48,349 bases of DNA from an uncultured Flavobacteriales bacterium. Lineage in GTDB: Bacteria > Bacteroidota > Bacteroidia > Palsa-965. The stretch is from positions 1 to 48,349 of the forward strand of contig CAIQQJ010000111.1 of NCBI GenBank assembly GCA_903873905.1, written 5' to 3'. A model generated the notes under the pieces. That model was given only the letters and a program-made list of their open reading frames with translations, was not told the DNA's origin and did not search any database. Both the position numbers and the translations under genes were made by a program. Numbering within the stretch: the stretch's first letter is position 1; each line of letters begins with the position of its first letter. Positions 1 to 48,349 of the stretch are shown here, piece by piece.

Positions 1-154
1 CAGATTTGTAGATTACAGATGTGCAGATGAAAAAAAATCTTTTTGATTAGGAGCGCAGCTAAAATGCTTTAATGTTTCTTTGTTCCTGCTTTCCCTATTG
101 CAAGGCAAAGCGGTCAATCAGGGCTAAAAAAGTTTCTTCAGTGCAATAAATATT
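1..154. other. Window-edge intergenic stretch
   Basis: No gene is supported here. The first 30 bases contain repeated CAGAT-type words (CAGAT, GCAGATG), like the word-style tracts found in other gaps of this window. The rest is AT-rich with no clear promoter or RNA fold. It lies downstream of the ORF6N gene on the minus strand. Confidence 0.4.
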
Positions 155-682
155 CTAAGCATTCCCATTCCCTACTTTATACCCAATCTTCTTCCTTCTC
201 TTAATCGGAGGATCCATCAATCTACGAATCGCATCAAACACAACGGCAAAATTCTTGTCGTACTTTTTCTCCAACGAATTCAACTTTTCAGCAAGTTCCT
301 TATTTGCAATCAGCATTTCCCGCAAGCGCACGAATGCTTTCACCACTTGAATGCTCGCTTGTATTGCACGAGGAGAATTGAGAACGCTCGCCAGCATCAC
401 AGCACCATGTTCGGTAAAAACATAAGGAGCATAACGTCTTCCTCCTTTACCTTTCTTTGAGGTCACAATTTGTGACCTCAAAAGAGTTAACTCCCTTTCT
501 GATAATTGAAACATAAATTCAGAAGGGAAACGTTCGTTGTTTCGCTTAACTGCCTGATTTAGGACTTTGGTCGTAACTCCATAAATTCTCGCGAGATCCT
601 CATCGATCATCACCTTGTGACCGCGAATCAAATAAATCAAGGAATCATCGGTTTTCGATAGTGTAGCTAAGGTATCTTTCAT
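155..682 (-). CDS. ORF6N domain-containing protein (putative DNA-binding)
   Basis: About 175 residues from the chosen start. The N-terminal ~100 residues match the ORF6N domain: an LIRGHKVMIDEDLARIYGV-type opening, then NxRFPxxFMFQL, LRSQIVTS and a YVFTEHGAVMLASVL segment. Members are thought to bind DNA and occur in phages and widely on Bacteroidota chromosomes. The C-terminus is helical and basic (KRRKK). The frame stays open upstream to 760, but the start at 682 is preferred because a TACATTTG -7 box lies at 706-699 with a leader of only about 10 nt. A 27-bp perfect palindrome lies inside the gene and a related imperfect one upstream, suggesting autoregulation (inference). No other phage gene is nearby. 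Function is unproven. Confidence 0.8.
   Translation of the reverse strand: MKDTLATLSKTDDSLIYLIRGHKVMIDEDLARIYGVTTKVLNQAVKRNNERFPSEFMFQLSERELTLLRSQIVTSKKGKGGRRYAPYVFTEHGAVMLASVLNSPRAIQASIQVVKAFVRLREMLIANKELAEKLNSLEKKYDKNFAVVFDAIRRLMDPPIKRRKKIGYKVGNGNA
456..482. promoter_or_regulatory. Perfect 27-bp palindrome inside the ORF6N gene
   Basis: Arms 456-468 (TTTGAGGTCACAA) and 470-482 (TTGTGACCTCAAA) are exact reverse complements around a single central T. On the coding strand they encode the LRSQIVTSK stretch of the ORF6N domain. A diverged copy lies upstream at 745-777. Either a codon-embedded operator or a coincidence of the conserved protein motif could explain it, but recurrence upstream favours a binding site (inference). 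Confidence 0.55.
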
Positions 683-698
683 ATAAATATATTTTTCG

Positions 699-706
699 CA
701 AATGTA
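699..706 (-). promoter_or_regulatory. -7 promoter box of the ORF6N gene
   Basis: Read on the minus strand this is TACATTTG, a full match to the Bacteroidota TAnnTTTG box, about 16 bases before the ATG at 682. It supports the shorter start. Confidence 0.55.
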
Positions 707-744
707 TTTTATGGAATTTGATTTAGTCGGTAACAATTGGATAA

Positions 745-777
745 TTTTTTGAGCTTGCAAATTGCGACCTCAAAAAA
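745..777. promoter_or_regulatory. Imperfect palindrome upstream of ORF6N, candidate operator
   Basis: Left arm 745-760 and the reverse complement of right arm 762-777 agree at 14 of 16 positions around one central A. The right half, TTGCGACCTCAAA, differs by one base from the arm of the perfect palindrome at 456-482. It sits about 40-70 bp upstream of the proposed -7 box, in the divergent ORF6N/accA region. Confidence 0.5.
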
Positions 778-910
778 TGTCACTTGTCATTTCCAAATTT
801 CACATCTCATTTTTATCCATTCTTTTTACATTTCAAAATCAGCTAAACCATTATACCTTAACTGCATAAACGCCTATTTTCAATAGGAATTCAGAATACA
901 ACGTTTTTCG

Positions 911-918
911 TACTTTTG
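911..918 (+). promoter_or_regulatory. -7 promoter box of accA
   Basis: TACTTTTG matches TAnnTTTG and lies 22 bases before the accA ATG. A small hairpin (CCTATT/AATAGG, 872-886) lies just upstream. Otherwise the 761-910 gap shows nothing recognisable. Confidence 0.55.
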
Positions 919-940
919 TGCTCCACCAAATAATTTTCTG

Positions 941-1897
941 ATGAACTTTCTTGAATTCGAGAAACCTATTGCAGAGCTTATTGAACTACGTGAAAAACTG
1001 ATTTCAACTGCTGAAAAAAGCCAAGTGGATGTTTCAAAATCACTTGTTGAAGTAGAAGAGAAAATTGTTTCGAAGCAAAAAGAAATTTATGGCAATCTCA
1101 CGCCATGGCAACGCGTACAAGTTTCACGTCATCCCGATCGTCCTTATACGCTTGATTATATCAAGGCGCTTGCAGGTGAAAGTTTCATTGAGTTGCACGG
1201 CGATCGCACAGTGAAAGATGACAAAGCGATGGTGGGCGGTTTCGGAATGATTGATGGACAATCGGTGATGTTTATCGGTCAACAAAAAGGTCGTAACACA
1301 AAACTTCGTCAGTTCCATAATTTTGGAATGCCGAACCCTGAAGGATATCGCAAGGCACTTCGCTTGATGAAGCTCGCTGAAAAATTCAATAAGCCTGTCA
1401 TCACTTTGATTGATACGCCCGGTGCTTTTCCTGGACTCGAAGCGGAAGAGCGCGGACAAGGAGAGGCAATCGCAAGAAATTTATTGGAGATGGCGCGATT
1501 GAAAGTTCCTGTCATTTGTATCATCATTGGCGAAGGTGCTTCTGGTGGCGCATTGGGAATTGCCATTGGCGATCGTGTGTTGATGTTGGAAAATACTTGG
1601 TACTCTGTAATTTCTCCTGAATCCTGTTCTTCCATTCTCTGGAGAAATTGGGAACATAAAGAACAAGCTGCGGAATCTTTGAAACTAACCGGCGATGATA
1701 TGTTCGGACAAGGTTTGATTGATGGAATTATCAAAGAACCTGTTGGCGGTGCTCATTCCAATTGGGATGAAATTTTCGCGACAGTAAAATCTGTTATTCT
1801 TGAAAATCTTGTAACCTTGAAAGCGAAAAAAACAAATGTTCTTGTCAATGAAAGAATTGAAAAATTCTGTAAGATGGGAGTTGTTATTGAGTCCTGA
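941..1897 (+). CDS. accA: Acetyl-CoA carboxylase carboxyltransferase subunit alpha
   Basis: AccA pairs with AccD to transfer the carboxyl group from carboxybiotin (on AccB) to acetyl-CoA, making malonyl-CoA for fatty-acid synthesis in the cytoplasm. The 318-residue length is normal for the family. Visible landmarks are the N-terminal helical [14 protein letters not shown] region, the ELHGDR motif, the [19 protein letters not shown] stretch, the crotonase-fold [20 protein letters not shown] core and the [20 protein letters not shown] oxyanion-loop region. It is monocistronic with its own promoter, and accD is not in the window. The next gene is convergent, and word-repeat tracts start at the accA stop codon. 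Confidence 0.97.
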
Positions 1898-2014
1898 GTT
1901 TGGAGTGTTTAGTTCGGAGTGTTTAGGTCGGAGAATATTTTGAAAATGCTCGAGGAGAAATCTTCGGGTATTTTTTTTGAAAATTCAAAATTTAGAATTC
2001 AAAATTCAAAATTC
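1895..2014. repeat. Word-repeat tracts between accA and the next gene
   Basis: The gap between the two convergent genes is largely word repeats. GGAGTGTTTAG occurs at 1902-1912 and 1916-1926 (14-bp period, same words as the alaS leader). Five 7-bp units of AAAATTC type run 1980-2014, three of them perfect. The second word recurs at 39860-39901. The tract starts at the accA stop and ends 5 bp from the stop codon of the minus-strand gene. Confidence 0.7.
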
Positions 2015-2018
2015 CTTC

Positions 2019-3308
2019 CTACCAATTATGCCACAACTCCAAATCCCTCACACTATCCGGAAGTAAAACAGTTCTTTGCAATGAAAACGGATTCAAATTA
2101 TAAATTTTCACATTCGTTCCTTCAGCCGCATAAATTTCCGCATTCACTTCATCATACCTAATTTGTGTTGGATTGATTCCACTTGTCCATGTCAATAATC
2201 CTACTGGATTGTAAGTGAATTTGTAAATGCTTCCATTACTCAATCCAATCAACAACGTATTTGCGTCAATTTGCGTTGCACTTGTTGTTGTTCCTACAGG
2301 AAGTGAAATTGGTTCCCAAAAACCATTCGTAAGAAAATCGTACAGAAGAATATGACCTTGCCCTAAAGAATTACCAATAACATAAACATTATCAACATCC
2401 TTCGCAAACATCTCAATTGCATCTACACCCATTGGCGTTTCCTGTAATCCTCCACCAGCAGTGCTGAAAACAACCATTCGAACATTGGAAGATGAAATAT
2501 CTTTCTGTTCGGTAAAAATCCGATTTTCATTCTGCAAAATATGTTTCGGATAAAAACCAAAATCAGAATTACCAGTAAAATTCGAACTTCCCAATTGATC
2601 CAAAGATTTGAATTGATTGAGTGCGCGATACGTAACCCACAAGCGCGAATCTTTCACCGACAAGGGGCCCCAATAAGGAACGGAACCAACAATGGAAGGA
2701 ATTGAAAATCCGAATGTGCTTCCATCAATGCTTGTTGCTTTTAATGGACCTGAAAAACTTCCATTCACATAAACCTGTTGCCAATAATCGCTTACTGCTA
2801 TATCCGTAAAATCACTTGGTGCAGAAGAAAAAAGTGAAGCAGTCCATGAAGTGTCGCATTTGTAAACATCCACTGTTCCTGGAGTAGGAATTGTTGCGGC
2901 AAAAAAACCATTCAATGCTTTCGGAATTCCATTTACATAAATATTTACGTAAGCACGTGCTGTATTTGTCCCGTCAGAAACATCAACTTCCAAATAATAA
3001 TTACCAGATGTAATTCGAAAATTATTAATGGAATAATCAAAAACCGCGTCGTATGATTTTCCACTTGGAGTCAAGGAAACCATTGGCAAAACGGGAATCA
3101 TAGAAGTGTTCACCAACTGCACATGCATATTTTCCAAAGCCATGTTATCGGAAACATGAATATTCACATGAATTAAACCATTCACATTCCCTTGAAATCC
3201 ATTGACAGGTGAAACAATATTAATTATCGGCATTTCTTCATCATGCGATTTCTTGCAAGAGAAAAACAGGAATGAAAAAATGAAAAATGAAAAGAAAGCC
3301 TTTTTCAT
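2019..3308 (-). CDS. Lipoprotein, probable beta-propeller
   Basis: 429 residues. The N-terminus is a lipoprotein signal (MKKAFFSFFIFSFLFFSC), with the lipobox cysteine at residue 18 followed by KKSHDEE. Residues ~25-130 look like an Ig-like or cadherin-like beta domain (INIVSPVNGFQGNVNGLIHV, then a second strand set ending AYVNIYVNGIPK). Residues ~140-429 hold repeated beta-rich blades with phrases such as DIAVSDYWQQVYVNG and ALNQFKSLDQLGSS, which suggests a propeller. No catalytic motif is visible. It is expected to be anchored in the envelope and its function is unknown. It is a single gene, with TTACCAATTA-type repeats upstream. Confidence 0.8.
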   Translation of the reverse strand: MKKAFFSFFIFSFLFFSCKKSHDEEMPIINIVSPVNGFQGNVNGLIHVNIHVSDNMALENMHVQLVNTSMIPVLPMVSLTPSGKSYDAVFDYSINNFRITSGNYYLEVDVSDGTNTARAYVNIYVNGIPKALNGFFAATIPTPGTVDVYKCDTSWTASLFSSAPSDFTDIAVSDYWQQVYVNGSFSGPLKATSIDGSTFGFSIPSIVGSVPYWGPLSVKDSRLWVTYRALNQFKSLDQLGSSNFTGNSDFGFYPKHILQNENRIFTEQKDISSSNVRMVVFSTAGGGLQETPMGVDAIEMFAKDVDNVYVIGNSLGQGHILLYDFLTNGFWEPISLPVGTTTSATQIDANTLLIGLSNGSIYKFTYNPVGLLTWTSGINPTQIRYDEVNAEIYAAEGTNVKIYNLNPFSLQRTVLLPDSVRDLELWHNW

Positions 3309-3330
3309 GAAACATAAATATACGATCTAA

Positions 3331-3470
3331 TTACCAATTACCGGATTACTGATTACCAATGAAAAAAAAAGAAAATGAGTTACATAAATTGAATCCAAAA
3401 ACCAGTAATTGGTAATTGGTAATTGGTAATCTGGCAGTATAGTGGTCCCTTCGGGATAATTGGTAATTTT
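3331..3470. repeat. Inverted TTACCAATTA / TAATTGG word arms with fragment of dispersed element
   Basis: The left arm (3331-3360) carries TTACCAATTA words. The right arm (3406-3426) carries three perfect TAATTGG units in the opposite sense, with another copy at about 3459-3469. Between the right-arm pieces, 3440-3457 (AGTGGTCCCTTCGGGATA) closely matches 43404-43421, part of the dispersed element there. The tract fills the gap between two divergent genes. Confidence 0.65.
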
Positions 3471-3491
3471 ACTTCAAACCTGTTTTTGATT

Positions 3492-4391
3492 ATGAAACAA
3501 TTTTTGATTTCAAGTATTGCCCTTCTGTTTTTCACCAATGCAAATGCGCAACTTCCTAATTCAGATGTGTGGTTGTTTTCCTATTCGGTCAAATCAGGAA
3601 ATTATTCTTTTGCGGATGGAAAAAATATCAGCAACAAAACAGGTTATGATAATCAGCCTTTCTTTTCGAAGGATGGGATGCAATTGCTATTTACTTCTGA
3701 GCAAGACAGTGGACAAACAGATATATTTCAATATGATTTGAAAAATGGAAAATCGCATAGGATCATTCATACAAGCGTAAGTGAATATTCGCCTGAATAT
3801 TTTTCCGGAAATCGATTCATTTCAGATGTTGTTGTAGAAAAAGATTCAACGCAACGTTTGTGGCAATATGATTCAATGGATGATTATGATCATTTTGAAA
3901 CGAAAATTCTTCTTCCCAATGTAAAAAACGTCGCATACAGTCGCTGGTTCAATGACAGCATTGTTTTTCTCTGCATTCTTCCTGAGCCAATGAATTTGTT
4001 TGTTGCAAACATAAACACACAAGTCATTTCAAAATGTGCGATGCATGTTGACCGTTCCATGGCAATTTATCATCAGAAAAATCGTGATCTGTTTTTGTAT
4101 TCTCAAATGAAGGCCGATTCTTCTTATGTAATTCAGGCATTGAGTAACACAGGAGCACCTGTTTCCGAATTTGGATCCATTCCATTCGTAAAAGGAAGCA
4201 TGGATTTTTCCATTGACAAAAAGGGAAATATTTTCATGGCAAGCGGAACAAAACTTTTCATTTGGACTGTAGGAAAAAGCAAGGAGTGGAAAGAGATTGA
4301 AGATTTTGCATCACAAGGCTTGCACAAAATCACACGACTAACAATTAGTCCCGATGGGAAACACATTGCATTAGTTGACAACACCAAATAA
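3492..4391 (+). CDS. Exported TolB/PD40-like beta-propeller protein
   Basis: 299 residues from the ATG at 3492, which gives a clean signal peptide (MKQFLISSIALLFFTNANAQ). The frame is open upstream to 3423, but that part lies in the intergenic repeat. The mature part has PD40-type blades: NQPFFSKDGMQLLFTSEQD near residue 60, SEYSPEYFSGNRFISDVV, and a final TRLTISPDGKHIALVDN. Such propellers usually mediate periplasmic protein or ligand contacts. No enzymatic motif is seen. The next gene starts 2 bases after the stop, so the two are probably co-transcribed. Confidence 0.8.
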   Translation: MKQFLISSIALLFFTNANAQLPNSDVWLFSYSVKSGNYSFADGKNISNKTGYDNQPFFSKDGMQLLFTSEQDSGQTDIFQYDLKNGKSHRIIHTSVSEYSPEYFSGNRFISDVVVEKDSTQRLWQYDSMDDYDHFETKILLPNVKNVAYSRWFNDSIVFLCILPEPMNLFVANINTQVISKCAMHVDRSMAIYHQKNRDLFLYSQMKADSSYVIQALSNTGAPVSEFGSIPFVKGSMDFSIDKKGNIFMASGTKLFIWTVGKSKEWKEIEDFASQGLHKITRLTISPDGKHIALVDNTK

Positions 4392-4392
4392 C

Positions 4393-4740
4393 ATGTACGA
4401 AAAAAAACATCAGTCACTTCTGCCCAAAAAACATTTTTACAGAAGAATTTTGAAAAGCATCTTGATTGCTAATTTTTTTCTTGCTATTTCCTTGTTCATT
4501 GGAATATCAGGATATCATTGGATTTGCGGACTGACATGGATTAATTCATTGATGAATGCATCGATGATTCTTGCGGGAATGGGGCCAGTAGATCTATTGA
4601 CAACAGTAGGAGGAAAACTTTTTGCATCTTTTTATGCGATATTCAGTGGCATTGCTTTTCTAACAACGATTGGCGTAATTGTTGCTCCGATTGCACATCG
4701 CTTTATGCATAAATTTCATATGCAAGATAACAATGAATAA
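4393..4740 (+). CDS. Small two-helix membrane protein
   Basis: 115 residues. A basic N-terminus (MYEKKHQSLLPKKHFYRRI) is followed by hydrophobic segments around residues 25-45 and 75-100 (ISGIAFLTTIGVIVAPIAH). Between them, ASMILAGMGPVDLLTTVGGK resembles the pore-loop-like region of some small membrane proteins, but no family can be claimed. The ATG at 4393 follows the previous stop directly, so the alternative TTG at 4375 is not needed. It probably forms an operon with the propeller gene before it and the acetyltransferase 43 bp after. Confidence 0.75.
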   Translation: MYEKKHQSLLPKKHFYRRILKSILIANFFLAISLFIGISGYHWICGLTWINSLMNASMILAGMGPVDLLTTVGGKLFASFYAIFSGIAFLTTIGVIVAPIAHRFMHKFHMQDNNE

Positions 4741-4783
4741 TTTTAAGTTCCATTCAATTCATGGATAAAATTTATTTTTCTCA

Positions 4784-5218
4784 ATGGAAAACACAATAAA
4801 TAATTACCGAATAAATGATCAATTCGAACAAACCGATTTGAATTTTGTTCATAGAGAACTGGCAAAAAGTTATTGGTCGAAAAATATCGCATTCGAAACC
4901 GTAAAGAAATCCTCAGAGAATTCACTTTGTTTTAATGCCTTTTTGGGCAATGAACAAATCGCTTTTGCACGCGTCATTACAGACAAAACAAGTTTCGCTT
5001 ATTTATGCGATGTGATCGTAACCGAATCGTTTCGAGGAAAAGGAATTGGAAAAACATTAATGGCTTTCATCATGAAGCATCCCGATCTCCAGGGATTACG
5101 TCGTTTCACGCTTGCCACAAAAGATGCACATGGATTATATGCACAATTCGGTTTTACAGCGCTGAAATTTCCAGATCGTCAGATGGAAATCAATGTTCGT
5201 GAAATTTACGATTTCTAA
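4784..5218 (+). CDS. GNAT-family N-acetyltransferase
   Basis: 144 residues, typical for a single-domain GNAT enzyme transferring acetyl from acetyl-CoA to an amine. The acetyl-CoA-binding motif A is clear: CDVIVTESFRGKGIGKTLM, with the RGKGIG pyrophosphate loop at about residues 84-89. It is followed by RRFTLATKDAHGLYAQFGF, the usual motif B region with its Tyr-xx-FGF. The substrate cannot be told. The layout is close to YjcF/ElaA-like small acetyltransferases found next to unrelated genes. It is last in a likely three-gene unit. Confidence 0.9.
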   Translation: MENTINNYRINDQFEQTDLNFVHRELAKSYWSKNIAFETVKKSSENSLCFNAFLGNEQIAFARVITDKTSFAYLCDVIVTESFRGKGIGKTLMAFIMKHPDLQGLRRFTLATKDAHGLYAQFGFTALKFPDRQMEINVREIYDF

Positions 5219-5300
5219 TTTATTGATTCAATACTTGCCGTTTTTAGAGGAACGAAGTCCTTCATCGGAAATTCACTAACTTGCATCAAAGAATTTCGCT

Positions 5301-7430
5301 ATGCCAAACGCACTCAAATTATTTTTTTTCTCCGCAATTCTGATTTGCATTTTTTTTGCACGAACAGACTTTGCCAACGGAACGCCAAAAACAATTTTCA
5401 TGGATGTGAAACCAAGACTTTCCACCAATAATCCATTGATGCCCGAACCGGATCAGTTGATTGATTTCGATAAAGTAAATGTGGAAAGCATTATCTCCGC
5501 TTCTGAGAATACGCAAAATAAAGTAAACATGTTACTTTCTCAAATTGGAACTATTGATGCAAAGCAGCACGATTTCAGCAATACAATGATGCCGCTTGAT
5601 GAAGTTTACAATACACTTCAAAAAGCTTCTTCTGTTTATGAATTAATTTCCAGCACATCCACCGACAAGGCAATTCGTGATACAGCAGGAAACATGATGT
5701 CGAAATTCAACTCGATGGCGGATGAGTTGATGCAGAATGAAAAACTTTTCAATGCAATAAAAACCTATTCAACTACAGAAGAAGCTAAGGCACTTACAGG
5801 CGAACGCGCATATTTTCTGAAACATGTTTTGATGGAATTTGGACTGAATGGAATGTCACTTTCCCTTTCTGATCGCGACACCTTGAAAAGTATCAACAGC
5901 AAACTAAATGATTTGAGTGTGCGTTTTGGAAAAAACATTGCAGGAGACAATACAAAAGTGACTTTCAGTGAAAAGGAACTCGATGGTCTGCAAAAGGATT
6001 TCATCAAGGACTTTATTACTGCTGATAAAAAATACAGTTTCGATCTTTCCACGCCTACCTACATCACATTCATGTCGGACTGCAAAAATGCCGATTCGCG
6101 TAAGGCATTGTATTTGGCAAAAATGAATATTGGTGGTGAAGCAAATGAAAAATTATTGGTTAATATTTTCAAACTGAGAACACGCAAGGCGAAAATATTA
6201 GGATTTAAAACATATTCAGAATATGCAACTTCCGACATCATGTCGCAGAACACTGCGAATGTTTGGAAATTCGAAAACGGCTTGGCTACCGATCTTCGAA
6301 AGAAAGCTGCAATCGACTTGGGAATATTGCAGAACTACAAAATGAAGGAAATCGGAAATCCTCAAGTGGAATCTCTTCCACCAATTTTTCCTTATGATGG
6401 ATTCTATTATACCAATATGGAATTGAAGGAAAAATTCAATGTTGATCCGGAAAAAGTCAAGGAATATTTTGAAATGAAAAATGTAATCGGTGGAATTTTT
6501 GCCGTTTACCAAAAACTTTATAATATCCGTTTTGTAGAAGATATAAACCCTTCGATTTGGTACAAGGATGTAAAAGCATACACCGTTTTTGACAACGAGA
6601 CAAATGCACGAATAGGTTATTTTTATCTCGATCTTTTTCCACGTGCCGATAAATACAAACACTTCGGATGTTTTGGTTTGACCGGTTCAAAACAATTTGC
6701 TGATGGGAAAAAACAATTGAAATGTGCTGCGCTCGTTTGTAATTTCCCTCCATCAACTTCCGACAAACCATCGCTCCTACCCCATTCACAAGTTGTCACT
6801 TTCTTTCACGAGTTCGGTCATTTGATTCATGTTATTTTGAGTGAAACAGAACTCTCAGCCTTCGCAGGCACCAACGTTGCTACTGATTTTGTGGAAGCGC
6901 CGTCGCAGATCATGGAAAATTGGGTTTGGAATAAACAAGTGCTTTCTCTTTTCGCTAAAAATTATAAAACAGGAGAAGTTATTCCAGATTCATTGGTCAA
7001 AAATATGATTGCGGCAAGGAATCTTAATTCTGGTTTGAATACTTTGCAACAGGTTTTTTACGGAACATTAGATTTCACCTTGAATGATGGATTTACTGTA
7101 AAATCGTCTGATGACATTGTCAACAAAACAAAAGAATTACAAAACAGCATTACATTTTACCCTTGGGTAGAAGGCACACATTTCGCAGGTACTTTTGGCC
7201 ATCTCACAGGATATGGTTCTAAATATTACGGCTATCTCTGGTCGCTCGTTTATGCTGCTGATATGTATTCCGTATTCGAAAATACAAGTCCATTGAATCC
7301 TGACACAGGTAAACGTTATCGCAATTGTGTTCTTTCTAAAGGAGGAAGCGATGATGCCATTCATCTGGTCAGCAATTTTCTTGGAAGAGAACCGAACAAT
7401 AAGGCGTTCTTGAAACAGATTGGATTATAG
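5301..7430 (+). CDS. M3 family zinc metallopeptidase (oligopeptidase/Dcp-like), exported
   Basis: 709 residues. It begins with a hydrophobic signal-like segment (LKLFFFSAILICIFFARTDFANG), so it probably acts in the periplasm. The M3 active site is intact: HEFGH with His503, Glu504 and His507, and the third zinc ligand Glu532 in DFVEAPSQIMENW. The C-terminal part has the family's YGYLWSLVYAADMYSVF-type stretch (about residue 645), which forms the substrate-side tyrosines. M3 enzymes cleave short peptides of up to about 20 residues, and a role in recycling periplasmic peptides is inferred. Upstream, a TAACTTG sequence near 5277 weakly resembles a -7 box. Confidence 0.93.
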   Translation: MPNALKLFFFSAILICIFFARTDFANGTPKTIFMDVKPRLSTNNPLMPEPDQLIDFDKVNVESIISASENTQNKVNMLLSQIGTIDAKQHDFSNTMMPLDEVYNTLQKASSVYELISSTSTDKAIRDTAGNMMSKFNSMADELMQNEKLFNAIKTYSTTEEAKALTGERAYFLKHVLMEFGLNGMSLSLSDRDTLKSINSKLNDLSVRFGKNIAGDNTKVTFSEKELDGLQKDFIKDFITADKKYSFDLSTPTYITFMSDCKNADSRKALYLAKMNIGGEANEKLLVNIFKLRTRKAKILGFKTYSEYATSDIMSQNTANVWKFENGLATDLRKKAAIDLGILQNYKMKEIGNPQVESLPPIFPYDGFYYTNMELKEKFNVDPEKVKEYFEMKNVIGGIFAVYQKLYNIRFVEDINPSIWYKDVKAYTVFDNETNARIGYFYLDLFPRADKYKHFGCFGLTGSKQFADGKKQLKCAALVCNFPPSTSDKPSLLPHSQVVTFFHEFGHLIHVILSETELSAFAGTNVATDFVEAPSQIMENWVWNKQVLSLFAKNYKTGEVIPDSLVKNMIAARNLNSGLNTLQQVFYGTLDFTLNDGFTVKSSDDIVNKTKELQNSITFYPWVEGTHFAGTFGHLTGYGSKYYGYLWSLVYAADMYSVFENTSPLNPDTGKRYRNCVLSKGGSDDAIHLVSNFLGREPNNKAFLKQIGL

Positions 7431-7444
7431 AAAATGTAATTCCC

Positions 7445-7452
7445 TAACTTTG
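7445..7452 (+). promoter_or_regulatory. -7 promoter box of the 7464 gene
   Basis: TAACTTTG matches TAnnTTTG. A TTG at 7420-7422 lies 22 bases upstream, within the usual Bacteroidota -33/-7 spacing. The ATG follows 11 bases after the box, implying a very short leader. Confidence 0.6.
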
Positions 7453-7463
7453 CAGTACCCTTT

Positions 7464-7964
7464 ATGCGCAAACCATTTCTTCCTTTTTTTCTTTTTCTTT
7501 TTTTAGTTGCCGGGAATCTACATTCTCAGAAACTGGATTTTCTTGGATTGAAGGGAATTCATTTCGGAATGAAATCTGCGGAGTTAAACAATAAGGTTGT
7601 TATTCTTGATTCCTCTTCGGTTTATAAGGATACAGCAGTCTACATCCGAAGTAATCGTTGCCTGACTTATTTCCGTAAAAATGACACCTTACAATTATCC
7701 GGATTTCTGGCGAGTTCGATTCAATATCAATTCTGCGACAAAGAGCTTGCTTATGTTTTTATAAATGTTTCTGGAGAAAAGGAAATCGAAAAAGCACTTG
7801 CTGAGCTAAAAAAGACCTTTAAGAAATTAGGTTGTAAAGGAAAACAACTTAATGAATGCACACAAATAGACAGTTACGCAAAAGGAATGCGCATCATCAT
7901 CAATATTGACAGGAAAAAACAATTGATGAATTTTGTATTGATTCCGAAAGCTGCAGCGAAATAA
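7464..7964 (+). CDS. Exported protein of unknown function
   Basis: 166 residues with a strong signal peptide (MRKPFLPFFLFLFLVAGNLHSQ). The mature part starts LDFLGLKGIHFGMKSAELNN, a pattern seen in small periplasmic proteins where a 'GI.FGM' motif opens an alpha/beta domain. Cys residues near 75, 94, 116 and 124 could form disulfides. No named family is recognised. It has its own promoter and is followed by a convergent gene. Confidence 0.75.
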   Translation: MRKPFLPFFLFLFLVAGNLHSQKLDFLGLKGIHFGMKSAELNNKVVILDSSSVYKDTAVYIRSNRCLTYFRKNDTLQLSGFLASSIQYQFCDKELAYVFINVSGEKEIEKALAELKKTFKKLGCKGKQLNECTQIDSYAKGMRIIINIDRKKQLMNFVLIPKAAAK

Positions 7965-7973
7965 TAAAAATGT

Positions 7974-8130
7974 TTACCAATTACAGGATTACCAATTAAA
8001 GATTATTAGCCTTTCATTTGCCTTCAATTGCAAAATCAGATCTCCTAAGGCAACATTCCAGTTCAAATCATGCTACGCAATTACATTAAAAAAACAATTG
8101 GTAATTGGTAAGCTAGTAATCGATAATTAC
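7974..8130. repeat. Inverted TTACCAATTA word arms filling a convergent gap
   Basis: The left arm at 7974-7998 reads TTACCAATTACAGGATTACC and onward. The right arm at 8095-8130 reads in the opposite sense (CAATTGGTAATTGGTAA and so on) and runs into the stop codon of the minus-strand gene (8127-8129). The ~95 bp between the arms holds nothing recognised. The words are those of 3331-3470 and 38588-38660. Confidence 0.65.
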
Positions 8131-10961
8131 TGAATCGCTTTCCCGTAGAAATCATTTGCAATTAATTCCTCCAAGGTTTTTCTTTCACCTTTATAAGTGG
8201 CTGTGATCCATGAATCTTTTATTCCCTTTGCAATACATTGCTGACGGAAAACTTCTGCCTCACGAATGGTTTTGAATTCATGCAAGGTGAAACGTGTGAT
8301 ACCATCTGGGTAAGGAAGAATTTTAGCTGGACCATATTCCTTCAATTGAGCATATTTGAAATTTTCAGGATGACGGTAGGCGCCAATTTGCACTGTATAC
8401 ACAATGCCATCAGCACAATGGTTTCCTGTGACACCGAGGAATTTCTGATAAACAGCATTATCATTCAACGATTTTCCTTTGAAATACGCTAGATCAAGTG
8501 CGTTGCTATTACATGGAATATCAGCAAAAAATTCAGGAACGGTTTTTCTTACTCCGAAATAGAACACAGTAACTAGAGCTTTTGCTGCAACTGAATCACT
8601 TTTAACTAATTCACTTCTAAAATCTTCAGATTCTTTTAAGGTATTCCATGGTCCTAGATAATAACGGATGGTTCCATCGGCATAAGCTTTACGTTCAATT
8701 TTTCCATATTTCGCGAAATAGGCCAACCTAAAATCATTGGTATCCTTGACAGATGCGATTTCCAATTTATAGGTCAATCCTTCAGCTTGAAATGATCCAT
8801 AATCATTAACTATTTTATTATAGCCATAATTGGTTCCAATAGTGGTTAACAAAGTTCCTTGCGCACTCTTCACAACACGTGTATCCTCACGCACAACGTA
8901 TCCCTTTCGTTTGTAATCGTCCGCGTATAAAGTTGGAATCGTTTTACGCACTCCATTTTGAATAACCACAACTTCTGAATTGGATGCAATAGTTGAATCA
9001 TGTTTGGCAATTCGCGTCCGATACAATTCAGCGTCAAGAATAGTCTTAAAAGGTCCTACAGAATATCGAATATATCCCTCAGGTGTTACTTCTCTTTTGA
9101 TAGCTCCCAAATCGGAAACTTTTGTTGAATCAAAATCTTTTGGATTTTCATAGGTTCCAAGCTCCACAGTAAAAGTCTTTGAAGAATCACTATCATAACC
9201 ATATTTCTTCAAAACCTGTTTATAAATTCGTTGTTCATAAACCTGATCATTTTGTTCCGAATGAATTTGATTTAATTGTCTGTTAAGTTTCATCTGCAAA
9301 ACATCGTTAGAATCCTGAACCATTGGTTGAACACGATGCGTAGAATCTCCCTTCTCTGTTGTTCCAGATACAGTAGTGAAATTGTAATCCTTATTCACTT
9401 GAACGTAGGTGTCGATTCCTTTTACATTCACATATTCAAAATAAGGTGCGGAGCCTTCCACTTCAATTGCAACCTTATAGCTATTTCCAGGACTTAATGC
9501 AATCATGTATTTCCCTGAAGAACCATTGGAATGGTAAACACCATAACTTTTTCCAGTTAAAGAATCAGTAACAGAAACTTTTGCACTAACAGGATTGCCG
9601 TCGATTGTCACAAAACCCACTACAAGTGCAAGAATTGGCGGTTCTCCTTGAAAACCTGGCGCCACTACATAAATATCCTGCCCTCCTTTTCCACCTTTTC
9701 GATCAGAAGAAAAATACCCCGTTGCACCATCAGCTGTTATAGTGTAAAACCGTTCATTGGATGGCGTATTAATAGGATAACCCAAATTTTGTGGCTCTTT
9801 CCAAGAACCATTTTTTAATGTAGTATAGAAAAGGTCATATCCTCCCATACTATTATGTCCTTCAGAACTGAAAAATAAATTTATTCCATCCGGATGAATA
9901 TAGGGTGAGTCATCATTATAAGCAGTATTAATTCCAGGTCCAATATTTTCCGCAGGCCCCCAGGTTCCATCGGCCATTCTATGTGACAAATAAATATCCC
10001 TTCCACCAAAACCACCAGGACGATCACTTGCAAAATATAAAATTTGTCCATCACTAGAAAGAGAACAACTTCCCTCCCAATATTTCTTTGTATTGATGTT
10101 TGAACCTAAACGTTCAGGTGTTGACCATGTTTCTCCTTGAAGTGTACTTTGAAAAATATCACCACCATCTTTCTTTGTACTCTTGAAAATGAACAGAATT
10201 TGTCCATCGTTAGAAAGTGCAACAGTTGCATCATGACCTTTAGTATTGATATTATCACTAATAGGTTCAGGATTTTGCCAATGATCACCAACCCGATCTG
10301 AAACCATTATATCTTCATAATACTGGCCAGAAGAATCCGGATTGAATTTAGGGCCTTCCAAGCCGCCTGTACTTCTACTTCCACTGTAAGTGAAAATGAT
10401 ACGACTTTCATCAATTGTAATTAAAGGAACATATTCAGAATTTTCTGTATTAATAGGATCGCCTATATTTTTCAACTCCACCTCTGTCGTGTCTTTGCAA
10501 AGAACTTTTCCATTATTGCAATATTCTATATAACGATTGACTTCCCTTTTTTCATTCTCATCCAATTTTTCTTTTAGCAATGCTTTGTTGAATTCCAAAA
10601 TAGCTTTGTCAAAAAGATAATTCAAATGATACGCTCTTCCGAGATAATAATCAATCTTTTCAATGGAAGGATCAAGTTTCTGCGCTCGTTCCAATTGAAC
10701 AATCGCCAATTCCTTTTCATCGTTTTTATAGAGATAACAAATTCCGAGATGTAAATGAAAATAAGAATCATCCGGATGTGCTTCACTTAATTTCTTGTAG
10801 AAAGGAATAGCACGGAGATAATTTCCGTCTGCAAAATAAAACTCAGCATCCTCTAACCAACTGTCCTGTTGCTCTTCTTGTTTTTTAGTTTGTTTTTGAG
10901 CCACCAAAGAACCTGAAAAGCAGGACAAGGCAAGGATAAGCAAAATTGCGTTTCTCAACAT
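8127..10961 (-). CDS. TPR-PD40 envelope protein with three C-terminal SPOR-like repeats
   Basis: 944 residues from the ATG at 10961, which gives a normal signal peptide (MLRNAILLILALSCFSGSLVAQ); the frame is open 15 codons further. Residues ~30-135 are TPR repeats. About 180-430 are five PD40 blades (LSSDGQILYFASDRPGGFGG, IHPDGINLFFSSEGHNSMGG). A carboxypeptidase-regulatory-like beta domain follows at ~440-530. Three SPOR-like repeats open with FTVELGTYENP, YKLEIASVKD and YTVQIGAYRHP, each followed by ...GxIRYxxGPxxT and a KT(I/V/L) end. The front half resembles type IX secretion component PorE, but the usual OmpA domain is absent. SPOR domains bind peptidoglycan glycan strands, so they may replace it (inference). 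A shorter paralogue lies at 41634. Confidence 0.85.
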   Translation of the reverse strand: MLRNAILLILALSCFSGSLVAQKQTKKQEEQQDSWLEDAEFYFADGNYLRAIPFYKKLSEAHPDDSYFHLHLGICYLYKNDEKELAIVQLERAQKLDPSIEKIDYYLGRAYHLNYLFDKAILEFNKALLKEKLDENEKREVNRYIEYCNNGKVLCKDTTEVELKNIGDPINTENSEYVPLITIDESRIIFTYSGSRSTGGLEGPKFNPDSSGQYYEDIMVSDRVGDHWQNPEPISDNINTKGHDATVALSNDGQILFIFKSTKKDGGDIFQSTLQGETWSTPERLGSNINTKKYWEGSCSLSSDGQILYFASDRPGGFGGRDIYLSHRMADGTWGPAENIGPGINTAYNDDSPYIHPDGINLFFSSEGHNSMGGYDLFYTTLKNGSWKEPQNLGYPINTPSNERFYTITADGATGYFSSDRKGGKGGQDIYVVAPGFQGEPPILALVVGFVTIDGNPVSAKVSVTDSLTGKSYGVYHSNGSSGKYMIALSPGNSYKVAIEVEGSAPYFEYVNVKGIDTYVQVNKDYNFTTVSGTTEKGDSTHRVQPMVQDSNDVLQMKLNRQLNQIHSEQNDQVYEQRIYKQVLKKYGYDSDSSKTFTVELGTYENPKDFDSTKVSDLGAIKREVTPEGYIRYSVGPFKTILDAELYRTRIAKHDSTIASNSEVVVIQNGVRKTIPTLYADDYKRKGYVVREDTRVVKSAQGTLLTTIGTNYGYNKIVNDYGSFQAEGLTYKLEIASVKDTNDFRLAYFAKYGKIERKAYADGTIRYYLGPWNTLKESEDFRSELVKSDSVAAKALVTVFYFGVRKTVPEFFADIPCNSNALDLAYFKGKSLNDNAVYQKFLGVTGNHCADGIVYTVQIGAYRHPENFKYAQLKEYGPAKILPYPDGITRFTLHEFKTIREAEVFRQQCIAKGIKDSWITATYKGERKTLEELIANDFYGKAIQ

Positions 10962-11083
10962 TCGGCTAAAATCTAAAAAAGCAAACCAACTTAATTGAAT
11001 ACGCATTCATACTTTTTAACACTGAAAAGTTAACAAGCATACTAATCTTGCAAGACAATTCTTCATGAAAAGCTTTGTGTGCT

Positions 11084-11091
11084 TACCTTTG
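11084..11091 (+). promoter_or_regulatory. -7 promoter box candidate of the O-methyltransferase gene
   Basis: TACCTTTG fits TAnnTTTG, 57 bases before the ATG at 11148. A weaker TAATCTTG lies at 11043-11050. The choice matters because the hairpin at 11092-11111 would lie at the very 5' end of, or inside, the leader. Confidence 0.45.
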
Positions 11092-11120
11092 AGCTGATAA
11101 AATCATCAGCTATTTTTTTA
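11092..11120 (+). terminator. Terminator-like hairpin in the O-methyltransferase leader
   Basis: AGCTGAT (11092-11098) pairs with ATCAGCT (11105-11111), followed by a T-rich run (ATTTTTTTA). The upstream gene is divergent, so there is no plus-strand transcript to end here except the leader of the downstream gene. It may be an attenuator or a 5' stabilising hairpin. Confidence 0.45.
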
Positions 11121-11147
11121 TTTATTTTTTATACGAAATACACGATT

Positions 11148-11813
11148 ATGAATTTCATTGATCAAAAAATTGAAGACTATTCACTTGCATCAACATCAGT
11201 TGAACCTGATTCGCTACAAAAACTCACTCGTGAAACAAACCTGAAAACATATATGCCGAGAATGCTTTCTGGAAACTTACAAGGGAGAATTCTTAGTATG
11301 CTCAGCAAATTAATTCAACCTAAATTAATTATAGAAGTGGGAACCTTTACTGGCTATTCGGCAACATGTTTGGCAGAAGGATTGGCTCAAGGTGGGAAGC
11401 TAATTACCTATGAAATCAACGATGAAGTTGCTGTACTTGCACAGAAACATTTTGAATCAGCTGGGATCAGTGATGTAGTGGAAATAAAAATTGGAGATGC
11501 TACAGATTTGCTAAAAAAAATAGATGAGGAGATTGATTTGATCTTTATAGATGCGGATAAAGTGAATTATTCCAAATATTGGAAAATCCTTTTTCCAAAA
11601 CTCCGACCTGGTGGAATAATTATAGCAGATAATGTTTTGTGGAGCGGAAAAGTTCTTGATCCCGAAAACCAACAAGACGAAGAAACGCAAGGATTAATTG
11701 CTTTCACTAAAAATGCTCTTGCAGAGAAAAACGCCGAACAGGTTTTAATTCCCGTGCGTGATGGCTTGTTAGTAATCAGAAAAAAAAATGAGAAAATTAT
11801 TTTTCCTCTTTAA
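11148..11813 (+). CDS. Class I SAM-dependent O-methyltransferase (caffeoyl-CoA OMT-like)
   Basis: 221 residues from ATG 11148; the upstream TTG-type extension to 11079 would run through a hairpin. The Rossmann core is clear: IIEVGTFTGYSATCLAEGL (SAM-binding motif I, ~residue 65), GKLITYEINDEVAVLAQKHF (acidic SAM ribose contact) and LIFIDADKVNYSKYW. GGIIIADNVLWSGKV adds the divalent-metal Asp and Asn of the cation-dependent OMT family. The bacterial members methylate catechol-like or unknown hydroxyls, so the substrate is undetermined. Its 3' end overlaps the convergent lipoprotein gene by 17 bp. Confidence 0.93.
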   Translation: MNFIDQKIEDYSLASTSVEPDSLQKLTRETNLKTYMPRMLSGNLQGRILSMLSKLIQPKLIIEVGTFTGYSATCLAEGLAQGGKLITYEINDEVAVLAQKHFESAGISDVVEIKIGDATDLLKKIDEEIDLIFIDADKVNYSKYWKILFPKLRPGGIIIADNVLWSGKVLDPENQQDEETQGLIAFTKNALAEKNAEQVLIPVRDGLLVIRKKNEKIIFPL

Positions 11814-12372
11814 TCTTTGCGGGCATTGGTCGATTTCTATCGCCAACAATAAAACCAACAAAACCTACTAGGGGAAATCCGCCAAGAAAAATTAATGCAA
11901 GACCGATTAAAATTGCCCACCAAATTCCGGCGAAAATTCCCATTACAAAAACAATACCGCCAAGAATAATTAGTGTTAGGAATAATACAATAAGCATGAA
12001 GATTAAAAACCCTTCTCCAATTCTTTTTTCTTTCTGATTTTTATGCAATTGGTTTGTGCTGACTTTTTTTAGGGCAATATGTTTTTTTTCTTTGATTGCA
12101 TTTTTTGTATTGAACTTATTTTCACTGCCTTTTTGTTCCAATGATTCTATTTTCAAAATTGGATTTTCAGAAACAAAAGAATCATATTTTTGAAATTCAT
12201 TGGCATTTATTTGATTTTCCTTTTGCGACCGTTGTGATTTGTATTTAATTTCCAATGGCGCAACAAACCCTGTAGCAGGAACTTTTTTTAATTTGGAATA
12301 ATGCACATGCTGAAAATCCGAACAGGCCGAGAAGAAAATTATTGGAAACAAGAAACAAAATAGTTTTTTCAT
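11797..12372 (-). CDS. Lipoprotein with C-terminal transmembrane segments
   Basis: 191 residues. The lipobox is clear (MKKLFCFLFPIIFFSACSDF, Cys 17). Residues ~25-115 form a Lys/Gln/Asn-rich, probably disordered linker. Residues ~120-175 contain two to three hydrophobic helices (FLIFMLIVLFLTLIILGGIV and GIWWAILIGLALIFLGG). A lipidated N-terminus plus transmembrane helices is unusual and suggests inner-membrane residence. It is translationally coupled to mtgA by a 4-bp overlap. No function is recognised. Confidence 0.75.
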   Translation of the reverse strand: MKKLFCFLFPIIFFSACSDFQHVHYSKLKKVPATGFVAPLEIKYKSQRSQKENQINANEFQKYDSFVSENPILKIESLEQKGSENKFNTKNAIKEKKHIALKKVSTNQLHKNQKEKRIGEGFLIFMLIVLFLTLIILGGIVFVMGIFAGIWWAILIGLALIFLGGFPLVGFVGFIVGDRNRPMPAKIKEEK

Positions 12373-13133
12373 TTGGTGTTTTCCAATTGCGAATGGTCTT
12401 TTGATTTTTTGATATTATTTTTTACTTCTTCTTTTTCTTCGGATGGAAATTTTAAAATGCCTCCGTAATTTCTCATTTGTCCTAACGCCCAGTTTTGACG
12501 TTTTATTAAATACGCGGAAGGTTTTCCTGCATTGAATTTAATTGGATTGGGAAGAACAACTGCCAAACGTGCAGATTCAACAACCGATAATTCCGCTGCG
12601 TGCTTGTGAAAAAAATGTTGTGCCGCCGCTTCACATCCATAAATACCATCTCCAAATTCAATGCTATTCAAATAAACTTCAAGAATATGTTTTTTGCTCC
12701 AGCCAATTTCTATTAATACTGTAAACCAAGCTTCAAATCCTTTCCGAATGTAAGTGCTACTTGGCCACAAGAAAACATTTTTTGCCGTTTGCTGAGATAT
12801 TGTGCTTGCACCACGATTGCGCTCGCCGTCTTCCGCATCCTTCATGGCTTTTTGAATTTCCTCAAAATCAAAACCATGATGCGTGAGAAAACGTTGGTCT
12901 TCACAACAAACCACAGCGAGTTTTAAATTATTTGGAATTTCATCTTCCTTAATCCATTTATGATCAATCCGAACATTTCCACTTCCCACGTTTTGAATGC
13001 ACCTCAAAAACATCAAAGGTGTATAGGAAACAGGTAGCCATCTTAACGTAAGAACAAGGAGGAAACTGAAAAGCACAAAGAAAACTCCGGCTCTCAATGA
13101 AAAGTTCCAACAAAGCAGGAGAAATGATTTCAT
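12369..13133 (-). CDS. mtgA: Monofunctional biosynthetic peptidoglycan transglycosylase
   Basis: 254 residues, the normal length for MtgA, which polymerises lipid II into glycan strands in the periplasm. There is one N-terminal membrane anchor (~residues 10-32). GT51 motifs are present: CCEDQRFLTHHGFD with the catalytic Glu, RGASTISQQTAKNVFLWP, EIGWSKKHILEVYLNSIEFG with the second catalytic Glu region, and GIYGCEAAAQHFFHK. No transpeptidase domain follows. It overlaps the downstream lipoprotein gene by 4 bp and is divergent from the histidine kinase. Confidence 0.96.
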   Translation of the reverse strand: MKSFLLLCWNFSLRAGVFFVLFSFLLVLTLRWLPVSYTPLMFLRCIQNVGSGNVRIDHKWIKEDEIPNNLKLAVVCCEDQRFLTHHGFDFEEIQKAMKDAEDGERNRGASTISQQTAKNVFLWPSSTYIRKGFEAWFTVLIEIGWSKKHILEVYLNSIEFGDGIYGCEAAAQHFFHKHAAELSVVESARLAVVLPNPIKFNAGKPSAYLIKRQNWALGQMRNYGGILKFPSEEKEEVKNNIKKSKDHSQLENTK

Positions 13134-13197
13134 ATGGACAAAAATAAAACGAAAAGGGATGCAAGTCGGAAACTATTATGTAAAATTGTAAACCCCT

Positions 13198-14451
13198 ATG
13201 CGCAATTTCCAGAAGAATACATTTCAGAAAATGCTTTTATATGGATCATCTCCAGAAATGAATCACTGGGAAGTCCGAAGAATTCGCTTGCTGAATCTTT
13301 TCTATTTTGTTTCAAATATTTCCTTTTTGATAGGCATCATCGAAACCTATCTAGTGGAGGGAACCCAAAATGGTAATTTGATAGTCGAGCTCGCGCTCAC
13401 CTTTCAAATAGGCTTGGTATTGTTATTTTTAAGAAAAACGAAATGGGCAGAATTCTATTTTCTATTGATGATAAATTTTACACTGTTCATTTTTGAAAAC
13501 CTCTATGGTCCAGAAGGTGGTACCTATCTCTACTATTTCCCATTTTTTCTCATGGTTGCCTTTTTGGTTGATTTCCGAAAATTGTGGCACGCTTTGCTGC
13601 ATATTACAATTTCGATGTCCTTTATTTTCATTGGAATTATTTTAAGACACCAATTCTTATACAAGGTATTCTCACAAGATATCCTGCTTGCCTCCTTTAA
13701 TTCAAGTTTTATAATCTCCTCCTTGGTCACGGCATTTGTTGCCTTCATCATTGGAAGAATGAGTTATGATCAATATCTCCAATTTCGCGCAAGAATTGAG
13801 GAGCGACAAGCCAACGAAGAACAGATGAAAAATTCAATTCGTGAAAAGGAAACGTTGCTTGCAGAAGTACATCATCGGGTAAAAAATAATCTTTCTGTTA
13901 TAACCAGTCTGCTCAATTTACAAATGAATCAGGTTGACAATGATTACACCCGTGATGTTCTCCGTGAATGCAGAAATCGCGTTTCTTCCATGGCTTTGAT
14001 TCACCAAAAACTTTACAAAAATTTGAATATTGAACAAATTGATTTTGGATCTTATGCAGCAGAATTAGTACAAGAAATAAAAAGTTCATACAGAGGAGAT
14101 ATGCCAAACTCCATTCAAGTGGTGTTAGATGTCGAACACATCGCCTTGTCATTAACAAAGGCTGTACCCTGTGGATTGATTCTCAATGAACTTTTAAGTA
14201 ATTGTTATAAGCACGCGTTTCCTCAAAAAAAAGAAGGGGAAATTTTCATTCGTTTCAAAAAACACAATGCTGAATGCGAAATGGAAGTCGAGGATAATGG
14301 CGTTGGTTTGTCGACCGATTTTCTAATTGAAAAACAGGACACTTTAGGAATGACAATTATTCAATCTCTAACCGAGCAAATTGACGGGCAAATAAAAGTC
14401 TCTAAAAATGAAGGAAAGGGTACAATTGTAAAGATTACCTTCCTTTCCTAA
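13198..14451 (+). CDS. Membrane sensor histidine kinase (HisKA_2 type)
   Basis: 417 residues. About six hydrophobic segments span residues 35-190 with little extracytoplasmic loop, so sensing is probably within the membrane. A short coiled linker (RARIEERQANEEQMKNSIRE) leads to the HisKA_2 dimerisation box ETLLAEVHHRVKNNLSVITS, where the second His (~residue 226) is the likely phosphoacceptor. The ATPase has its N box (LILNELLSNCYKHAF), G1 (EDNGVGL), G2-like LGMTII and GKGT. The partner regulator is not in the window. ATGs at 13231 and 13258 are alternative starts. A terminator follows at 14546. Confidence 0.92.
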   Translation: MRNFQKNTFQKMLLYGSSPEMNHWEVRRIRLLNLFYFVSNISFLIGIIETYLVEGTQNGNLIVELALTFQIGLVLLFLRKTKWAEFYFLLMINFTLFIFENLYGPEGGTYLYYFPFFLMVAFLVDFRKLWHALLHITISMSFIFIGIILRHQFLYKVFSQDILLASFNSSFIISSLVTAFVAFIIGRMSYDQYLQFRARIEERQANEEQMKNSIREKETLLAEVHHRVKNNLSVITSLLNLQMNQVDNDYTRDVLRECRNRVSSMALIHQKLYKNLNIEQIDFGSYAAELVQEIKSSYRGDMPNSIQVVLDVEHIALSLTKAVPCGLILNELLSNCYKHAFPQKKEGEIFIRFKKHNAECEMEVEDNGVGLSTDFLIEKQDTLGMTIIQSLTEQIDGQIKVSKNEGKGTIVKITFLS

Positions 14452-14545
14452 TGATCGACACACTCACAATATGTTCTTTTTCAAACCATTACTCAGGTTC
14501 ATTATTTCAAAATGAACTATAAAAGAATTTTACTTTAAGGTTTTC

Positions 14546-14574
14546 AAAGACGTCCTATTAAGGAGTCTTTTTTT
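14546..14574 (+). terminator. Intrinsic terminator after the histidine kinase gene
   Basis: Stem AAAGAC-(G bulge)-TCCT / AGGA-GTCTTT with an ATTA loop (14546-14570), then a run of T. It lies 95 bp after the kinase stop. The remaining 14575-14729 is AT-rich leader of the next gene, with no exact TAnnTTTG box. Confidence 0.75.
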
Positions 14575-14729
14575 GTATCTTTCCAAAGGCATTATACTTC
14601 AAACAATTCTGTTCCATATTTTACAGGTGGCGTTTGTAAAAACATTCTCCACTTAAGTTGTGCACAGTAATTTTTTTTTGAGTATTTGGAAATTCATTTT
14701 TTGATAAATAATTCACTAGTTAAATAATT

Positions 14730-17700
14730 ATGAAAAAGAAAATTCTTTTACCCCTCCTAATTGCAGTGATAGGAATTTCCATTCCGTCTTTTTCACAACA
14801 AAAATCAGTTATTAATAATCCCGATGTACCAGGTGCAAGCGGATATCCTGGAACAAACTCTTCCATTGCTCGAAACACCAACGGGAATCCAACACCACAA
14901 AATGGAAGTGGAACTTTAGGGAATTATTATTCCCTCACAAAATGCGGATTAAATTATGCCACCGCTTCTCAAGTATTAGGACAACGTTTACCTCAACCGG
15001 GAGTTCCTCAACCTGCTCCATTTACAATCAGTGGTGTTCCTGTTGGCCCTTGCGTTACCATAGAAAAAGCATTGTTGTATTGCGATGCATCTGGAAATGG
15101 TGCAGCAATGACAGCCACCGTCAATGGTCCTTTGGGATCGGCTAATTACCCAATGTCAATCATTGGAAGTGGAGCCGACAAATGCTGGGGTTATTCAGGA
15201 TCTTATTCTTATCGCGCTGATGTGACCGCTTCCGTTAATGGAAATGGAACTTATAATGTGAGTGGACTTCTCACAAGTCCCCCTTCAAGTGGAAATGACG
15301 TTGATGGTGCAACACTCATTGTAGTCTGGAGTGATGGATCACAATCCTATCAAGGCACAATTCAACTTGATGATGGATGTATTGAGGTAAGTGGAGGTGT
15401 CGCAAATTACAACATGACCTACCCTGCAATTTGTGGAGCACCTACAAATGGACAAGCTTTTTTCTGCGTTGGTGATATTCAAATGAATCCATCTTCATGG
15501 TCGGCAAATAGTACTTCATGCCCATTAATATATTCTTGGTGGAATTATGTAACAACAGCAAGTACCTATGCAGTTAGCCAAACAACCTCAAATTTCAATG
15601 TTAACTCCAGTGGGGATTGTTTCAATTTGCTAATGGCAGGGGTGTATTATCAGACAACTTGTTTAGCTTGTGTTTCCTCTTCGCTAGTATTAGCAACAGC
15701 ATCTACCGGGGCAACCTGCTCAGCTTGTAATGGAACAGCCACAGTCAACGTTACCTCGGGATCAGGTCCATTCACCTATTCATGGTCACCTTCTGGTGGA
15801 ACAGGTGCGACTGCAACTTCATTATGTGCGGGAACATATACTGTAGCTGTTAATTCACCATGCGGTACAACTACAACAACAATTGTCGTACCGGTAATAC
15901 CAAGCACGTTAGCTGTTTCTAGTTTATCCCAAACTAATGTCTCTTGTAACATTGGATGTGATGGAACTGCTGCCGTTTCGGTTACAGGAGGAACAGCACC
16001 GTTCATATATGCATGGACACCATCAGGAGGCAATGCATCTTCTGCAACAGGTTTGTGTTTGGGTAGTTACACCTGTACTGTGACTGACGCAAGTGCATGT
16101 ACACAAACTCACGTATTTGCTATAACTCAGCCAAATTCACTAATAACCACAGCATCCCAAACAAACGCTACTTGCAATAGTGGATGTGATGGGACAGCAA
16201 CTTGCACTGTTACAGGAGGGACTCCAGGCTATACTTATTCATGGGCACCAAGTGGTGGAACTGCAGCAACAGCTTCTGGATTGTGTTTCGGAACTTATAC
16301 TTGCACTGTTGTTGATGCAAACAATTGTACAACAACACAAACATTCTCAATCACCCAGTCAACAGCATTAATCGCTACTCCATCACAAGGAACAATTTCA
16401 TGTAACGGAGGAACAACAACGGCATCAGTGGTAGCAGCGGGAGGAACGGGGCCTTATACCTATGCATGGACACCATCAGGTGGAACGGGTGCAACAACAA
16501 CCGCCATTGTAACCGGTTCTTATACCTGTACCATTACAGATTCTCATGGTTGTACTACAACACAATCATTTTTAATTACGCAACCAACCGTGCTCACTTC
16601 AACTTCATCTCAAGGAACTATTTCTTGCAATGGAGGAACAACAACAGCTTCAGTTGTTGGAACTGGAGGAACAGGACCATATACTTATTCTTGGACACCA
16701 GCAGGTGGAACGGGAGCAACCTCAACTGCCATCATTGCAGGAACCTACACTTGCACAATTACTGATTTCCATGGTTGTATTACAACACAATCTTTTACAA
16801 TTACCCAACCAACAGCTGTCGGAGCCACATCAACACATGGAACAATTGCATGCAACGGAGGAACTTCAACAGCTTCCGTAACTGCTTCTGGCGGAACAGG
16901 ACCATATGCATATACTTGGACGCCTTCTGGTGGAACGGGATCAACATCTGCCGCCATTGCTGCTGGTACATACACTTGTACAATTACAGATTCGCACGGT
17001 TGTATCACAACACAAACAGTAACCCTCACCCAGCCTAGTGCATTAGTTGCAACAACTGTAGGAGACTCTGCATGCCTGGGTTCATCTACTCAAATTTCAG
17101 CAAATGCCAGTGGTGGTGTTGGTCCTTATACATATGCTTGGTCAAATGGACCAACTGGGCAATCTCAAATTGTAACATTAAACACTAGTACCAATTTCAC
17201 CGTAACCATAACAGATGCACATGGATGTACAACAACTGGAACATCAAGTGTTACAGTTAATCCAATTCCAGTAGCTGCAATCACTTCCAATTCTAACAAT
17301 GGAATTTATGTGTACTCACCATCAACACAATTATGCTTCTATGGGCCAACTGTAGGAATAACAACTTGGAATTGGACGCTTCAATCGGGAACTTCAAACG
17401 TGCAAGATCCTTGTGTGAATATTTTACCTTCAGATACAGGATCATTTTGCGCTCAACTTATTGTGCAAAATATTCATGGTTGTTCAGACACGGCGAATAC
17501 CTGTGTTGAAATTTTGGACATTTCCTTTTCTATTCCAAACGTTTTCACCCCAAATGGAGATAATAATAACGATGCCTTTGTCATTACGAATGTCGGAATG
17601 AAAACATTGCATTGCATGATTTATGATCGTTGGGGTGTTTTGGTTTATGAGTGGAATTCTCCTTTAGGTTATTGGGATGGTATGACAAAAAGCGGCCAAC

Positions 17701-17801
17701 AGGCTGTTGACGGTGTTTATTATTGGACACTTGAAATGAGCGATTATGCTGGAAAAAACTATGACAATCATGGATTTGTTCACTTGATCCGAGGAAAATA
17801 A
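14730..17801 (+). CDS. Secreted SprB-repeat protein with type IX secretion C-terminal domain (first of pair)
   Basis: 1023 residues. The signal peptide is MKKKILLPLLIAVIGISIPSFSQ. Residues ~25-310 form a Cys- and Gly-rich N-terminal domain (KCGLNYATASQVLGQR, GSGADKCWGYSG, DGATLIVVWSDGSQSYQGTI, DDGCIEVSGGVANYNM), shared with the next gene. Residues ~325-830 hold six SprB-type repeats (SCNGGTTTASV...GGTGPYTYAWTPSGGTG...GTYTCTITD.HGC). A divergent seventh repeat and a PKD-like domain follow. The last ~95 residues (SIPNVFTPNGDNNNDAFVIT to VHLIRGK) are the gliding-motility-associated C-terminal domain that routes proteins through type IX secretion. It is probably a surface adhesin (inference from SprB). 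Confidence 0.92.
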   Translation: MKKKILLPLLIAVIGISIPSFSQQKSVINNPDVPGASGYPGTNSSIARNTNGNPTPQNGSGTLGNYYSLTKCGLNYATASQVLGQRLPQPGVPQPAPFTISGVPVGPCVTIEKALLYCDASGNGAAMTATVNGPLGSANYPMSIIGSGADKCWGYSGSYSYRADVTASVNGNGTYNVSGLLTSPPSSGNDVDGATLIVVWSDGSQSYQGTIQLDDGCIEVSGGVANYNMTYPAICGAPTNGQAFFCVGDIQMNPSSWSANSTSCPLIYSWWNYVTTASTYAVSQTTSNFNVNSSGDCFNLLMAGVYYQTTCLACVSSSLVLATASTGATCSACNGTATVNVTSGSGPFTYSWSPSGGTGATATSLCAGTYTVAVNSPCGTTTTTIVVPVIPSTLAVSSLSQTNVSCNIGCDGTAAVSVTGGTAPFIYAWTPSGGNASSATGLCLGSYTCTVTDASACTQTHVFAITQPNSLITTASQTNATCNSGCDGTATCTVTGGTPGYTYSWAPSGGTAATASGLCFGTYTCTVVDANNCTTTQTFSITQSTALIATPSQGTISCNGGTTTASVVAAGGTGPYTYAWTPSGGTGATTTAIVTGSYTCTITDSHGCTTTQSFLITQPTVLTSTSSQGTISCNGGTTTASVVGTGGTGPYTYSWTPAGGTGATSTAIIAGTYTCTITDFHGCITTQSFTITQPTAVGATSTHGTIACNGGTSTASVTASGGTGPYAYTWTPSGGTGSTSAAIAAGTYTCTITDSHGCITTQTVTLTQPSALVATTVGDSACLGSSTQISANASGGVGPYTYAWSNGPTGQSQIVTLNTSTNFTVTITDAHGCTTTGTSSVTVNPIPVAAITSNSNNGIYVYSPSTQLCFYGPTVGITTWNWTLQSGTSNVQDPCVNILPSDTGSFCAQLIVQNIHGCSDTANTCVEILDISFSIPNVFTPNGDNNNDAFVITNVGMKTLHCMIYDRWGVLVYEWNSPLGYWDGMTKSGQQAVDGVYYWTLEMSDYAGKNYDNHGFVHLIRGK
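15709..17060 (+). repeat. SprB-type coding repeats, six units of about 225 bp
   Basis: Six tandem protein repeats of ~72-76 residues, each with a Cys near its start, a GPYTY(A/S)W core and a final (D/H)GC. Units four to six are markedly more alike than the others, including near-identical nucleotide phrases such as GATTCTCATGGTTGTA-type endings. This suggests recent duplication or gene conversion. Confidence 0.7.
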
Positions 17802-17843
17802 TTTTTGTAAAAAAAAACCAGAGAGTATTTCTTTGCACGCCAA

Positions 17844-20800
17844 ATGAAAAAAAACTTTTTCCGATCCATTCTTTTTGCTGTAATTGTTTTTTCAAATTCA
17901 ATTGTAGCACAACAGAAAACCAATACAAATTTCCCAGGTGTACCAGGAGCATGCGGATTTCCAAAAAAGCAAGAAGCTACTGCACGAGGCTCATCAGAAA
18001 ACCCAAAACCGCTTGATGGGATAAATACACTTGGGAATATTTACAACGTTTCAAAATGCGGATTAAATTACATTGCTGTATCCCAAAAATTGGGACAGCG
18101 TTTTACTCCTGCAGGTGTTGTGCAACCCGCACCATTTTCTGTTAGTGGATTACAAATTTGTGATTCAATTGAAAAAGCATATCTCTGGGTGGAAGGATCA
18201 GGAGCGGGTGGCCTACAAACCGCAACCATTCAACCGCCATCAGGTCCAACACAAAACTTTCCAATGACACTTGTAGGATCAGGTCCTGATAAATGTTGGG
18301 GATATCCCGAAACTGTTACCTACCGTGCTGATGTCACGTCAATCATTAATGGAAATGGAATTTATAATCTCAGTGGAATTAATACAAGTCCACCAATGAG
18401 TCAAGAGGATATGGATGGGGCAACTTTGGTAATTATTTACAGTGACCATATGGCAACTTACCAGGGAACAATGGTGATTGATGATGGATGTATTGAGGTT
18501 AGTGGTGGAGTTGCAAATTACGACATGAACTATAATCCTGTTTGTGGTGCAACTACAAATGCAAAAGCATTCTGTTGTGTTGGTGATCTTCAAATGGCCA
18601 TTCAATCATTGACAATGAATGGAACTCCTGCCGCTTTCGCATGGGACTGGTGGAATTATGTAGAGACTTCGACAACTGTGAATCTTGCACAATCCACTTC
18701 AAATTTTAATTTAAATACAAGTGGTGATTGTTACAACCTATGTGTTGTTGGACTTTATTATCAAACGGCAAGTTGTGCTATATGCCCACTTATCTCTCCA
18801 ATACTTTCCATCGCTACAACTTCTACGACATCTTCATGTCCAGGTTGTAGTGGAACCGCCACTGCGAATCCTACACCTGCAGGAACATATACCTACAGTT
18901 GGTTTCCAGGAGGACAAACGACTCAAACTGCAACTAATCTTTGTGCAGGAATTTATACTGTTTCCGTAACAGGAGGCTGCATGACACAAACAACCACAGT
19001 AACTGTTGCCAACGCAGGAGCACTTATTGCAGCTCAATCTCAAACAAACGTGAGCTGCTTTAATGGAAGTAATGGAACGGCACATGTTATTCCGTTTGGA
19101 GGACTTGGCCCTTACACCTTTGCTTGGGTACCGATTGGAGGAAATGGGGCTACAGCAACAGGACTTTCTGCAGGAACATATACCTGCACAATAACAGATG
19201 CAAACGGTTGTATTTATGTAAATGGTTTTACTATAACACAACCAGCAGGAATGTCCATTTCAGTGACCATACAGAATGCACTTTGTTATGGTCAAACAAA
19301 TGGCAGTGCTTCGACTGCTGTAACAGGTGGTTCTCCTAGTTATACTTATGCATGGACCCCAACAGGTGGAAATGCCTCGACCGCCACAGGATTCGCTCCA
19401 GGAAATTATTCAGTAACAGTTACCGATGCCAATGGTTGTTCACAAATACAACCTGTGGTTATCACACAACCTGCCATTTTAAGCAATGTAATGACAACAA
19501 TTGATGTCGGCTGTTTTGCAAGTGGAAGTGCTACAGCAACTACATCTGGAGGAACAGGGCCTTATGCCTATTTATGGTCGGATGGTGGAAATAGTTCCAC
19601 GGACATTAACCTTACAGTTGGAACTTACACGGTACTCATTACAGATGCAAATGGTTGTACCATGACAGACACTGCAATAATTAATAGCACTAGTGGAATT
19701 ACCACAACTTCAACTTTCCAGTATATTACTTGTCACGGAATGAATAATGGATCTGGAACAGTGGTTTCCTCAGGAGGAAATCCTCCCTATACTTATGCAT
19801 GGTCGCCTTCTGGAGGAAATGCTGCAACGGCAGTTGGACTTTCTGCAGGAACTTATACTTGCACCATAACGGATTTGAATGGATGCATTTCAACAGCAAC
19901 ATTTGTCTTTACCGACCCTCCAACCCTTACATCAATTTCTGCCTCGACTAATGTAAGTTGTAATGGCGGTACAAATGGCTCTGGAACAATTTCACCTACG
20001 GGAGGGACAGGACCCTACACTTTCGCCTGGTCGCCTTCGGGAGGAACTGGGCAAATTGCCAATGGCCTTGGAGCAGGAAATTATGTGGTTACTGTAACCG
20101 ATGCACATGGTTGTATTACAACACAATCAATTACCGTAACGCAACCGACTGCAATGAACATTACAACTGTCGGTGATTCTGCTTGCATGGGACAAGCTTC
20201 CACCATTTCTGCCAATACAAGTGGAGGTGTTGGACCTTATACCTATTCCTGGTCGAATGGTCCTACTACACAATCTCAAAATGTGAATATCAATACAACG
20301 ACAACATTCACGGTTAGCGTTACAGATGCCAACAATTGTGTTTCTACAGCAACAACCCTTGTAACGGTGAATCCAATGCCACTTGCAACCATTGGATCAA
20401 ATACCATAAATGGAGTTTATACTTTGAATGGGCCAAACAGTCAATTGTGTTTTACTGGGCCTACTTCGGGAATTGTTTCATGGAATTGGAATCTGAATAA
20501 TGTAGGAACCTCGGCTTTACAAAATCCTTGTGTACCCGTTTCCCTTGCTGATATGGGACAATATTGCGCGACCTTAGTGGTTGTAAATAATCATGGTTGT
20601 GTTGATACTTCTGATGTGTGTTTGGAAATCAATAATGTTTATTACTCTATTCCCAACGTCTTCACGCCTGACCAAGATGGAACCAATGACGGATTTGTGA
20701 TAACCAATATGGGAATGAAAACTCTTCGTTGTGAAATTTTTAATCGTTGGGGAGAATTGATTTACAGTTGGGATAGCACAACAGGATTTTGGGATGGAAA

Positions 20801-20918
20801 AACAAAAAATGGAAATCCTGCTGTTGATGGTGTCTATTATTACACTGTCTTTATGGCTGACTTCCAGGATAAGACCTATAACGAAAGTGGGTTTGTACAG
20901 TTGGTGAGAGGAAAATAA
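17844..20918 (+). CDS. Secreted SprB-repeat protein with type IX secretion C-terminal domain (second of pair)
   Basis: 1024 residues, a paralogue of the preceding gene in every segment. The signal peptide is MKKNFFRSILFAVIVFSNSIVAQ. The shared N-terminal domain reaches ~residue 310 (KCGLNYIAVSQKLGQRF, GSGPDKCWGYPE, DGATLVIIYSDHMATYQGTM, DDGCIEVSGGVANYDM). About six SprB-type repeats are more diverged than in the first copy (VSCFNGSNGTAHV, ALCYGQTNGSAST, ITCHGMNNGSGTV). A PKD-like domain follows, then the type IX C-terminal domain (SIPNVFTPDQDGTNDGFVIT to VQLVRGK). It starts 42 bp after the first copy and is probably co-transcribed. A GAGTATTTCTTTGC stretch before it is a weak -7 candidate. 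Confidence 0.92.
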   Translation: MKKNFFRSILFAVIVFSNSIVAQQKTNTNFPGVPGACGFPKKQEATARGSSENPKPLDGINTLGNIYNVSKCGLNYIAVSQKLGQRFTPAGVVQPAPFSVSGLQICDSIEKAYLWVEGSGAGGLQTATIQPPSGPTQNFPMTLVGSGPDKCWGYPETVTYRADVTSIINGNGIYNLSGINTSPPMSQEDMDGATLVIIYSDHMATYQGTMVIDDGCIEVSGGVANYDMNYNPVCGATTNAKAFCCVGDLQMAIQSLTMNGTPAAFAWDWWNYVETSTTVNLAQSTSNFNLNTSGDCYNLCVVGLYYQTASCAICPLISPILSIATTSTTSSCPGCSGTATANPTPAGTYTYSWFPGGQTTQTATNLCAGIYTVSVTGGCMTQTTTVTVANAGALIAAQSQTNVSCFNGSNGTAHVIPFGGLGPYTFAWVPIGGNGATATGLSAGTYTCTITDANGCIYVNGFTITQPAGMSISVTIQNALCYGQTNGSASTAVTGGSPSYTYAWTPTGGNASTATGFAPGNYSVTVTDANGCSQIQPVVITQPAILSNVMTTIDVGCFASGSATATTSGGTGPYAYLWSDGGNSSTDINLTVGTYTVLITDANGCTMTDTAIINSTSGITTTSTFQYITCHGMNNGSGTVVSSGGNPPYTYAWSPSGGNAATAVGLSAGTYTCTITDLNGCISTATFVFTDPPTLTSISASTNVSCNGGTNGSGTISPTGGTGPYTFAWSPSGGTGQIANGLGAGNYVVTVTDAHGCITTQSITVTQPTAMNITTVGDSACMGQASTISANTSGGVGPYTYSWSNGPTTQSQNVNINTTTTFTVSVTDANNCVSTATTLVTVNPMPLATIGSNTINGVYTLNGPNSQLCFTGPTSGIVSWNWNLNNVGTSALQNPCVPVSLADMGQYCATLVVVNNHGCVDTSDVCLEINNVYYSIPNVFTPDQDGTNDGFVITNMGMKTLRCEIFNRWGELIYSWDSTTGFWDGKTKNGNPAVDGVYYYTVFMADFQDKTYNESGFVQLVRGK

Positions 20919-21030
20919 GCCACAGCCGTCGATACATTTTTTTGTCAAGATGGAGTAAGAGATCAATGAACTATTTCCCTTGAAAAAAAGATACTCCGTT
21001 TGACAAACTAATAATTAGCAAATTATTTTA

Positions 21031-21059
21031 TAAACACTCCTGAAATTCAGGAGTGTTTA
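21031..21059. terminator. Bidirectional intrinsic terminator between SprB-repeat gene and purL
   Basis: AAACACTCCTGAA (21032-21044) and TTCAGGAGTGTTT (21046-21058) are perfect inverted copies flanked by AT-rich sequence. It lies between two convergent genes and can serve both. Nothing else is recognised in 20919-21173. Confidence 0.8.
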
Positions 21060-21173
21060 TTATTTGTTTGAAATTGCGTTGATCTGAAATAGCCCTGATT
21101 GCAGCGGTTGCCTTGCAAAAGCGGAAAGCAGGTGAAGTGTATCAGTAAAACTGATTACTCCCTGCTCCCAAAA

Positions 21174-23402
21174 TTAATTCATCAATTTCTCGATGGTTGT
21201 ATCGTAGGACAACTTGAAATCTTCCACTTCTCCGAAATTCTCTCCATCAATTACAAGGTTCTTTCCATTTACATTTCCCAATTTTGAAAATGCCAATCCA
21301 GATTTCTCCAAATGCATTTTCAATTCGTTTTCTTTTCCGGGAATAACACTCACAACAATACGCGATGGCGCTTCACCGAATAAGAATGCATCCTTGCGAA
21401 CTTTATTATCAGAATTAATTTCAAAGCCCAATCCGTTTGGCATGGAAGACTCTAGAAGTGTGATGAACAATCCTCCATCGGCACAATCGTGAGCAGAAGC
21501 AATGATTCCTGCTTTGATGGCTGACATTAATGTCTCTTGCAAAAGAAACTCTTCATCCAAATCGAAATCTGGTGCAGGAGAATTTTTTACGCCACAAATA
21601 CTGTACGCGTATTCAGAAGAATTGATATCGTTTCTGGATCGGCCGATTAAATAAATTGAATCGCCTTCATTTTTGAAACCAAGTGTGGTGATGTGTTTTT
21701 TGTCACGCACAATTCCCAACATTCCAATTGTAGGAGTTGGAAACACAGGACCTTCATAAGAAGATTGGTTGTAAAAACTAACATTTCCACCAGTGACAGG
21801 TGTTTTGAATTTCAAACAAGCTTTTCCCATTCCCTTGATTGAACCGACAAATTGCCAATACACTTCTGGATTATATGGATTTCCGAAATTCAAACAATTT
21901 GTAATTGCTGATGGTTCTCCACCTGAACAAACAATATTTCTTGCTGCTTCAGAAACCGCCATCGCACAACCTTCCTCAGGATTTGCATTGACAAAACGTG
22001 CGTTACAATCAATTTTCAATGCGAGTGCAGCATTCGTTCCTTTTAAATTTACAATTGCAGCATCGGACTGATTATTGGTGCTCATGTTGATGGTACCCAC
22101 CATTGAATCGTATTGGGAATAAACCCAGCGTTTGGAAGCGATGTTTGGATGAGCAGCCAATTTTTTCGCGATGTCTTTCAAATCTGTCGGAACGGGAACA
22201 GAATCTATTTTGAATTTTTTCGCTTCTGCAAAATAGGCAGGCTCCTTGAATTCACGTTTGTAAATTGGAGCGCCTCCACCAAGAACCAAAGATTCTGCAG
22301 GCACATTCGCAACCAATTCTCCATTCATGAAATATTCAATTCGGTCTCCATCAATGACCTCTCCGATTTGCACACAATTCAAATCCCATTTATCAAAAAC
22401 TTTCTGCACTTTATCTTCTTGACCTTTTTTCACCACCACCAACATTCGTTCTTGTGATTCAGAAAGAAGAATTTCCCAGGCTTTCATATTTTCCTGACGC
22501 GTAGGAACTTTATCCAACCACACTTTCATTCCACTTTTTCCTTTTGCAGACATTTCAGAAGTGGAGCAAGTGATTCCTGCAGCTCCCATATCTTGCATTC
22601 CGATAACCGCACCTGTTTTGATTACTTCCAAGGAAGCTTCGAGTAATAATTTTTCCTGAAATGGATCTCCCACTTGAACAGCAGGTAAATCTTTCGCAGA
22701 ATCTTCCGTAATATCCTTTGAAGCAAATGCTGCACCGTGAATTCCATCTTTGCCGGTTGAAGAGCCCACAATAAAAACAGGATTTCCTACGCCATAAGAA
22801 GTGGCAGACACCATTTCCCCCACTTTCATCATTCCAACCGACATGGCATTTACCAATGGATTTACATTGTAACATTCATCAAAGAAAACTTCGCCACCAA
22901 CAGTTGGAATTCCAAAAGCATTTCCATAATCACCAATTCCTTTCACCACACCTCTCACCAACCATTTTGTTTTTTCTAAATTCGGATCGCCGAAACGCAA
23001 TGAATTCAATTGTGCGATTGGACGTGCACCCATGGTGAAAATATCGCGATTAATTCCGCCAACTCCTGTTGCAGCACCTTGATAAGGCTCAAGCGCAGAA
23101 GGATGATTGTGTGATTCAATTTTAAAAGCACAAGCCAAACCGTCACCTATATCAATGAGTCCTGCGTTTTCTTCACCCGCTTTCGCAAGCATGTGAGGAC
23201 CGTCTTTCGGTAGTGTTTTCAACCAGGAAATGGAATTTTTATACGAGCAATGCTCCGACCACATAACGGAATAAATACTGAGTTCCGTAAAATTCGGAGT
23301 ACGGCCTAGTACTTCAGTTATTTTTTCAAATTCTTCCGGAAGCAATCCGAGCTCTTTTGCAGTTTCAACTGTACTGAGTGTTTCCGTAGACGAAGTAGAC
23401 AT
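21174..23402 (-). CDS. purL: Phosphoribosylformylglycinamidine synthase subunit PurL (small type)
   Basis: 742 residues from ATG 23402; an in-frame upstream start (23426) would overlap the -7 box. PurL converts FGAR to FGAM with ATP and ammonia supplied by PurQ, with PurS bridging, in purine synthesis. Signatures are [13 protein letters not shown] with the catalytic His, [41 protein letters not shown], and the second half's [30 protein letters not shown] and [10 protein letters not shown]. The length fits the small type, not the ~1200-residue fused form, so purS and purQ must lie elsewhere. It has its own promoter and is divergent from a membrane protein. Confidence 0.97.
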
Positions 23403-23423
23403 GAGAATTGTTTTAGAGAGGGA

Positions 23424-23431
23424 CAAAAATA
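23424..23431 (-). promoter_or_regulatory. -7 promoter box of purL
   Basis: On the minus strand this reads TATTTTTG, a TAnnTTTG match 21 bases before the ATG at 23402. It supports the shorter start. No purine riboswitch-like fold is apparent in the short leader. Confidence 0.5.
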
Positions 23432-23538
23432 AGGAGGATTGTCAAACGAAAAGATTGAATTATCAACAATAAGCGCAATGTTTTTCACCAATGAGATAAA
23501 GAGTCAGAAACAAGTTTTTTTCACGTATTTTGTCGTCC

Positions 23539-25053
23539 ATGTCTTGGATGTTGTCTTGGGTATTGCTGCTAATCTATACGGCAATCATCTTTTATTTGAT
23601 TTACAAACTGAAGTTCTTTCATCTTGAAGGACTTGGAAAATGGACCCCTTCCTTTTTTTTCCTTTTAAAACTTTTCGCAGGCGCAGCTTTGTGGTTCATT
23701 TACACAAAATACTACACCGACCGAAGCACTTCTGATATCTGGAAATATTTTGATGACAGCAAAGTGATGTATGATGCCTTATACACACATCCTGGTGATT
23801 TTTTCAGAATGCTCAGTGGACTAGGAGATAATACACCTCATATTGAACTCACCTATTACCACAACATGCTGAATTGGTATCGCATGTTTGATAATAATTT
23901 ATTGAATGATGCACATATTGTAATTCGTTTCAATGCATTAGTGAGGGTATTTTCATTGGGGAATTATTTCACGCATTCACTCCTCATGTGTTTCCTTGCA
24001 TTCATTGGACTCACTTCCATATACAAAATAGTTTATCCGGCAATCAAGGAATGGCGAAGTGCAGCAGGTGCCATCATTTTCCTTCTACCATCATTGCTAT
24101 TCTGGAGTTCTGGAGTCATGAAAGAAGGAATCATGCTATTCGGATTTGGAATTTTGGTTTATCAAACATTTCAATTTTTCATTGACAAAAAAACATGGAG
24201 AATCGCCTTGTTACTGATGGGGGCTGGTTTTTTATTGTTTTCAAAATTTTACGTGATCGTTGGTGTAATTCCACCACTGCTTGCAGCGATAATTGTAATG
24301 AAAAACAGGAACCATGAATTTTGGAAATTTTTTCTTGTGTTCGCCTTGCTTTTTTCTGTTGGATTTTCATTGCGATGGATTGCACCAGAACGTGAGCCGC
24401 TAAGATTGCTCTCCAACAAACAAAATGATTTTCTCAGAAAGTCGCGTGGCGGAACTTATCTGTGGAATGATTCGGTGATTGCTTACCTCACACCAGAGCA
24501 ACATAGCGATCTTGTGCAAAAAAACGATACTGTTTTTCATATACGAAAAGGCGCGAATTATTATTACTGGATTAATCCTGCACTAGAAGACACTTTTTTT
24601 GTAAAGAATAATTCTGATTCCTCCAATTACAAACTCATCACGGATTCACCACGAGCGGGAAGTTTATTAAAAGCAAATTATTTGGAACCAAATTTCAAAT
24701 CATTTTTATCCGAAACACCACGCTCACTCTTTCATTCACTGTTTCGTCCATTTTTATGGGAAGGGAAAAATCCAATGCTGTTATTGCCCGCATTGGAAAA
24801 TTTGCTTTTTATTTTACTCTTGTCATTTGCAATTTTCTTCCGAGGAAAAATTTCCAATCCAGAAGTATTCGGATTTTGCTTGACATTTTCCATCTTACTT
24901 TTTGTCGTCATTGGAATTTCCACTCCTGTACTTGGTGCATTAGTCCGCTATCGCATCATTGCCCAACCCTTTTTATTCGTTGCGTTGCTCATGTTAATTG
25001 ACAGAGAAAAAGTAATGCGAAAATTTTCTTGGCTAATGAAATTGGGAATCTAA
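23539..25053 (+). CDS. Polytopic membrane protein, unknown
   Basis: About 504 residues from ATG 23539 (TTG at 23530 and ATG at 23548 are alternatives). Roughly ten hydrophobic helices. An acidic stretch near residue 70 (SDIWKYFDDSKVMYDALYTH) precedes the second half of the helices. A motif LLFWSSGVMKEGIMLFGFGI (~195-215) sits at the start of a helix. A large hydrophilic loop (~300-390) carries aromatic and charged residues. The layout recalls GT-C-type glycosyltransferases or polysaccharide polymerases, but this is inference from architecture only. A small membrane protein follows 36 bp later, probably in the same operon. Confidence 0.8.
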   Translation: MSWMLSWVLLLIYTAIIFYLIYKLKFFHLEGLGKWTPSFFFLLKLFAGAALWFIYTKYYTDRSTSDIWKYFDDSKVMYDALYTHPGDFFRMLSGLGDNTPHIELTYYHNMLNWYRMFDNNLLNDAHIVIRFNALVRVFSLGNYFTHSLLMCFLAFIGLTSIYKIVYPAIKEWRSAAGAIIFLLPSLLFWSSGVMKEGIMLFGFGILVYQTFQFFIDKKTWRIALLLMGAGFLLFSKFYVIVGVIPPLLAAIIVMKNRNHEFWKFFLVFALLFSVGFSLRWIAPEREPLRLLSNKQNDFLRKSRGGTYLWNDSVIAYLTPEQHSDLVQKNDTVFHIRKGANYYYWINPALEDTFFVKNNSDSSNYKLITDSPRAGSLLKANYLEPNFKSFLSETPRSLFHSLFRPFLWEGKNPMLLLPALENLLFILLLSFAIFFRGKISNPEVFGFCLTFSILLFVVIGISTPVLGALVRYRIIAQPFLFVALLMLIDREKVMRKFSWLMKLGI

Positions 25054-25089
25054 ACTTTTTTATTTCAATCTATTTTACAAAACTACTTT

Positions 25090-25509
25090 ATGGATCAACC
25101 AGATTATTTACAACAGCCACCATACAATCAAAGTCAGGAAAAACAAAGACATGGTTGCATAACGGCATGGTTGATTCTAATGATCATTGCGAATTCTTGT
25201 ATTGCACTTATTTATTTATTCGCAAGCGATCAACTTTCAAAACAAATGGCAGGAGATATTCCTACGAGCATGTTTTATGTACTTGCTTTTATCAGTGCAA
25301 TGAATGTGGTATTCGCCGTTTTCTTAATCCAATGGAAGCGTTGGGGTTTTTATGGATTCATCTTGAATGCTCTTGCAGGATTCGCCATCAATCTCAAAAT
25401 GGGAATGGATATTGGATCTTCACTTTTTGGTTTGGTTGGAATTGGAATTCTATATGCTATTCTTCAAATCAAGAAAAATAATGTTTCAGCATGGGAGCAG
25501 ATGGAGTGA
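25090..25509 (+). CDS. Small four-helix membrane protein, unknown
   Basis: 139 residues. A Gln/Tyr/Pro-rich soluble N-terminus (MDQPDYLQQPPYNQSQEKQR) is followed by four hydrophobic segments at about 30-50, 65-85, 88-105 and 108-128. LIQWKRWGFYGFILNA between helices is a phrase common in small Bacteroidota membrane proteins of unknown role. It is probably expressed with the large membrane protein upstream. Confidence 0.75.
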   Translation: MDQPDYLQQPPYNQSQEKQRHGCITAWLILMIIANSCIALIYLFASDQLSKQMAGDIPTSMFYVLAFISAMNVVFAVFLIQWKRWGFYGFILNALAGFAINLKMGMDIGSSLFGLVGIGILYAILQIKKNNVSAWEQME

Positions 25510-25514
25510 ATAAA

Positions 25515-25533
25515 GGGACTGGGGGCTGGGGAC
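25515..25533. repeat. Left inverted arm flanking a small membrane gene
   Basis: GGGACTGGGGGCTGGGGAC, 5 bp after the preceding stop codon. It matches the reverse complement of 25880-25898 at 17 of 19 positions. The two arms enclose exactly one gene. Confidence 0.65.
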
Positions 25534-25584
25534 AAGTGACACCGGTGTTAATAGGAAATTGAGATTTTAAAAATTATTATCGAA

Positions 25585-25857
25585 ATGAACTTCATAGAAA
25601 AATTTGTTTTTTTAATCGGGTGGTTACGGATTGTACTGTCTCCTCTCGCCATTGGTGTAATTGTCGGATTCATTGTATCGAAAGGTTTTGCTGGGACCAG
25701 TGGCATAATTATCGGAGTGGGTTGTGCATTGATTGGACTAATCATCGGAATAATATGGGCTGAACGTGTCAGAAAACGTGAAGGAAGCATGAATTTTCTG
25801 GGCAAAGTCAATGCTTCACCTGAACTGAATAATCCGGAAGAAAAAGAAGAAAAATAA
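25585..25857 (+). CDS. Small membrane protein, unknown
   Basis: 90 residues with two to three hydrophobic, Gly-rich segments (LSPLAIGVIVGFIVSKGFAG and SGIIIGVGCALIGLIIGIIW), then a charged tail (ERVRKREGS to NPEEKEEK). No family is assigned. It is bracketed by inverted GGGAC-word arms at 25515-25533 and 25880-25898. Confidence 0.7.
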   Translation: MNFIEKFVFLIGWLRIVLSPLAIGVIVGFIVSKGFAGTSGIIIGVGCALIGLIIGIIWAERVRKREGSMNFLGKVNASPELNNPEEKEEK

Positions 25858-25879
25858 CTCTTCATTTCCACAGTCTCAA

Positions 25880-25898
25880 GTCCCCAGTCCCAAGTCCC
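25880..25898. repeat. Right inverted arm flanking a small membrane gene
   Basis: GTCCCCAGTCCCAAGTCCC, 22 bp after the small gene's stop and 7 bp before the -7 box of the permease gene. It is the inverted partner of 25515-25533. Confidence 0.65.
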
Positions 25899-25905
25899 TT
25901 TTTCT

Positions 25906-25913
25906 TACATTTG
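25906..25913 (+). promoter_or_regulatory. -7 promoter box of the permease operon
   Basis: TACATTTG matches TAnnTTTG, 50 bases before the ATG at 25964. No gene boundary upstream of it is closer, so it probably drives the four-gene unit 25964-30959. Confidence 0.55.
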
Positions 25914-25963
25914 TTTGCCCCACACGAATTGGATTTTTCCCATCTAAAAGCGCTGATCAAAAT

Positions 25964-27628
25964 ATGCTATTCAAAAATTTGTTTCGCAAAAAATCTGCAA
26001 CTGCCGCAATCGGGGACGGTGAAGATATCCACGGTCACGGATTACATAAAGTTCTTACCGTTCGTGATCTTACTTTTTTTGGTATCGCAGCAATTATTGG
26101 TGGAGGCACTTTTTCCGCCATTGGCAATGCATGCTTTCACGGCGGTCCTGCTGTAATTCTTTTGTACATCATTTGCGCAGTCGCATGCGGATTCACTGCC
26201 ATGTGTTACGCGGAATTCGCATCACGTGTGCCTGTTTCCGGAAGTGCATACACATATGCTTATGTTTCATTCGGAGAATTATTTGCATGGATCATCGGCT
26301 GGGCATTGTTGATGGAATATTCCATCGGAAATATTTACATCGCATTTTCTTGGAGTGGATATTTTACAAATCTTTTAGAATTGGGAGGTTTGCATTTACC
26401 ACAATGGCTCACGATAAATTATTCGGAAGCGCACACTGCATTTTTGGGAAATGTTCAGGGAGAAGGATTTTCTGCTTGGACAAATTCTCCCATCATTGGA
26501 GGATTGCACATCATTTTTGATCTTCCCGCAGTTATCATTAATGCATTGATTACAGTTCTCGTTTATGTGGGAACAAAAGAATCCAGAAATTTCTCCAACA
26601 TTATGGTAGTGATTAAACTTCTGATCATTGCACTCGTTGTTCTTGTCGGTGTTTTTTATGTAGACATAAATAATTGGCACCCCTTCATGCCGCATGGTTT
26701 TGGCGGAGTAATGGGCGCAGTATCTGGCGTATTTTTCGCTTACATCGGATTTGATGCAGTATCAACTCTTGCGGAAGAAAGTAAAAATCCCCAGCGCGAT
26801 TTACCACGAGGAATGATTTATTCATTAATCATTTGTACGATTGTATTCATAGTGCTCTGTTTGATTCTAACGGGAATGGCATCTTACCAAGATCTCGGCG
26901 TAAGCGATCCACTCGCAGTAATTTTCAAACTCAAAGGTGTGAAGTGGATGTTGTTCATTGTTTCCATTGGTGCAGTTGTGGCAATGACCAGTGTATTGCT
27001 CGTTTTCCAAATGGGACAACCAAGAATTTGGATGAGCATGAGTCGCGATGGATTGTTGCCAAAACGTTTTGCATCCATTCATCCAAAATATAAAACCCCA
27101 GGTTTCTCCACCATCATCACAGGACTTGTAGTGGGAATTCCAATCTTTTTTACCAATGAGAATTTCGTTCTTGACTTTACGAGTATTGGAACTTTATTCG
27201 CTTTCGTATTGGTTTGTGGTGGTGTTTTAATGCTACCACGTCGTGAAGCAAAAGTTGCGGGTGAAGAAAAAAGATTCCGTTTGCCTTACATCAATGGAAA
27301 ATTCATCATGCCCATTTTATTTACGGCCACTGTTGTTTCAGTTCAACTTGGACTTCCTGATTTTTTCCGAGGACTCATACACATTACTTCTGAAAATGCC
27401 TCATCAACGATTCCGATGCTAATTTTCTTCTTTGTATACGGAGTTGTTTCCATTCTATCCATCTTCAAAAACTTTTCGCTCATTCCAGTTTTAGGTTTAT
27501 TATCCTGTTGTTATTTATTGACAGGAATGACCTTGAATAATTGGGCATGGTTCTCTTCATGGCTTGCCATCGGACTTATCGTTTATTTCAGCTACGGTTA
27601 CAGAAAAAGTAAACTTGCAAAAAAGTAA
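25964..27628 (+). CDS. APC-superfamily amino-acid permease (cationic amino acid transporter-like)
   Basis: 554 residues, about 13 transmembrane helices. The first helix carries the APC signature (LTFFGIAAIIGGGTFSAIGN), whose unwound Gly-rich loop binds the amino-acid backbone. CYAEFASRVPVSGSAYTYAY and the FFAYIGFDAVSTLAEESKNP helix 6 region are typical of the CAT/YfnA branch. MGQPRIWMSMSRDGLLPKRF is the conserved loop before helix 9. Substrate specificity cannot be read. It is first of a tight unit; the dehydrogenase begins 8 bp after its stop. Confidence 0.93.
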   Translation: MLFKNLFRKKSATAAIGDGEDIHGHGLHKVLTVRDLTFFGIAAIIGGGTFSAIGNACFHGGPAVILLYIICAVACGFTAMCYAEFASRVPVSGSAYTYAYVSFGELFAWIIGWALLMEYSIGNIYIAFSWSGYFTNLLELGGLHLPQWLTINYSEAHTAFLGNVQGEGFSAWTNSPIIGGLHIIFDLPAVIINALITVLVYVGTKESRNFSNIMVVIKLLIIALVVLVGVFYVDINNWHPFMPHGFGGVMGAVSGVFFAYIGFDAVSTLAEESKNPQRDLPRGMIYSLIICTIVFIVLCLILTGMASYQDLGVSDPLAVIFKLKGVKWMLFIVSIGAVVAMTSVLLVFQMGQPRIWMSMSRDGLLPKRFASIHPKYKTPGFSTIITGLVVGIPIFFTNENFVLDFTSIGTLFAFVLVCGGVLMLPRREAKVAGEEKRFRLPYINGKFIMPILFTATVVSVQLGLPDFFRGLIHITSENASSTIPMLIFFFVYGVVSILSIFKNFSLIPVLGLLSCCYLLTGMTLNNWAWFSSWLAIGLIVYFSYGYRKSKLAKK

Positions 27629-27636
27629 TTTCCAAA

Positions 27637-28404
27637 ATGTCAACAATAAATAAAACAGCAATCATAACAGGTGCAAGCGCCGGATTCGGAAAAGCAACTG
27701 CAGAACTTTTCGCTTCTAATGGCTGGAACATTATCCTTTGCGGAAGAAGAAAAGTTCGTCTAGAGGTGCTCGAACGACATCTAAAAGAAAAATACAAGGT
27801 GGATGCAATTTCACTTTCATTTGACATTCGTAATAATGAAGAAGTGAAAAAAGCAATCGCTTCATTGAATGGTAAATGGAAAGCGATTGATCTACTAGTA
27901 AACAATGCTGGACTCGCAGCTGGACTTGGAACAATTCAGGAAGGTTCGGTTGACGATTGGGAACAAATGATCGACACGAATGTGAAAGGTCTTTTATACA
28001 TGACACGTTGTGTTGCACCATTGATGACAGAACGCAATCAAGGACACATTGTAAATATAGGTTCCATTGCGGGTAAAGAAGTTTACGCGAATGGAAATGT
28101 TTACTGCGCCACAAAACATGCCGTGGATGCGCTAACAAAAGCCATGCGAATTGATTTGTTACCAAATAATATTCGTGTTACACAAATTGCCCCAGGCATG
28201 GCGGAAACAGAATTTTCCATTGTGCGTTTCAAAGGCGACGATGAACGCGCAAAGAATGTATACAAAGGACTTGAACCTTTGCATGCGGAAGATATTGCAG
28301 AAACAATTTGGTGGGTTGCCAATCGTCCCGCCCACGTCAACATCAACGACATTGTGATCATGCCCACTGCTCAAGCTAACGCTACAACTGTAATCCGAAA
28401 ATAA
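27637..28404 (+). CDS. ydfG: SDR-family NADP-dependent 3-hydroxy acid dehydrogenase (YdfG-like)
   Basis: 255 residues, classical SDR. It shows TGASAGFGKA (dinucleotide loop), NNAGLAAG, the catalytic Ser in NIGSIAG, and Tyr/Lys in VYCATKHAV. The C-terminal phrase APGMAETEFSIVRFKGD and the ending HVNINDIVIMPTAQ are the YdfG-type hallmarks. YdfG enzymes oxidise serine, L-allo-threonine and 3-hydroxy acids with NADP. Arg in the second strand (CGRRKVRLE) fits NADP preference. It sits between an amino-acid permease and an amidohydrolase, consistent with amino-acid or derivative catabolism (inference). Confidence 0.92.
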   Translation: MSTINKTAIITGASAGFGKATAELFASNGWNIILCGRRKVRLEVLERHLKEKYKVDAISLSFDIRNNEEVKKAIASLNGKWKAIDLLVNNAGLAAGLGTIQEGSVDDWEQMIDTNVKGLLYMTRCVAPLMTERNQGHIVNIGSIAGKEVYANGNVYCATKHAVDALTKAMRIDLLPNNIRVTQIAPGMAETEFSIVRFKGDDERAKNVYKGLEPLHAEDIAETIWWVANRPAHVNINDIVIMPTAQANATTVIRK

Positions 28405-28414
28405 TTTCGCCGGA

Positions 28415-30217
28415 ATGAAAATTAATTCGCCAATTTATTTTCTCCGTGTCTCCGTTTCGCAGCTTGTTCAGGGCTTGTCGACTGGATGGTTTTTCAAACC
28501 GCGTAATTTTTATTCCAACCTCCTGCTCCTCCTTTCCTGCTCCTTCATCCTTTTTTCTTGCAGCAGCAAAAAGATTAAAGTTGATCTGATCGTTTCGCAT
28601 GCGAAAGTATATACCGTTGATGGCGGATTCGCCGTATTGGAAAGTTTTGCAATAAGAGATGGGAAAATTGTCGCAGTAGGAACCAATGCAAGCATCGCTC
28701 AAGTTTATGAAGCGGACAGTTCAATGGATGTTCAAGGCAAAACAATTCTTCCAGGTCTTATTGATGCACATTGCCATTTTGTGGGATATGGATTGGGATT
28801 GCAAGATTGTAATCTAGTCGGAACAAAATCTTTTGCGGAAGTAATTGATCGCGTGAAGAAATATGCAGCAACAAACAAACACGAATGGATTGTTGCTCGC
28901 GGTTGGGATCAGAATGATTGGGCAGTGAAAGAATATCCAAACAATAAATTGCTTGATAGTTTATTTCCAGGCAAACCAATTATTCTAAAACGCATTGATG
29001 GACATGCAGCATTGGTCAGCAGTGAAGCAATGCATCGCGCGAAGATCAATGATTCAACTGAAGTACCAGGAGGAGAAATTCTGCATGAATTGATTGAAGG
29101 GAAATCGATCCATCACAAAATGATTTTCATCAAAGGGCTTGCAACGGGAATACTCATTGACAATGCCGTTGATCTAGTGGAAAAAATTATTCCACAACCC
29201 GATGCCAATACAATCCGGGAATCGCTTTTGGCTGCGCAACAAAATTGTTTTGCAGTTGGTTTGACAACAGTTGACGATGCAGGCTTGATGAAAAATCAAA
29301 TCGACTACATCGATCAACTTCAGAAAAAAGGTGAATTGAAAATGCGGATTTACGCAATGCTTAGCGATTCACTTCCGAATTATGAATATTATTTGATTCA
29401 CGGTCCGTACAAAACGGATTTTCTGAATGTGCGTTCCTTTAAATTTTATGCAGATGGTGCGCTAGGTTCACGTGGTGCTTGTTTGTTGAAAGCGTATGAT
29501 GACCAAACGCAATGGAAAGGTTTTCTACTGAATTCCGAAGCGCATTACATTCAGAAGATGAAACTTTTGGCACAAAAACAATTCCAAGTTTGTACACATT
29601 GCATTGGAGATTCTGCAAATCGCTTGATACTTTCCATTTACGGAAACATTTTATCCGACACCAACATTTCAAAACAAGGAATCGACCGTCGATGGAGAAT
29701 TGAACACGCACAAGTTGTTGCAACATCAGACATTGCATGGTTTGGAAAATTCAACATCATTCCTTCCGTTCAACCCACACATGCTACAAGCGACATGTAC
29801 TGGGCTGAAAAACGTCTTGGTCCATTTCGAGTAAAAACCGCTTATGCCTATAATGATTTATTAAACGCTGCGGGTCGGCTTGCCTTGGGAACTGATTTTC
29901 CTGTTGAGGAAATAAATCCGATGTTCACTTTTTATGCAGCCGTTACGCGTCAAGATCAACAACATTTTCCTGCTGGTGGTTTCCAAATGGAAAATGCGCT
30001 GAGCAAAAGAAATGCATTGATGGGAATGACAAGCTGGGCTGCTTATGCAAATTTTGAAGAAAATGAAAAAGGTAGCATAGAACCTGGTAAATTTGCAGAC
30101 TTCATAATTTTAAATGAAGATCCAATGACCTGTTCTCCCGAAATAATCCCAACCATAAAAGTTCTCGCAACTTATATTGCAGGACAAAAAGTTTTTGAAC
30201 GCATTGAAAAAAAATAA
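28415..30217 (+). CDS. Lipoprotein amidohydrolase (YtcJ-like, family 3)
   Basis: Up to 600 residues. Metal-dependent amidohydrolase core: KTILPGLIDAHCHFVGYG (metal HxH as HCH, ~residue 118), DGALGSRGACLL, CTHCIGDSANRL, RIEHAQVV and LGTDFPVEEINPMFTFYAAV. A composition-domain end closes it (GSIEPGKFADFIILNEDP). A lipobox occurs at LSCSFILFSC, so it is probably exported. The natural reaction of YtcJ-type enzymes is hydrolysis of amides or formamides; the substrate is unknown. The first ~35 residues before the signal core read through a CTCCGTGTCTCCG word tract, so the true start may be later (no in-frame ATG is nearby, only TTG codons at 28463 and 28475). Confidence 0.9.
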   Translation: MKINSPIYFLRVSVSQLVQGLSTGWFFKPRNFYSNLLLLLSCSFILFSCSSKKIKVDLIVSHAKVYTVDGGFAVLESFAIRDGKIVAVGTNASIAQVYEADSSMDVQGKTILPGLIDAHCHFVGYGLGLQDCNLVGTKSFAEVIDRVKKYAATNKHEWIVARGWDQNDWAVKEYPNNKLLDSLFPGKPIILKRIDGHAALVSSEAMHRAKINDSTEVPGGEILHELIEGKSIHHKMIFIKGLATGILIDNAVDLVEKIIPQPDANTIRESLLAAQQNCFAVGLTTVDDAGLMKNQIDYIDQLQKKGELKMRIYAMLSDSLPNYEYYLIHGPYKTDFLNVRSFKFYADGALGSRGACLLKAYDDQTQWKGFLLNSEAHYIQKMKLLAQKQFQVCTHCIGDSANRLILSIYGNILSDTNISKQGIDRRWRIEHAQVVATSDIAWFGKFNIIPSVQPTHATSDMYWAEKRLGPFRVKTAYAYNDLLNAAGRLALGTDFPVEEINPMFTFYAAVTRQDQQHFPAGGFQMENALSKRNALMGMTSWAAYANFEENEKGSIEPGKFADFIILNEDPMTCSPEIIPTIKVLATYIAGQKVFERIEKK

Positions 30218-30959
30218 TCAACTCCTTATTTTCTTGCTCCTCTTGTCATTTGCAGCAAGAGCATTTCCTCCTATTCCCCCTGCTCCTGCTGTGCTGGTAA
30301 AAAAATACGGTTACAGTTTTGCAGGTGGTGGTGTAATTTCTTTTTTCAAAGTAGACACGCGCCACAGTGAAAAAGCGCACATGCTTCCTGGCTTCAGTGG
30401 AATTTTTAGATTGGAATTTTATCCCGTTTCAAATGTCCATATCCAAATGGGATTTGAACTCATGACACAAGCTTGTAAATTCAACACCTATTATTTTGCT
30501 CCAGGATATTCTCAATTGTACGATCGTTCGTTCGGTTATGAGCACACCTTGCGCACAATGGAATTATATCTTCCAATTACAGCACGCGTTGCTTTCAATC
30601 CGAATGAATCGAATGAACATTCTATTTTTTATCTCATAGGAGGATACGCGCCGAAAATTTTCATCAACTCAAGCACAAATGTTGTCGAAAAGGACAATGG
30701 AAAAGGAATATGGGGAGGCTCCACCGAATTGGAATACGAACACCATTTCATCGGATTGCAAACAGGAAATGTTATGATTGCAGGAATGGGCCTCGACAAA
30801 CGTTTTGGATTCACAGAAAAATTTCTCAGCTACGAAATTATTTTCCGTTACAATTTATCGCGCTTTATTTATAAAGGAAGAATGGGAATCGAAAACACAA
30901 ATGATCTGCTCATCAAAAATTGTTGTGTGAATTTTCAAATCGGATATCGGTTTCAATAA
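30204..30959 (+). CDS. Outer-membrane beta-barrel-like protein
   Basis: About 251 residues from a TTG at 30204, which yields a clean signal peptide (KKNNQLLIFLLLLSFAARAF); it overlaps the amidohydrolase gene by 14 bp. The mature part alternates hydrophobic and polar residues in strands (GFSGIFRLEFYPVSNVHIQM, YLPITARVAFNPNE) and ends NFQIGYRFQ, close to an outer-membrane barrel terminus. It is the last gene of the permease-dehydrogenase-amidohydrolase unit, perhaps a porin-like or accessory outer-membrane partner (inference). Confidence 0.78.
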   Translation: MKKNNQLLIFLLLLSFAARAFPPIPPAPAVLVKKYGYSFAGGGVISFFKVDTRHSEKAHMLPGFSGIFRLEFYPVSNVHIQMGFELMTQACKFNTYYFAPGYSQLYDRSFGYEHTLRTMELYLPITARVAFNPNESNEHSIFYLIGGYAPKIFINSSTNVVEKDNGKGIWGGSTELEYEHHFIGLQTGNVMIAGMGLDKRFGFTEKFLSYEIIFRYNLSRFIYKGRMGIENTNDLLIKNCCVNFQIGYRFQ

Positions 30960-30968
30960 AATTATTAT

Positions 30969-31040
30969 GGCGTGCCCTTTCAGGTCGGGCTTTCCGCGCT
31001 ACAAGGTAGCTTGCTTCAATCCCTCACGCGAAAAAAAAAA
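30969..31040 (+). repeat. Dispersed hairpin element, copy 1
   Basis: The 5' end is GGCGTGCCCTTTCAGGTCGG and onward. A variable middle contains the hairpin GCTAC-AAG-GTAGC. The 3' end is TTCAATCCCTCACGCG, followed by a run of ten A. The terminal GCGTG and CACGC are complementary, so the whole element can fold. It lies after the outer-membrane gene, between convergent genes. Confidence 0.65.
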
Positions 31041-31041
31041 T

Positions 31042-31258
31042 GCCACAGCAACACAGTGGCACAGCGTTTTTCATTCTATGGAAATCTCTGAAATCCGTGG
31101 TTACAAGTCCTCACGCAGACTTCATGTTTTTTTTTAATATAGAATCAAAATGTTGACAAAAAAAGTCTGACAAAACCGAATTGTCAGACTGAGTGTTTTT
31201 GTCAACCAAAGACTTTCCTTCTAAAGAAAAACATCTTTGACAAAAATGTACCGAAGTC
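31042..31258. terminator. Convergent-gap hairpins including a bidirectional terminator
   Basis: TGCCAC/GTGGCA hairpin near 31041-31062. The clear terminator is AGTCTGACAA (31164-31173) with TTGTCAGACT (31181-31190), a perfect 10-bp stem. It has a T run after it on the plus strand and a T run on the other side for the minus strand. TTTTTGTCAA (~31195-31204) and TTGACAAAAA (~31237-31246) add a further nested inverted pair. The gap separates the outer-membrane gene and the AAA+ ATPase gene. Confidence 0.75.
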
Positions 31259-33879
31259 TAGCTACCAAACCTAAATCCCATTTGTTGTCTTCCAGATTCA
31301 TTCTTCAATTCAAATTCCGCAACATCTTCCATAGTCAAAGTGGAAAGAACTTCAACAGAACGTTCTGAAGAAGCCAAGGATGCCATTCGCAAATGTTGAT
31401 TTTTTATTGCCTCTCCAATAACCTGTCTGACCGTACGCGCATTTCCGAAAAACTTATCTCTACTTTGATATAGAAAATCAAAATAAGATTTGAGATGATT
31501 TTCTGCTTCAGCTGTTGGTGTCAGTTTTTCATTTGCCAAAAGATTTTTTCCAATCGCAAAAAGTTCCTCGGAAGAATAATCCTTGAAATCATACTTCCGA
31601 TCGAAACGCGATTTCAATCCAGGATTGGTTTCAATGAACTTGAACATGTTATCGGGATAACCTGCAACGATCACTGCAAATTGTCCGCGTAAATCTTCCA
31701 TTTTTTTCAAGACCACTTCCACCGCTTCTTTTCCAAAATCATTTTCACCACCTTCTCCCAATGCATATGCTTCGTCAATGAATAAAACACCACCAATCGC
31801 TTCATCAATTTTCGCTTGTGTTTTAATTGCAGTTTGTCCTACATAACCAGCCACCAAACCTTGGCGATCAACTTCCACAATGTGACCTTTTTCCAAAAGA
31901 CCAAGTCCCTTATAAATTTGCGCAATAATTCTTGCCAATGTTGTTTTTCCAGTTCCCGGATTTCCTGTAAACACCGCATGCAAAGAAAAACGATTCAATA
32001 CTTCTTTCCCCGTCTCCCGATAAAAACGAACCAACTTCACCAACTCATTCACTTCTGTTTTGATATTACTCATTCCCACAAGTGTATTCAATTCATCCAA
32101 TGCACTGCGCAACATTTTTTCATTGATTGGAAAATCCGCTTTCTTTCGATTGCGGCCACCAAATGCTTTTTCAACATCTACCAATTCAATTGTCGACATG
32201 GCATCATTACTGAGGGTGGAATAATCTGCAACTTTCATCAAGCGCAAACCCATTTCCATTTTCGCTTCTTCAATAATTGCAATTGCCAAACGCGCATTTC
32301 CAAATGTATGATCGCGCGTTCTGTATAATTCAATGAATTGTTCGTCCAATAGTTTCTTTGCATCAGGCGTCAACAAAACTCCTTTTTTCTCAGCAGCAGC
32401 CAATGCAATAACAACTAATTCATCAGGCAAATAATCTTCGAAATAATAATAATTCGCGAAACGTGATTTTAATCCAGGATTAGAATCAATGAATCCATCC
32501 ATCTCTTTCGGATAACCAGCCGCCATAATTCCAATATCACCTTTCCCATCCGACATTTCTTTCATTAGAATTTCCACAACTTCTTTTCCAAAATCTTTCG
32601 CATCATCACCAGGACGTGCGAGTGCGTAGGCTTCATCCACAAATAAAATTCCTCCACGTGCACCATCTATCGCCTTTCGTGTTTTGGGCGCAGTTTGTCC
32701 AATGTACTCTCCAACCAAATCAGCACGATCAACTTCAGAAACATGACCCTTTGTAAGCATGCCCATTTTTTTATAAATCATGCCCAACATATTCACAACA
32801 GTCGTTTTTCCAGTGCCTGGATTTCCAGCAAATACACTGTGCAAATTAACTTTTGTGTTTTCTTCAAATCCTTTTTCTTGTCGGAGTTTTATAAAATTCA
32901 AATAATTGACATGATCCCGAATATTTTTTTTCACATCGGTAAGGCCAGTTAATGCATCTAATTTTGTAAGCAATTCTTCCAACGTTTCCTCCACCACTTT
33001 CTGATCATTTGCAATTGGTGTTATAGTTTCCTCGCCTCCCGTTGCCACCAAACGCTGACCACCAAGCATAAGTTGTGGAATGCCTTCTTCATCTTCACTT
33101 CCCGCATGAAATTCAACCATCGCAACCAAGGTATCCATGAAAATAATTTCCAAGGAATATTTATCATCTTTCCAAGATCCTTGAACATCATTTCCCCAAC
33201 CCACATCAAAAGTATAAGAGAAACCAAGTTTATCTTTTTCCACTTTTCCTTCCCGTGAAACCTGACCTTTCAACTGATAGGCATCATCCAAAAAATTAAA
33301 AAACAATTCATATTGCCAATCGAGACTAATGATGTTTTTAATTTTCGCTTCCACCCAAACATATTGTGTGGTTTCCTTTTTGATTTTTTTTAAATAGGTT
33401 CTTTCCTTCTTTTCAAATGCATTTATATCGCCCGCATAAAGTTTGATATACTCCACTTCGAAATAAGGATTATGTTCAACTGAAACTTTTGCAACATCGT
33501 TCACAAAGAATTTCATTTCCGCAGCAAGTTCATTGTCAACATAAGCTTCCCAAGAATATTCGCCTTTTTTCCAGTACGCACCTTCCGTTGCATTTCCCCA
33601 ACCGTCACGAACGTAGACAATGTTTTCATCCATCTTCACTTCTCGTTTTGTTTCTAATGAACAGAGTTCCTTCTTTTGTCCCCCATTCAAATCAAAACAT
33701 TTTAGAGTCGTAGTACAAGACCAATTTTCCTCGTCGAACAATTTGTTGTAAAAAGAAAACTCAACTCGGATGTAAGTTGTTTCCGCCTTATCAAAAACTT
33801 TGCGGTACTTCTTGGTGGAGCCCATCATCCATTCATCAGAAGCGAATGAACGAAGCTCTTTGGATTTATATTTTTTCAC
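31258..33879 (-). CDS. Double AAA+ ATPase (CbbX/SpoVK-like) with duplicated N-terminal beta domain
   Basis: 873 residues from a GTG start. Two CbxX/CfqX-type AAA+ modules each carry Walker A (GNPGTGKTT, ~350 and ~640), Walker B (GGILFVDEAYAL; GVLFIDEAYAL), sensor-1 and arginine-finger regions (SNPGLKSRF, TNPGLKSRF), so both look active. The N-terminal ~260 residues contain two similar beta-rich units. Each has a Tyr-(I/V)-x-Val-Glu opening, a DxGWGN motif (RDGWGNATEG; DVGWGNDVQG), a W-K-x-x-x-Y-S segment and a closing strand with (A/V)xMxF. CbbX-type proteins remodel partner proteins. The N-terminal units are probably the recognition part (inference). It is the end of a six-gene minus-strand run. 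Confidence 0.9.
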   Translation of the reverse strand: MKKYKSKELRSFASDEWMMGSTKKYRKVFDKAETTYIRVEFSFYNKLFDEENWSCTTTLKCFDLNGGQKKELCSLETKREVKMDENIVYVRDGWGNATEGAYWKKGEYSWEAYVDNELAAEMKFFVNDVAKVSVEHNPYFEVEYIKLYAGDINAFEKKERTYLKKIKKETTQYVWVEAKIKNIISLDWQYELFFNFLDDAYQLKGQVSREGKVEKDKLGFSYTFDVGWGNDVQGSWKDDKYSLEIIFMDTLVAMVEFHAGSEDEEGIPQLMLGGQRLVATGGEETITPIANDQKVVEETLEELLTKLDALTGLTDVKKNIRDHVNYLNFIKLRQEKGFEENTKVNLHSVFAGNPGTGKTTVVNMLGMIYKKMGMLTKGHVSEVDRADLVGEYIGQTAPKTRKAIDGARGGILFVDEAYALARPGDDAKDFGKEVVEILMKEMSDGKGDIGIMAAGYPKEMDGFIDSNPGLKSRFANYYYFEDYLPDELVVIALAAAEKKGVLLTPDAKKLLDEQFIELYRTRDHTFGNARLAIAIIEEAKMEMGLRLMKVADYSTLSNDAMSTIELVDVEKAFGGRNRKKADFPINEKMLRSALDELNTLVGMSNIKTEVNELVKLVRFYRETGKEVLNRFSLHAVFTGNPGTGKTTLARIIAQIYKGLGLLEKGHIVEVDRQGLVAGYVGQTAIKTQAKIDEAIGGVLFIDEAYALGEGGENDFGKEAVEVVLKKMEDLRGQFAVIVAGYPDNMFKFIETNPGLKSRFDRKYDFKDYSSEELFAIGKNLLANEKLTPTAEAENHLKSYFDFLYQSRDKFFGNARTVRQVIGEAIKNQHLRMASLASSERSVEVLSTLTMEDVAEFELKNESGRQQMGFRFGS

Positions 33880-33901
33880 AAGACAGATATTTTGAGGTTA
33901 T

Positions 33902-33929
33902 CCTAATTTCTGGGGAGTATGAAATTAGG
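33902..33929. other. Perfect 9-bp inverted repeat before the AAA+ gene
   Basis: CCTAATTTC (33902-33910) and GAAATTAGG (33921-33929) with a 10-base loop, between the small gene at 33957 and the GTG at 33879. No T run follows on the minus strand, so a regulatory site or leader hairpin is as likely as a terminator. Confidence 0.45.
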
Positions 33930-33956
33930 AAATTGACCTTGATTTACAATAGAAAA

Positions 33957-34337
33957 TCAGAGCATTTCCACATATCTCACACCTTCATCTGTCAAGGCAA
34001 CAACAGGACATTCACCTTTCTTCCACTTCCAAACCCCACCTTTACGTTGAATGTTTTTTCCGAATTGTCCAAAGTCATAGAGCGAAAGCATTTTCTTGTT
34101 TTTCGTGACACTTTCCATTCTCACTTCAGCATATTCTTTCCGAACGAGATTATCCACTGCCTCACACAATCGCTCACCCAACAAAGCTGGATCTGCATCT
34201 GGAATAGTATGATTATGCGCCATCGTCACAAATAATTTATCAGCAGGCAAAACGCCTCCACCCTCCATCTTCAACCATTTCATGATTTGTCGTTGAAGGG
34301 TAGTAAGTCGGTGCTTTTCGGAACGGTTTACAGACAT
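33957..34337 (-). CDS. Small basic protein, unknown
   Basis: 126 residues. The N-terminus (RLTTLQRQIMKWLKMEGGGV) and middle (LGERLCEAVDNLVRKEYAEV) look helical, like a winged-helix fold. The end is VVALTDEGVRYVEML, and 'LT.EG' is a phrase common at the end of winged helices. No family is claimed. Together with the AAA+ ATPase 77 bp downstream it may form a functional pair. Confidence 0.7.
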   Translation of the reverse strand: MSVNRSEKHRLTTLQRQIMKWLKMEGGGVLPADKLFVTMAHNHTIPDADPALLGERLCEAVDNLVRKEYAEVRMESVTKNKKMLSLYDFGQFGKNIQRKGGVWKWKKGECPVVALTDEGVRYVEML

Positions 34338-34352
34338 CGGGATGAATTAAAT

Positions 34353-35066
34353 TTATTTTTTTTCTACGGAAGATTCTTTTAGAAAATAATAGCGCACTCC
34401 AGCGGAAAACTGAAGCACGGGACCAAAATCTTTCAAATTATAAATATAGGAACCATTCAATGCGGCTCCAAAATCAAATAGTTCTGCCTCAGGATACCAA
34501 TCAACACGAATAAATGGTTTCCATTCTGATTTATGTTTTGAATCAACAATAATCCAACCAGTTTCCAAACCTAAACGAAAGGCAGGGCCAAACTCCAAAT
34601 ATTTTTTTGTCTGATCCAATGCAATTTCCTTTTTATTAATGCGAACAGAAGGATTGATCAAATTAAAAGTTGGATCAAGTGAAAGCCAATTTGGCCAAAA
34701 TTTTTGTTGACCAAAATTCCATATGAAATTGGAATGAAAAAAATACGAATTGATCGAAGCGCGCAATCGCAAATCATTGTTTTTTGCGAGTGTTGTAAAT
34801 CGTTGGTAGGAAATCCCCGGATTGATTTCAAATTTTCCAGATTTTATTTTCACATTCCAAGCACCTCCCACTTCAAACCCATTGATGAAAAGATTAAGTT
34901 CATTGGAGTTGAAAGACCTTGAAAAATTATAAGTTTGAATTATTTCATCCCAAGCTGGGGCATATTGGTAAACATAACTCGCCGAAAAATTCAAATGAGA
35001 AATCTGACAGAAAACTGAATTTCCTGAACACAATAGAAAAAGTAAAATGGAATATTTTCTTTTCAT
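34353..35066 (-). CDS. Exported protein, probable outer-membrane barrel
   Basis: 237 residues from ATG 35066, giving the signal peptide MKRKYSILLFLLCSGNSVFC. The longer frame to 35327 lies inside the oxidase gene and is rejected. Alternating strands (FEVGGAWNVKIKSGKFEINP, AFRLGLETGWIIVDSKHKSE, GPVLQFSAGVRYYFL) suggest a small beta barrel, close in style to outer-membrane proteins. It starts 7 bp after the oxidase stop, hence co-transcribed. Confidence 0.78.
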   Translation of the reverse strand: MKRKYSILLFLLCSGNSVFCQISHLNFSASYVYQYAPAWDEIIQTYNFSRSFNSNELNLFINGFEVGGAWNVKIKSGKFEINPGISYQRFTTLAKNNDLRLRASINSYFFHSNFIWNFGQQKFWPNWLSLDPTFNLINPSVRINKKEIALDQTKKYLEFGPAFRLGLETGWIIVDSKHKSEWKPFIRVDWYPEAELFDFGAALNGSYIYNLKDFGPVLQFSAGVRYYFLKESSVEKK

Positions 35067-35073
35067 TTCTTTC

Positions 35074-36459
35074 TTATGCACTCTTGAATAATTCTTCAAC
35101 TGCACGCAAACCTGTCTCCATCGCACCATGCACGGTGGAATTGTGCCCTGCAGTATGCGTTGCCTCACCAGCAAAAAATATTTTATTCCCGATTGATGAG
35201 GCGATAATTTCACGTGCGCCGCTACCTCCAGGAATGGGAAACGAATATGCTCCTTTTGTAAAAGCATCCATACCCCAATTCCAACGATGTGATGCAACAA
35301 AATTTGCAGTGGCAACTCCTCCACCAAACATCAGGTCAAGGTCATTAAGAATTGCAGGCACCATGCCAGTTCCCAATGCAAGAAGATTTTCAGCGTACGA
35401 TCCCATGACAAATGCTGTCAACACATTATTTTCCACGCTTGTTCCACCTACGCCGGGTGCCCAATACTCAGGAACCAATCCATTCCCAAAAATCGATCCG
35501 CAATTGTCTGCCCAAAAACGCGTGCTAAATTTCAAAATAACTTTCAGGCCCGACCCCATTCCTATTCTAGAAAATGCATTCGTACGAACTGAATCAAGTG
35601 GAGGAACAAAAGTGATATCACCATCACGCAAAATTGGAAGTGGAACGGTAATTATTATTTTATCTGCCGTATAAATATTATTGACTTGATCAGTGAGAAC
35701 AATTTTACTTCCACTGTAATCAATATTTTGTATTTGAGTATTCAATTGAATATGTGCAAATACTTCCGGCATTTTTTCCTCAAGGATGGAAAGAAAGGAA
35801 TGATTCTTCAAATAGAAATTCACATCTCCCGATGTCCATAATTTATCTTCATCAGAAGCCCCTTGCAATCCCAAGCGGTCATTCGAAGTTCCCCACTCAT
35901 TGCCAAATAATGCATCTAGGTAAGTGTGTGTGCGATTGGAATAATGATTTTGTTGCAGGTACTGATCCGCCGTGATATCACCTCCAATATTTGTCGTACC
36001 CAGATTGTCAGAAAGATTATTTGCTGCAGTAATATCAGGATCACTTGAAAGGGAGGAAAGGGATTTCAAGGAACCATCGATCATAATATAATCCTCTTCC
36101 ACCTCCGTATCCACAAATGAAATTCCCGGAGTGGAACTGATCATGTCATACCAAATAGAACGTTGGCCATGACACTCTTCTGCCCCTAACTCAATTGGAA
36201 AATCGGAAAATCCATTCAATGGAAAAATCCTTCCGCCATACCGACCTTGTGCTTCAAAAATGGTTACGTCAACATTATGCTTTAGCAATAGAAAAGCTGC
36301 ATACAATCCTGCTGCACCGCCACCAATAATAATTACTTTTCCTCCATAAGTTTTCCCATCAAAAAGCTCTTTTTTTCTACAGGATTCCAGAAAGGATGGA
36401 AGCAAAATCCCAGCGGGAACGCCAATGGAAACTAAGCGAAGAAATTCTTTTCTATTCAC
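35074..36459 (-). CDS. FAD-dependent amine oxidase
   Basis: 461 residues. The N-terminal segment (MNRKEFLRLVSIGVPAGILL, then SFLESC) looks like an export signal, with a possible lipobox Cys near 27. The FAD Rossmann motif KVIIIGGGAAGLYAAFLLLK starts near residue 41, followed by the acidic residue in DVTIFEAQGRYGGRI. The C-terminal FAD contact is KIFFAGEATHTAGHNSTVHG. It fits flavin monoamine oxidases, which oxidise primary or polyamines. An exported member is unusual but known in Bacteroidota. It is tightly linked to the barrel gene downstream. Confidence 0.9.
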   Translation of the reverse strand: MNRKEFLRLVSIGVPAGILLPSFLESCRKKELFDGKTYGGKVIIIGGGAAGLYAAFLLLKHNVDVTIFEAQGRYGGRIFPLNGFSDFPIELGAEECHGQRSIWYDMISSTPGISFVDTEVEEDYIMIDGSLKSLSSLSSDPDITAANNLSDNLGTTNIGGDITADQYLQQNHYSNRTHTYLDALFGNEWGTSNDRLGLQGASDEDKLWTSGDVNFYLKNHSFLSILEEKMPEVFAHIQLNTQIQNIDYSGSKIVLTDQVNNIYTADKIIITVPLPILRDGDITFVPPLDSVRTNAFSRIGMGSGLKVILKFSTRFWADNCGSIFGNGLVPEYWAPGVGGTSVENNVLTAFVMGSYAENLLALGTGMVPAILNDLDLMFGGGVATANFVASHRWNWGMDAFTKGAYSFPIPGGSGAREIIASSIGNKIFFAGEATHTAGHNSTVHGAMETGLRAVEELFKSA

Positions 36460-36504
36460 AGAATGAATGTAACGCTAATAATAATTCGTAAATCGTGAAG
36501 CATA

Positions 36505-38166
36505 TTATTTAAGAAGTCCACTAATAGGTTGCCCTGTACATCCATCTGGGAATTGAATGTTGAGCATCAAACAAACGGTTGGAGCAATGTCAGTGATATT
36601 TTGAGGAACATCACTACTGCCATTTTTTATCTTCCATCCCCACCAATAAAGCGGAACGTGCGTATCATAATTCCATGGCGTACCATGAGTGGTTCCTGTT
36701 TTCTTTGGCCAATCGCCAAACCAGCCAGGTTGTAATATAACACAAACATCACCTGAACGTTTGAAATTATAACCATTCTGAATTTGTTTCTTCGGAGATT
36801 CGTTGTATTGATTCGCAGAAATATCCGCTTCGGTCATACAACAAGCAACACCTTTGAAGCCCATGAAAAAATCAGCAACAAAATCCTCCACCTCTTTTCG
36901 CTTCAATCCTTTCGCGGCCATTTTTTTACGATCAAGGAAAACCTGATCATTTCCATAAGCCAGTAAAAGTGAATCCCCATAAACATGAAGCAATGTTTTT
37001 CGCAATGAATCGGTACATTTTGCCTCATCAAAATAACCGGCAGGAATTTTCTGATCAATCAAATATTCCGGAGTTTCCACCACACCATGATCGGCTGTTA
37101 AAAAAACTGCAACATTATTTTTTCCAATCCAATTGTCCAGAAAATGAAAAAAGTCTGCGAGCTCCTGATCTAATCGCATGTAGGTATCTTCCACTTCCCT
37201 ACTCATTGGCCCAAATTGATGTCCGACATAATCCGTGGAGGAAAAACTCAAACAAAGAAAATCACTCGCTTTTCCCTTTCCCAAATTCTCTCCCATAATA
37301 GTAGCCTCTGCAAAATCTTCTGTGAGTGAATTTCCAAATGGGGTTGCACGAATCAATCCGTACTTGCCATTCTTCGAAGAAAAAAGTTTTGGAAGTTGAT
37401 GTGGAAATGTAGGAGTGGTTTCTCCATTAAACAATCCTTCATATTTATTATTGTCAGCTATACTTTCTGTGTATTGAGTTGAATCCTTATACAACTTCCA
37501 GTCTTGCGACAAATATTTTGCAGTTAATTTTCTTTCATTAAAATCATTCACCCATTTCGGTAATTCATTTCTGTAATAGGTGCTCGTAATGAAAAATCCT
37601 GTTGAGTCATCCAACCAATAGGCTCCATTTGCAGAATGACCAGCTGGAAGAATGGCAGAACGATCCTTCAATGCAATGCCAATAACTTTCGCTTCATTAT
37701 TTGTTCCCAAATGCAATTGATCTCCAACCGTTGTCGTCAACATTCTTCTTGGTGAACGTTTCCCTTCTTCCACATCACTTCCGACTGATTTCACATCAGG
37801 ATCGGAAGCACAATACACATATTTGTTTTTTTCCCTATCATACCAATTGTTCGCAATGATTCCGTGAATCGCTGGTGTTGTCCCTGTATAAATGGAAGTG
37901 TGTCCTGGTCCAGTGAAAGTTGGTACATAATTAAAATTCGTGTTTCTGCAATTGTAACCCTGACTCATCAAACGCTTAAATCCATCATTGCCGAATTTAT
38001 TCCAAAAACGATATACATAATCAAAACGCATTTGATCAATTACAATTCCAACAACAAGTTTAGGTTGATCAGGAATTGGAAGCGTGACGGGTGCACCTTT
38101 TCCACTTTGTCCGAGAACTGCTGCCGTAAGACAAATGACAACTATAAAAGTGATTGCGTATTTCAT
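36505..38166 (-). CDS. pafA: PafA-like alkaline phosphatase
   Basis: 553 residues with a signal peptide (MKYAITFIVVICLTAAVLGQ). The alkaline phosphatase superfamily metal site begins VVGIVIDQMRFDY (Asp44). By analogy with PafA, the nucleophile is Thr85 in PTFTGPGHTSIYTG, the Asn is in IIANNWYDR, and the Lys and Arg of ALKDRSAILPAGH bind phosphate. Later metal ligands appear in STDYVGHQFGP, LTADHGVVETP and GTTHGTPWNYDTHVPLYWWG. PafA hydrolyses phosphomonoesters in the periplasm and is not repressed by phosphate in flavobacteria, so it supplies phosphate from organics. It is 34 bp after crcB on the same strand. Confidence 0.9.
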   Translation of the reverse strand: MKYAITFIVVICLTAAVLGQSGKGAPVTLPIPDQPKLVVGIVIDQMRFDYVYRFWNKFGNDGFKRLMSQGYNCRNTNFNYVPTFTGPGHTSIYTGTTPAIHGIIANNWYDREKNKYVYCASDPDVKSVGSDVEEGKRSPRRMLTTTVGDQLHLGTNNEAKVIGIALKDRSAILPAGHSANGAYWLDDSTGFFITSTYYRNELPKWVNDFNERKLTAKYLSQDWKLYKDSTQYTESIADNNKYEGLFNGETTPTFPHQLPKLFSSKNGKYGLIRATPFGNSLTEDFAEATIMGENLGKGKASDFLCLSFSSTDYVGHQFGPMSREVEDTYMRLDQELADFFHFLDNWIGKNNVAVFLTADHGVVETPEYLIDQKIPAGYFDEAKCTDSLRKTLLHVYGDSLLLAYGNDQVFLDRKKMAAKGLKRKEVEDFVADFFMGFKGVACCMTEADISANQYNESPKKQIQNGYNFKRSGDVCVILQPGWFGDWPKKTGTTHGTPWNYDTHVPLYWWGWKIKNGSSDVPQNITDIAPTVCLMLNIQFPDGCTGQPISGLLK

Positions 38167-38200
38167 TTTACTTTTTGGTTCTTAAAATATTTTTGAAATA

Positions 38201-38563
38201 TTATTTTTTGACGAGAAAAGAAAGCACCAACAAACAAAGCACAACACTCACAATGATATTGGATGCGCCAAGAATAATTTGTCCGCGACGAAAAATCTCG
38301 AGTGTTTCTAAACTGAAAGTGGAAAATGTACTGAAGCCGCCGCAAAATCCTGCAATGACAAACATTCGAATATTATTATCTTCCATTTTGGAGGAAAAAA
38401 TTGAAAGCGCAATTCCAATGACCAAACAACTTAAAACATTTGCAGCTAAAGTTGCCCACGGAAAAATTCCTTCAGAAAATTGCTTTACGCCCATTGAAAC
38501 TCCAAATCGTGCAAGGCTTCCCAATCCTCCACCAAGAAAAATCAACAGTGCTGTTTGAAACAT
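38201..38563 (-). CDS. crcB: Fluoride exporter CrcB/Fluc
   Basis: 120 residues, four helices, a normal single-chain Fluc that dimerises to form a double-barrelled fluoride channel. Landmarks are GGGLGSLARFGVS (helix 1, conserved Arg), PWATLAANVLSCLVIGIALS with the pore Asn, and GFCGGFSTFSTFS (phenylalanine box and Na+ site). No fluoride riboswitch is evident in the 186-bp region upstream, which instead holds repeats. Confidence 0.95.
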   Translation of the reverse strand: MFQTALLIFLGGGLGSLARFGVSMGVKQFSEGIFPWATLAANVLSCLVIGIALSIFSSKMEDNNIRMFVIAGFCGGFSTFSTFSLETLEIFRRGQIILGASNIIVSVVLCLLVLSFLVKK

Positions 38564-38587
38564 GGCGTAAAAATAGGGAAAATGCTG

Positions 38588-38660
38588 GGTTGATGACCAA
38601 TTATCGAATTACCCATTACCAATGAAATTTTGATTACGGATTAGCGATCAATGACCAACA
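38588..38660. repeat. TTACCAATTA-type word tract beside dispersed element
   Basis: CCAATTATCGAATTACCCAT, ATTACCAATG and GATTACGGATTAGCGATCAA words, degenerate but of the same style as 3331-3470 and 7974-8130. It directly precedes copy 2 of the dispersed hairpin element. Confidence 0.5.
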
Positions 38661-38673
38661 AAGAATTTTATAC

Positions 38674-38749
38674 GGGCGTGCCCTTGCAGGTCGGGCATTA
38701 CGCTCCCAACAGTATTGTAGGGATTGCTGCAATTCCTCACGAAAAAAAA
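38674..38749 (+). repeat. Dispersed hairpin element, copy 2
   Basis: Opens GGGCGTGCCCTTGCAGGTCG. The variable middle holds CCCAACAGTATTGTAGGG (imperfect hairpin). It closes GCTGCAATTCCTCACG plus eight A. It abuts the PAP2 stop codon (38750-38752). Confidence 0.65.
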
Positions 38750-39331
38750 TTACTTTAACACAGGAAGAACTTTTTGATAAAGTATAAATAACACAATTGC
38801 CCAAAACGCTCCAATCATACACCCTCCTATCAAATCAAATGGAAAATGTACCCCAACATAAATCCGACTCCAACAAATTAATAGTGACCAAGGGAAAAGC
38901 AAAAACCATCCCCATCTTTTTTTCACTTGAGCAACGCCCTTTTTACTTCCCGACAACAGAAAAAGAAATGTTGCAATTGCAAATGTATTTGCCGCATGAG
39001 CCGAAACAAAACCAAATTGCCCACCACCTCCAAGCGGCGTTATCACCTGCCCTGTTAATGCAGGATCATAACAAGGACGAAGTCTTCCAACATTATTTTT
39101 TAGCAGATTAGAAGTTTGATCGCTCAGAAGCACGAGTAAGCCAACCGTCAAAATAATTACAATCGATTGCTTTTTGAAACGTCTCCAAATCAGAAAAAGC
39201 AAAATTGCATAAAGCGGAATCCACAACCATTTCCCAGTAATAACTGGCATGACGTCATCCAAAAAAGGATTTCTCCAATGATGAATGAGAAGAAAAAGTT
39301 GGTGATCAAAATTATTGAGAAACGTTAGCAT
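38750..39331 (-). CDS. PAP2-family membrane phosphatase
   Basis: 193 residues with five to six helices. The three phosphatase motifs are KNNVGRLRPCYDP (KxxxxxxRP), FGFVSAHAANTFAIATFLF (SxH; Ser-Ala-His here) and SRIYVGVHFPFDLIGG (SRxxxxxHxxxD). The active site is therefore complete and faces the periplasm. Possible substrates are undecaprenyl pyrophosphate or lipid phosphates. It stands alone on the minus strand, with the dispersed element at its 3' end. Confidence 0.93.
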   Translation of the reverse strand: MLTFLNNFDHQLFLLIHHWRNPFLDDVMPVITGKWLWIPLYAILLFLIWRRFKKQSIVIILTVGLLVLLSDQTSNLLKNNVGRLRPCYDPALTGQVITPLGGGGQFGFVSAHAANTFAIATFLFLLSGSKKGVAQVKKRWGWFLLFPWSLLICWSRIYVGVHFPFDLIGGCMIGAFWAIVLFILYQKVLPVLK

Positions 39332-39457
39332 TAATGTAAAAGTACTGAATTAGTTAATGGAGAAAAATGAAAATCGGCAATCTACGTATGAGAAATTAAT
39401 GAATGACGATCTTATAAATAATTAATATTTGTGATACTTTTATTGAATACAAAACAA

Positions 39458-39856
39458 ATGAATAAAACGAACCAACGCATCGCCCATATCGCTCTTGTAG
39501 TTCACGATTACGACGAAGCAATAAAATTCTACACTGAAAAATTAAACTTCACACTCCTTGAAGACACCGCTTTAAGTGAAACAAAACGTTGGGTAATTGT
39601 AAAACCAAAAGGTGATGGAGCATGTTCTCTATTGCTTGCAAAAGCTGCGAATGACGAACAAAAAAGCCGTGTTGGAAATCAAACTGGGGGAAGAGTTTTT
39701 CTGTTTTTATATACAAACGATTTCCAAAAAGATTATCACAGAATGCTTGCTGCTGAAATCAAATTTGTAAGGCAACCTGCAGAGGAGGCACATGGAACGG
39801 TTGCTGTTTTCGAAGATTTGTATGGCAATTTGTGGGATTTGATTCAACCTAAATAA
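39458..39856 (+). CDS. VOC-family (glyoxalase-like) protein
   Basis: 132 residues from ATG 39458; a TTG/ATG-like extension to 39431 is not needed. Two beta-alpha-beta-beta-beta halves: IAHIALVVHDYDEAIKFYTE opens with the first metal His, and GTVAVFEDLYGNLWDLIQP closes with the family's typical end and acidic metal ligand. Substrates of such single-domain proteins range from lactoylglutathione to antibiotics, and none can be assigned. Confidence 0.88.
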   Translation: MNKTNQRIAHIALVVHDYDEAIKFYTEKLNFTLLEDTALSETKRWVIVKPKGDGACSLLLAKAANDEQKSRVGNQTGGRVFLFLYTNDFQKDYHRMLAAEIKFVRQPAEEAHGTVAVFEDLYGNLWDLIQPK

Positions 39857-39859
39857 TAC

Positions 39860-39901
39860 AAAATCCAAAACTCAAAATTCAAAATTCAAAATTCAAAATT
39901 C
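39860..39901 (+). repeat. Six 7-bp tandem units (AAAATTC)
   Basis: Units 39860-39866 and 39867-39873 each have one change; four perfect AAAATTC units follow at 39874-39901. The tract begins 3 bp after the VOC stop and ends 17 bp before the next ATG. The same word is repeated at 1980-2014. Confidence 0.8.
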
Positions 39902-39918
39902 GGAATTACCTTTACCCT

Positions 39919-40686
39919 ATGTCATTTTTCTCCGATTTCAGTAAGGGAATTTCTTTTCACATAAAAGCTTTTGAATTCATTGCGAAGCATCGCTTGTGGG
40001 CATACTTTCTTTATCCAATTGCAATTATGCTCATTCTTGGAATTTTCGGATTCTGGTCCACATTCTCATTGGGAGGAAAACTTGCTGATGATGTCATTTC
40101 CCTGATCGGCTTATCTGATCCAGGTGAAGGATGGCTGCATTGGGTGAATTTCATTTTAAGTTTTCTGATCGGATTAATACTGAAGGTTTTTTTATTTTTC
40201 GTGTTCAGTTCATTCTTGAAATTCATTGTTCTGATTGTTTGTTCACCCATCATGGCCCTGCTTTCGGAACGCGTCGATGAAATCAATTCTGAAAAAAAAT
40301 ACCCCTTTCGATTCAAACAATTTTTACACGATATTTTCCGGGGAATAAGCGTGACCTTCCGAAACATGTTTTTCGAAACGCTGATCATCTTCGCCTGCAT
40401 GCTGATCGGATGGATTCCTATTATCGGTTGGATTGTTGTTCCATTTCTCTGGATAATTGGTTGGTATTTCCTTGGTTTTAACATGATGGATTATACCTAT
40501 GAGCGCAGAAAATTAAAAGTTTCAGAAGGTGCCATTTTCACTCGAAAACACAAGGGTATTGCAATTGGCAATGGAATGATTTTTTCCTTCCTACTCATGA
40601 TACCTTTCCTTGGAATAGCACTCGCACCCGTACTTTCTGTTGTAGCAGCCACATTGGCAACAATTGACACGATGGAAAGGAAATGA
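39919..40686 (+). CDS. EI24/CysZ-like membrane protein
   Basis: 255 residues with about four long helices and a cytoplasmic helical pair, the EI24 pattern. Phrases include FSDFSKGISFHIKAFEFIAK at the N-terminus, SPIMALLSERVDEINSEKKY, and FLGFNMMDYTYERRKL with a conserved Asp/Tyr/Glu/Arg motif. CysZ transports sulfate, but many EI24 proteins have unknown roles and no sulfur gene is nearby, so the name cysZ is not given. The stop codon overlaps a GATGTGCT repeat. Confidence 0.82.
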   Translation: MSFFSDFSKGISFHIKAFEFIAKHRLWAYFLYPIAIMLILGIFGFWSTFSLGGKLADDVISLIGLSDPGEGWLHWVNFILSFLIGLILKVFLFFVFSSFLKFIVLIVCSPIMALLSERVDEINSEKKYPFRFKQFLHDIFRGISVTFRNMFFETLIIFACMLIGWIPIIGWIVVPFLWIIGWYFLGFNMMDYTYERRKLKVSEGAIFTRKHKGIAIGNGMIFSFLLMIPFLGIALAPVLSVVAATLATIDTMERK

Positions 40687-40716
40687 TGTGCTGATGAGAT
40701 GATAAAGGGATGTGCT
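40685..40716. repeat. Inverted GATGTGCT copies upstream of mqnA
   Basis: GATGTGCT at 40685-40692 (overlapping the previous stop codon) and 40709-40716 are the reverse complement of the AGCACATC unit that is tandemly repeated at 40761-40832. The mqnA promoter box lies between the two orientations. Confidence 0.7.
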
Positions 40717-40735
40717 GATTTCTCGTCGAGTAAAT

Positions 40736-40743
40736 TATCTTTG
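40736..40743 (+). promoter_or_regulatory. -7 promoter box of mqnA
   Basis: TATCTTTG, followed by TACGC, is a strong match to the Bacteroidota consensus. Transcription would start near 40750, so the leader consists mainly of the octamer tandem repeat. Confidence 0.6.
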
Positions 40744-40760
40744 TACGCTGAAATTTAATC

Positions 40761-40832
40761 AGCACATCAGCACATCAGCACATCAGCACATCAGCACATC
40801 AGCACATCAGCACATCAGCACATCAGCACATC
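40761..40832 (+). repeat. Nine perfect tandem copies of AGCACATC
   Basis: 72 bp of an 8-bp unit with no variation, ending 5 bp before the mqnA ATG. It occupies the position of the ribosome-binding region. Confidence 0.95.
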
Positions 40833-40837
40833 TCTTT

Positions 40838-41587
40838 ATGATCAAAATCTCAGCAGTTTCATACTTAAACACAAAGCCATTTCTTCATGGATTGGAATTA
40901 TCGCCAGTAGCTAACATTTCACTCAGTTTGGATATGCCTTCTGAAGTGGCGAGAAAACTATTGGAAAACGAAGTTGATCTTGGATTAATTCCCGTTGCTG
41001 TAATTCCATTTTTGAAAGAAGCGCATATTCTTCCCGGGTTTTGTATTGGTGCTGATGGCCCTGTGGAATCTGTCAAACTTTATTCCCAAGTTCCATTAAC
41101 TGAAATTAAAACTATTTTGCTCGATTACCAATCGCGCACATCCGTTGCATTGGCTAGAATTCTTGCTGCAGAATTGTGGAATATTTCTCCTGAATGGAAA
41201 AAAGCAGAAGCTGGGTTTGAAGAAAATATTTCTGGAAATACTGCTGGAGTTGTCATAGGCGATCGCACCTTTACATTGAATGGAACTTTCAAATACGAAT
41301 TTGATCTTTCTGAAGAATGGAAGAAACTAACAGGATTGCCATTTGTTTTCGCATGTTGGGTTAGCAATAAACCCTTGCCAGCTGAGTTCATACATGAATT
41401 TTCTAATTCCTTGGAGAAAGGCTTGAACAATATTCAAGATGTGATTGGTAAAGAATCCCCAAAATATCTCCCTTTTGATGTGGAATTCTACCTCACCAAG
41501 TCGCTAAACCTAAGGTTGAATAAACGTGGAGAGGCTGCAATCGAGCTGTTTCTAGAAAAACTGAAACAAGTGCTTTCGCACACTTGA
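40838..41587 (+). CDS. mqnA: Chorismate dehydratase of the futalosine menaquinone pathway
   Basis: 249 residues. MqnA converts chorismate to 3-[(1-carboxyvinyl)oxy]benzoate, the first step of futalosine-dependent menaquinone synthesis. The fold is periplasmic-binding-protein-like. ISAVSYLNTKPFLHGLE at the N-terminus carries the family's SYLNxxP motif, VDLGLIPVAVIPFL and TVLLDYQSRTSVALA-type phrases follow (here TILLDYQSRTSVAL), and GVVIGDRTF near residue 140 is typical. The ATG at 40838 is chosen because the open frame upstream consists of the octamer repeat and precedes the promoter. Other mqn genes are not in the window. Confidence 0.92.
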   Translation: MIKISAVSYLNTKPFLHGLELSPVANISLSLDMPSEVARKLLENEVDLGLIPVAVIPFLKEAHILPGFCIGADGPVESVKLYSQVPLTEIKTILLDYQSRTSVALARILAAELWNISPEWKKAEAGFEENISGNTAGVVIGDRTFTLNGTFKYEFDLSEEWKKLTGLPFVFACWVSNKPLPAEFIHEFSNSLEKGLNNIQDVIGKESPKYLPFDVEFYLTKSLNLRLNKRGEAAIELFLEKLKQVLSHT

Positions 41588-41604
41588 TATTCTCCGCCGT
41601 TGAT

Positions 41605-41612
41605 TATATTTG
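41605..41612 (+). promoter_or_regulatory. -7 promoter box of the second TPR-PD40 gene
   Basis: TATATTTG with a TTG at 41584-41586, 18 bases upstream, fits both parts of the Bacteroidota consensus. The ATG is at 41634. Confidence 0.65.
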
Positions 41613-41633
41613 TTAACTATACTTTAGACCGTT

Positions 41634-43262
41634 ATGAAAAGATCATTCTCTCTCCTGGCAATTTTTATTTTCCTCTTCGCCGGAACCATTTCTGCCCAAA
41701 ACGTACTTGATAAAAGCACCGACGAAGTAAAACTCTTCAACGCATCGCAAGCATTTAACATGGGCGATTACGTGAAGGCTGTAAATCTTTACAAGGAAGT
41801 ACTTGCCAATAAACCAAATGATGCAGTCATCATTTTTCATATTGGAGAATGTTATTTCAACATGCAAGAGCCTGATAAGGCACAACCTCAATTTGAAAAA
41901 GCAAAATCAATAAACGAAAGTGCTACTCCCGATATTCGTTATTTGCTCGGTCGTTGCTATCAGATAAAAGGGAAATTGGATTCTGCCATGACGGAGTATT
42001 CCGCCGCTAAAACGCTGAATGCTGCAAATGCCACCAAACTAAAAGAAATCGATTATTATTTTTCCCAATGTCAAACTGCAAAATCGTTAATGGCAACACC
42101 GAAGCCTGTAACCGTTGCAAACGCAGGAGCTATGATCAATAGTCCATACGATGATAAACGTCCTTCCTTCACAGCCGATATGAAAACATTGATTTTCACT
42201 TCTCGTCGACCTGATGGAAAAAATGCAAACCAAGACACAGAAGGTGATGGTGGATTTTTTGAAGACATCTACATTTCAACTTGGGATTCTGTAAAAGCCG
42301 CTTGGACTGAAGCTGATCTTGTAAGAGGGGCTGTAAATTCAGATGGACACGATGCTGCATGCAGTATTTCTCCTGATGGAAAACAAATGTTTCTCTACAT
42401 CAACAATCCTGATGATGCGCGTGGTGGTGAAATTTATGTTTCGAAAAAATCTTCTTCTGGCAAATGGGGAACTCCGAAAAATATGGGAAAAAATATCAAC
42501 ACCAGTTATTTTGAAGATGGTGCTGTTCTTTCTCCAGATGGAAATACGCTTTATTTCATGAGCGAACGCGGACAAGATCTACCATGGAAAGGACAAAAAG
42601 GTTTTGGCCACAGTGATATTTGGATGGCTAAAAAAGTTGATAAAACCACCTGGGGTGAACCCGTAAATCTTGGCGCAAACGTTAATACAGAATACGATGA
42701 AGGTGGAATTTTCCCTGCACCAGATGGAAAGACACTTTATTTCTGTTCCAATGGCCACAACAGTATGGGCGGGTACGATATTTTCATGACACGTTTTGAA
42801 AATAATGTTTGGACCACAGCTGTGAATGTTGGTTATCCAATTAACACCATTTCGAATGAACGCATGTTTATTCTTTCACCAGATGGCAAAACCGCTTACA
42901 TCGATAGCGATCGTGAAGGTGGATTAGGAGAGCGCGATATTTGGACAGTTGACATGACACAAATGATGCCCAAGCCACATACAGGCCCATACATGTCCTT
43001 GCTCACTGGTTCTGTTTTTAATGGTGATGGAAAACCACTTGCAGCAGAATTGAAAATATATGATGCAAGTGGAACACTTGTAAGTACCATTTCTTCAAGT
43101 ACCGATGGAATTTATCAAATTCAATTGGAAGGTGATAAAACCTATGAGGTTCGAATTGAATTTTCAGGATTCAAGGCAATTAAAGAATCTGTGAAGTTGG
43201 ATGCAGATAAAGCAGGTGGAACTTTTGAATTGGTAAAACATTTCATTCTTTACAAGGAATAA
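41634..43262 (+). CDS. TPR-PD40 envelope protein (PorE-like without OmpA)
   Basis: 542 residues. The signal peptide ends FLFAGTISAQ. Residues ~35-145 are TPR units (QAFNMGDYVKAVNLYKEVLA, RYLLGRCYQIKGKLDSAMTE). About 170-440 hold five PD40 blades (RPSFTADMKTLIFTSRRPDG, ISPDGKQMFLYINNPDDARG, APDGKTLYFCSNGHNSMGGY, LSPDGKTAYIDSDREGG). About 450-535 is a carboxypeptidase-regulatory-like domain (LLTGSVFNGDGKPLAAELKI). It ends there, with neither OmpA nor SPOR, so no peptidoglycan-binding part. It is a paralogue of the gene at 8127. A role in the type IX secretion or gliding envelope complex is plausible by architecture only. Confidence 0.86.
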   Translation: MKRSFSLLAIFIFLFAGTISAQNVLDKSTDEVKLFNASQAFNMGDYVKAVNLYKEVLANKPNDAVIIFHIGECYFNMQEPDKAQPQFEKAKSINESATPDIRYLLGRCYQIKGKLDSAMTEYSAAKTLNAANATKLKEIDYYFSQCQTAKSLMATPKPVTVANAGAMINSPYDDKRPSFTADMKTLIFTSRRPDGKNANQDTEGDGGFFEDIYISTWDSVKAAWTEADLVRGAVNSDGHDAACSISPDGKQMFLYINNPDDARGGEIYVSKKSSSGKWGTPKNMGKNINTSYFEDGAVLSPDGNTLYFMSERGQDLPWKGQKGFGHSDIWMAKKVDKTTWGEPVNLGANVNTEYDEGGIFPAPDGKTLYFCSNGHNSMGGYDIFMTRFENNVWTTAVNVGYPINTISNERMFILSPDGKTAYIDSDREGGLGERDIWTVDMTQMMPKPHTGPYMSLLTGSVFNGDGKPLAAELKIYDASGTLVSTISSSTDGIYQIQLEGDKTYEVRIEFSGFKAIKESVKLDADKAGGTFELVKHFILYKE

Positions 43263-43285
43263 AAAAACAATTGAGAAAAGTTTAG

Positions 43286-43317
43286 AAGGAATTTCAGAAA
43301 TGGAGTTCCTTTTTTTA
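43286..43317 (+). terminator. Terminator after the TPR-PD40 gene
   Basis: AAGGAA (43286-43291) pairs with TTCCTT (43306-43311), with partial pairing inside, followed by a run of T. It lies 24 bp past the stop. Confidence 0.65.
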
Positions 43318-43380
43318 TTGCCAATCTGGTAATTGCCGATTTCCAATTGTGGAATATTGAAATTGAAAATCGATTTTTTT

Positions 43381-43508
43381 TGCGTGAGGATAGTGGCGTC
43401 ACATAGTGGTCCCCTTGGGAAAAAGCCCGCAAGCCGTGGTGTTGGATTTGCAAACCCGACACTGCGGCTGAGGACTTGCAGCGGATAGCCCGACTCTTGG
43501 GGGCACGC
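43381..43508 (-). repeat. Dispersed hairpin element, copy 3 (long)
   Basis: On the minus strand it opens GCGTGCCCCCAAGAGTCGGG, continues CTATCCGCTGCAAG and closes CCTCACGC plus A run. Between them, the longer insert folds as GCAAGCCG...CGGC...CTTGC with an inner GTGTTGG/CCCGACAC stem. The subsequence 43404-43421 recurs at 3440-3457. Confidence 0.65.
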
Positions 43509-43606
43509 AATAATTAAAACTGTGGGAAGAGGCTGGGAAAATTTCGCGAAAAATAAATTGGTAATTGACAATTAACAAATTTGAAATGCGAAAGCATGCG
43601 CGTTGA

Positions 43607-43945
43607 TTACAACTGCGATTTCAATTCTAACAAAAAGGCTTTCACTTTCTCCAATGATTTCACCATATCAACATCATTAGCTGTTTCCTCTTTTTTATTT
43701 CCCTTCAATTTCTCTTTCGCTCCTTGCAAGGTATAGCCACGTTCTTTCACCAAATGAAAAATGGTTCTGAAATTCGAAACATCTTCCTGTGTAAACATGC
43801 GATCGCCTTTCTTGTTTTTCTTGGGACGAATAATGTCAAATTCCTTTTCCCAAAAACGAAGAAGTGATGGATTCACATTAAACATTTTCGCCACTTCCCC
43901 AATGGAATGATAAAGTTTTACGGTTTCAGATTCCTTGTATGGCAT
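43607..43945 (-). CDS. MerR-family transcriptional regulator
   Basis: 112 residues. A MerR helix-turn-helix starts KLYHSIGEVAKMFNVNPSLL, then RFWEKEFDIIRPKKNKKGDR and the wing-like MFTQEDVSNF. This form (RFWE.EF..I.P.K...G.R.) is the short Bacteroidota MerR often found beside M23 peptidase genes. It has no metal-binding Cys and no effector domain; the C-terminus is a short coiled coil (MVKSLEKVKAFLLELKSQ). It follows the M23 gene with only a hairpin-forming repeat between. Confidence 0.9.
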   Translation of the reverse strand: MPYKESETVKLYHSIGEVAKMFNVNPSLLRFWEKEFDIIRPKKNKKGDRMFTQEDVSNFRTIFHLVKERGYTLQGAKEKLKGNKKEETANDVDMVKSLEKVKAFLLELKSQL

Positions 43946-43949
43946 TTTT

Positions 43950-44048
43950 GTTCGGAGTTGGGAGTGCTGAGTTCGGAGTAATTCTTGGAGTGGAATTAGA
44001 AGTGAAATTAATCGGATTTCTCCGAACTCACAACTCTGAACTCAGAAC
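43950..44048. repeat. 29-bp inverted repeat filling the M23-MerR gap
   Basis: Left arm 43950-43978 and the reverse complement of right arm 44020-44048 agree at 24 of 29 positions; both are made of GTTCGGAG/GAGTTC words. The right arm ends in the M23 stop codon (44048-44050) and the left arm is 5 bp from the MerR start. The loop is ~41 bases. Confidence 0.8.
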
Positions 44049-45019
44049 TAATCAAAGGCTGGTGATGATTGTGAGGACAGCTCAATGAGTTTTGCGTATT
44101 GCGCTGGTGTGAGATCGTTGTAATAATAATTGATTGGATTCATGAGTTCTCCGTTTTTGTGAACTTCATAATGACAATGCGGTGCTGTTGACAAACCTGT
44201 TGAACCAACATAGCCGATTAATTGTCCGCGTTTCACTTTTTGTCCTTCGACAACAACGTATTTCAACATATGACCATACAAGGTTTCATAACCATAACCA
44301 TGATTAATGACAACGTGATTACCATACCCTTGTGATTTAGCATCGGCAACCGTAACCGTGCCATCACCCGTTGCATAAATTTCTGTACCCTGTGGTGCCG
44401 CGAAATCCATTCCGGGATGAAATTCTTGTGTTTTGTAAATGGGATGAATCCGCCATCCGAATCCACCTGGTGCATGTCGAAGATCTCTATTGGAAACTGG
44501 CATGATGGCGGGAATGGAAGCAAGTAATTCCTTTTTCCCATTCGCCATTTTCACTACATCATCAAATGATTTCGATTGAATATAAATTTCTTTAGTAAGA
44601 CGATCCACCTTTTGAGTAAGAGAAACCATCAATTGCGAATTATTGTAGCCCTCCAAGGCGCTATATCGGTCAACACCACCAAATCCTGCTTGTCTGATAT
44701 CGCTTGGAATGGGTTCTGCTTCGAAAATAACGCGATAAATATTGTCATCCCTATTGGCCATATCCAACATCACCTGACTCAGGTTATCAATTTTCCGATT
44801 AACAAGATCATATTGCAATTGCATTTTTTCAAGTTCCCTGCGCAATTGTTTTTCTTTCGGAGAATCAAAATATTTAAAGGCAATGACAACGGAAATGACT
44901 CCAATGACAGAAGCCGTACCAAGAAAAGAAATGACACGAAAAAGACGCGTACGAAATGGCGTAACGGCCTTTTCGTAACTGAGTGTCTTCGTATTAAATT
45001 TATACCTGATTTTCGACAT
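44048..45019 (-). CDS. M23-family (LytM/NlpD-type) peptidoglycan metallopeptidase
   Basis: 323 residues. One membrane helix (~28-48, ISFLGTASVIGVISVVIAF), then a coiled coil (~55-95, KEKQLRRELEKMQLQYDLVN). The C-terminal M23 domain runs ~190-300 with zinc ligands in EFHPGMDFAAPQGTEI (HxxxD) and PHCHYEVHKNG (HxH), plus TLYGHMLKY. All zinc ligands and the second His are present, so it is likely catalytic. It cleaves peptide bridges in the periplasm or acts as an amidase activator. It pairs with the MerR gene on one strand and is divergent from alaS. Confidence 0.93.
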   Translation of the reverse strand: MSKIRYKFNTKTLSYEKAVTPFRTRLFRVISFLGTASVIGVISVVIAFKYFDSPKEKQLRRELEKMQLQYDLVNRKIDNLSQVMLDMANRDDNIYRVIFEAEPIPSDIRQAGFGGVDRYSALEGYNNSQLMVSLTQKVDRLTKEIYIQSKSFDDVVKMANGKKELLASIPAIMPVSNRDLRHAPGGFGWRIHPIYKTQEFHPGMDFAAPQGTEIYATGDGTVTVADAKSQGYGNHVVINHGYGYETLYGHMLKYVVVEGQKVKRGQLIGYVGSTGLSTAPHCHYEVHKNGELMNPINYYYNDLTPAQYAKLIELSSQSSPAFD

Positions 45020-45054
45020 TCGTCCCTTCTTTTCAAGTCCAAATTGTGGGAATC

Positions 45055-45062
45055 CAAATTTA
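45055..45062 (-). promoter_or_regulatory. -7 promoter box of the M23 gene
   Basis: On the minus strand this is TAAATTTG, 35 bases before the ATG at 45019. It lies back to back with the alaS box at 45074-45081. Confidence 0.5.
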
Positions 45063-45073
45063 ACAAAATCAGC

Positions 45074-45081
45074 TAACTTTG
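45074..45081 (+). promoter_or_regulatory. -7 promoter box of alaS
   Basis: TAACTTTG followed by CAACC fits TAnnTTTG. It implies a leader of about 170 nt, unusually long here, which carries the two hairpin units at 45101-45256. Confidence 0.55.
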
Positions 45082-45100
45082 CAACCGCTTATTAGTTGGG

Positions 45101-45256
45101 AGTTCGGAGTTTTTAGTTCGGTGATTATTGCCGAAAAGTCTCCGAACTAAACACTTCGAACTAAGCACTAAAAATAAGTTAAGAGTTCGTGGTATGAAGT
45201 TCGGAGATTCTCTGAATAAATTTCTCCGAACTAAACACTTCGAACTAAGCACTAAA
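45101..45256 (+). repeat. Two tandem hairpin units in the alaS leader
   Basis: An exact 34-bp sequence occurs twice, at 45139-45172 and 45223-45256. Each copy is preceded by its inverted arm: AGTTCGGAG at 45101-45109 pairs with CTCCGAACT at 45140-45148, and 45198-45206 pairs with 45224-45232. The second unit ends 2 bp before the alaS ATG. Confidence 0.85.
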
Positions 45257-45258
45257 CA

Positions 45259-47904
45259 ATGAATTCAAAAACAGTCCGCCGCACATTTTTAGAATTTTTC
45301 AAATCCAAAGGACATGAGATTGTACCCTCTGCTCCTATGGTCATTAAAAACGATCCCACACTCATGTTCACCAATGCGGGCATGAATCAATTCAAAGAAT
45401 GGTTTTTGGGTAATGCTCCCGCAAAATGGCCACGCGTTGCCGATACACAAAAATGTTTACGCGTTTCTGGAAAACACAATGACTTGGAAGAAGTTGGCGT
45501 GGATACGTATCACCACACGATGTTTGAAATGTTGGGCAATTGGAGCTTCGGAGATTATTTCAAAAAAGAAGCAATCGATTGGAGTTGGGAATTATTGACT
45601 GAAGTTTACGAATTACCGAAAGACAGATTATATGTTACGGTTTTCGAAGGTTACGATAAAGAAGGTTTGGCATTCGATCAGGAAGCATATGATTGCTGGA
45701 AAAAATATGTTCCAGAAGAAAGAATCATTCGTGGAAATAAAAAAGATAATTTCTGGGAGATGGGCGACACTGGTCCTTGTGGTCCTTGTACAGAAATTCA
45801 TGTTGATTGTCGTGATGCGGAGGAAAGAAAAAAAACAAGTGGCGCAACATTAGTCAACAATGATCATCCACAAGTAATTGAAATCTGGAACAATGTGTTC
45901 ATGGAATTCAATCGCAAAGCCGATGGTTCACTGGAAAAACTTCCTGCACAACATGTGGATACAGGAATGGGATTTGAGCGTTTGGTTCGTGTTTTGCAAA
46001 ATAAACAATCGAATTACGAAACGGATATTTTCCTTCCGCTCATTCGTAAAATCGAAACTATTTCTGGCCTTCGCTATTATGAGGGAAAAGCAGGAAGAAG
46101 TGAAGAAGTGATCAACATTGCCATGCGCGTGATTTCAGATCACATTCGTGCCATTTCATTTTCAATTGCTGATGGACAATTACCATCCAACACAGGAGCC
46201 GGTTATGTCATTCGCAGAATTCTTCGTCGTGCAATCCGTTATGGCTATCAATCACTCGGATTGAGAGAGCCTTTCATGTATCAATTGGTGGAAGTTCTTG
46301 CCAATCAAATGGGCGACTCATTCCCAGAATTGCTTACTCAAAAAACATTGATTGAAAAAGTAATTCAGGAAGAGGAAATTTCTTTTTACCGCACACTCGA
46401 TTCCGGTTTGAAAAAAATCGATGCCGTTTGTATTGAAATATTAACAAAACAAAAAGGCGTAAAAACCATTGACGGAAAAATTGTTTTCGAATTGTACGAC
46501 ACTTTCGGATTTCCACTTGATTTGACAGCACTTATTGCAAAAGGATACGAACTTTCCATTGACGAAGAAGGATTTAAAGTTGAATTGGAAAAACAAAAAA
46601 ATCGTTCACGCGCAGCAACTGCAATTGATACGGATGATTGGGTTGAAATTGTAAAAGATGGATCAACAACGTTTATCGGTTATGATCAAGTTGAAGCTGA
46701 TTCTAAAATTCTTCGCTATCGCCGTGTGAAGGCAAAAGGAAAAGAATTGTACCAATTGGTTTTGGATGTCACACCATTTTATGCAGAGAGCGGCGGACAA
46801 GTTGGTGATACTGGTGAACTAGAATCTCCTCATGAAAAAGTGAAAATATTCGACACCAAAAAAGAAAATGGTGTAATCATGCACATGACAGATCGTTTGC
46901 CGGAAGACATTACACGCACATTCAAGGCGCGTGTCAATCTTGCAAAAAGGAAAGCGACTGAAAACAATCATAGTGCAACACATTTGTTGCATGCAGCACT
47001 TCGTCAAGTTTTAGGAACGCATGTTGAACAAAAGGGTTCATTGGTAAATGATGAACATTTGCGTTTCGACTTTTCCCATTATTCAAAAATCACCGATGAG
47101 GATTTGGCGAAAATTGAAAAAATCGTCAATGAGAAAATCCGGGAAAACATTCATTCAAATATTCGTGAAATGGCAATTGATGATGCACGAAATCTTGGTG
47201 CGATGGCTTTGTTCGGTGAAAAATATGGTGATGTGGTTCGTGTGGTAACATTTGACAAGGATTATTCCATTGAATTGTGCGGTGGAACACACGTTCCTGC
47301 AACAGGACAAATTGGTTTATTCAAAATCACAAGTGAAAGTGCGATTGCTGCTGGCATTCGTCGTATCGAAGCAATCACTTCTGTTTCCGCTGAGAAATTC
47401 ATTAATGATCAATTGTATACGCTTGCGCAAATCAAGGAATTGCTCAAAGCGCCGAAAGACATTCTCAAAAGTGTTCACCAATTGATGGATGAAAAATCCG
47501 GCTTGGAAAAACAATTGGAAATGTTGCTGAATGAAAAAGTGAAAATGATCAAATCGGAATTGATTGGAAAAGTCAAGCAAGTGAATGGCATGAATTTCAT
47601 TTCCGCAAAAATCGAATTGAATTCTTCTGATGCAATCAAGAATCTTGCTTTTGGCCTTGATGAAAAAGTGGAAAATCTTTTCCTCGTTCTCGGTGCTGAA
47701 GTGAATGAAAAAGCTTCTCTCACTGTGATGATTTCAAAAAACCTCGTGAAGGAAAAAAACCTTGACGCCGGAAAAATCATTCGTGAACTCGCAAAAGAAA
47801 TCCAAGGTGGTGGCGGCGGACAACCGTTCTTCGCAACATCAGGAGGTACGAATGTTGCTGGAATTGAGAAGGCTTTGTCAAAGGCGAAAGATTTTCTGAA
47901 TTGA
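45259..47904 (+). CDS. alaS: Alanine-tRNA ligase
   Basis: 881 residues, full length. AlaRS charges tRNA-Ala and edits mischarged Ser and Gly. The class II core starts [20 protein letters not shown], then [15 protein letters not shown] and [20 protein letters not shown]. The editing domain has [20 protein letters not shown] (HxxxH) and the zinc Cys/His of [15 protein letters not shown]. The C-Ala domain ends [16 protein letters not shown], the glycine-rich tRNA elbow contact. It is a single gene with a long structured leader. Confidence 0.98.
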
Positions 47905-47948
47905 TTTATTGGAGCAGAGGTCGCAGAGGTTTCTTTGCGCCTCAGTGT
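47905..47948. repeat. CGCAGAGG-type word tract after alaS
   Basis: AGCAGAGGTCGCAGAGG and GCGCCTCAGTGTCT words, then a T run (47949-47965 overlaps the next gene's end). The style matches the other intergenic words, and CTCCGTGTCTCCG at 28440-28452 is related in look. Confidence 0.45.
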
Positions 47949-48349
47949 CTATTTTTTCTTTTTATTTTCTTTGGTATTCAACATCTGCGAATCCCTTTTT
48001 CGCGTCAATAATTCTTTGAAAGGATGCCAGAGTTGTCCAAAGAAATTGTTGGGCACATCATTATTCGGAACACCTAAAATTGGTTGCGCTATTTTTTCGT
48101 CGGGCAAATAATAAGATCCGAATAGGTGATCCCAGATGACCAATACGGAAGCGTAATTCACACCAAATTTTCTCGGAATGTTTTTCGCATGATGCCAATA
48201 GTGTGTATTGGGTGTAATGATGATCTTATTCAGAAATCCAAAATTCACTTTCACATTGCAGTGCGAAAAGAAAACCAGTGAATAGGCAATCCACATGTAT
48301 AGCGCTGTGCAGGCAAAATATTTATCATCGGGAAATCCAAGAATGCCAA
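47949..48349 (-). CDS. Fatty acid hydroxylase / sterol desaturase-family protein (5' end beyond window)
   Basis: The C-terminal 133 residues are present; the frame stays open through the window edge, reading LGFPDDKYFACTALYMWIAY upstream of the first Met at 48296. The conserved late histidine box is seen as TPNTHYWHHAKN, followed by NYASVLVIWDHLFGSYYLPD, which contains the family's N(Y/F)...WD..FGT-like motif. Such diiron enzymes hydroxylate or desaturate lipids in the membrane. The substrate and N-terminal boxes cannot be seen. Confidence 0.85.
   Translation of the reverse strand, partial: GILGFPDDKYFACTALYMWIAYSLVFFSHCNVKVNFGFLNKIIITPNTHYWHHAKNIPRKFGVNYASVLVIWDHLFGSYYLPDEKIAQPILGVPNNDVPNNFFGQLWHPFKELLTRKRDSQMLNTKENKKKK

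Follow-up and report, generated by a model that had tools for sequence, protein, structure and literature searches.

Flavo-1 (Rfam RF01705) was proposed in 2010 as a candidate RNA by Weinberg et al. (PMC2864571), has since been listed as one of the abundant sRNA families (PMC9029176), and currently carries the Rfam type 'Gene; sRNA'. In the transcriptome of Flavobacterium psychrophilum, Flavo-1 matches show no preference for the sense or the antisense strand of transcribed regions, and a large number fall outside such regions altogether (PMC9723704). A literature search conducted largely without subscription journals returned no description of the extended element reported here, nor of Flavo-1 as a mobile repeat. 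Three classes of DNA element resemble it in part. Like REPs and REPINs, it is a short, folded intergenic repeat of high copy number, amplified in single species; however, it is larger, bears a junction and a variable tip, and, when tested, showed no association with RAYT genes. The attC sites have conserved ends, a folded single strand and a variable terminal structure—features that are all found in the present element. Finally, MITEs are likewise small, non-autonomous and intergenic with complementary ends, whereas this element has just a 5-bp terminal helix, an internal structure that covaries, no known autonomous partner and, within a limited comparison of boundaries, no target duplication.

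The window analysed here is a 48,349-nt stretch of DNA from an uncultured Flavobacteriales bacterium, in which the original prediction described three copies of a dispersed element with shared opening and closing motifs, complementary ends and a variable internal hairpin. The three copies are real and occupy positions 30970–31029 (+), 38676–38742 (+) and 43382–43508 (−) on the strand then considered; the finding is indeed stronger than a reader of the sequence alone could have known. All three contain GCGTGCCC-N-GTCGGGC, for which 0 occurrences are expected by chance, and the pattern GCGTGCCCN{2,12}GTCGGGC, representing the shared opening, matches the window three times versus an expectation of 0.00 from 100 dinucleotide shuffles. 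The closing CAAT.CCTCACG followed by an A run is broadly shared, although copy 3 has lost one C and closes with CTATCCTCACG, and in copy 1 a G separates CACGC from the A run. End-to-end pairing of GCGTG with CACGC and the variable inner hairpins were both confirmed, and the A run, as described, is not on the side where a terminator would need it. The piece of copy 3 said to recur at 3440–3457 does so as ATAGTGGTCCCTTCGGGA (3439–3456, plus strand), but this is a separate small palindrome, also nested in copy 3, rather than a fourth copy of the element; hairpins of the ATAGTGGTCCCTTCGGGA type recur inside several element copies of the source genome.

The original prediction gave the element no family name. 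From model matches, the window copies can now be assigned to an extended class of the Flavo-1 superfamily, lying on the strand opposite to that of the original prediction. A permissive cmscan placed RF01705 on this opposite strand in 17 of 20 loci of the source genome, with scores of 25.8–35.8 bits. The RF01705 gathering score of 42 bits is reached by no window copy: copy 1 scores 21.3 bits, copy 3 only 12.7 bits over 43377–43499 (+) and is absent from a second listing for the window, and copy 2 is not among the matches listed. Bridging elements from four loci in relatives (L077, L078, L093 and L094) score 52–58 bits with RF01705 and 53–65 bits, full-length, with R1, our covariance model of the extended class; since they pass the RF01705 cut-off and match R1, the extended class is homologous to Flavo-1. 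With R1, the window copies score 67.2 bits (E = 2e-16) for copy 1, of short-arm type (30960–31039, Flavo-1 strand minus), 47.1 bits (E = 5.9e-11) for copy 2 (38666–38752, minus), and 46.8 bits (E = 7.2e-11) for copy 3, a full-length type in which an extra hairpin is nested (43372–43518, plus). The window also holds a minimal, canonical-type Flavo-1-like copy, TAGCCCTGATTGCAGCGG...AGCGGAAAGCAGG (21087–21139, plus; RF01705 34.0 bits, E = 0.0015, below the gathering score), and a degenerate one (78–129, minus; 26.1 bits, E = 0.23).

The two forms share their strand, T-rich 5′ and A-rich 3′ flanks, and a central arm consisting of UA:UA, GNA-GGA loops, GC:GC and a stem with a C.A mismatch; alignments and column counts place the conserved internal loops and mismatch of Flavo-1 within this arm. 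The RF01705 model describes only the central arm, whereas the extended class adds the 5-bp terminal helix GCGTG/CACGC (P1) and a second hairpin (P2), giving a three-way junction in place of a single arm. It is a larger form of Flavo-1, previously unmodelled. From 5′ to 3′, the element comprises a T-run, GCGTG (P1), the long arm, the short hairpin P2 (CCY...RGG), CACGC (P1′), CC and AAA. The long arm proceeds through GGG:CCC, UA:UA, a G-N-A/G-G-A internal loop, GC:GC and a second such loop, both loops being symmetric 3x3 with G-N-A against G-G-A, to a stem of the AAGCCC:GGACUU type that mostly conserves the C.A mismatch and ends in a freely variable, often repeat-derived tip. In copy 3, the two sides of P1 lie at 43382–43386 and 43504–43508 on the plus strand.

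Covariation supports this structure in two alignments. The first, of 46 full-length copies from the source genome on the strand opposite to that of the original prediction, was not fitted to R1; here 91% of the structure is paired, and 40 cells changed on both sides versus 13.5 in shuffled alignments, none of 500 shuffles reaching as high. All five pairs of P1 are formed in 45 or 46 of the 46 copies, the arm stem exists as AAGCCC/GGACTT or as TACCCC/GGAGTA, two versions that compensate one another, and the inner pair of the arm is, almost without exception, either TA:TA or TT:AA. The second alignment, built by R1, contains 107 elements from 100 loci of other Bacteroidota, including Flavobacterium, Pedobacter, Niabella, Aquimarina, Ohtaekwangia, Adhaeribacter and Tannerellaceae. 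Changes on both sides occur in 16 of 21 pairs and in 270 cells versus 80 shuffled (0 of 500 shuffles as high), counts that lean towards the R1 structure because the alignment was fitted to it; the covariation score is 0.318 versus 0.108 shuffled, with all slid controls far lower. P1 itself shows compensatory changes across the phylum, reading GCGTT/AACGC in Bacteroides plasmids. Compensatory stem changes, named in the original prediction as support for a real structured element, are thus strong both in the source genome and across Bacteroidota. Outside the conserved C.A position, the non-Watson–Crick pairs of the source genome comprise 10 G.T and 0 A.C, and in the well-aligned helices of the phylum (P1 and the arm base) G.T pairs far outnumber A.C. 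This identifies the strand opposite to that of the original prediction as the one under selection to fold, whether as RNA or as single-stranded DNA.

The search of the whole genome and of relatives returned many further copies. The shared opening, searched as an exact end pattern, matches 50 times in the source genome and 0 times in a reversed control; a slightly looser pattern finds at least 77 copies, and R1 at least 145 matches in 3.9 Mb, some of the minimal type, this last count being a lower bound because 150 candidates were scored. In six congeneric genomes, of which two are incomplete, R1 matches number 1, 2, 16, 9, 4 and 12; the element thus amplifies in a single species (at least 145 copies versus 1–16 in congeners). 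Its length in the source genome is about 60–130 nt. Copies roughly twice the usual length, at about 175–240 nt, are numerous in two metagenome-assembled genomes, MAG-72 and MAG-134 (L136, L151, L168, L186, L199 and others). The intergenic DNA is also rich in short-unit, dispersed, microsatellite-like repeats (ATCAGCAC, GGTAATTGGTAATC, AATATCGAATATC, CTCCGAACTAAACACTT), which often abut elements; examples occur in the window at 1884–1936, 40684–40848, 43947–44052 and 45134–45256, and at loci L001–L073 of the source genome.

Turning to mobility, the most direct evidence for movement as a unit, read from sequence comparison, is a 112-bp segment that three plasmids share at 93.8–95.5% identity (Phocaeicola massiliensis and Bacteroides ovatus records) within surroundings that are largely unrelated. 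This unit reaches about 30 nt past P1, and its ends are therefore not exactly the modelled ones. Copies are also carried by conjugative Bacteroides plasmids. Matches to the core pattern occur in 17 putative viral stretches; a 9-kb contig with a viral classification (L447), which may be host DNA, has copies at 433–545, 6245–6377 and 9034–9148. Occupancy of an orthologous intergenic site in Flavobacterium is patchy: 16 of the 32 species carry the element, and close relatives of carriers lack it. On the species tree, where one carrier (L200) was scored empty because its copy sits farther from the anchor, leaving 15 carriers, well-supported branches force at least six changes, a pattern that may reflect either gain or repeated loss. 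At this site the tip has been replaced in place with ends and flanks unchanged, and once the whole arm, including its covarying inner pair, was swapped while ends and flanks were kept. The limited boundary comparison at the Flavobacterium site and on the plasmids brought to light neither a fresh insertion with clean ends nor a duplicated target, and genomes of the source genus are only about 70% identical, with intergenic DNA not alignable for an empty-site comparison.

We propose that the element is probably a non-autonomous, structure-constrained mobile DNA repeat, of the extended Flavo-1 class, with a putative trans-acting partner. A trans-acting protein would recognise the folded Flavo-1 strand and copy or move the unit, and apical hairpins may be swapped between copies by recombination. 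Two observations temper this proposal. Copies at orthologous sites have been retained in different species and seem more conserved than the DNA flanking them, a pattern also compatible with a selected function; and conservation of the core as deep as the phylum exceeds what is expected of a decaying repeat, unless a widespread partner recognises the core. More tentatively, and with appreciable doubt, Flavo-1 and the extended class could constitute a phylum-wide Bacteroidota mobile system in which a putative trans-acting enzyme, neither RAYT nor a known integrase, recognises chiefly how one strand folds rather than the tip sequence, the tips being exchanged between copies. If so, a family annotated by Rfam as sRNA would represent mobile DNA of a new, folded-strand kind. 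Flavo-1, a candidate RNA since 2010, now has a larger covarying structure, a selected strand and the character of a dispersed, evidently mobile repeat, and an open annotation becomes testable questions: which protein recognises the element, and whether it acts as RNA or DNA. R1 finds a class that Rfam misses, in the source genome, across Bacteroidota and on conjugative plasmids of gut Bacteroides.

Other readings were weighed against the proposed mobile repeat. Its description in Rfam would make the element a family of small RNA genes, each copy transcribed and predicted to act in trans, and strong covariation on one strand together with persistence at orthologous sites agrees with that annotation. 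However, a Bacteroidota −7 box lies upstream of 1 of 74 copies compared with 2–3 of 74 control flanks, giving no enrichment; no terminator is evident, a T5 run within 15 nt after the stem occurring in just 2 of the 74 on either strand; and the conserved flanks are limited to a short T-run plus CC-AAA. The scatter of more than 100 copies whose tips vary freely, and the F. psychrophilum matches, which fall on both strands of transcribed regions as well as outside them, likewise favour a dispersed DNA repeat over the sRNA-gene label, and we consider transcribed genes unlikely.

The copies might instead be a cis-acting 3′-UTR structure, such as a terminator, mRNA stabiliser or processing site, spread by its usefulness at gene ends. 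The original prediction placed all three window copies at gene 3′ ends, and they do lie 8–120 nt past stop codons: copy 1 is 11 nt past the stop of ORF 30177–30959 within a convergent gene pair, copy 2 is 8 nt downstream of ORF 38750–39331 (−), and copy 3 is between convergent genes. Genome-wide, at least one gene 3′ end adjoins 54 of 66 classifiable copies. With genes called by a simple ORF rule, the contexts nonetheless extend beyond gene ends, comprising 32 tandem, 22 convergent, 12 divergent and 8 contig-edge sites. The 12 copies between divergent genes, and the paucity of T5 runs after the stem, argue against a 3′-UTR role. The folding strand matches the direction of tandem neighbours in 15 cases and opposes it in 17; therefore no strand is preferred, though only one is selected to fold. 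A 3′-UTR function is accordingly a somewhat slimmer prospect than small RNA genes.

A true REP or REPIN mobilised by a RAYT (Y1, HUH) transposase would account for the REP-like behaviour noted in the original prediction, which holds: the element is a short, folded, intergenic repeat of high copy number. RAYT association, the REP hallmark, was tested and is unsupported. The sole R1 match of genome G001 does adjoin its sole RAYT gene, 32 bp past the stop, but we judged this a coincidence on follow-up, since 0 of 30 homologous RAYT loci in other genomes have an R1 match; none of the 20 of these loci tested with Rfam has a Flavo-1 match, and several hold other palindromes. No Y1 transposase match was found in genomes with 31 and 11 copies (G020 and G026), the element flanks none of the three Y1 genes in the source genome, and 20 of 63 element-positive genomes have no RAYT match in a hand tally. 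By the same tally, RAYT is commoner in element-positive genomes than in the rest, which phylogeny may explain. Insertion of single-stranded DNA on the lagging strand would predict a replication-strand bias; a hand count in three single-contig Flavobacterium genomes gave 40 copies with and 28 against the leading strand, a difference that is not significant, and an informal reading of flank profiles noticed no GTAG or CGTC tag beside the hairpin. RAYT mobilisation is thus improbable, and among the RAYT/Y1 transposases and the plasmid serine recombinase considered below, no mobilising enzyme was found. Separately, the source genome has a RAYT gene (L031, C137:300-644) with repeated palindromes of its own on its flanks, CTATCCCGTTAGGGATTA and AGTCCCTTTAGGGAC, which make up a distinct REP system.

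A plasmid serine recombinase was also rejected as mobiliser: its gene occurs in one conjugative Bacteroides lineage of about 30 records, in which a copy abuts its stop (L457 and L460, around 4000–4680), and no relatives occur at the other element loci searched. That adjacency, the conserved ends, the pseudo-symmetric boxes on both sides of the arm and the variable terminal structure would suit an attC-like recombination site of a folded-strand recombinase, as the original prediction ventured, but the copies are solitary, no integron integrase or cassette array was noticed among the loci read, and the likeness goes no further than general shape, making this reading very improbable. Chance or decay as the source of the similarity is excluded, because the pattern controls gave 0 reversed and 0.00 shuffled matches and phylum-wide covariation reaches 270 cells versus 80.

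Two further observations arose from these searches. Sub-threshold matches to RF01687 ('Acido-Lenti-1') lie beside RAYT genes at about half of 20 loci in other Bacteroidota (L291–L310), which suggests that a REP palindrome may underlie this Rfam sRNA family too. Within the window, 14730–20918 contains two large adjacent ORFs with many direct repeats of about 225 bp, which probably encode repeat-domain surface proteins.

Follow-up and report, generated by a model that had tools for sequence, protein, structure and literature searches.

In the genome of an uncultured Flavobacteriales bacterium, the alanyl-tRNA synthetase gene alaS is preceded by a leader in which an exact 34-bp sequence occurs twice, and the question raised by this locus is whether the doubled hairpin serves alaS or belongs to a kind of DNA with no particular connection to this gene. 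An earlier note on the same DNA proposed that the leader could hide the start site or act as a translational control of the synthetase. We analyzed the surrounding stretch of 48,349 nucleotides (the window), the genome that contains it, relatives in the genus and family, and genome contigs of other phyla. The features of the window are collected in Table 1.

Table 1. Positions of the alaS leader elements and of other arms of the same family in the window
Feature	Position	Strand	Remarks
Single family arm	1904..1934	-	Follows the stop codon of gene 941-1897; R1 E 1.3e-7
Other family member, left arm	43947..43979	-	Between a MerR-like gene and an M23 peptidase gene
Other family member, right arm	44019..44051	+	R1 match; same MerR-like/M23 spacer
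-7 box TAACTTTG of alaS	45074..45081	+	Read directly
Unit 1, left arm	45092..45124	-	G-rich on + strand; R1 match 45092-45123, E 5.0e-7
Unit 1, loop	45125..45138		Unlike the loops of other sites
Unit 1, right arm	45139..45172	+	First exact 34-bp copy; R1 E 8.7e-9
Unit 2, left arm	45175..45207	-	Degenerate; R1 match 45176-45207, E 0.0014
Unit 2, loop	45208..45222		
Unit 2, right arm	45223..45256	+	Second exact 34-bp copy; R1 E 8.7e-9
alaS, alanyl-tRNA synthetase	45259..47904	+	881 aa; orthologues in 6/6 other genus genomes

Layout and predicted fold of the alaS leader

The two exact copies of TCTCCGAACTAAACACTTCGAACTAAGCACTAAA that the earlier note had reported are present, with starts 84 nt (12 x 7) apart, and the second does end 2 nt short of the start codon; by simple arithmetic, an exact 34-mer occurring twice in about 170 nt far exceeds chance. 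The inverted partner described 5' of each copy was also found, with 45089-45129 facing 45134-45174 in the first unit (76% complementary) and 45184-45207 facing 45223-45246 in the second (79%), and the site holds two pairs of G-rich and C-rich arms. The start of the element lies nearer to 45089 or 45092 than to 45101, where the assigned interval began.

The description of a tandemly duplicated hairpin holds for the right arms, which are identical over 34 nt, but not for the left halves and loops, which are poorly alike between the units. We therefore rejected a plain tandem duplication of the whole hairpin unit. The predicted RNA fold of the leader is strong, at -63.4 kcal/mol compared with -36.0 +/- 4.1 for shuffled sequences (z -6.7; none of 200 shuffles as good). 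Its minimum-energy form is predicted to be nested, an outer stem of left arm 1 and right arm 2 enclosing an inner stem of right arm 1 and left arm 2, and the alternative consists of two separate hairpins with predicted energies of -34.9 and -26.4 kcal/mol.

Comparison with covariance models revealed no T-box or other Rfam RNA at gathering score in the window, in agreement with the initial view that the leader is unlike a T-box. Sub-threshold matches only appeared at E <= 10, and nearly all of them were to eukaryotic hairpin RNAs (microRNA and snoRNA models). In addition, no intrinsic terminator (a GC stem with a T run) was called at 45089-45256.

The gene alaS was found in nine of 11 family relatives, six of the nine belonging to the same genus. 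The assignment of the -7 box gains support from G001, G003 and G005, in which TAACTTTG likewise stands ahead of alaS, and a TAnnTTTG box precedes the gene in G002, G004, G008 and G011; we take the box of the window to be a promoter of this Bacteroidota type. The leader is long, as had been stated, with 177 nt from box to ATG compared with 17-87 nt in these seven relatives with a recognisable box. The alaS leaders of all nine relatives lack the hairpin units, an absence that the earlier note had itself named as telling against its proposal and that holds here at the level of sequence. In G001, the closest relative, the leader ends in GAATTAAGCACAAAAAC before the ATG, which resembles GAACTAAGCACTAAACA of the window, and judging from this likeness part of the alaS right arm may be an old remnant.

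A dispersed family of arms at gene borders

When the leader was used as a query against its own genome (G000; 3.93 Mb in 181 contigs), 29 matches were obtained, the window included. A sequence model (R1) built from 43 arms then identified 84 arms in this genome, which we grouped into 55 sites. The arm consensus derived from the 43 arms, TCTCCGAACTAAACACTCCGAACTAA, also given as TCTCCGAACTAAACACTCCGAACTAAACACTAA, has ACT at each 7 nt, and the heptad words of individual arms include ACTCCGA, ACTAAAC and others. The same model gave one weak match in G001, eight weak matches in G003 and none in the other four of the six further genomes of the genus. As expected for growing arrays, several family sites are located at contig ends, and tandem right arms occur at three other sites (three at C20, four at C115, and two at C139). 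The period is not confined to places chosen for this family: among strongly periodic intergenic windows in unselected stretches (periods 4-15), 18 of 21 have period 7 or 14.

The family follows a strict layout. At all 20 sites with one arm per strand, the G-rich arm lies 5' and the C-rich arm 3', and 50 of the 55 sites fall outside ORFs of at least 80 aa. The neighbours of the 46 sites flanked on both sides, counted as ORFs and not as curated genes, are co-directional in 22 cases, divergent in 18 and convergent in six. Of the 64 gene borders no more than 45 bp from an arm, 57 have the C-rich strand running towards the gene, comprising 34 of 37 starts and 23 of 27 stops. A -7 box separates the arm from the ATG at 20 of these 37 starts, mostly continuing straight out of the arm, and the arm abuts the ATG at other start borders, for example those of atpG (named from its translation) and alaS. 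The odd case is alaS, with a divergent neighbour gene, yet with arms downstream of its -7 box. Because of this placement the arms should be transcribed, and the array would then appear in the RNA as a hairpin.

We compared the paired arms of each site for signs that their pairing is maintained. The identity of arms from the same site (23.05 of 33) was no higher than that obtained with permuted partners (23.46 +/- 0.35; 22 pairs, P 0.89), and 22 of 140 deviations in left arms were matched by the site's own right arm, where 24.0 were expected. No compensatory changes between paired arms were detected in these 22 pairs, and the likeness of 16 loops between sites was no greater than that of shuffled loops. 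As far as can be read from sequence, the pairing of arms carries no sign of selection. The pattern of arms and loops fits arms that track a common consensus singly, or old copies that decay independently; decay of old copies is disfavoured because the loops are unrelated.

The window contains heptads of other words as well. G-rich GGGACTG heptads at 25515-25535 and inverted C-rich AGTCCCA heptads at 25867-25898 bracket an ORF of about 90 aa that reads from its translation like a membrane protein, so that a whole gene forms the 'loop' of this pair. Another inverted pair, AATTACC / GGTAATT, lies between two genes at 3329-3360 and 3400-3434, and AATTCAA arrays at 1980-2014 and 39855-39908 have no clear partner. 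There is also a perfect array of the 8-mer ATCAGCAC at 40758-40832 (9.4 copies), with an inverted partner just upstream.

Possible recurrence in relatives and occurrence in other phyla

The gene borders of G003 that are orthologous to array sites often carry inverted 7-nt arrays of other words. Examples, with genes named from translations, are GTTATTG/CAATAAC next to uvrB, AGTTGGG/CTCCCAA at another border and, in the spacer of era and der, a long pair that is nearly perfect. When the G003 orthologues of array sites from both batches were scored for period 7, 10 of 37 reached 16 or more out of 24, versus two of 108 random G003 borders (Fisher P 1.9e-5), with a measure that was chosen after the inverted-repeat result had been seen. 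Period 15 also differed (three of 37 versus none of 108), and other periods gave no clear difference. Inverted-repeat scores of at least 12 showed no enrichment in G003 (two of 24 versus 15 of 120 controls) in the 24 of 31 sites scored, most of them with a single arm. Altogether, these comparisons are suggestive of array positions that recur at orthologous G003 borders with their words changed.

Few or no arrays were found in the sampled stretches of G001, G004, G005 and G006, and G002 and G003 have inverted words of their own. Long inverted heptad pairs of other words were noticed in both of the latter, namely GAGACNN in G002 (L276, 12325-12683) and GTAATCTGTATTCCGTAAAAATCCGTAAT in G003 (L260, 18382-18553). 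The spacer between the MerR-like and M23 genes, which in the window holds the array at 43947-44051, is occupied in G001 by a CapA-like gene (named from its translation), and the CapA-like gene adjoins the M23 gene in G003 as well. The heptad pair of this array may mark the scar of a deletion.

The pattern extends well beyond the family. In genome contigs, CTCCGAACTNNNNACTCCGAACTNNNNACT occurs in at least 115 stretches, while simple arithmetic gives about 0.03 expected matches in 257 Gb for its 22 fixed bases. The 80 matches listed come from Cyanobacteria, several proteobacterial and nitrospiral groups, Verrucomicrobia, Blastocatellia, Omnitrophota, Bacteroidota and others. Within this set of at least 115 stretches, 95 clusters, not all of them independent, had 200 bp available on both sides for a AGTTCGGAG partner; 24 had the partner on the upstream side alone, two on the downstream side alone, one on both sides and 68 on neither (P 1e-5). 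Since the partners are biased to the upstream side across phyla, the polarity rule is not particular to this species; the CTCCGAA heptad word and its polarity are common to unrelated phyla. The arm pattern was also seen in ten stretches of viral contigs, one contig having it three times.

Known repeat systems and competing explanations

Cyanobacteria contain short tandemly repeated repetitive (STRR) sequences, which are heptanucleotide tandem arrays between genes, and the alaS family has such arrays between genes in common with them. The closest described kind, from the portions of the paper compared here, is the heptamer found at gene borders by Rehm et al. 2015 (PMC4692102), of which the alaS family is a variant without G-quadruplex runs. 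According to these portions, the heptamers GGGAATC and GGGGA(C/T)T of Xanthomonas and Nostoc lie at gene borders, form convergent inverted pairs (70 and 75 cases) and are rare between divergent genes (7-8% in Xanthomonas), and their role is left open. Both families consist of 7-nt units that are intergenic and adjoin genes of all classes, have a G-rich strand that reads away from the closest ORF irrespective of that ORF's direction, form convergent inverted pairs, and overlap stop codons. The Xanthomonas and Nostoc repeats occupy the same places in a relative with length and sequence changed, a trait that the alaS family may share judging from the period-7 score in G003, though not from the inverted-repeat score. 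In contrast to those quadruplex-capable repeats, the arm consensus of the alaS family has GG at most and never GGG, which excludes G-quadruplexes as its cause, and its sites are often located between divergent genes (18 of 46). Set against the same portions of that work, the alaS array also differs in standing in a leader and abutting an ATG.

The TAACTGA heptamers of Beggiatoaceae, Cyanobacteria and some Bacteroidetes, for which a role in translation was proposed in the sections of MacGregor 2015 (PMC4679880) considered, likewise form arrays just upstream of start codons with a patchy distribution over phyla. Their word is different, however, and they are direct repeats (one indirect), whereas the alaS family has paired inverted arms on both sides of a spacer; the word TAACTGA as direct repeats is not in the arm consensus. 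Searches of the open-access literature brought up neither the CTCCGAA family nor any account of words that turn over while the gene borders carrying them stay fixed.

We think it probable that the alaS leader carries two neighbouring copies of an intergenic repeat amplified in this species, that is, self-spreading or slippage-made spacer DNA. Slippage by 7 nt, or template switching, would lengthen and duplicate the arrays; we infer this process because the alaS right arms are identical and the left halves are not, and because three other sites have two to four tandem right arms. A copying process within the genome would homogenise the words, and arrays would be tolerated in a spacer up to the first base under selection, whether this belongs to a start codon, a stop codon or a -7 box. 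The best reading of the hairpin's effect on alaS would then be that it is incidental. A mild influence of the array on mRNA stability or translation is possible, as a side effect and not as the reason for its presence. Four points count against this account. The polarity is too regular for plain slippage, at 20 of 20 sites here and 24 versus two across phyla in the set of clusters above; positions in G003 seem to recur (10 of 37 versus two of 108), which speaks against a purely neutral view; slippage alone cannot put one word at 55 places, for which no carrier was found; and the likeness at the end of the G001 leader may mean that part of the right arm is old.

In a more general proposal, which we regard as unlikely but give some weight, an undescribed and very widespread bacterial process would generate 7-nt phased arrays from gene borders inward, with fixed polarity and a limited vocabulary common to unrelated phyla; the words would be replaced from species to species while positions persist, and the alaS leader would be one of its products. 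If true, this proposal would require either an enzyme of its own or a pathway of replication or repair with strand polarity, together with copying of words within the genome.

The same regularities could reflect protein binding, with each arm selected separately as a border site of a nucleoid or boundary factor or of a regulator with a 7-bp step. Arms that each track one consensus independently of the partner, the strict polarity and border position, the recurrence at orthologous G003 borders, and the sharing of word and polarity by many phyla are all consistent with such sites. Words nevertheless vary by species, with several in one genome, and the sampled stretches of G001, G004, G005 and G006 have few or no arrays despite the same core genes, and we hold this explanation to be rather improbable.

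Dedicated control of alaS, in which the doubled hairpin would respond to a signal by masking or freeing the ribosome site or by attenuating transcription, draws on the place of the array downstream of the -7 box and 2 nt from the ATG, on the strong fold with its two possible competing forms, and on arms that stay on the transcribed side of the box despite the divergent neighbour. The evidence from the rest of the genome and from relatives runs the other way. As alaS is one of 55 dispersed sites beside unrelated genes, the units are absent from nine relatives, and the arms show no pair-keeping changes, the case for alaS-specific control could not be sustained. Hiding of the start site fares no better, with an ATG that is mostly unpaired (0.77-0.85) in the predicted fold, and no Rfam regulator was recognized. 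The doubled hairpin is probably not a dedicated switch for alaS, and we judge such control to be distinctly unlikely.

We give little credence to the idea of a REP element or MITE that a Y1 transposase (RAYT) mobilises in trans. In the parts of PMC3733652 used for comparison, which concern REP elements and RAYT transposases, the GTAG- and CGTC-tagged REP elements are short, dispersed intergenic palindromes with species-specific numbers, as are the inverted arms of the alaS family, and three Y1_Tnp genes are present in its own genome. Yet none of the 16 Y1_Tnp loci in six genus genomes has an arm beside it, the consensus contains no GTAG or CGTC tag, the arms are in 7-nt phase, and loops are unrelated between sites, whereas a transposed unit would bring its loop. 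We consider it very improbable that the arms act between genes to terminate transcription or to stabilise mRNA 3' ends. The orientation is as expected at 23 of 27 nearby stop borders, where many arms overlap the stop codon. Against this, 18 of the 46 flanked sites have divergent neighbours, the arm precedes the -7 box and is hence outside that gene's mRNA at 20 start borders, and the alaS units sit in a 5' leader without a terminator-like call.

As a control of alaS, then, the doubled hairpin is ordinary, and its wider meaning lies with the repeat family to which its arms belong. The quadruplex explanation for the Xanthomonas and Nostoc repeats is weakened, as the same layout occurs here without GGG runs. 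Two questions can now be separated and tested, one concerning the persistence of positions and polarity and the other the spread of words through a genome. Since the pattern recurs in many phyla, a mechanism behind it would account for much intergenic DNA.
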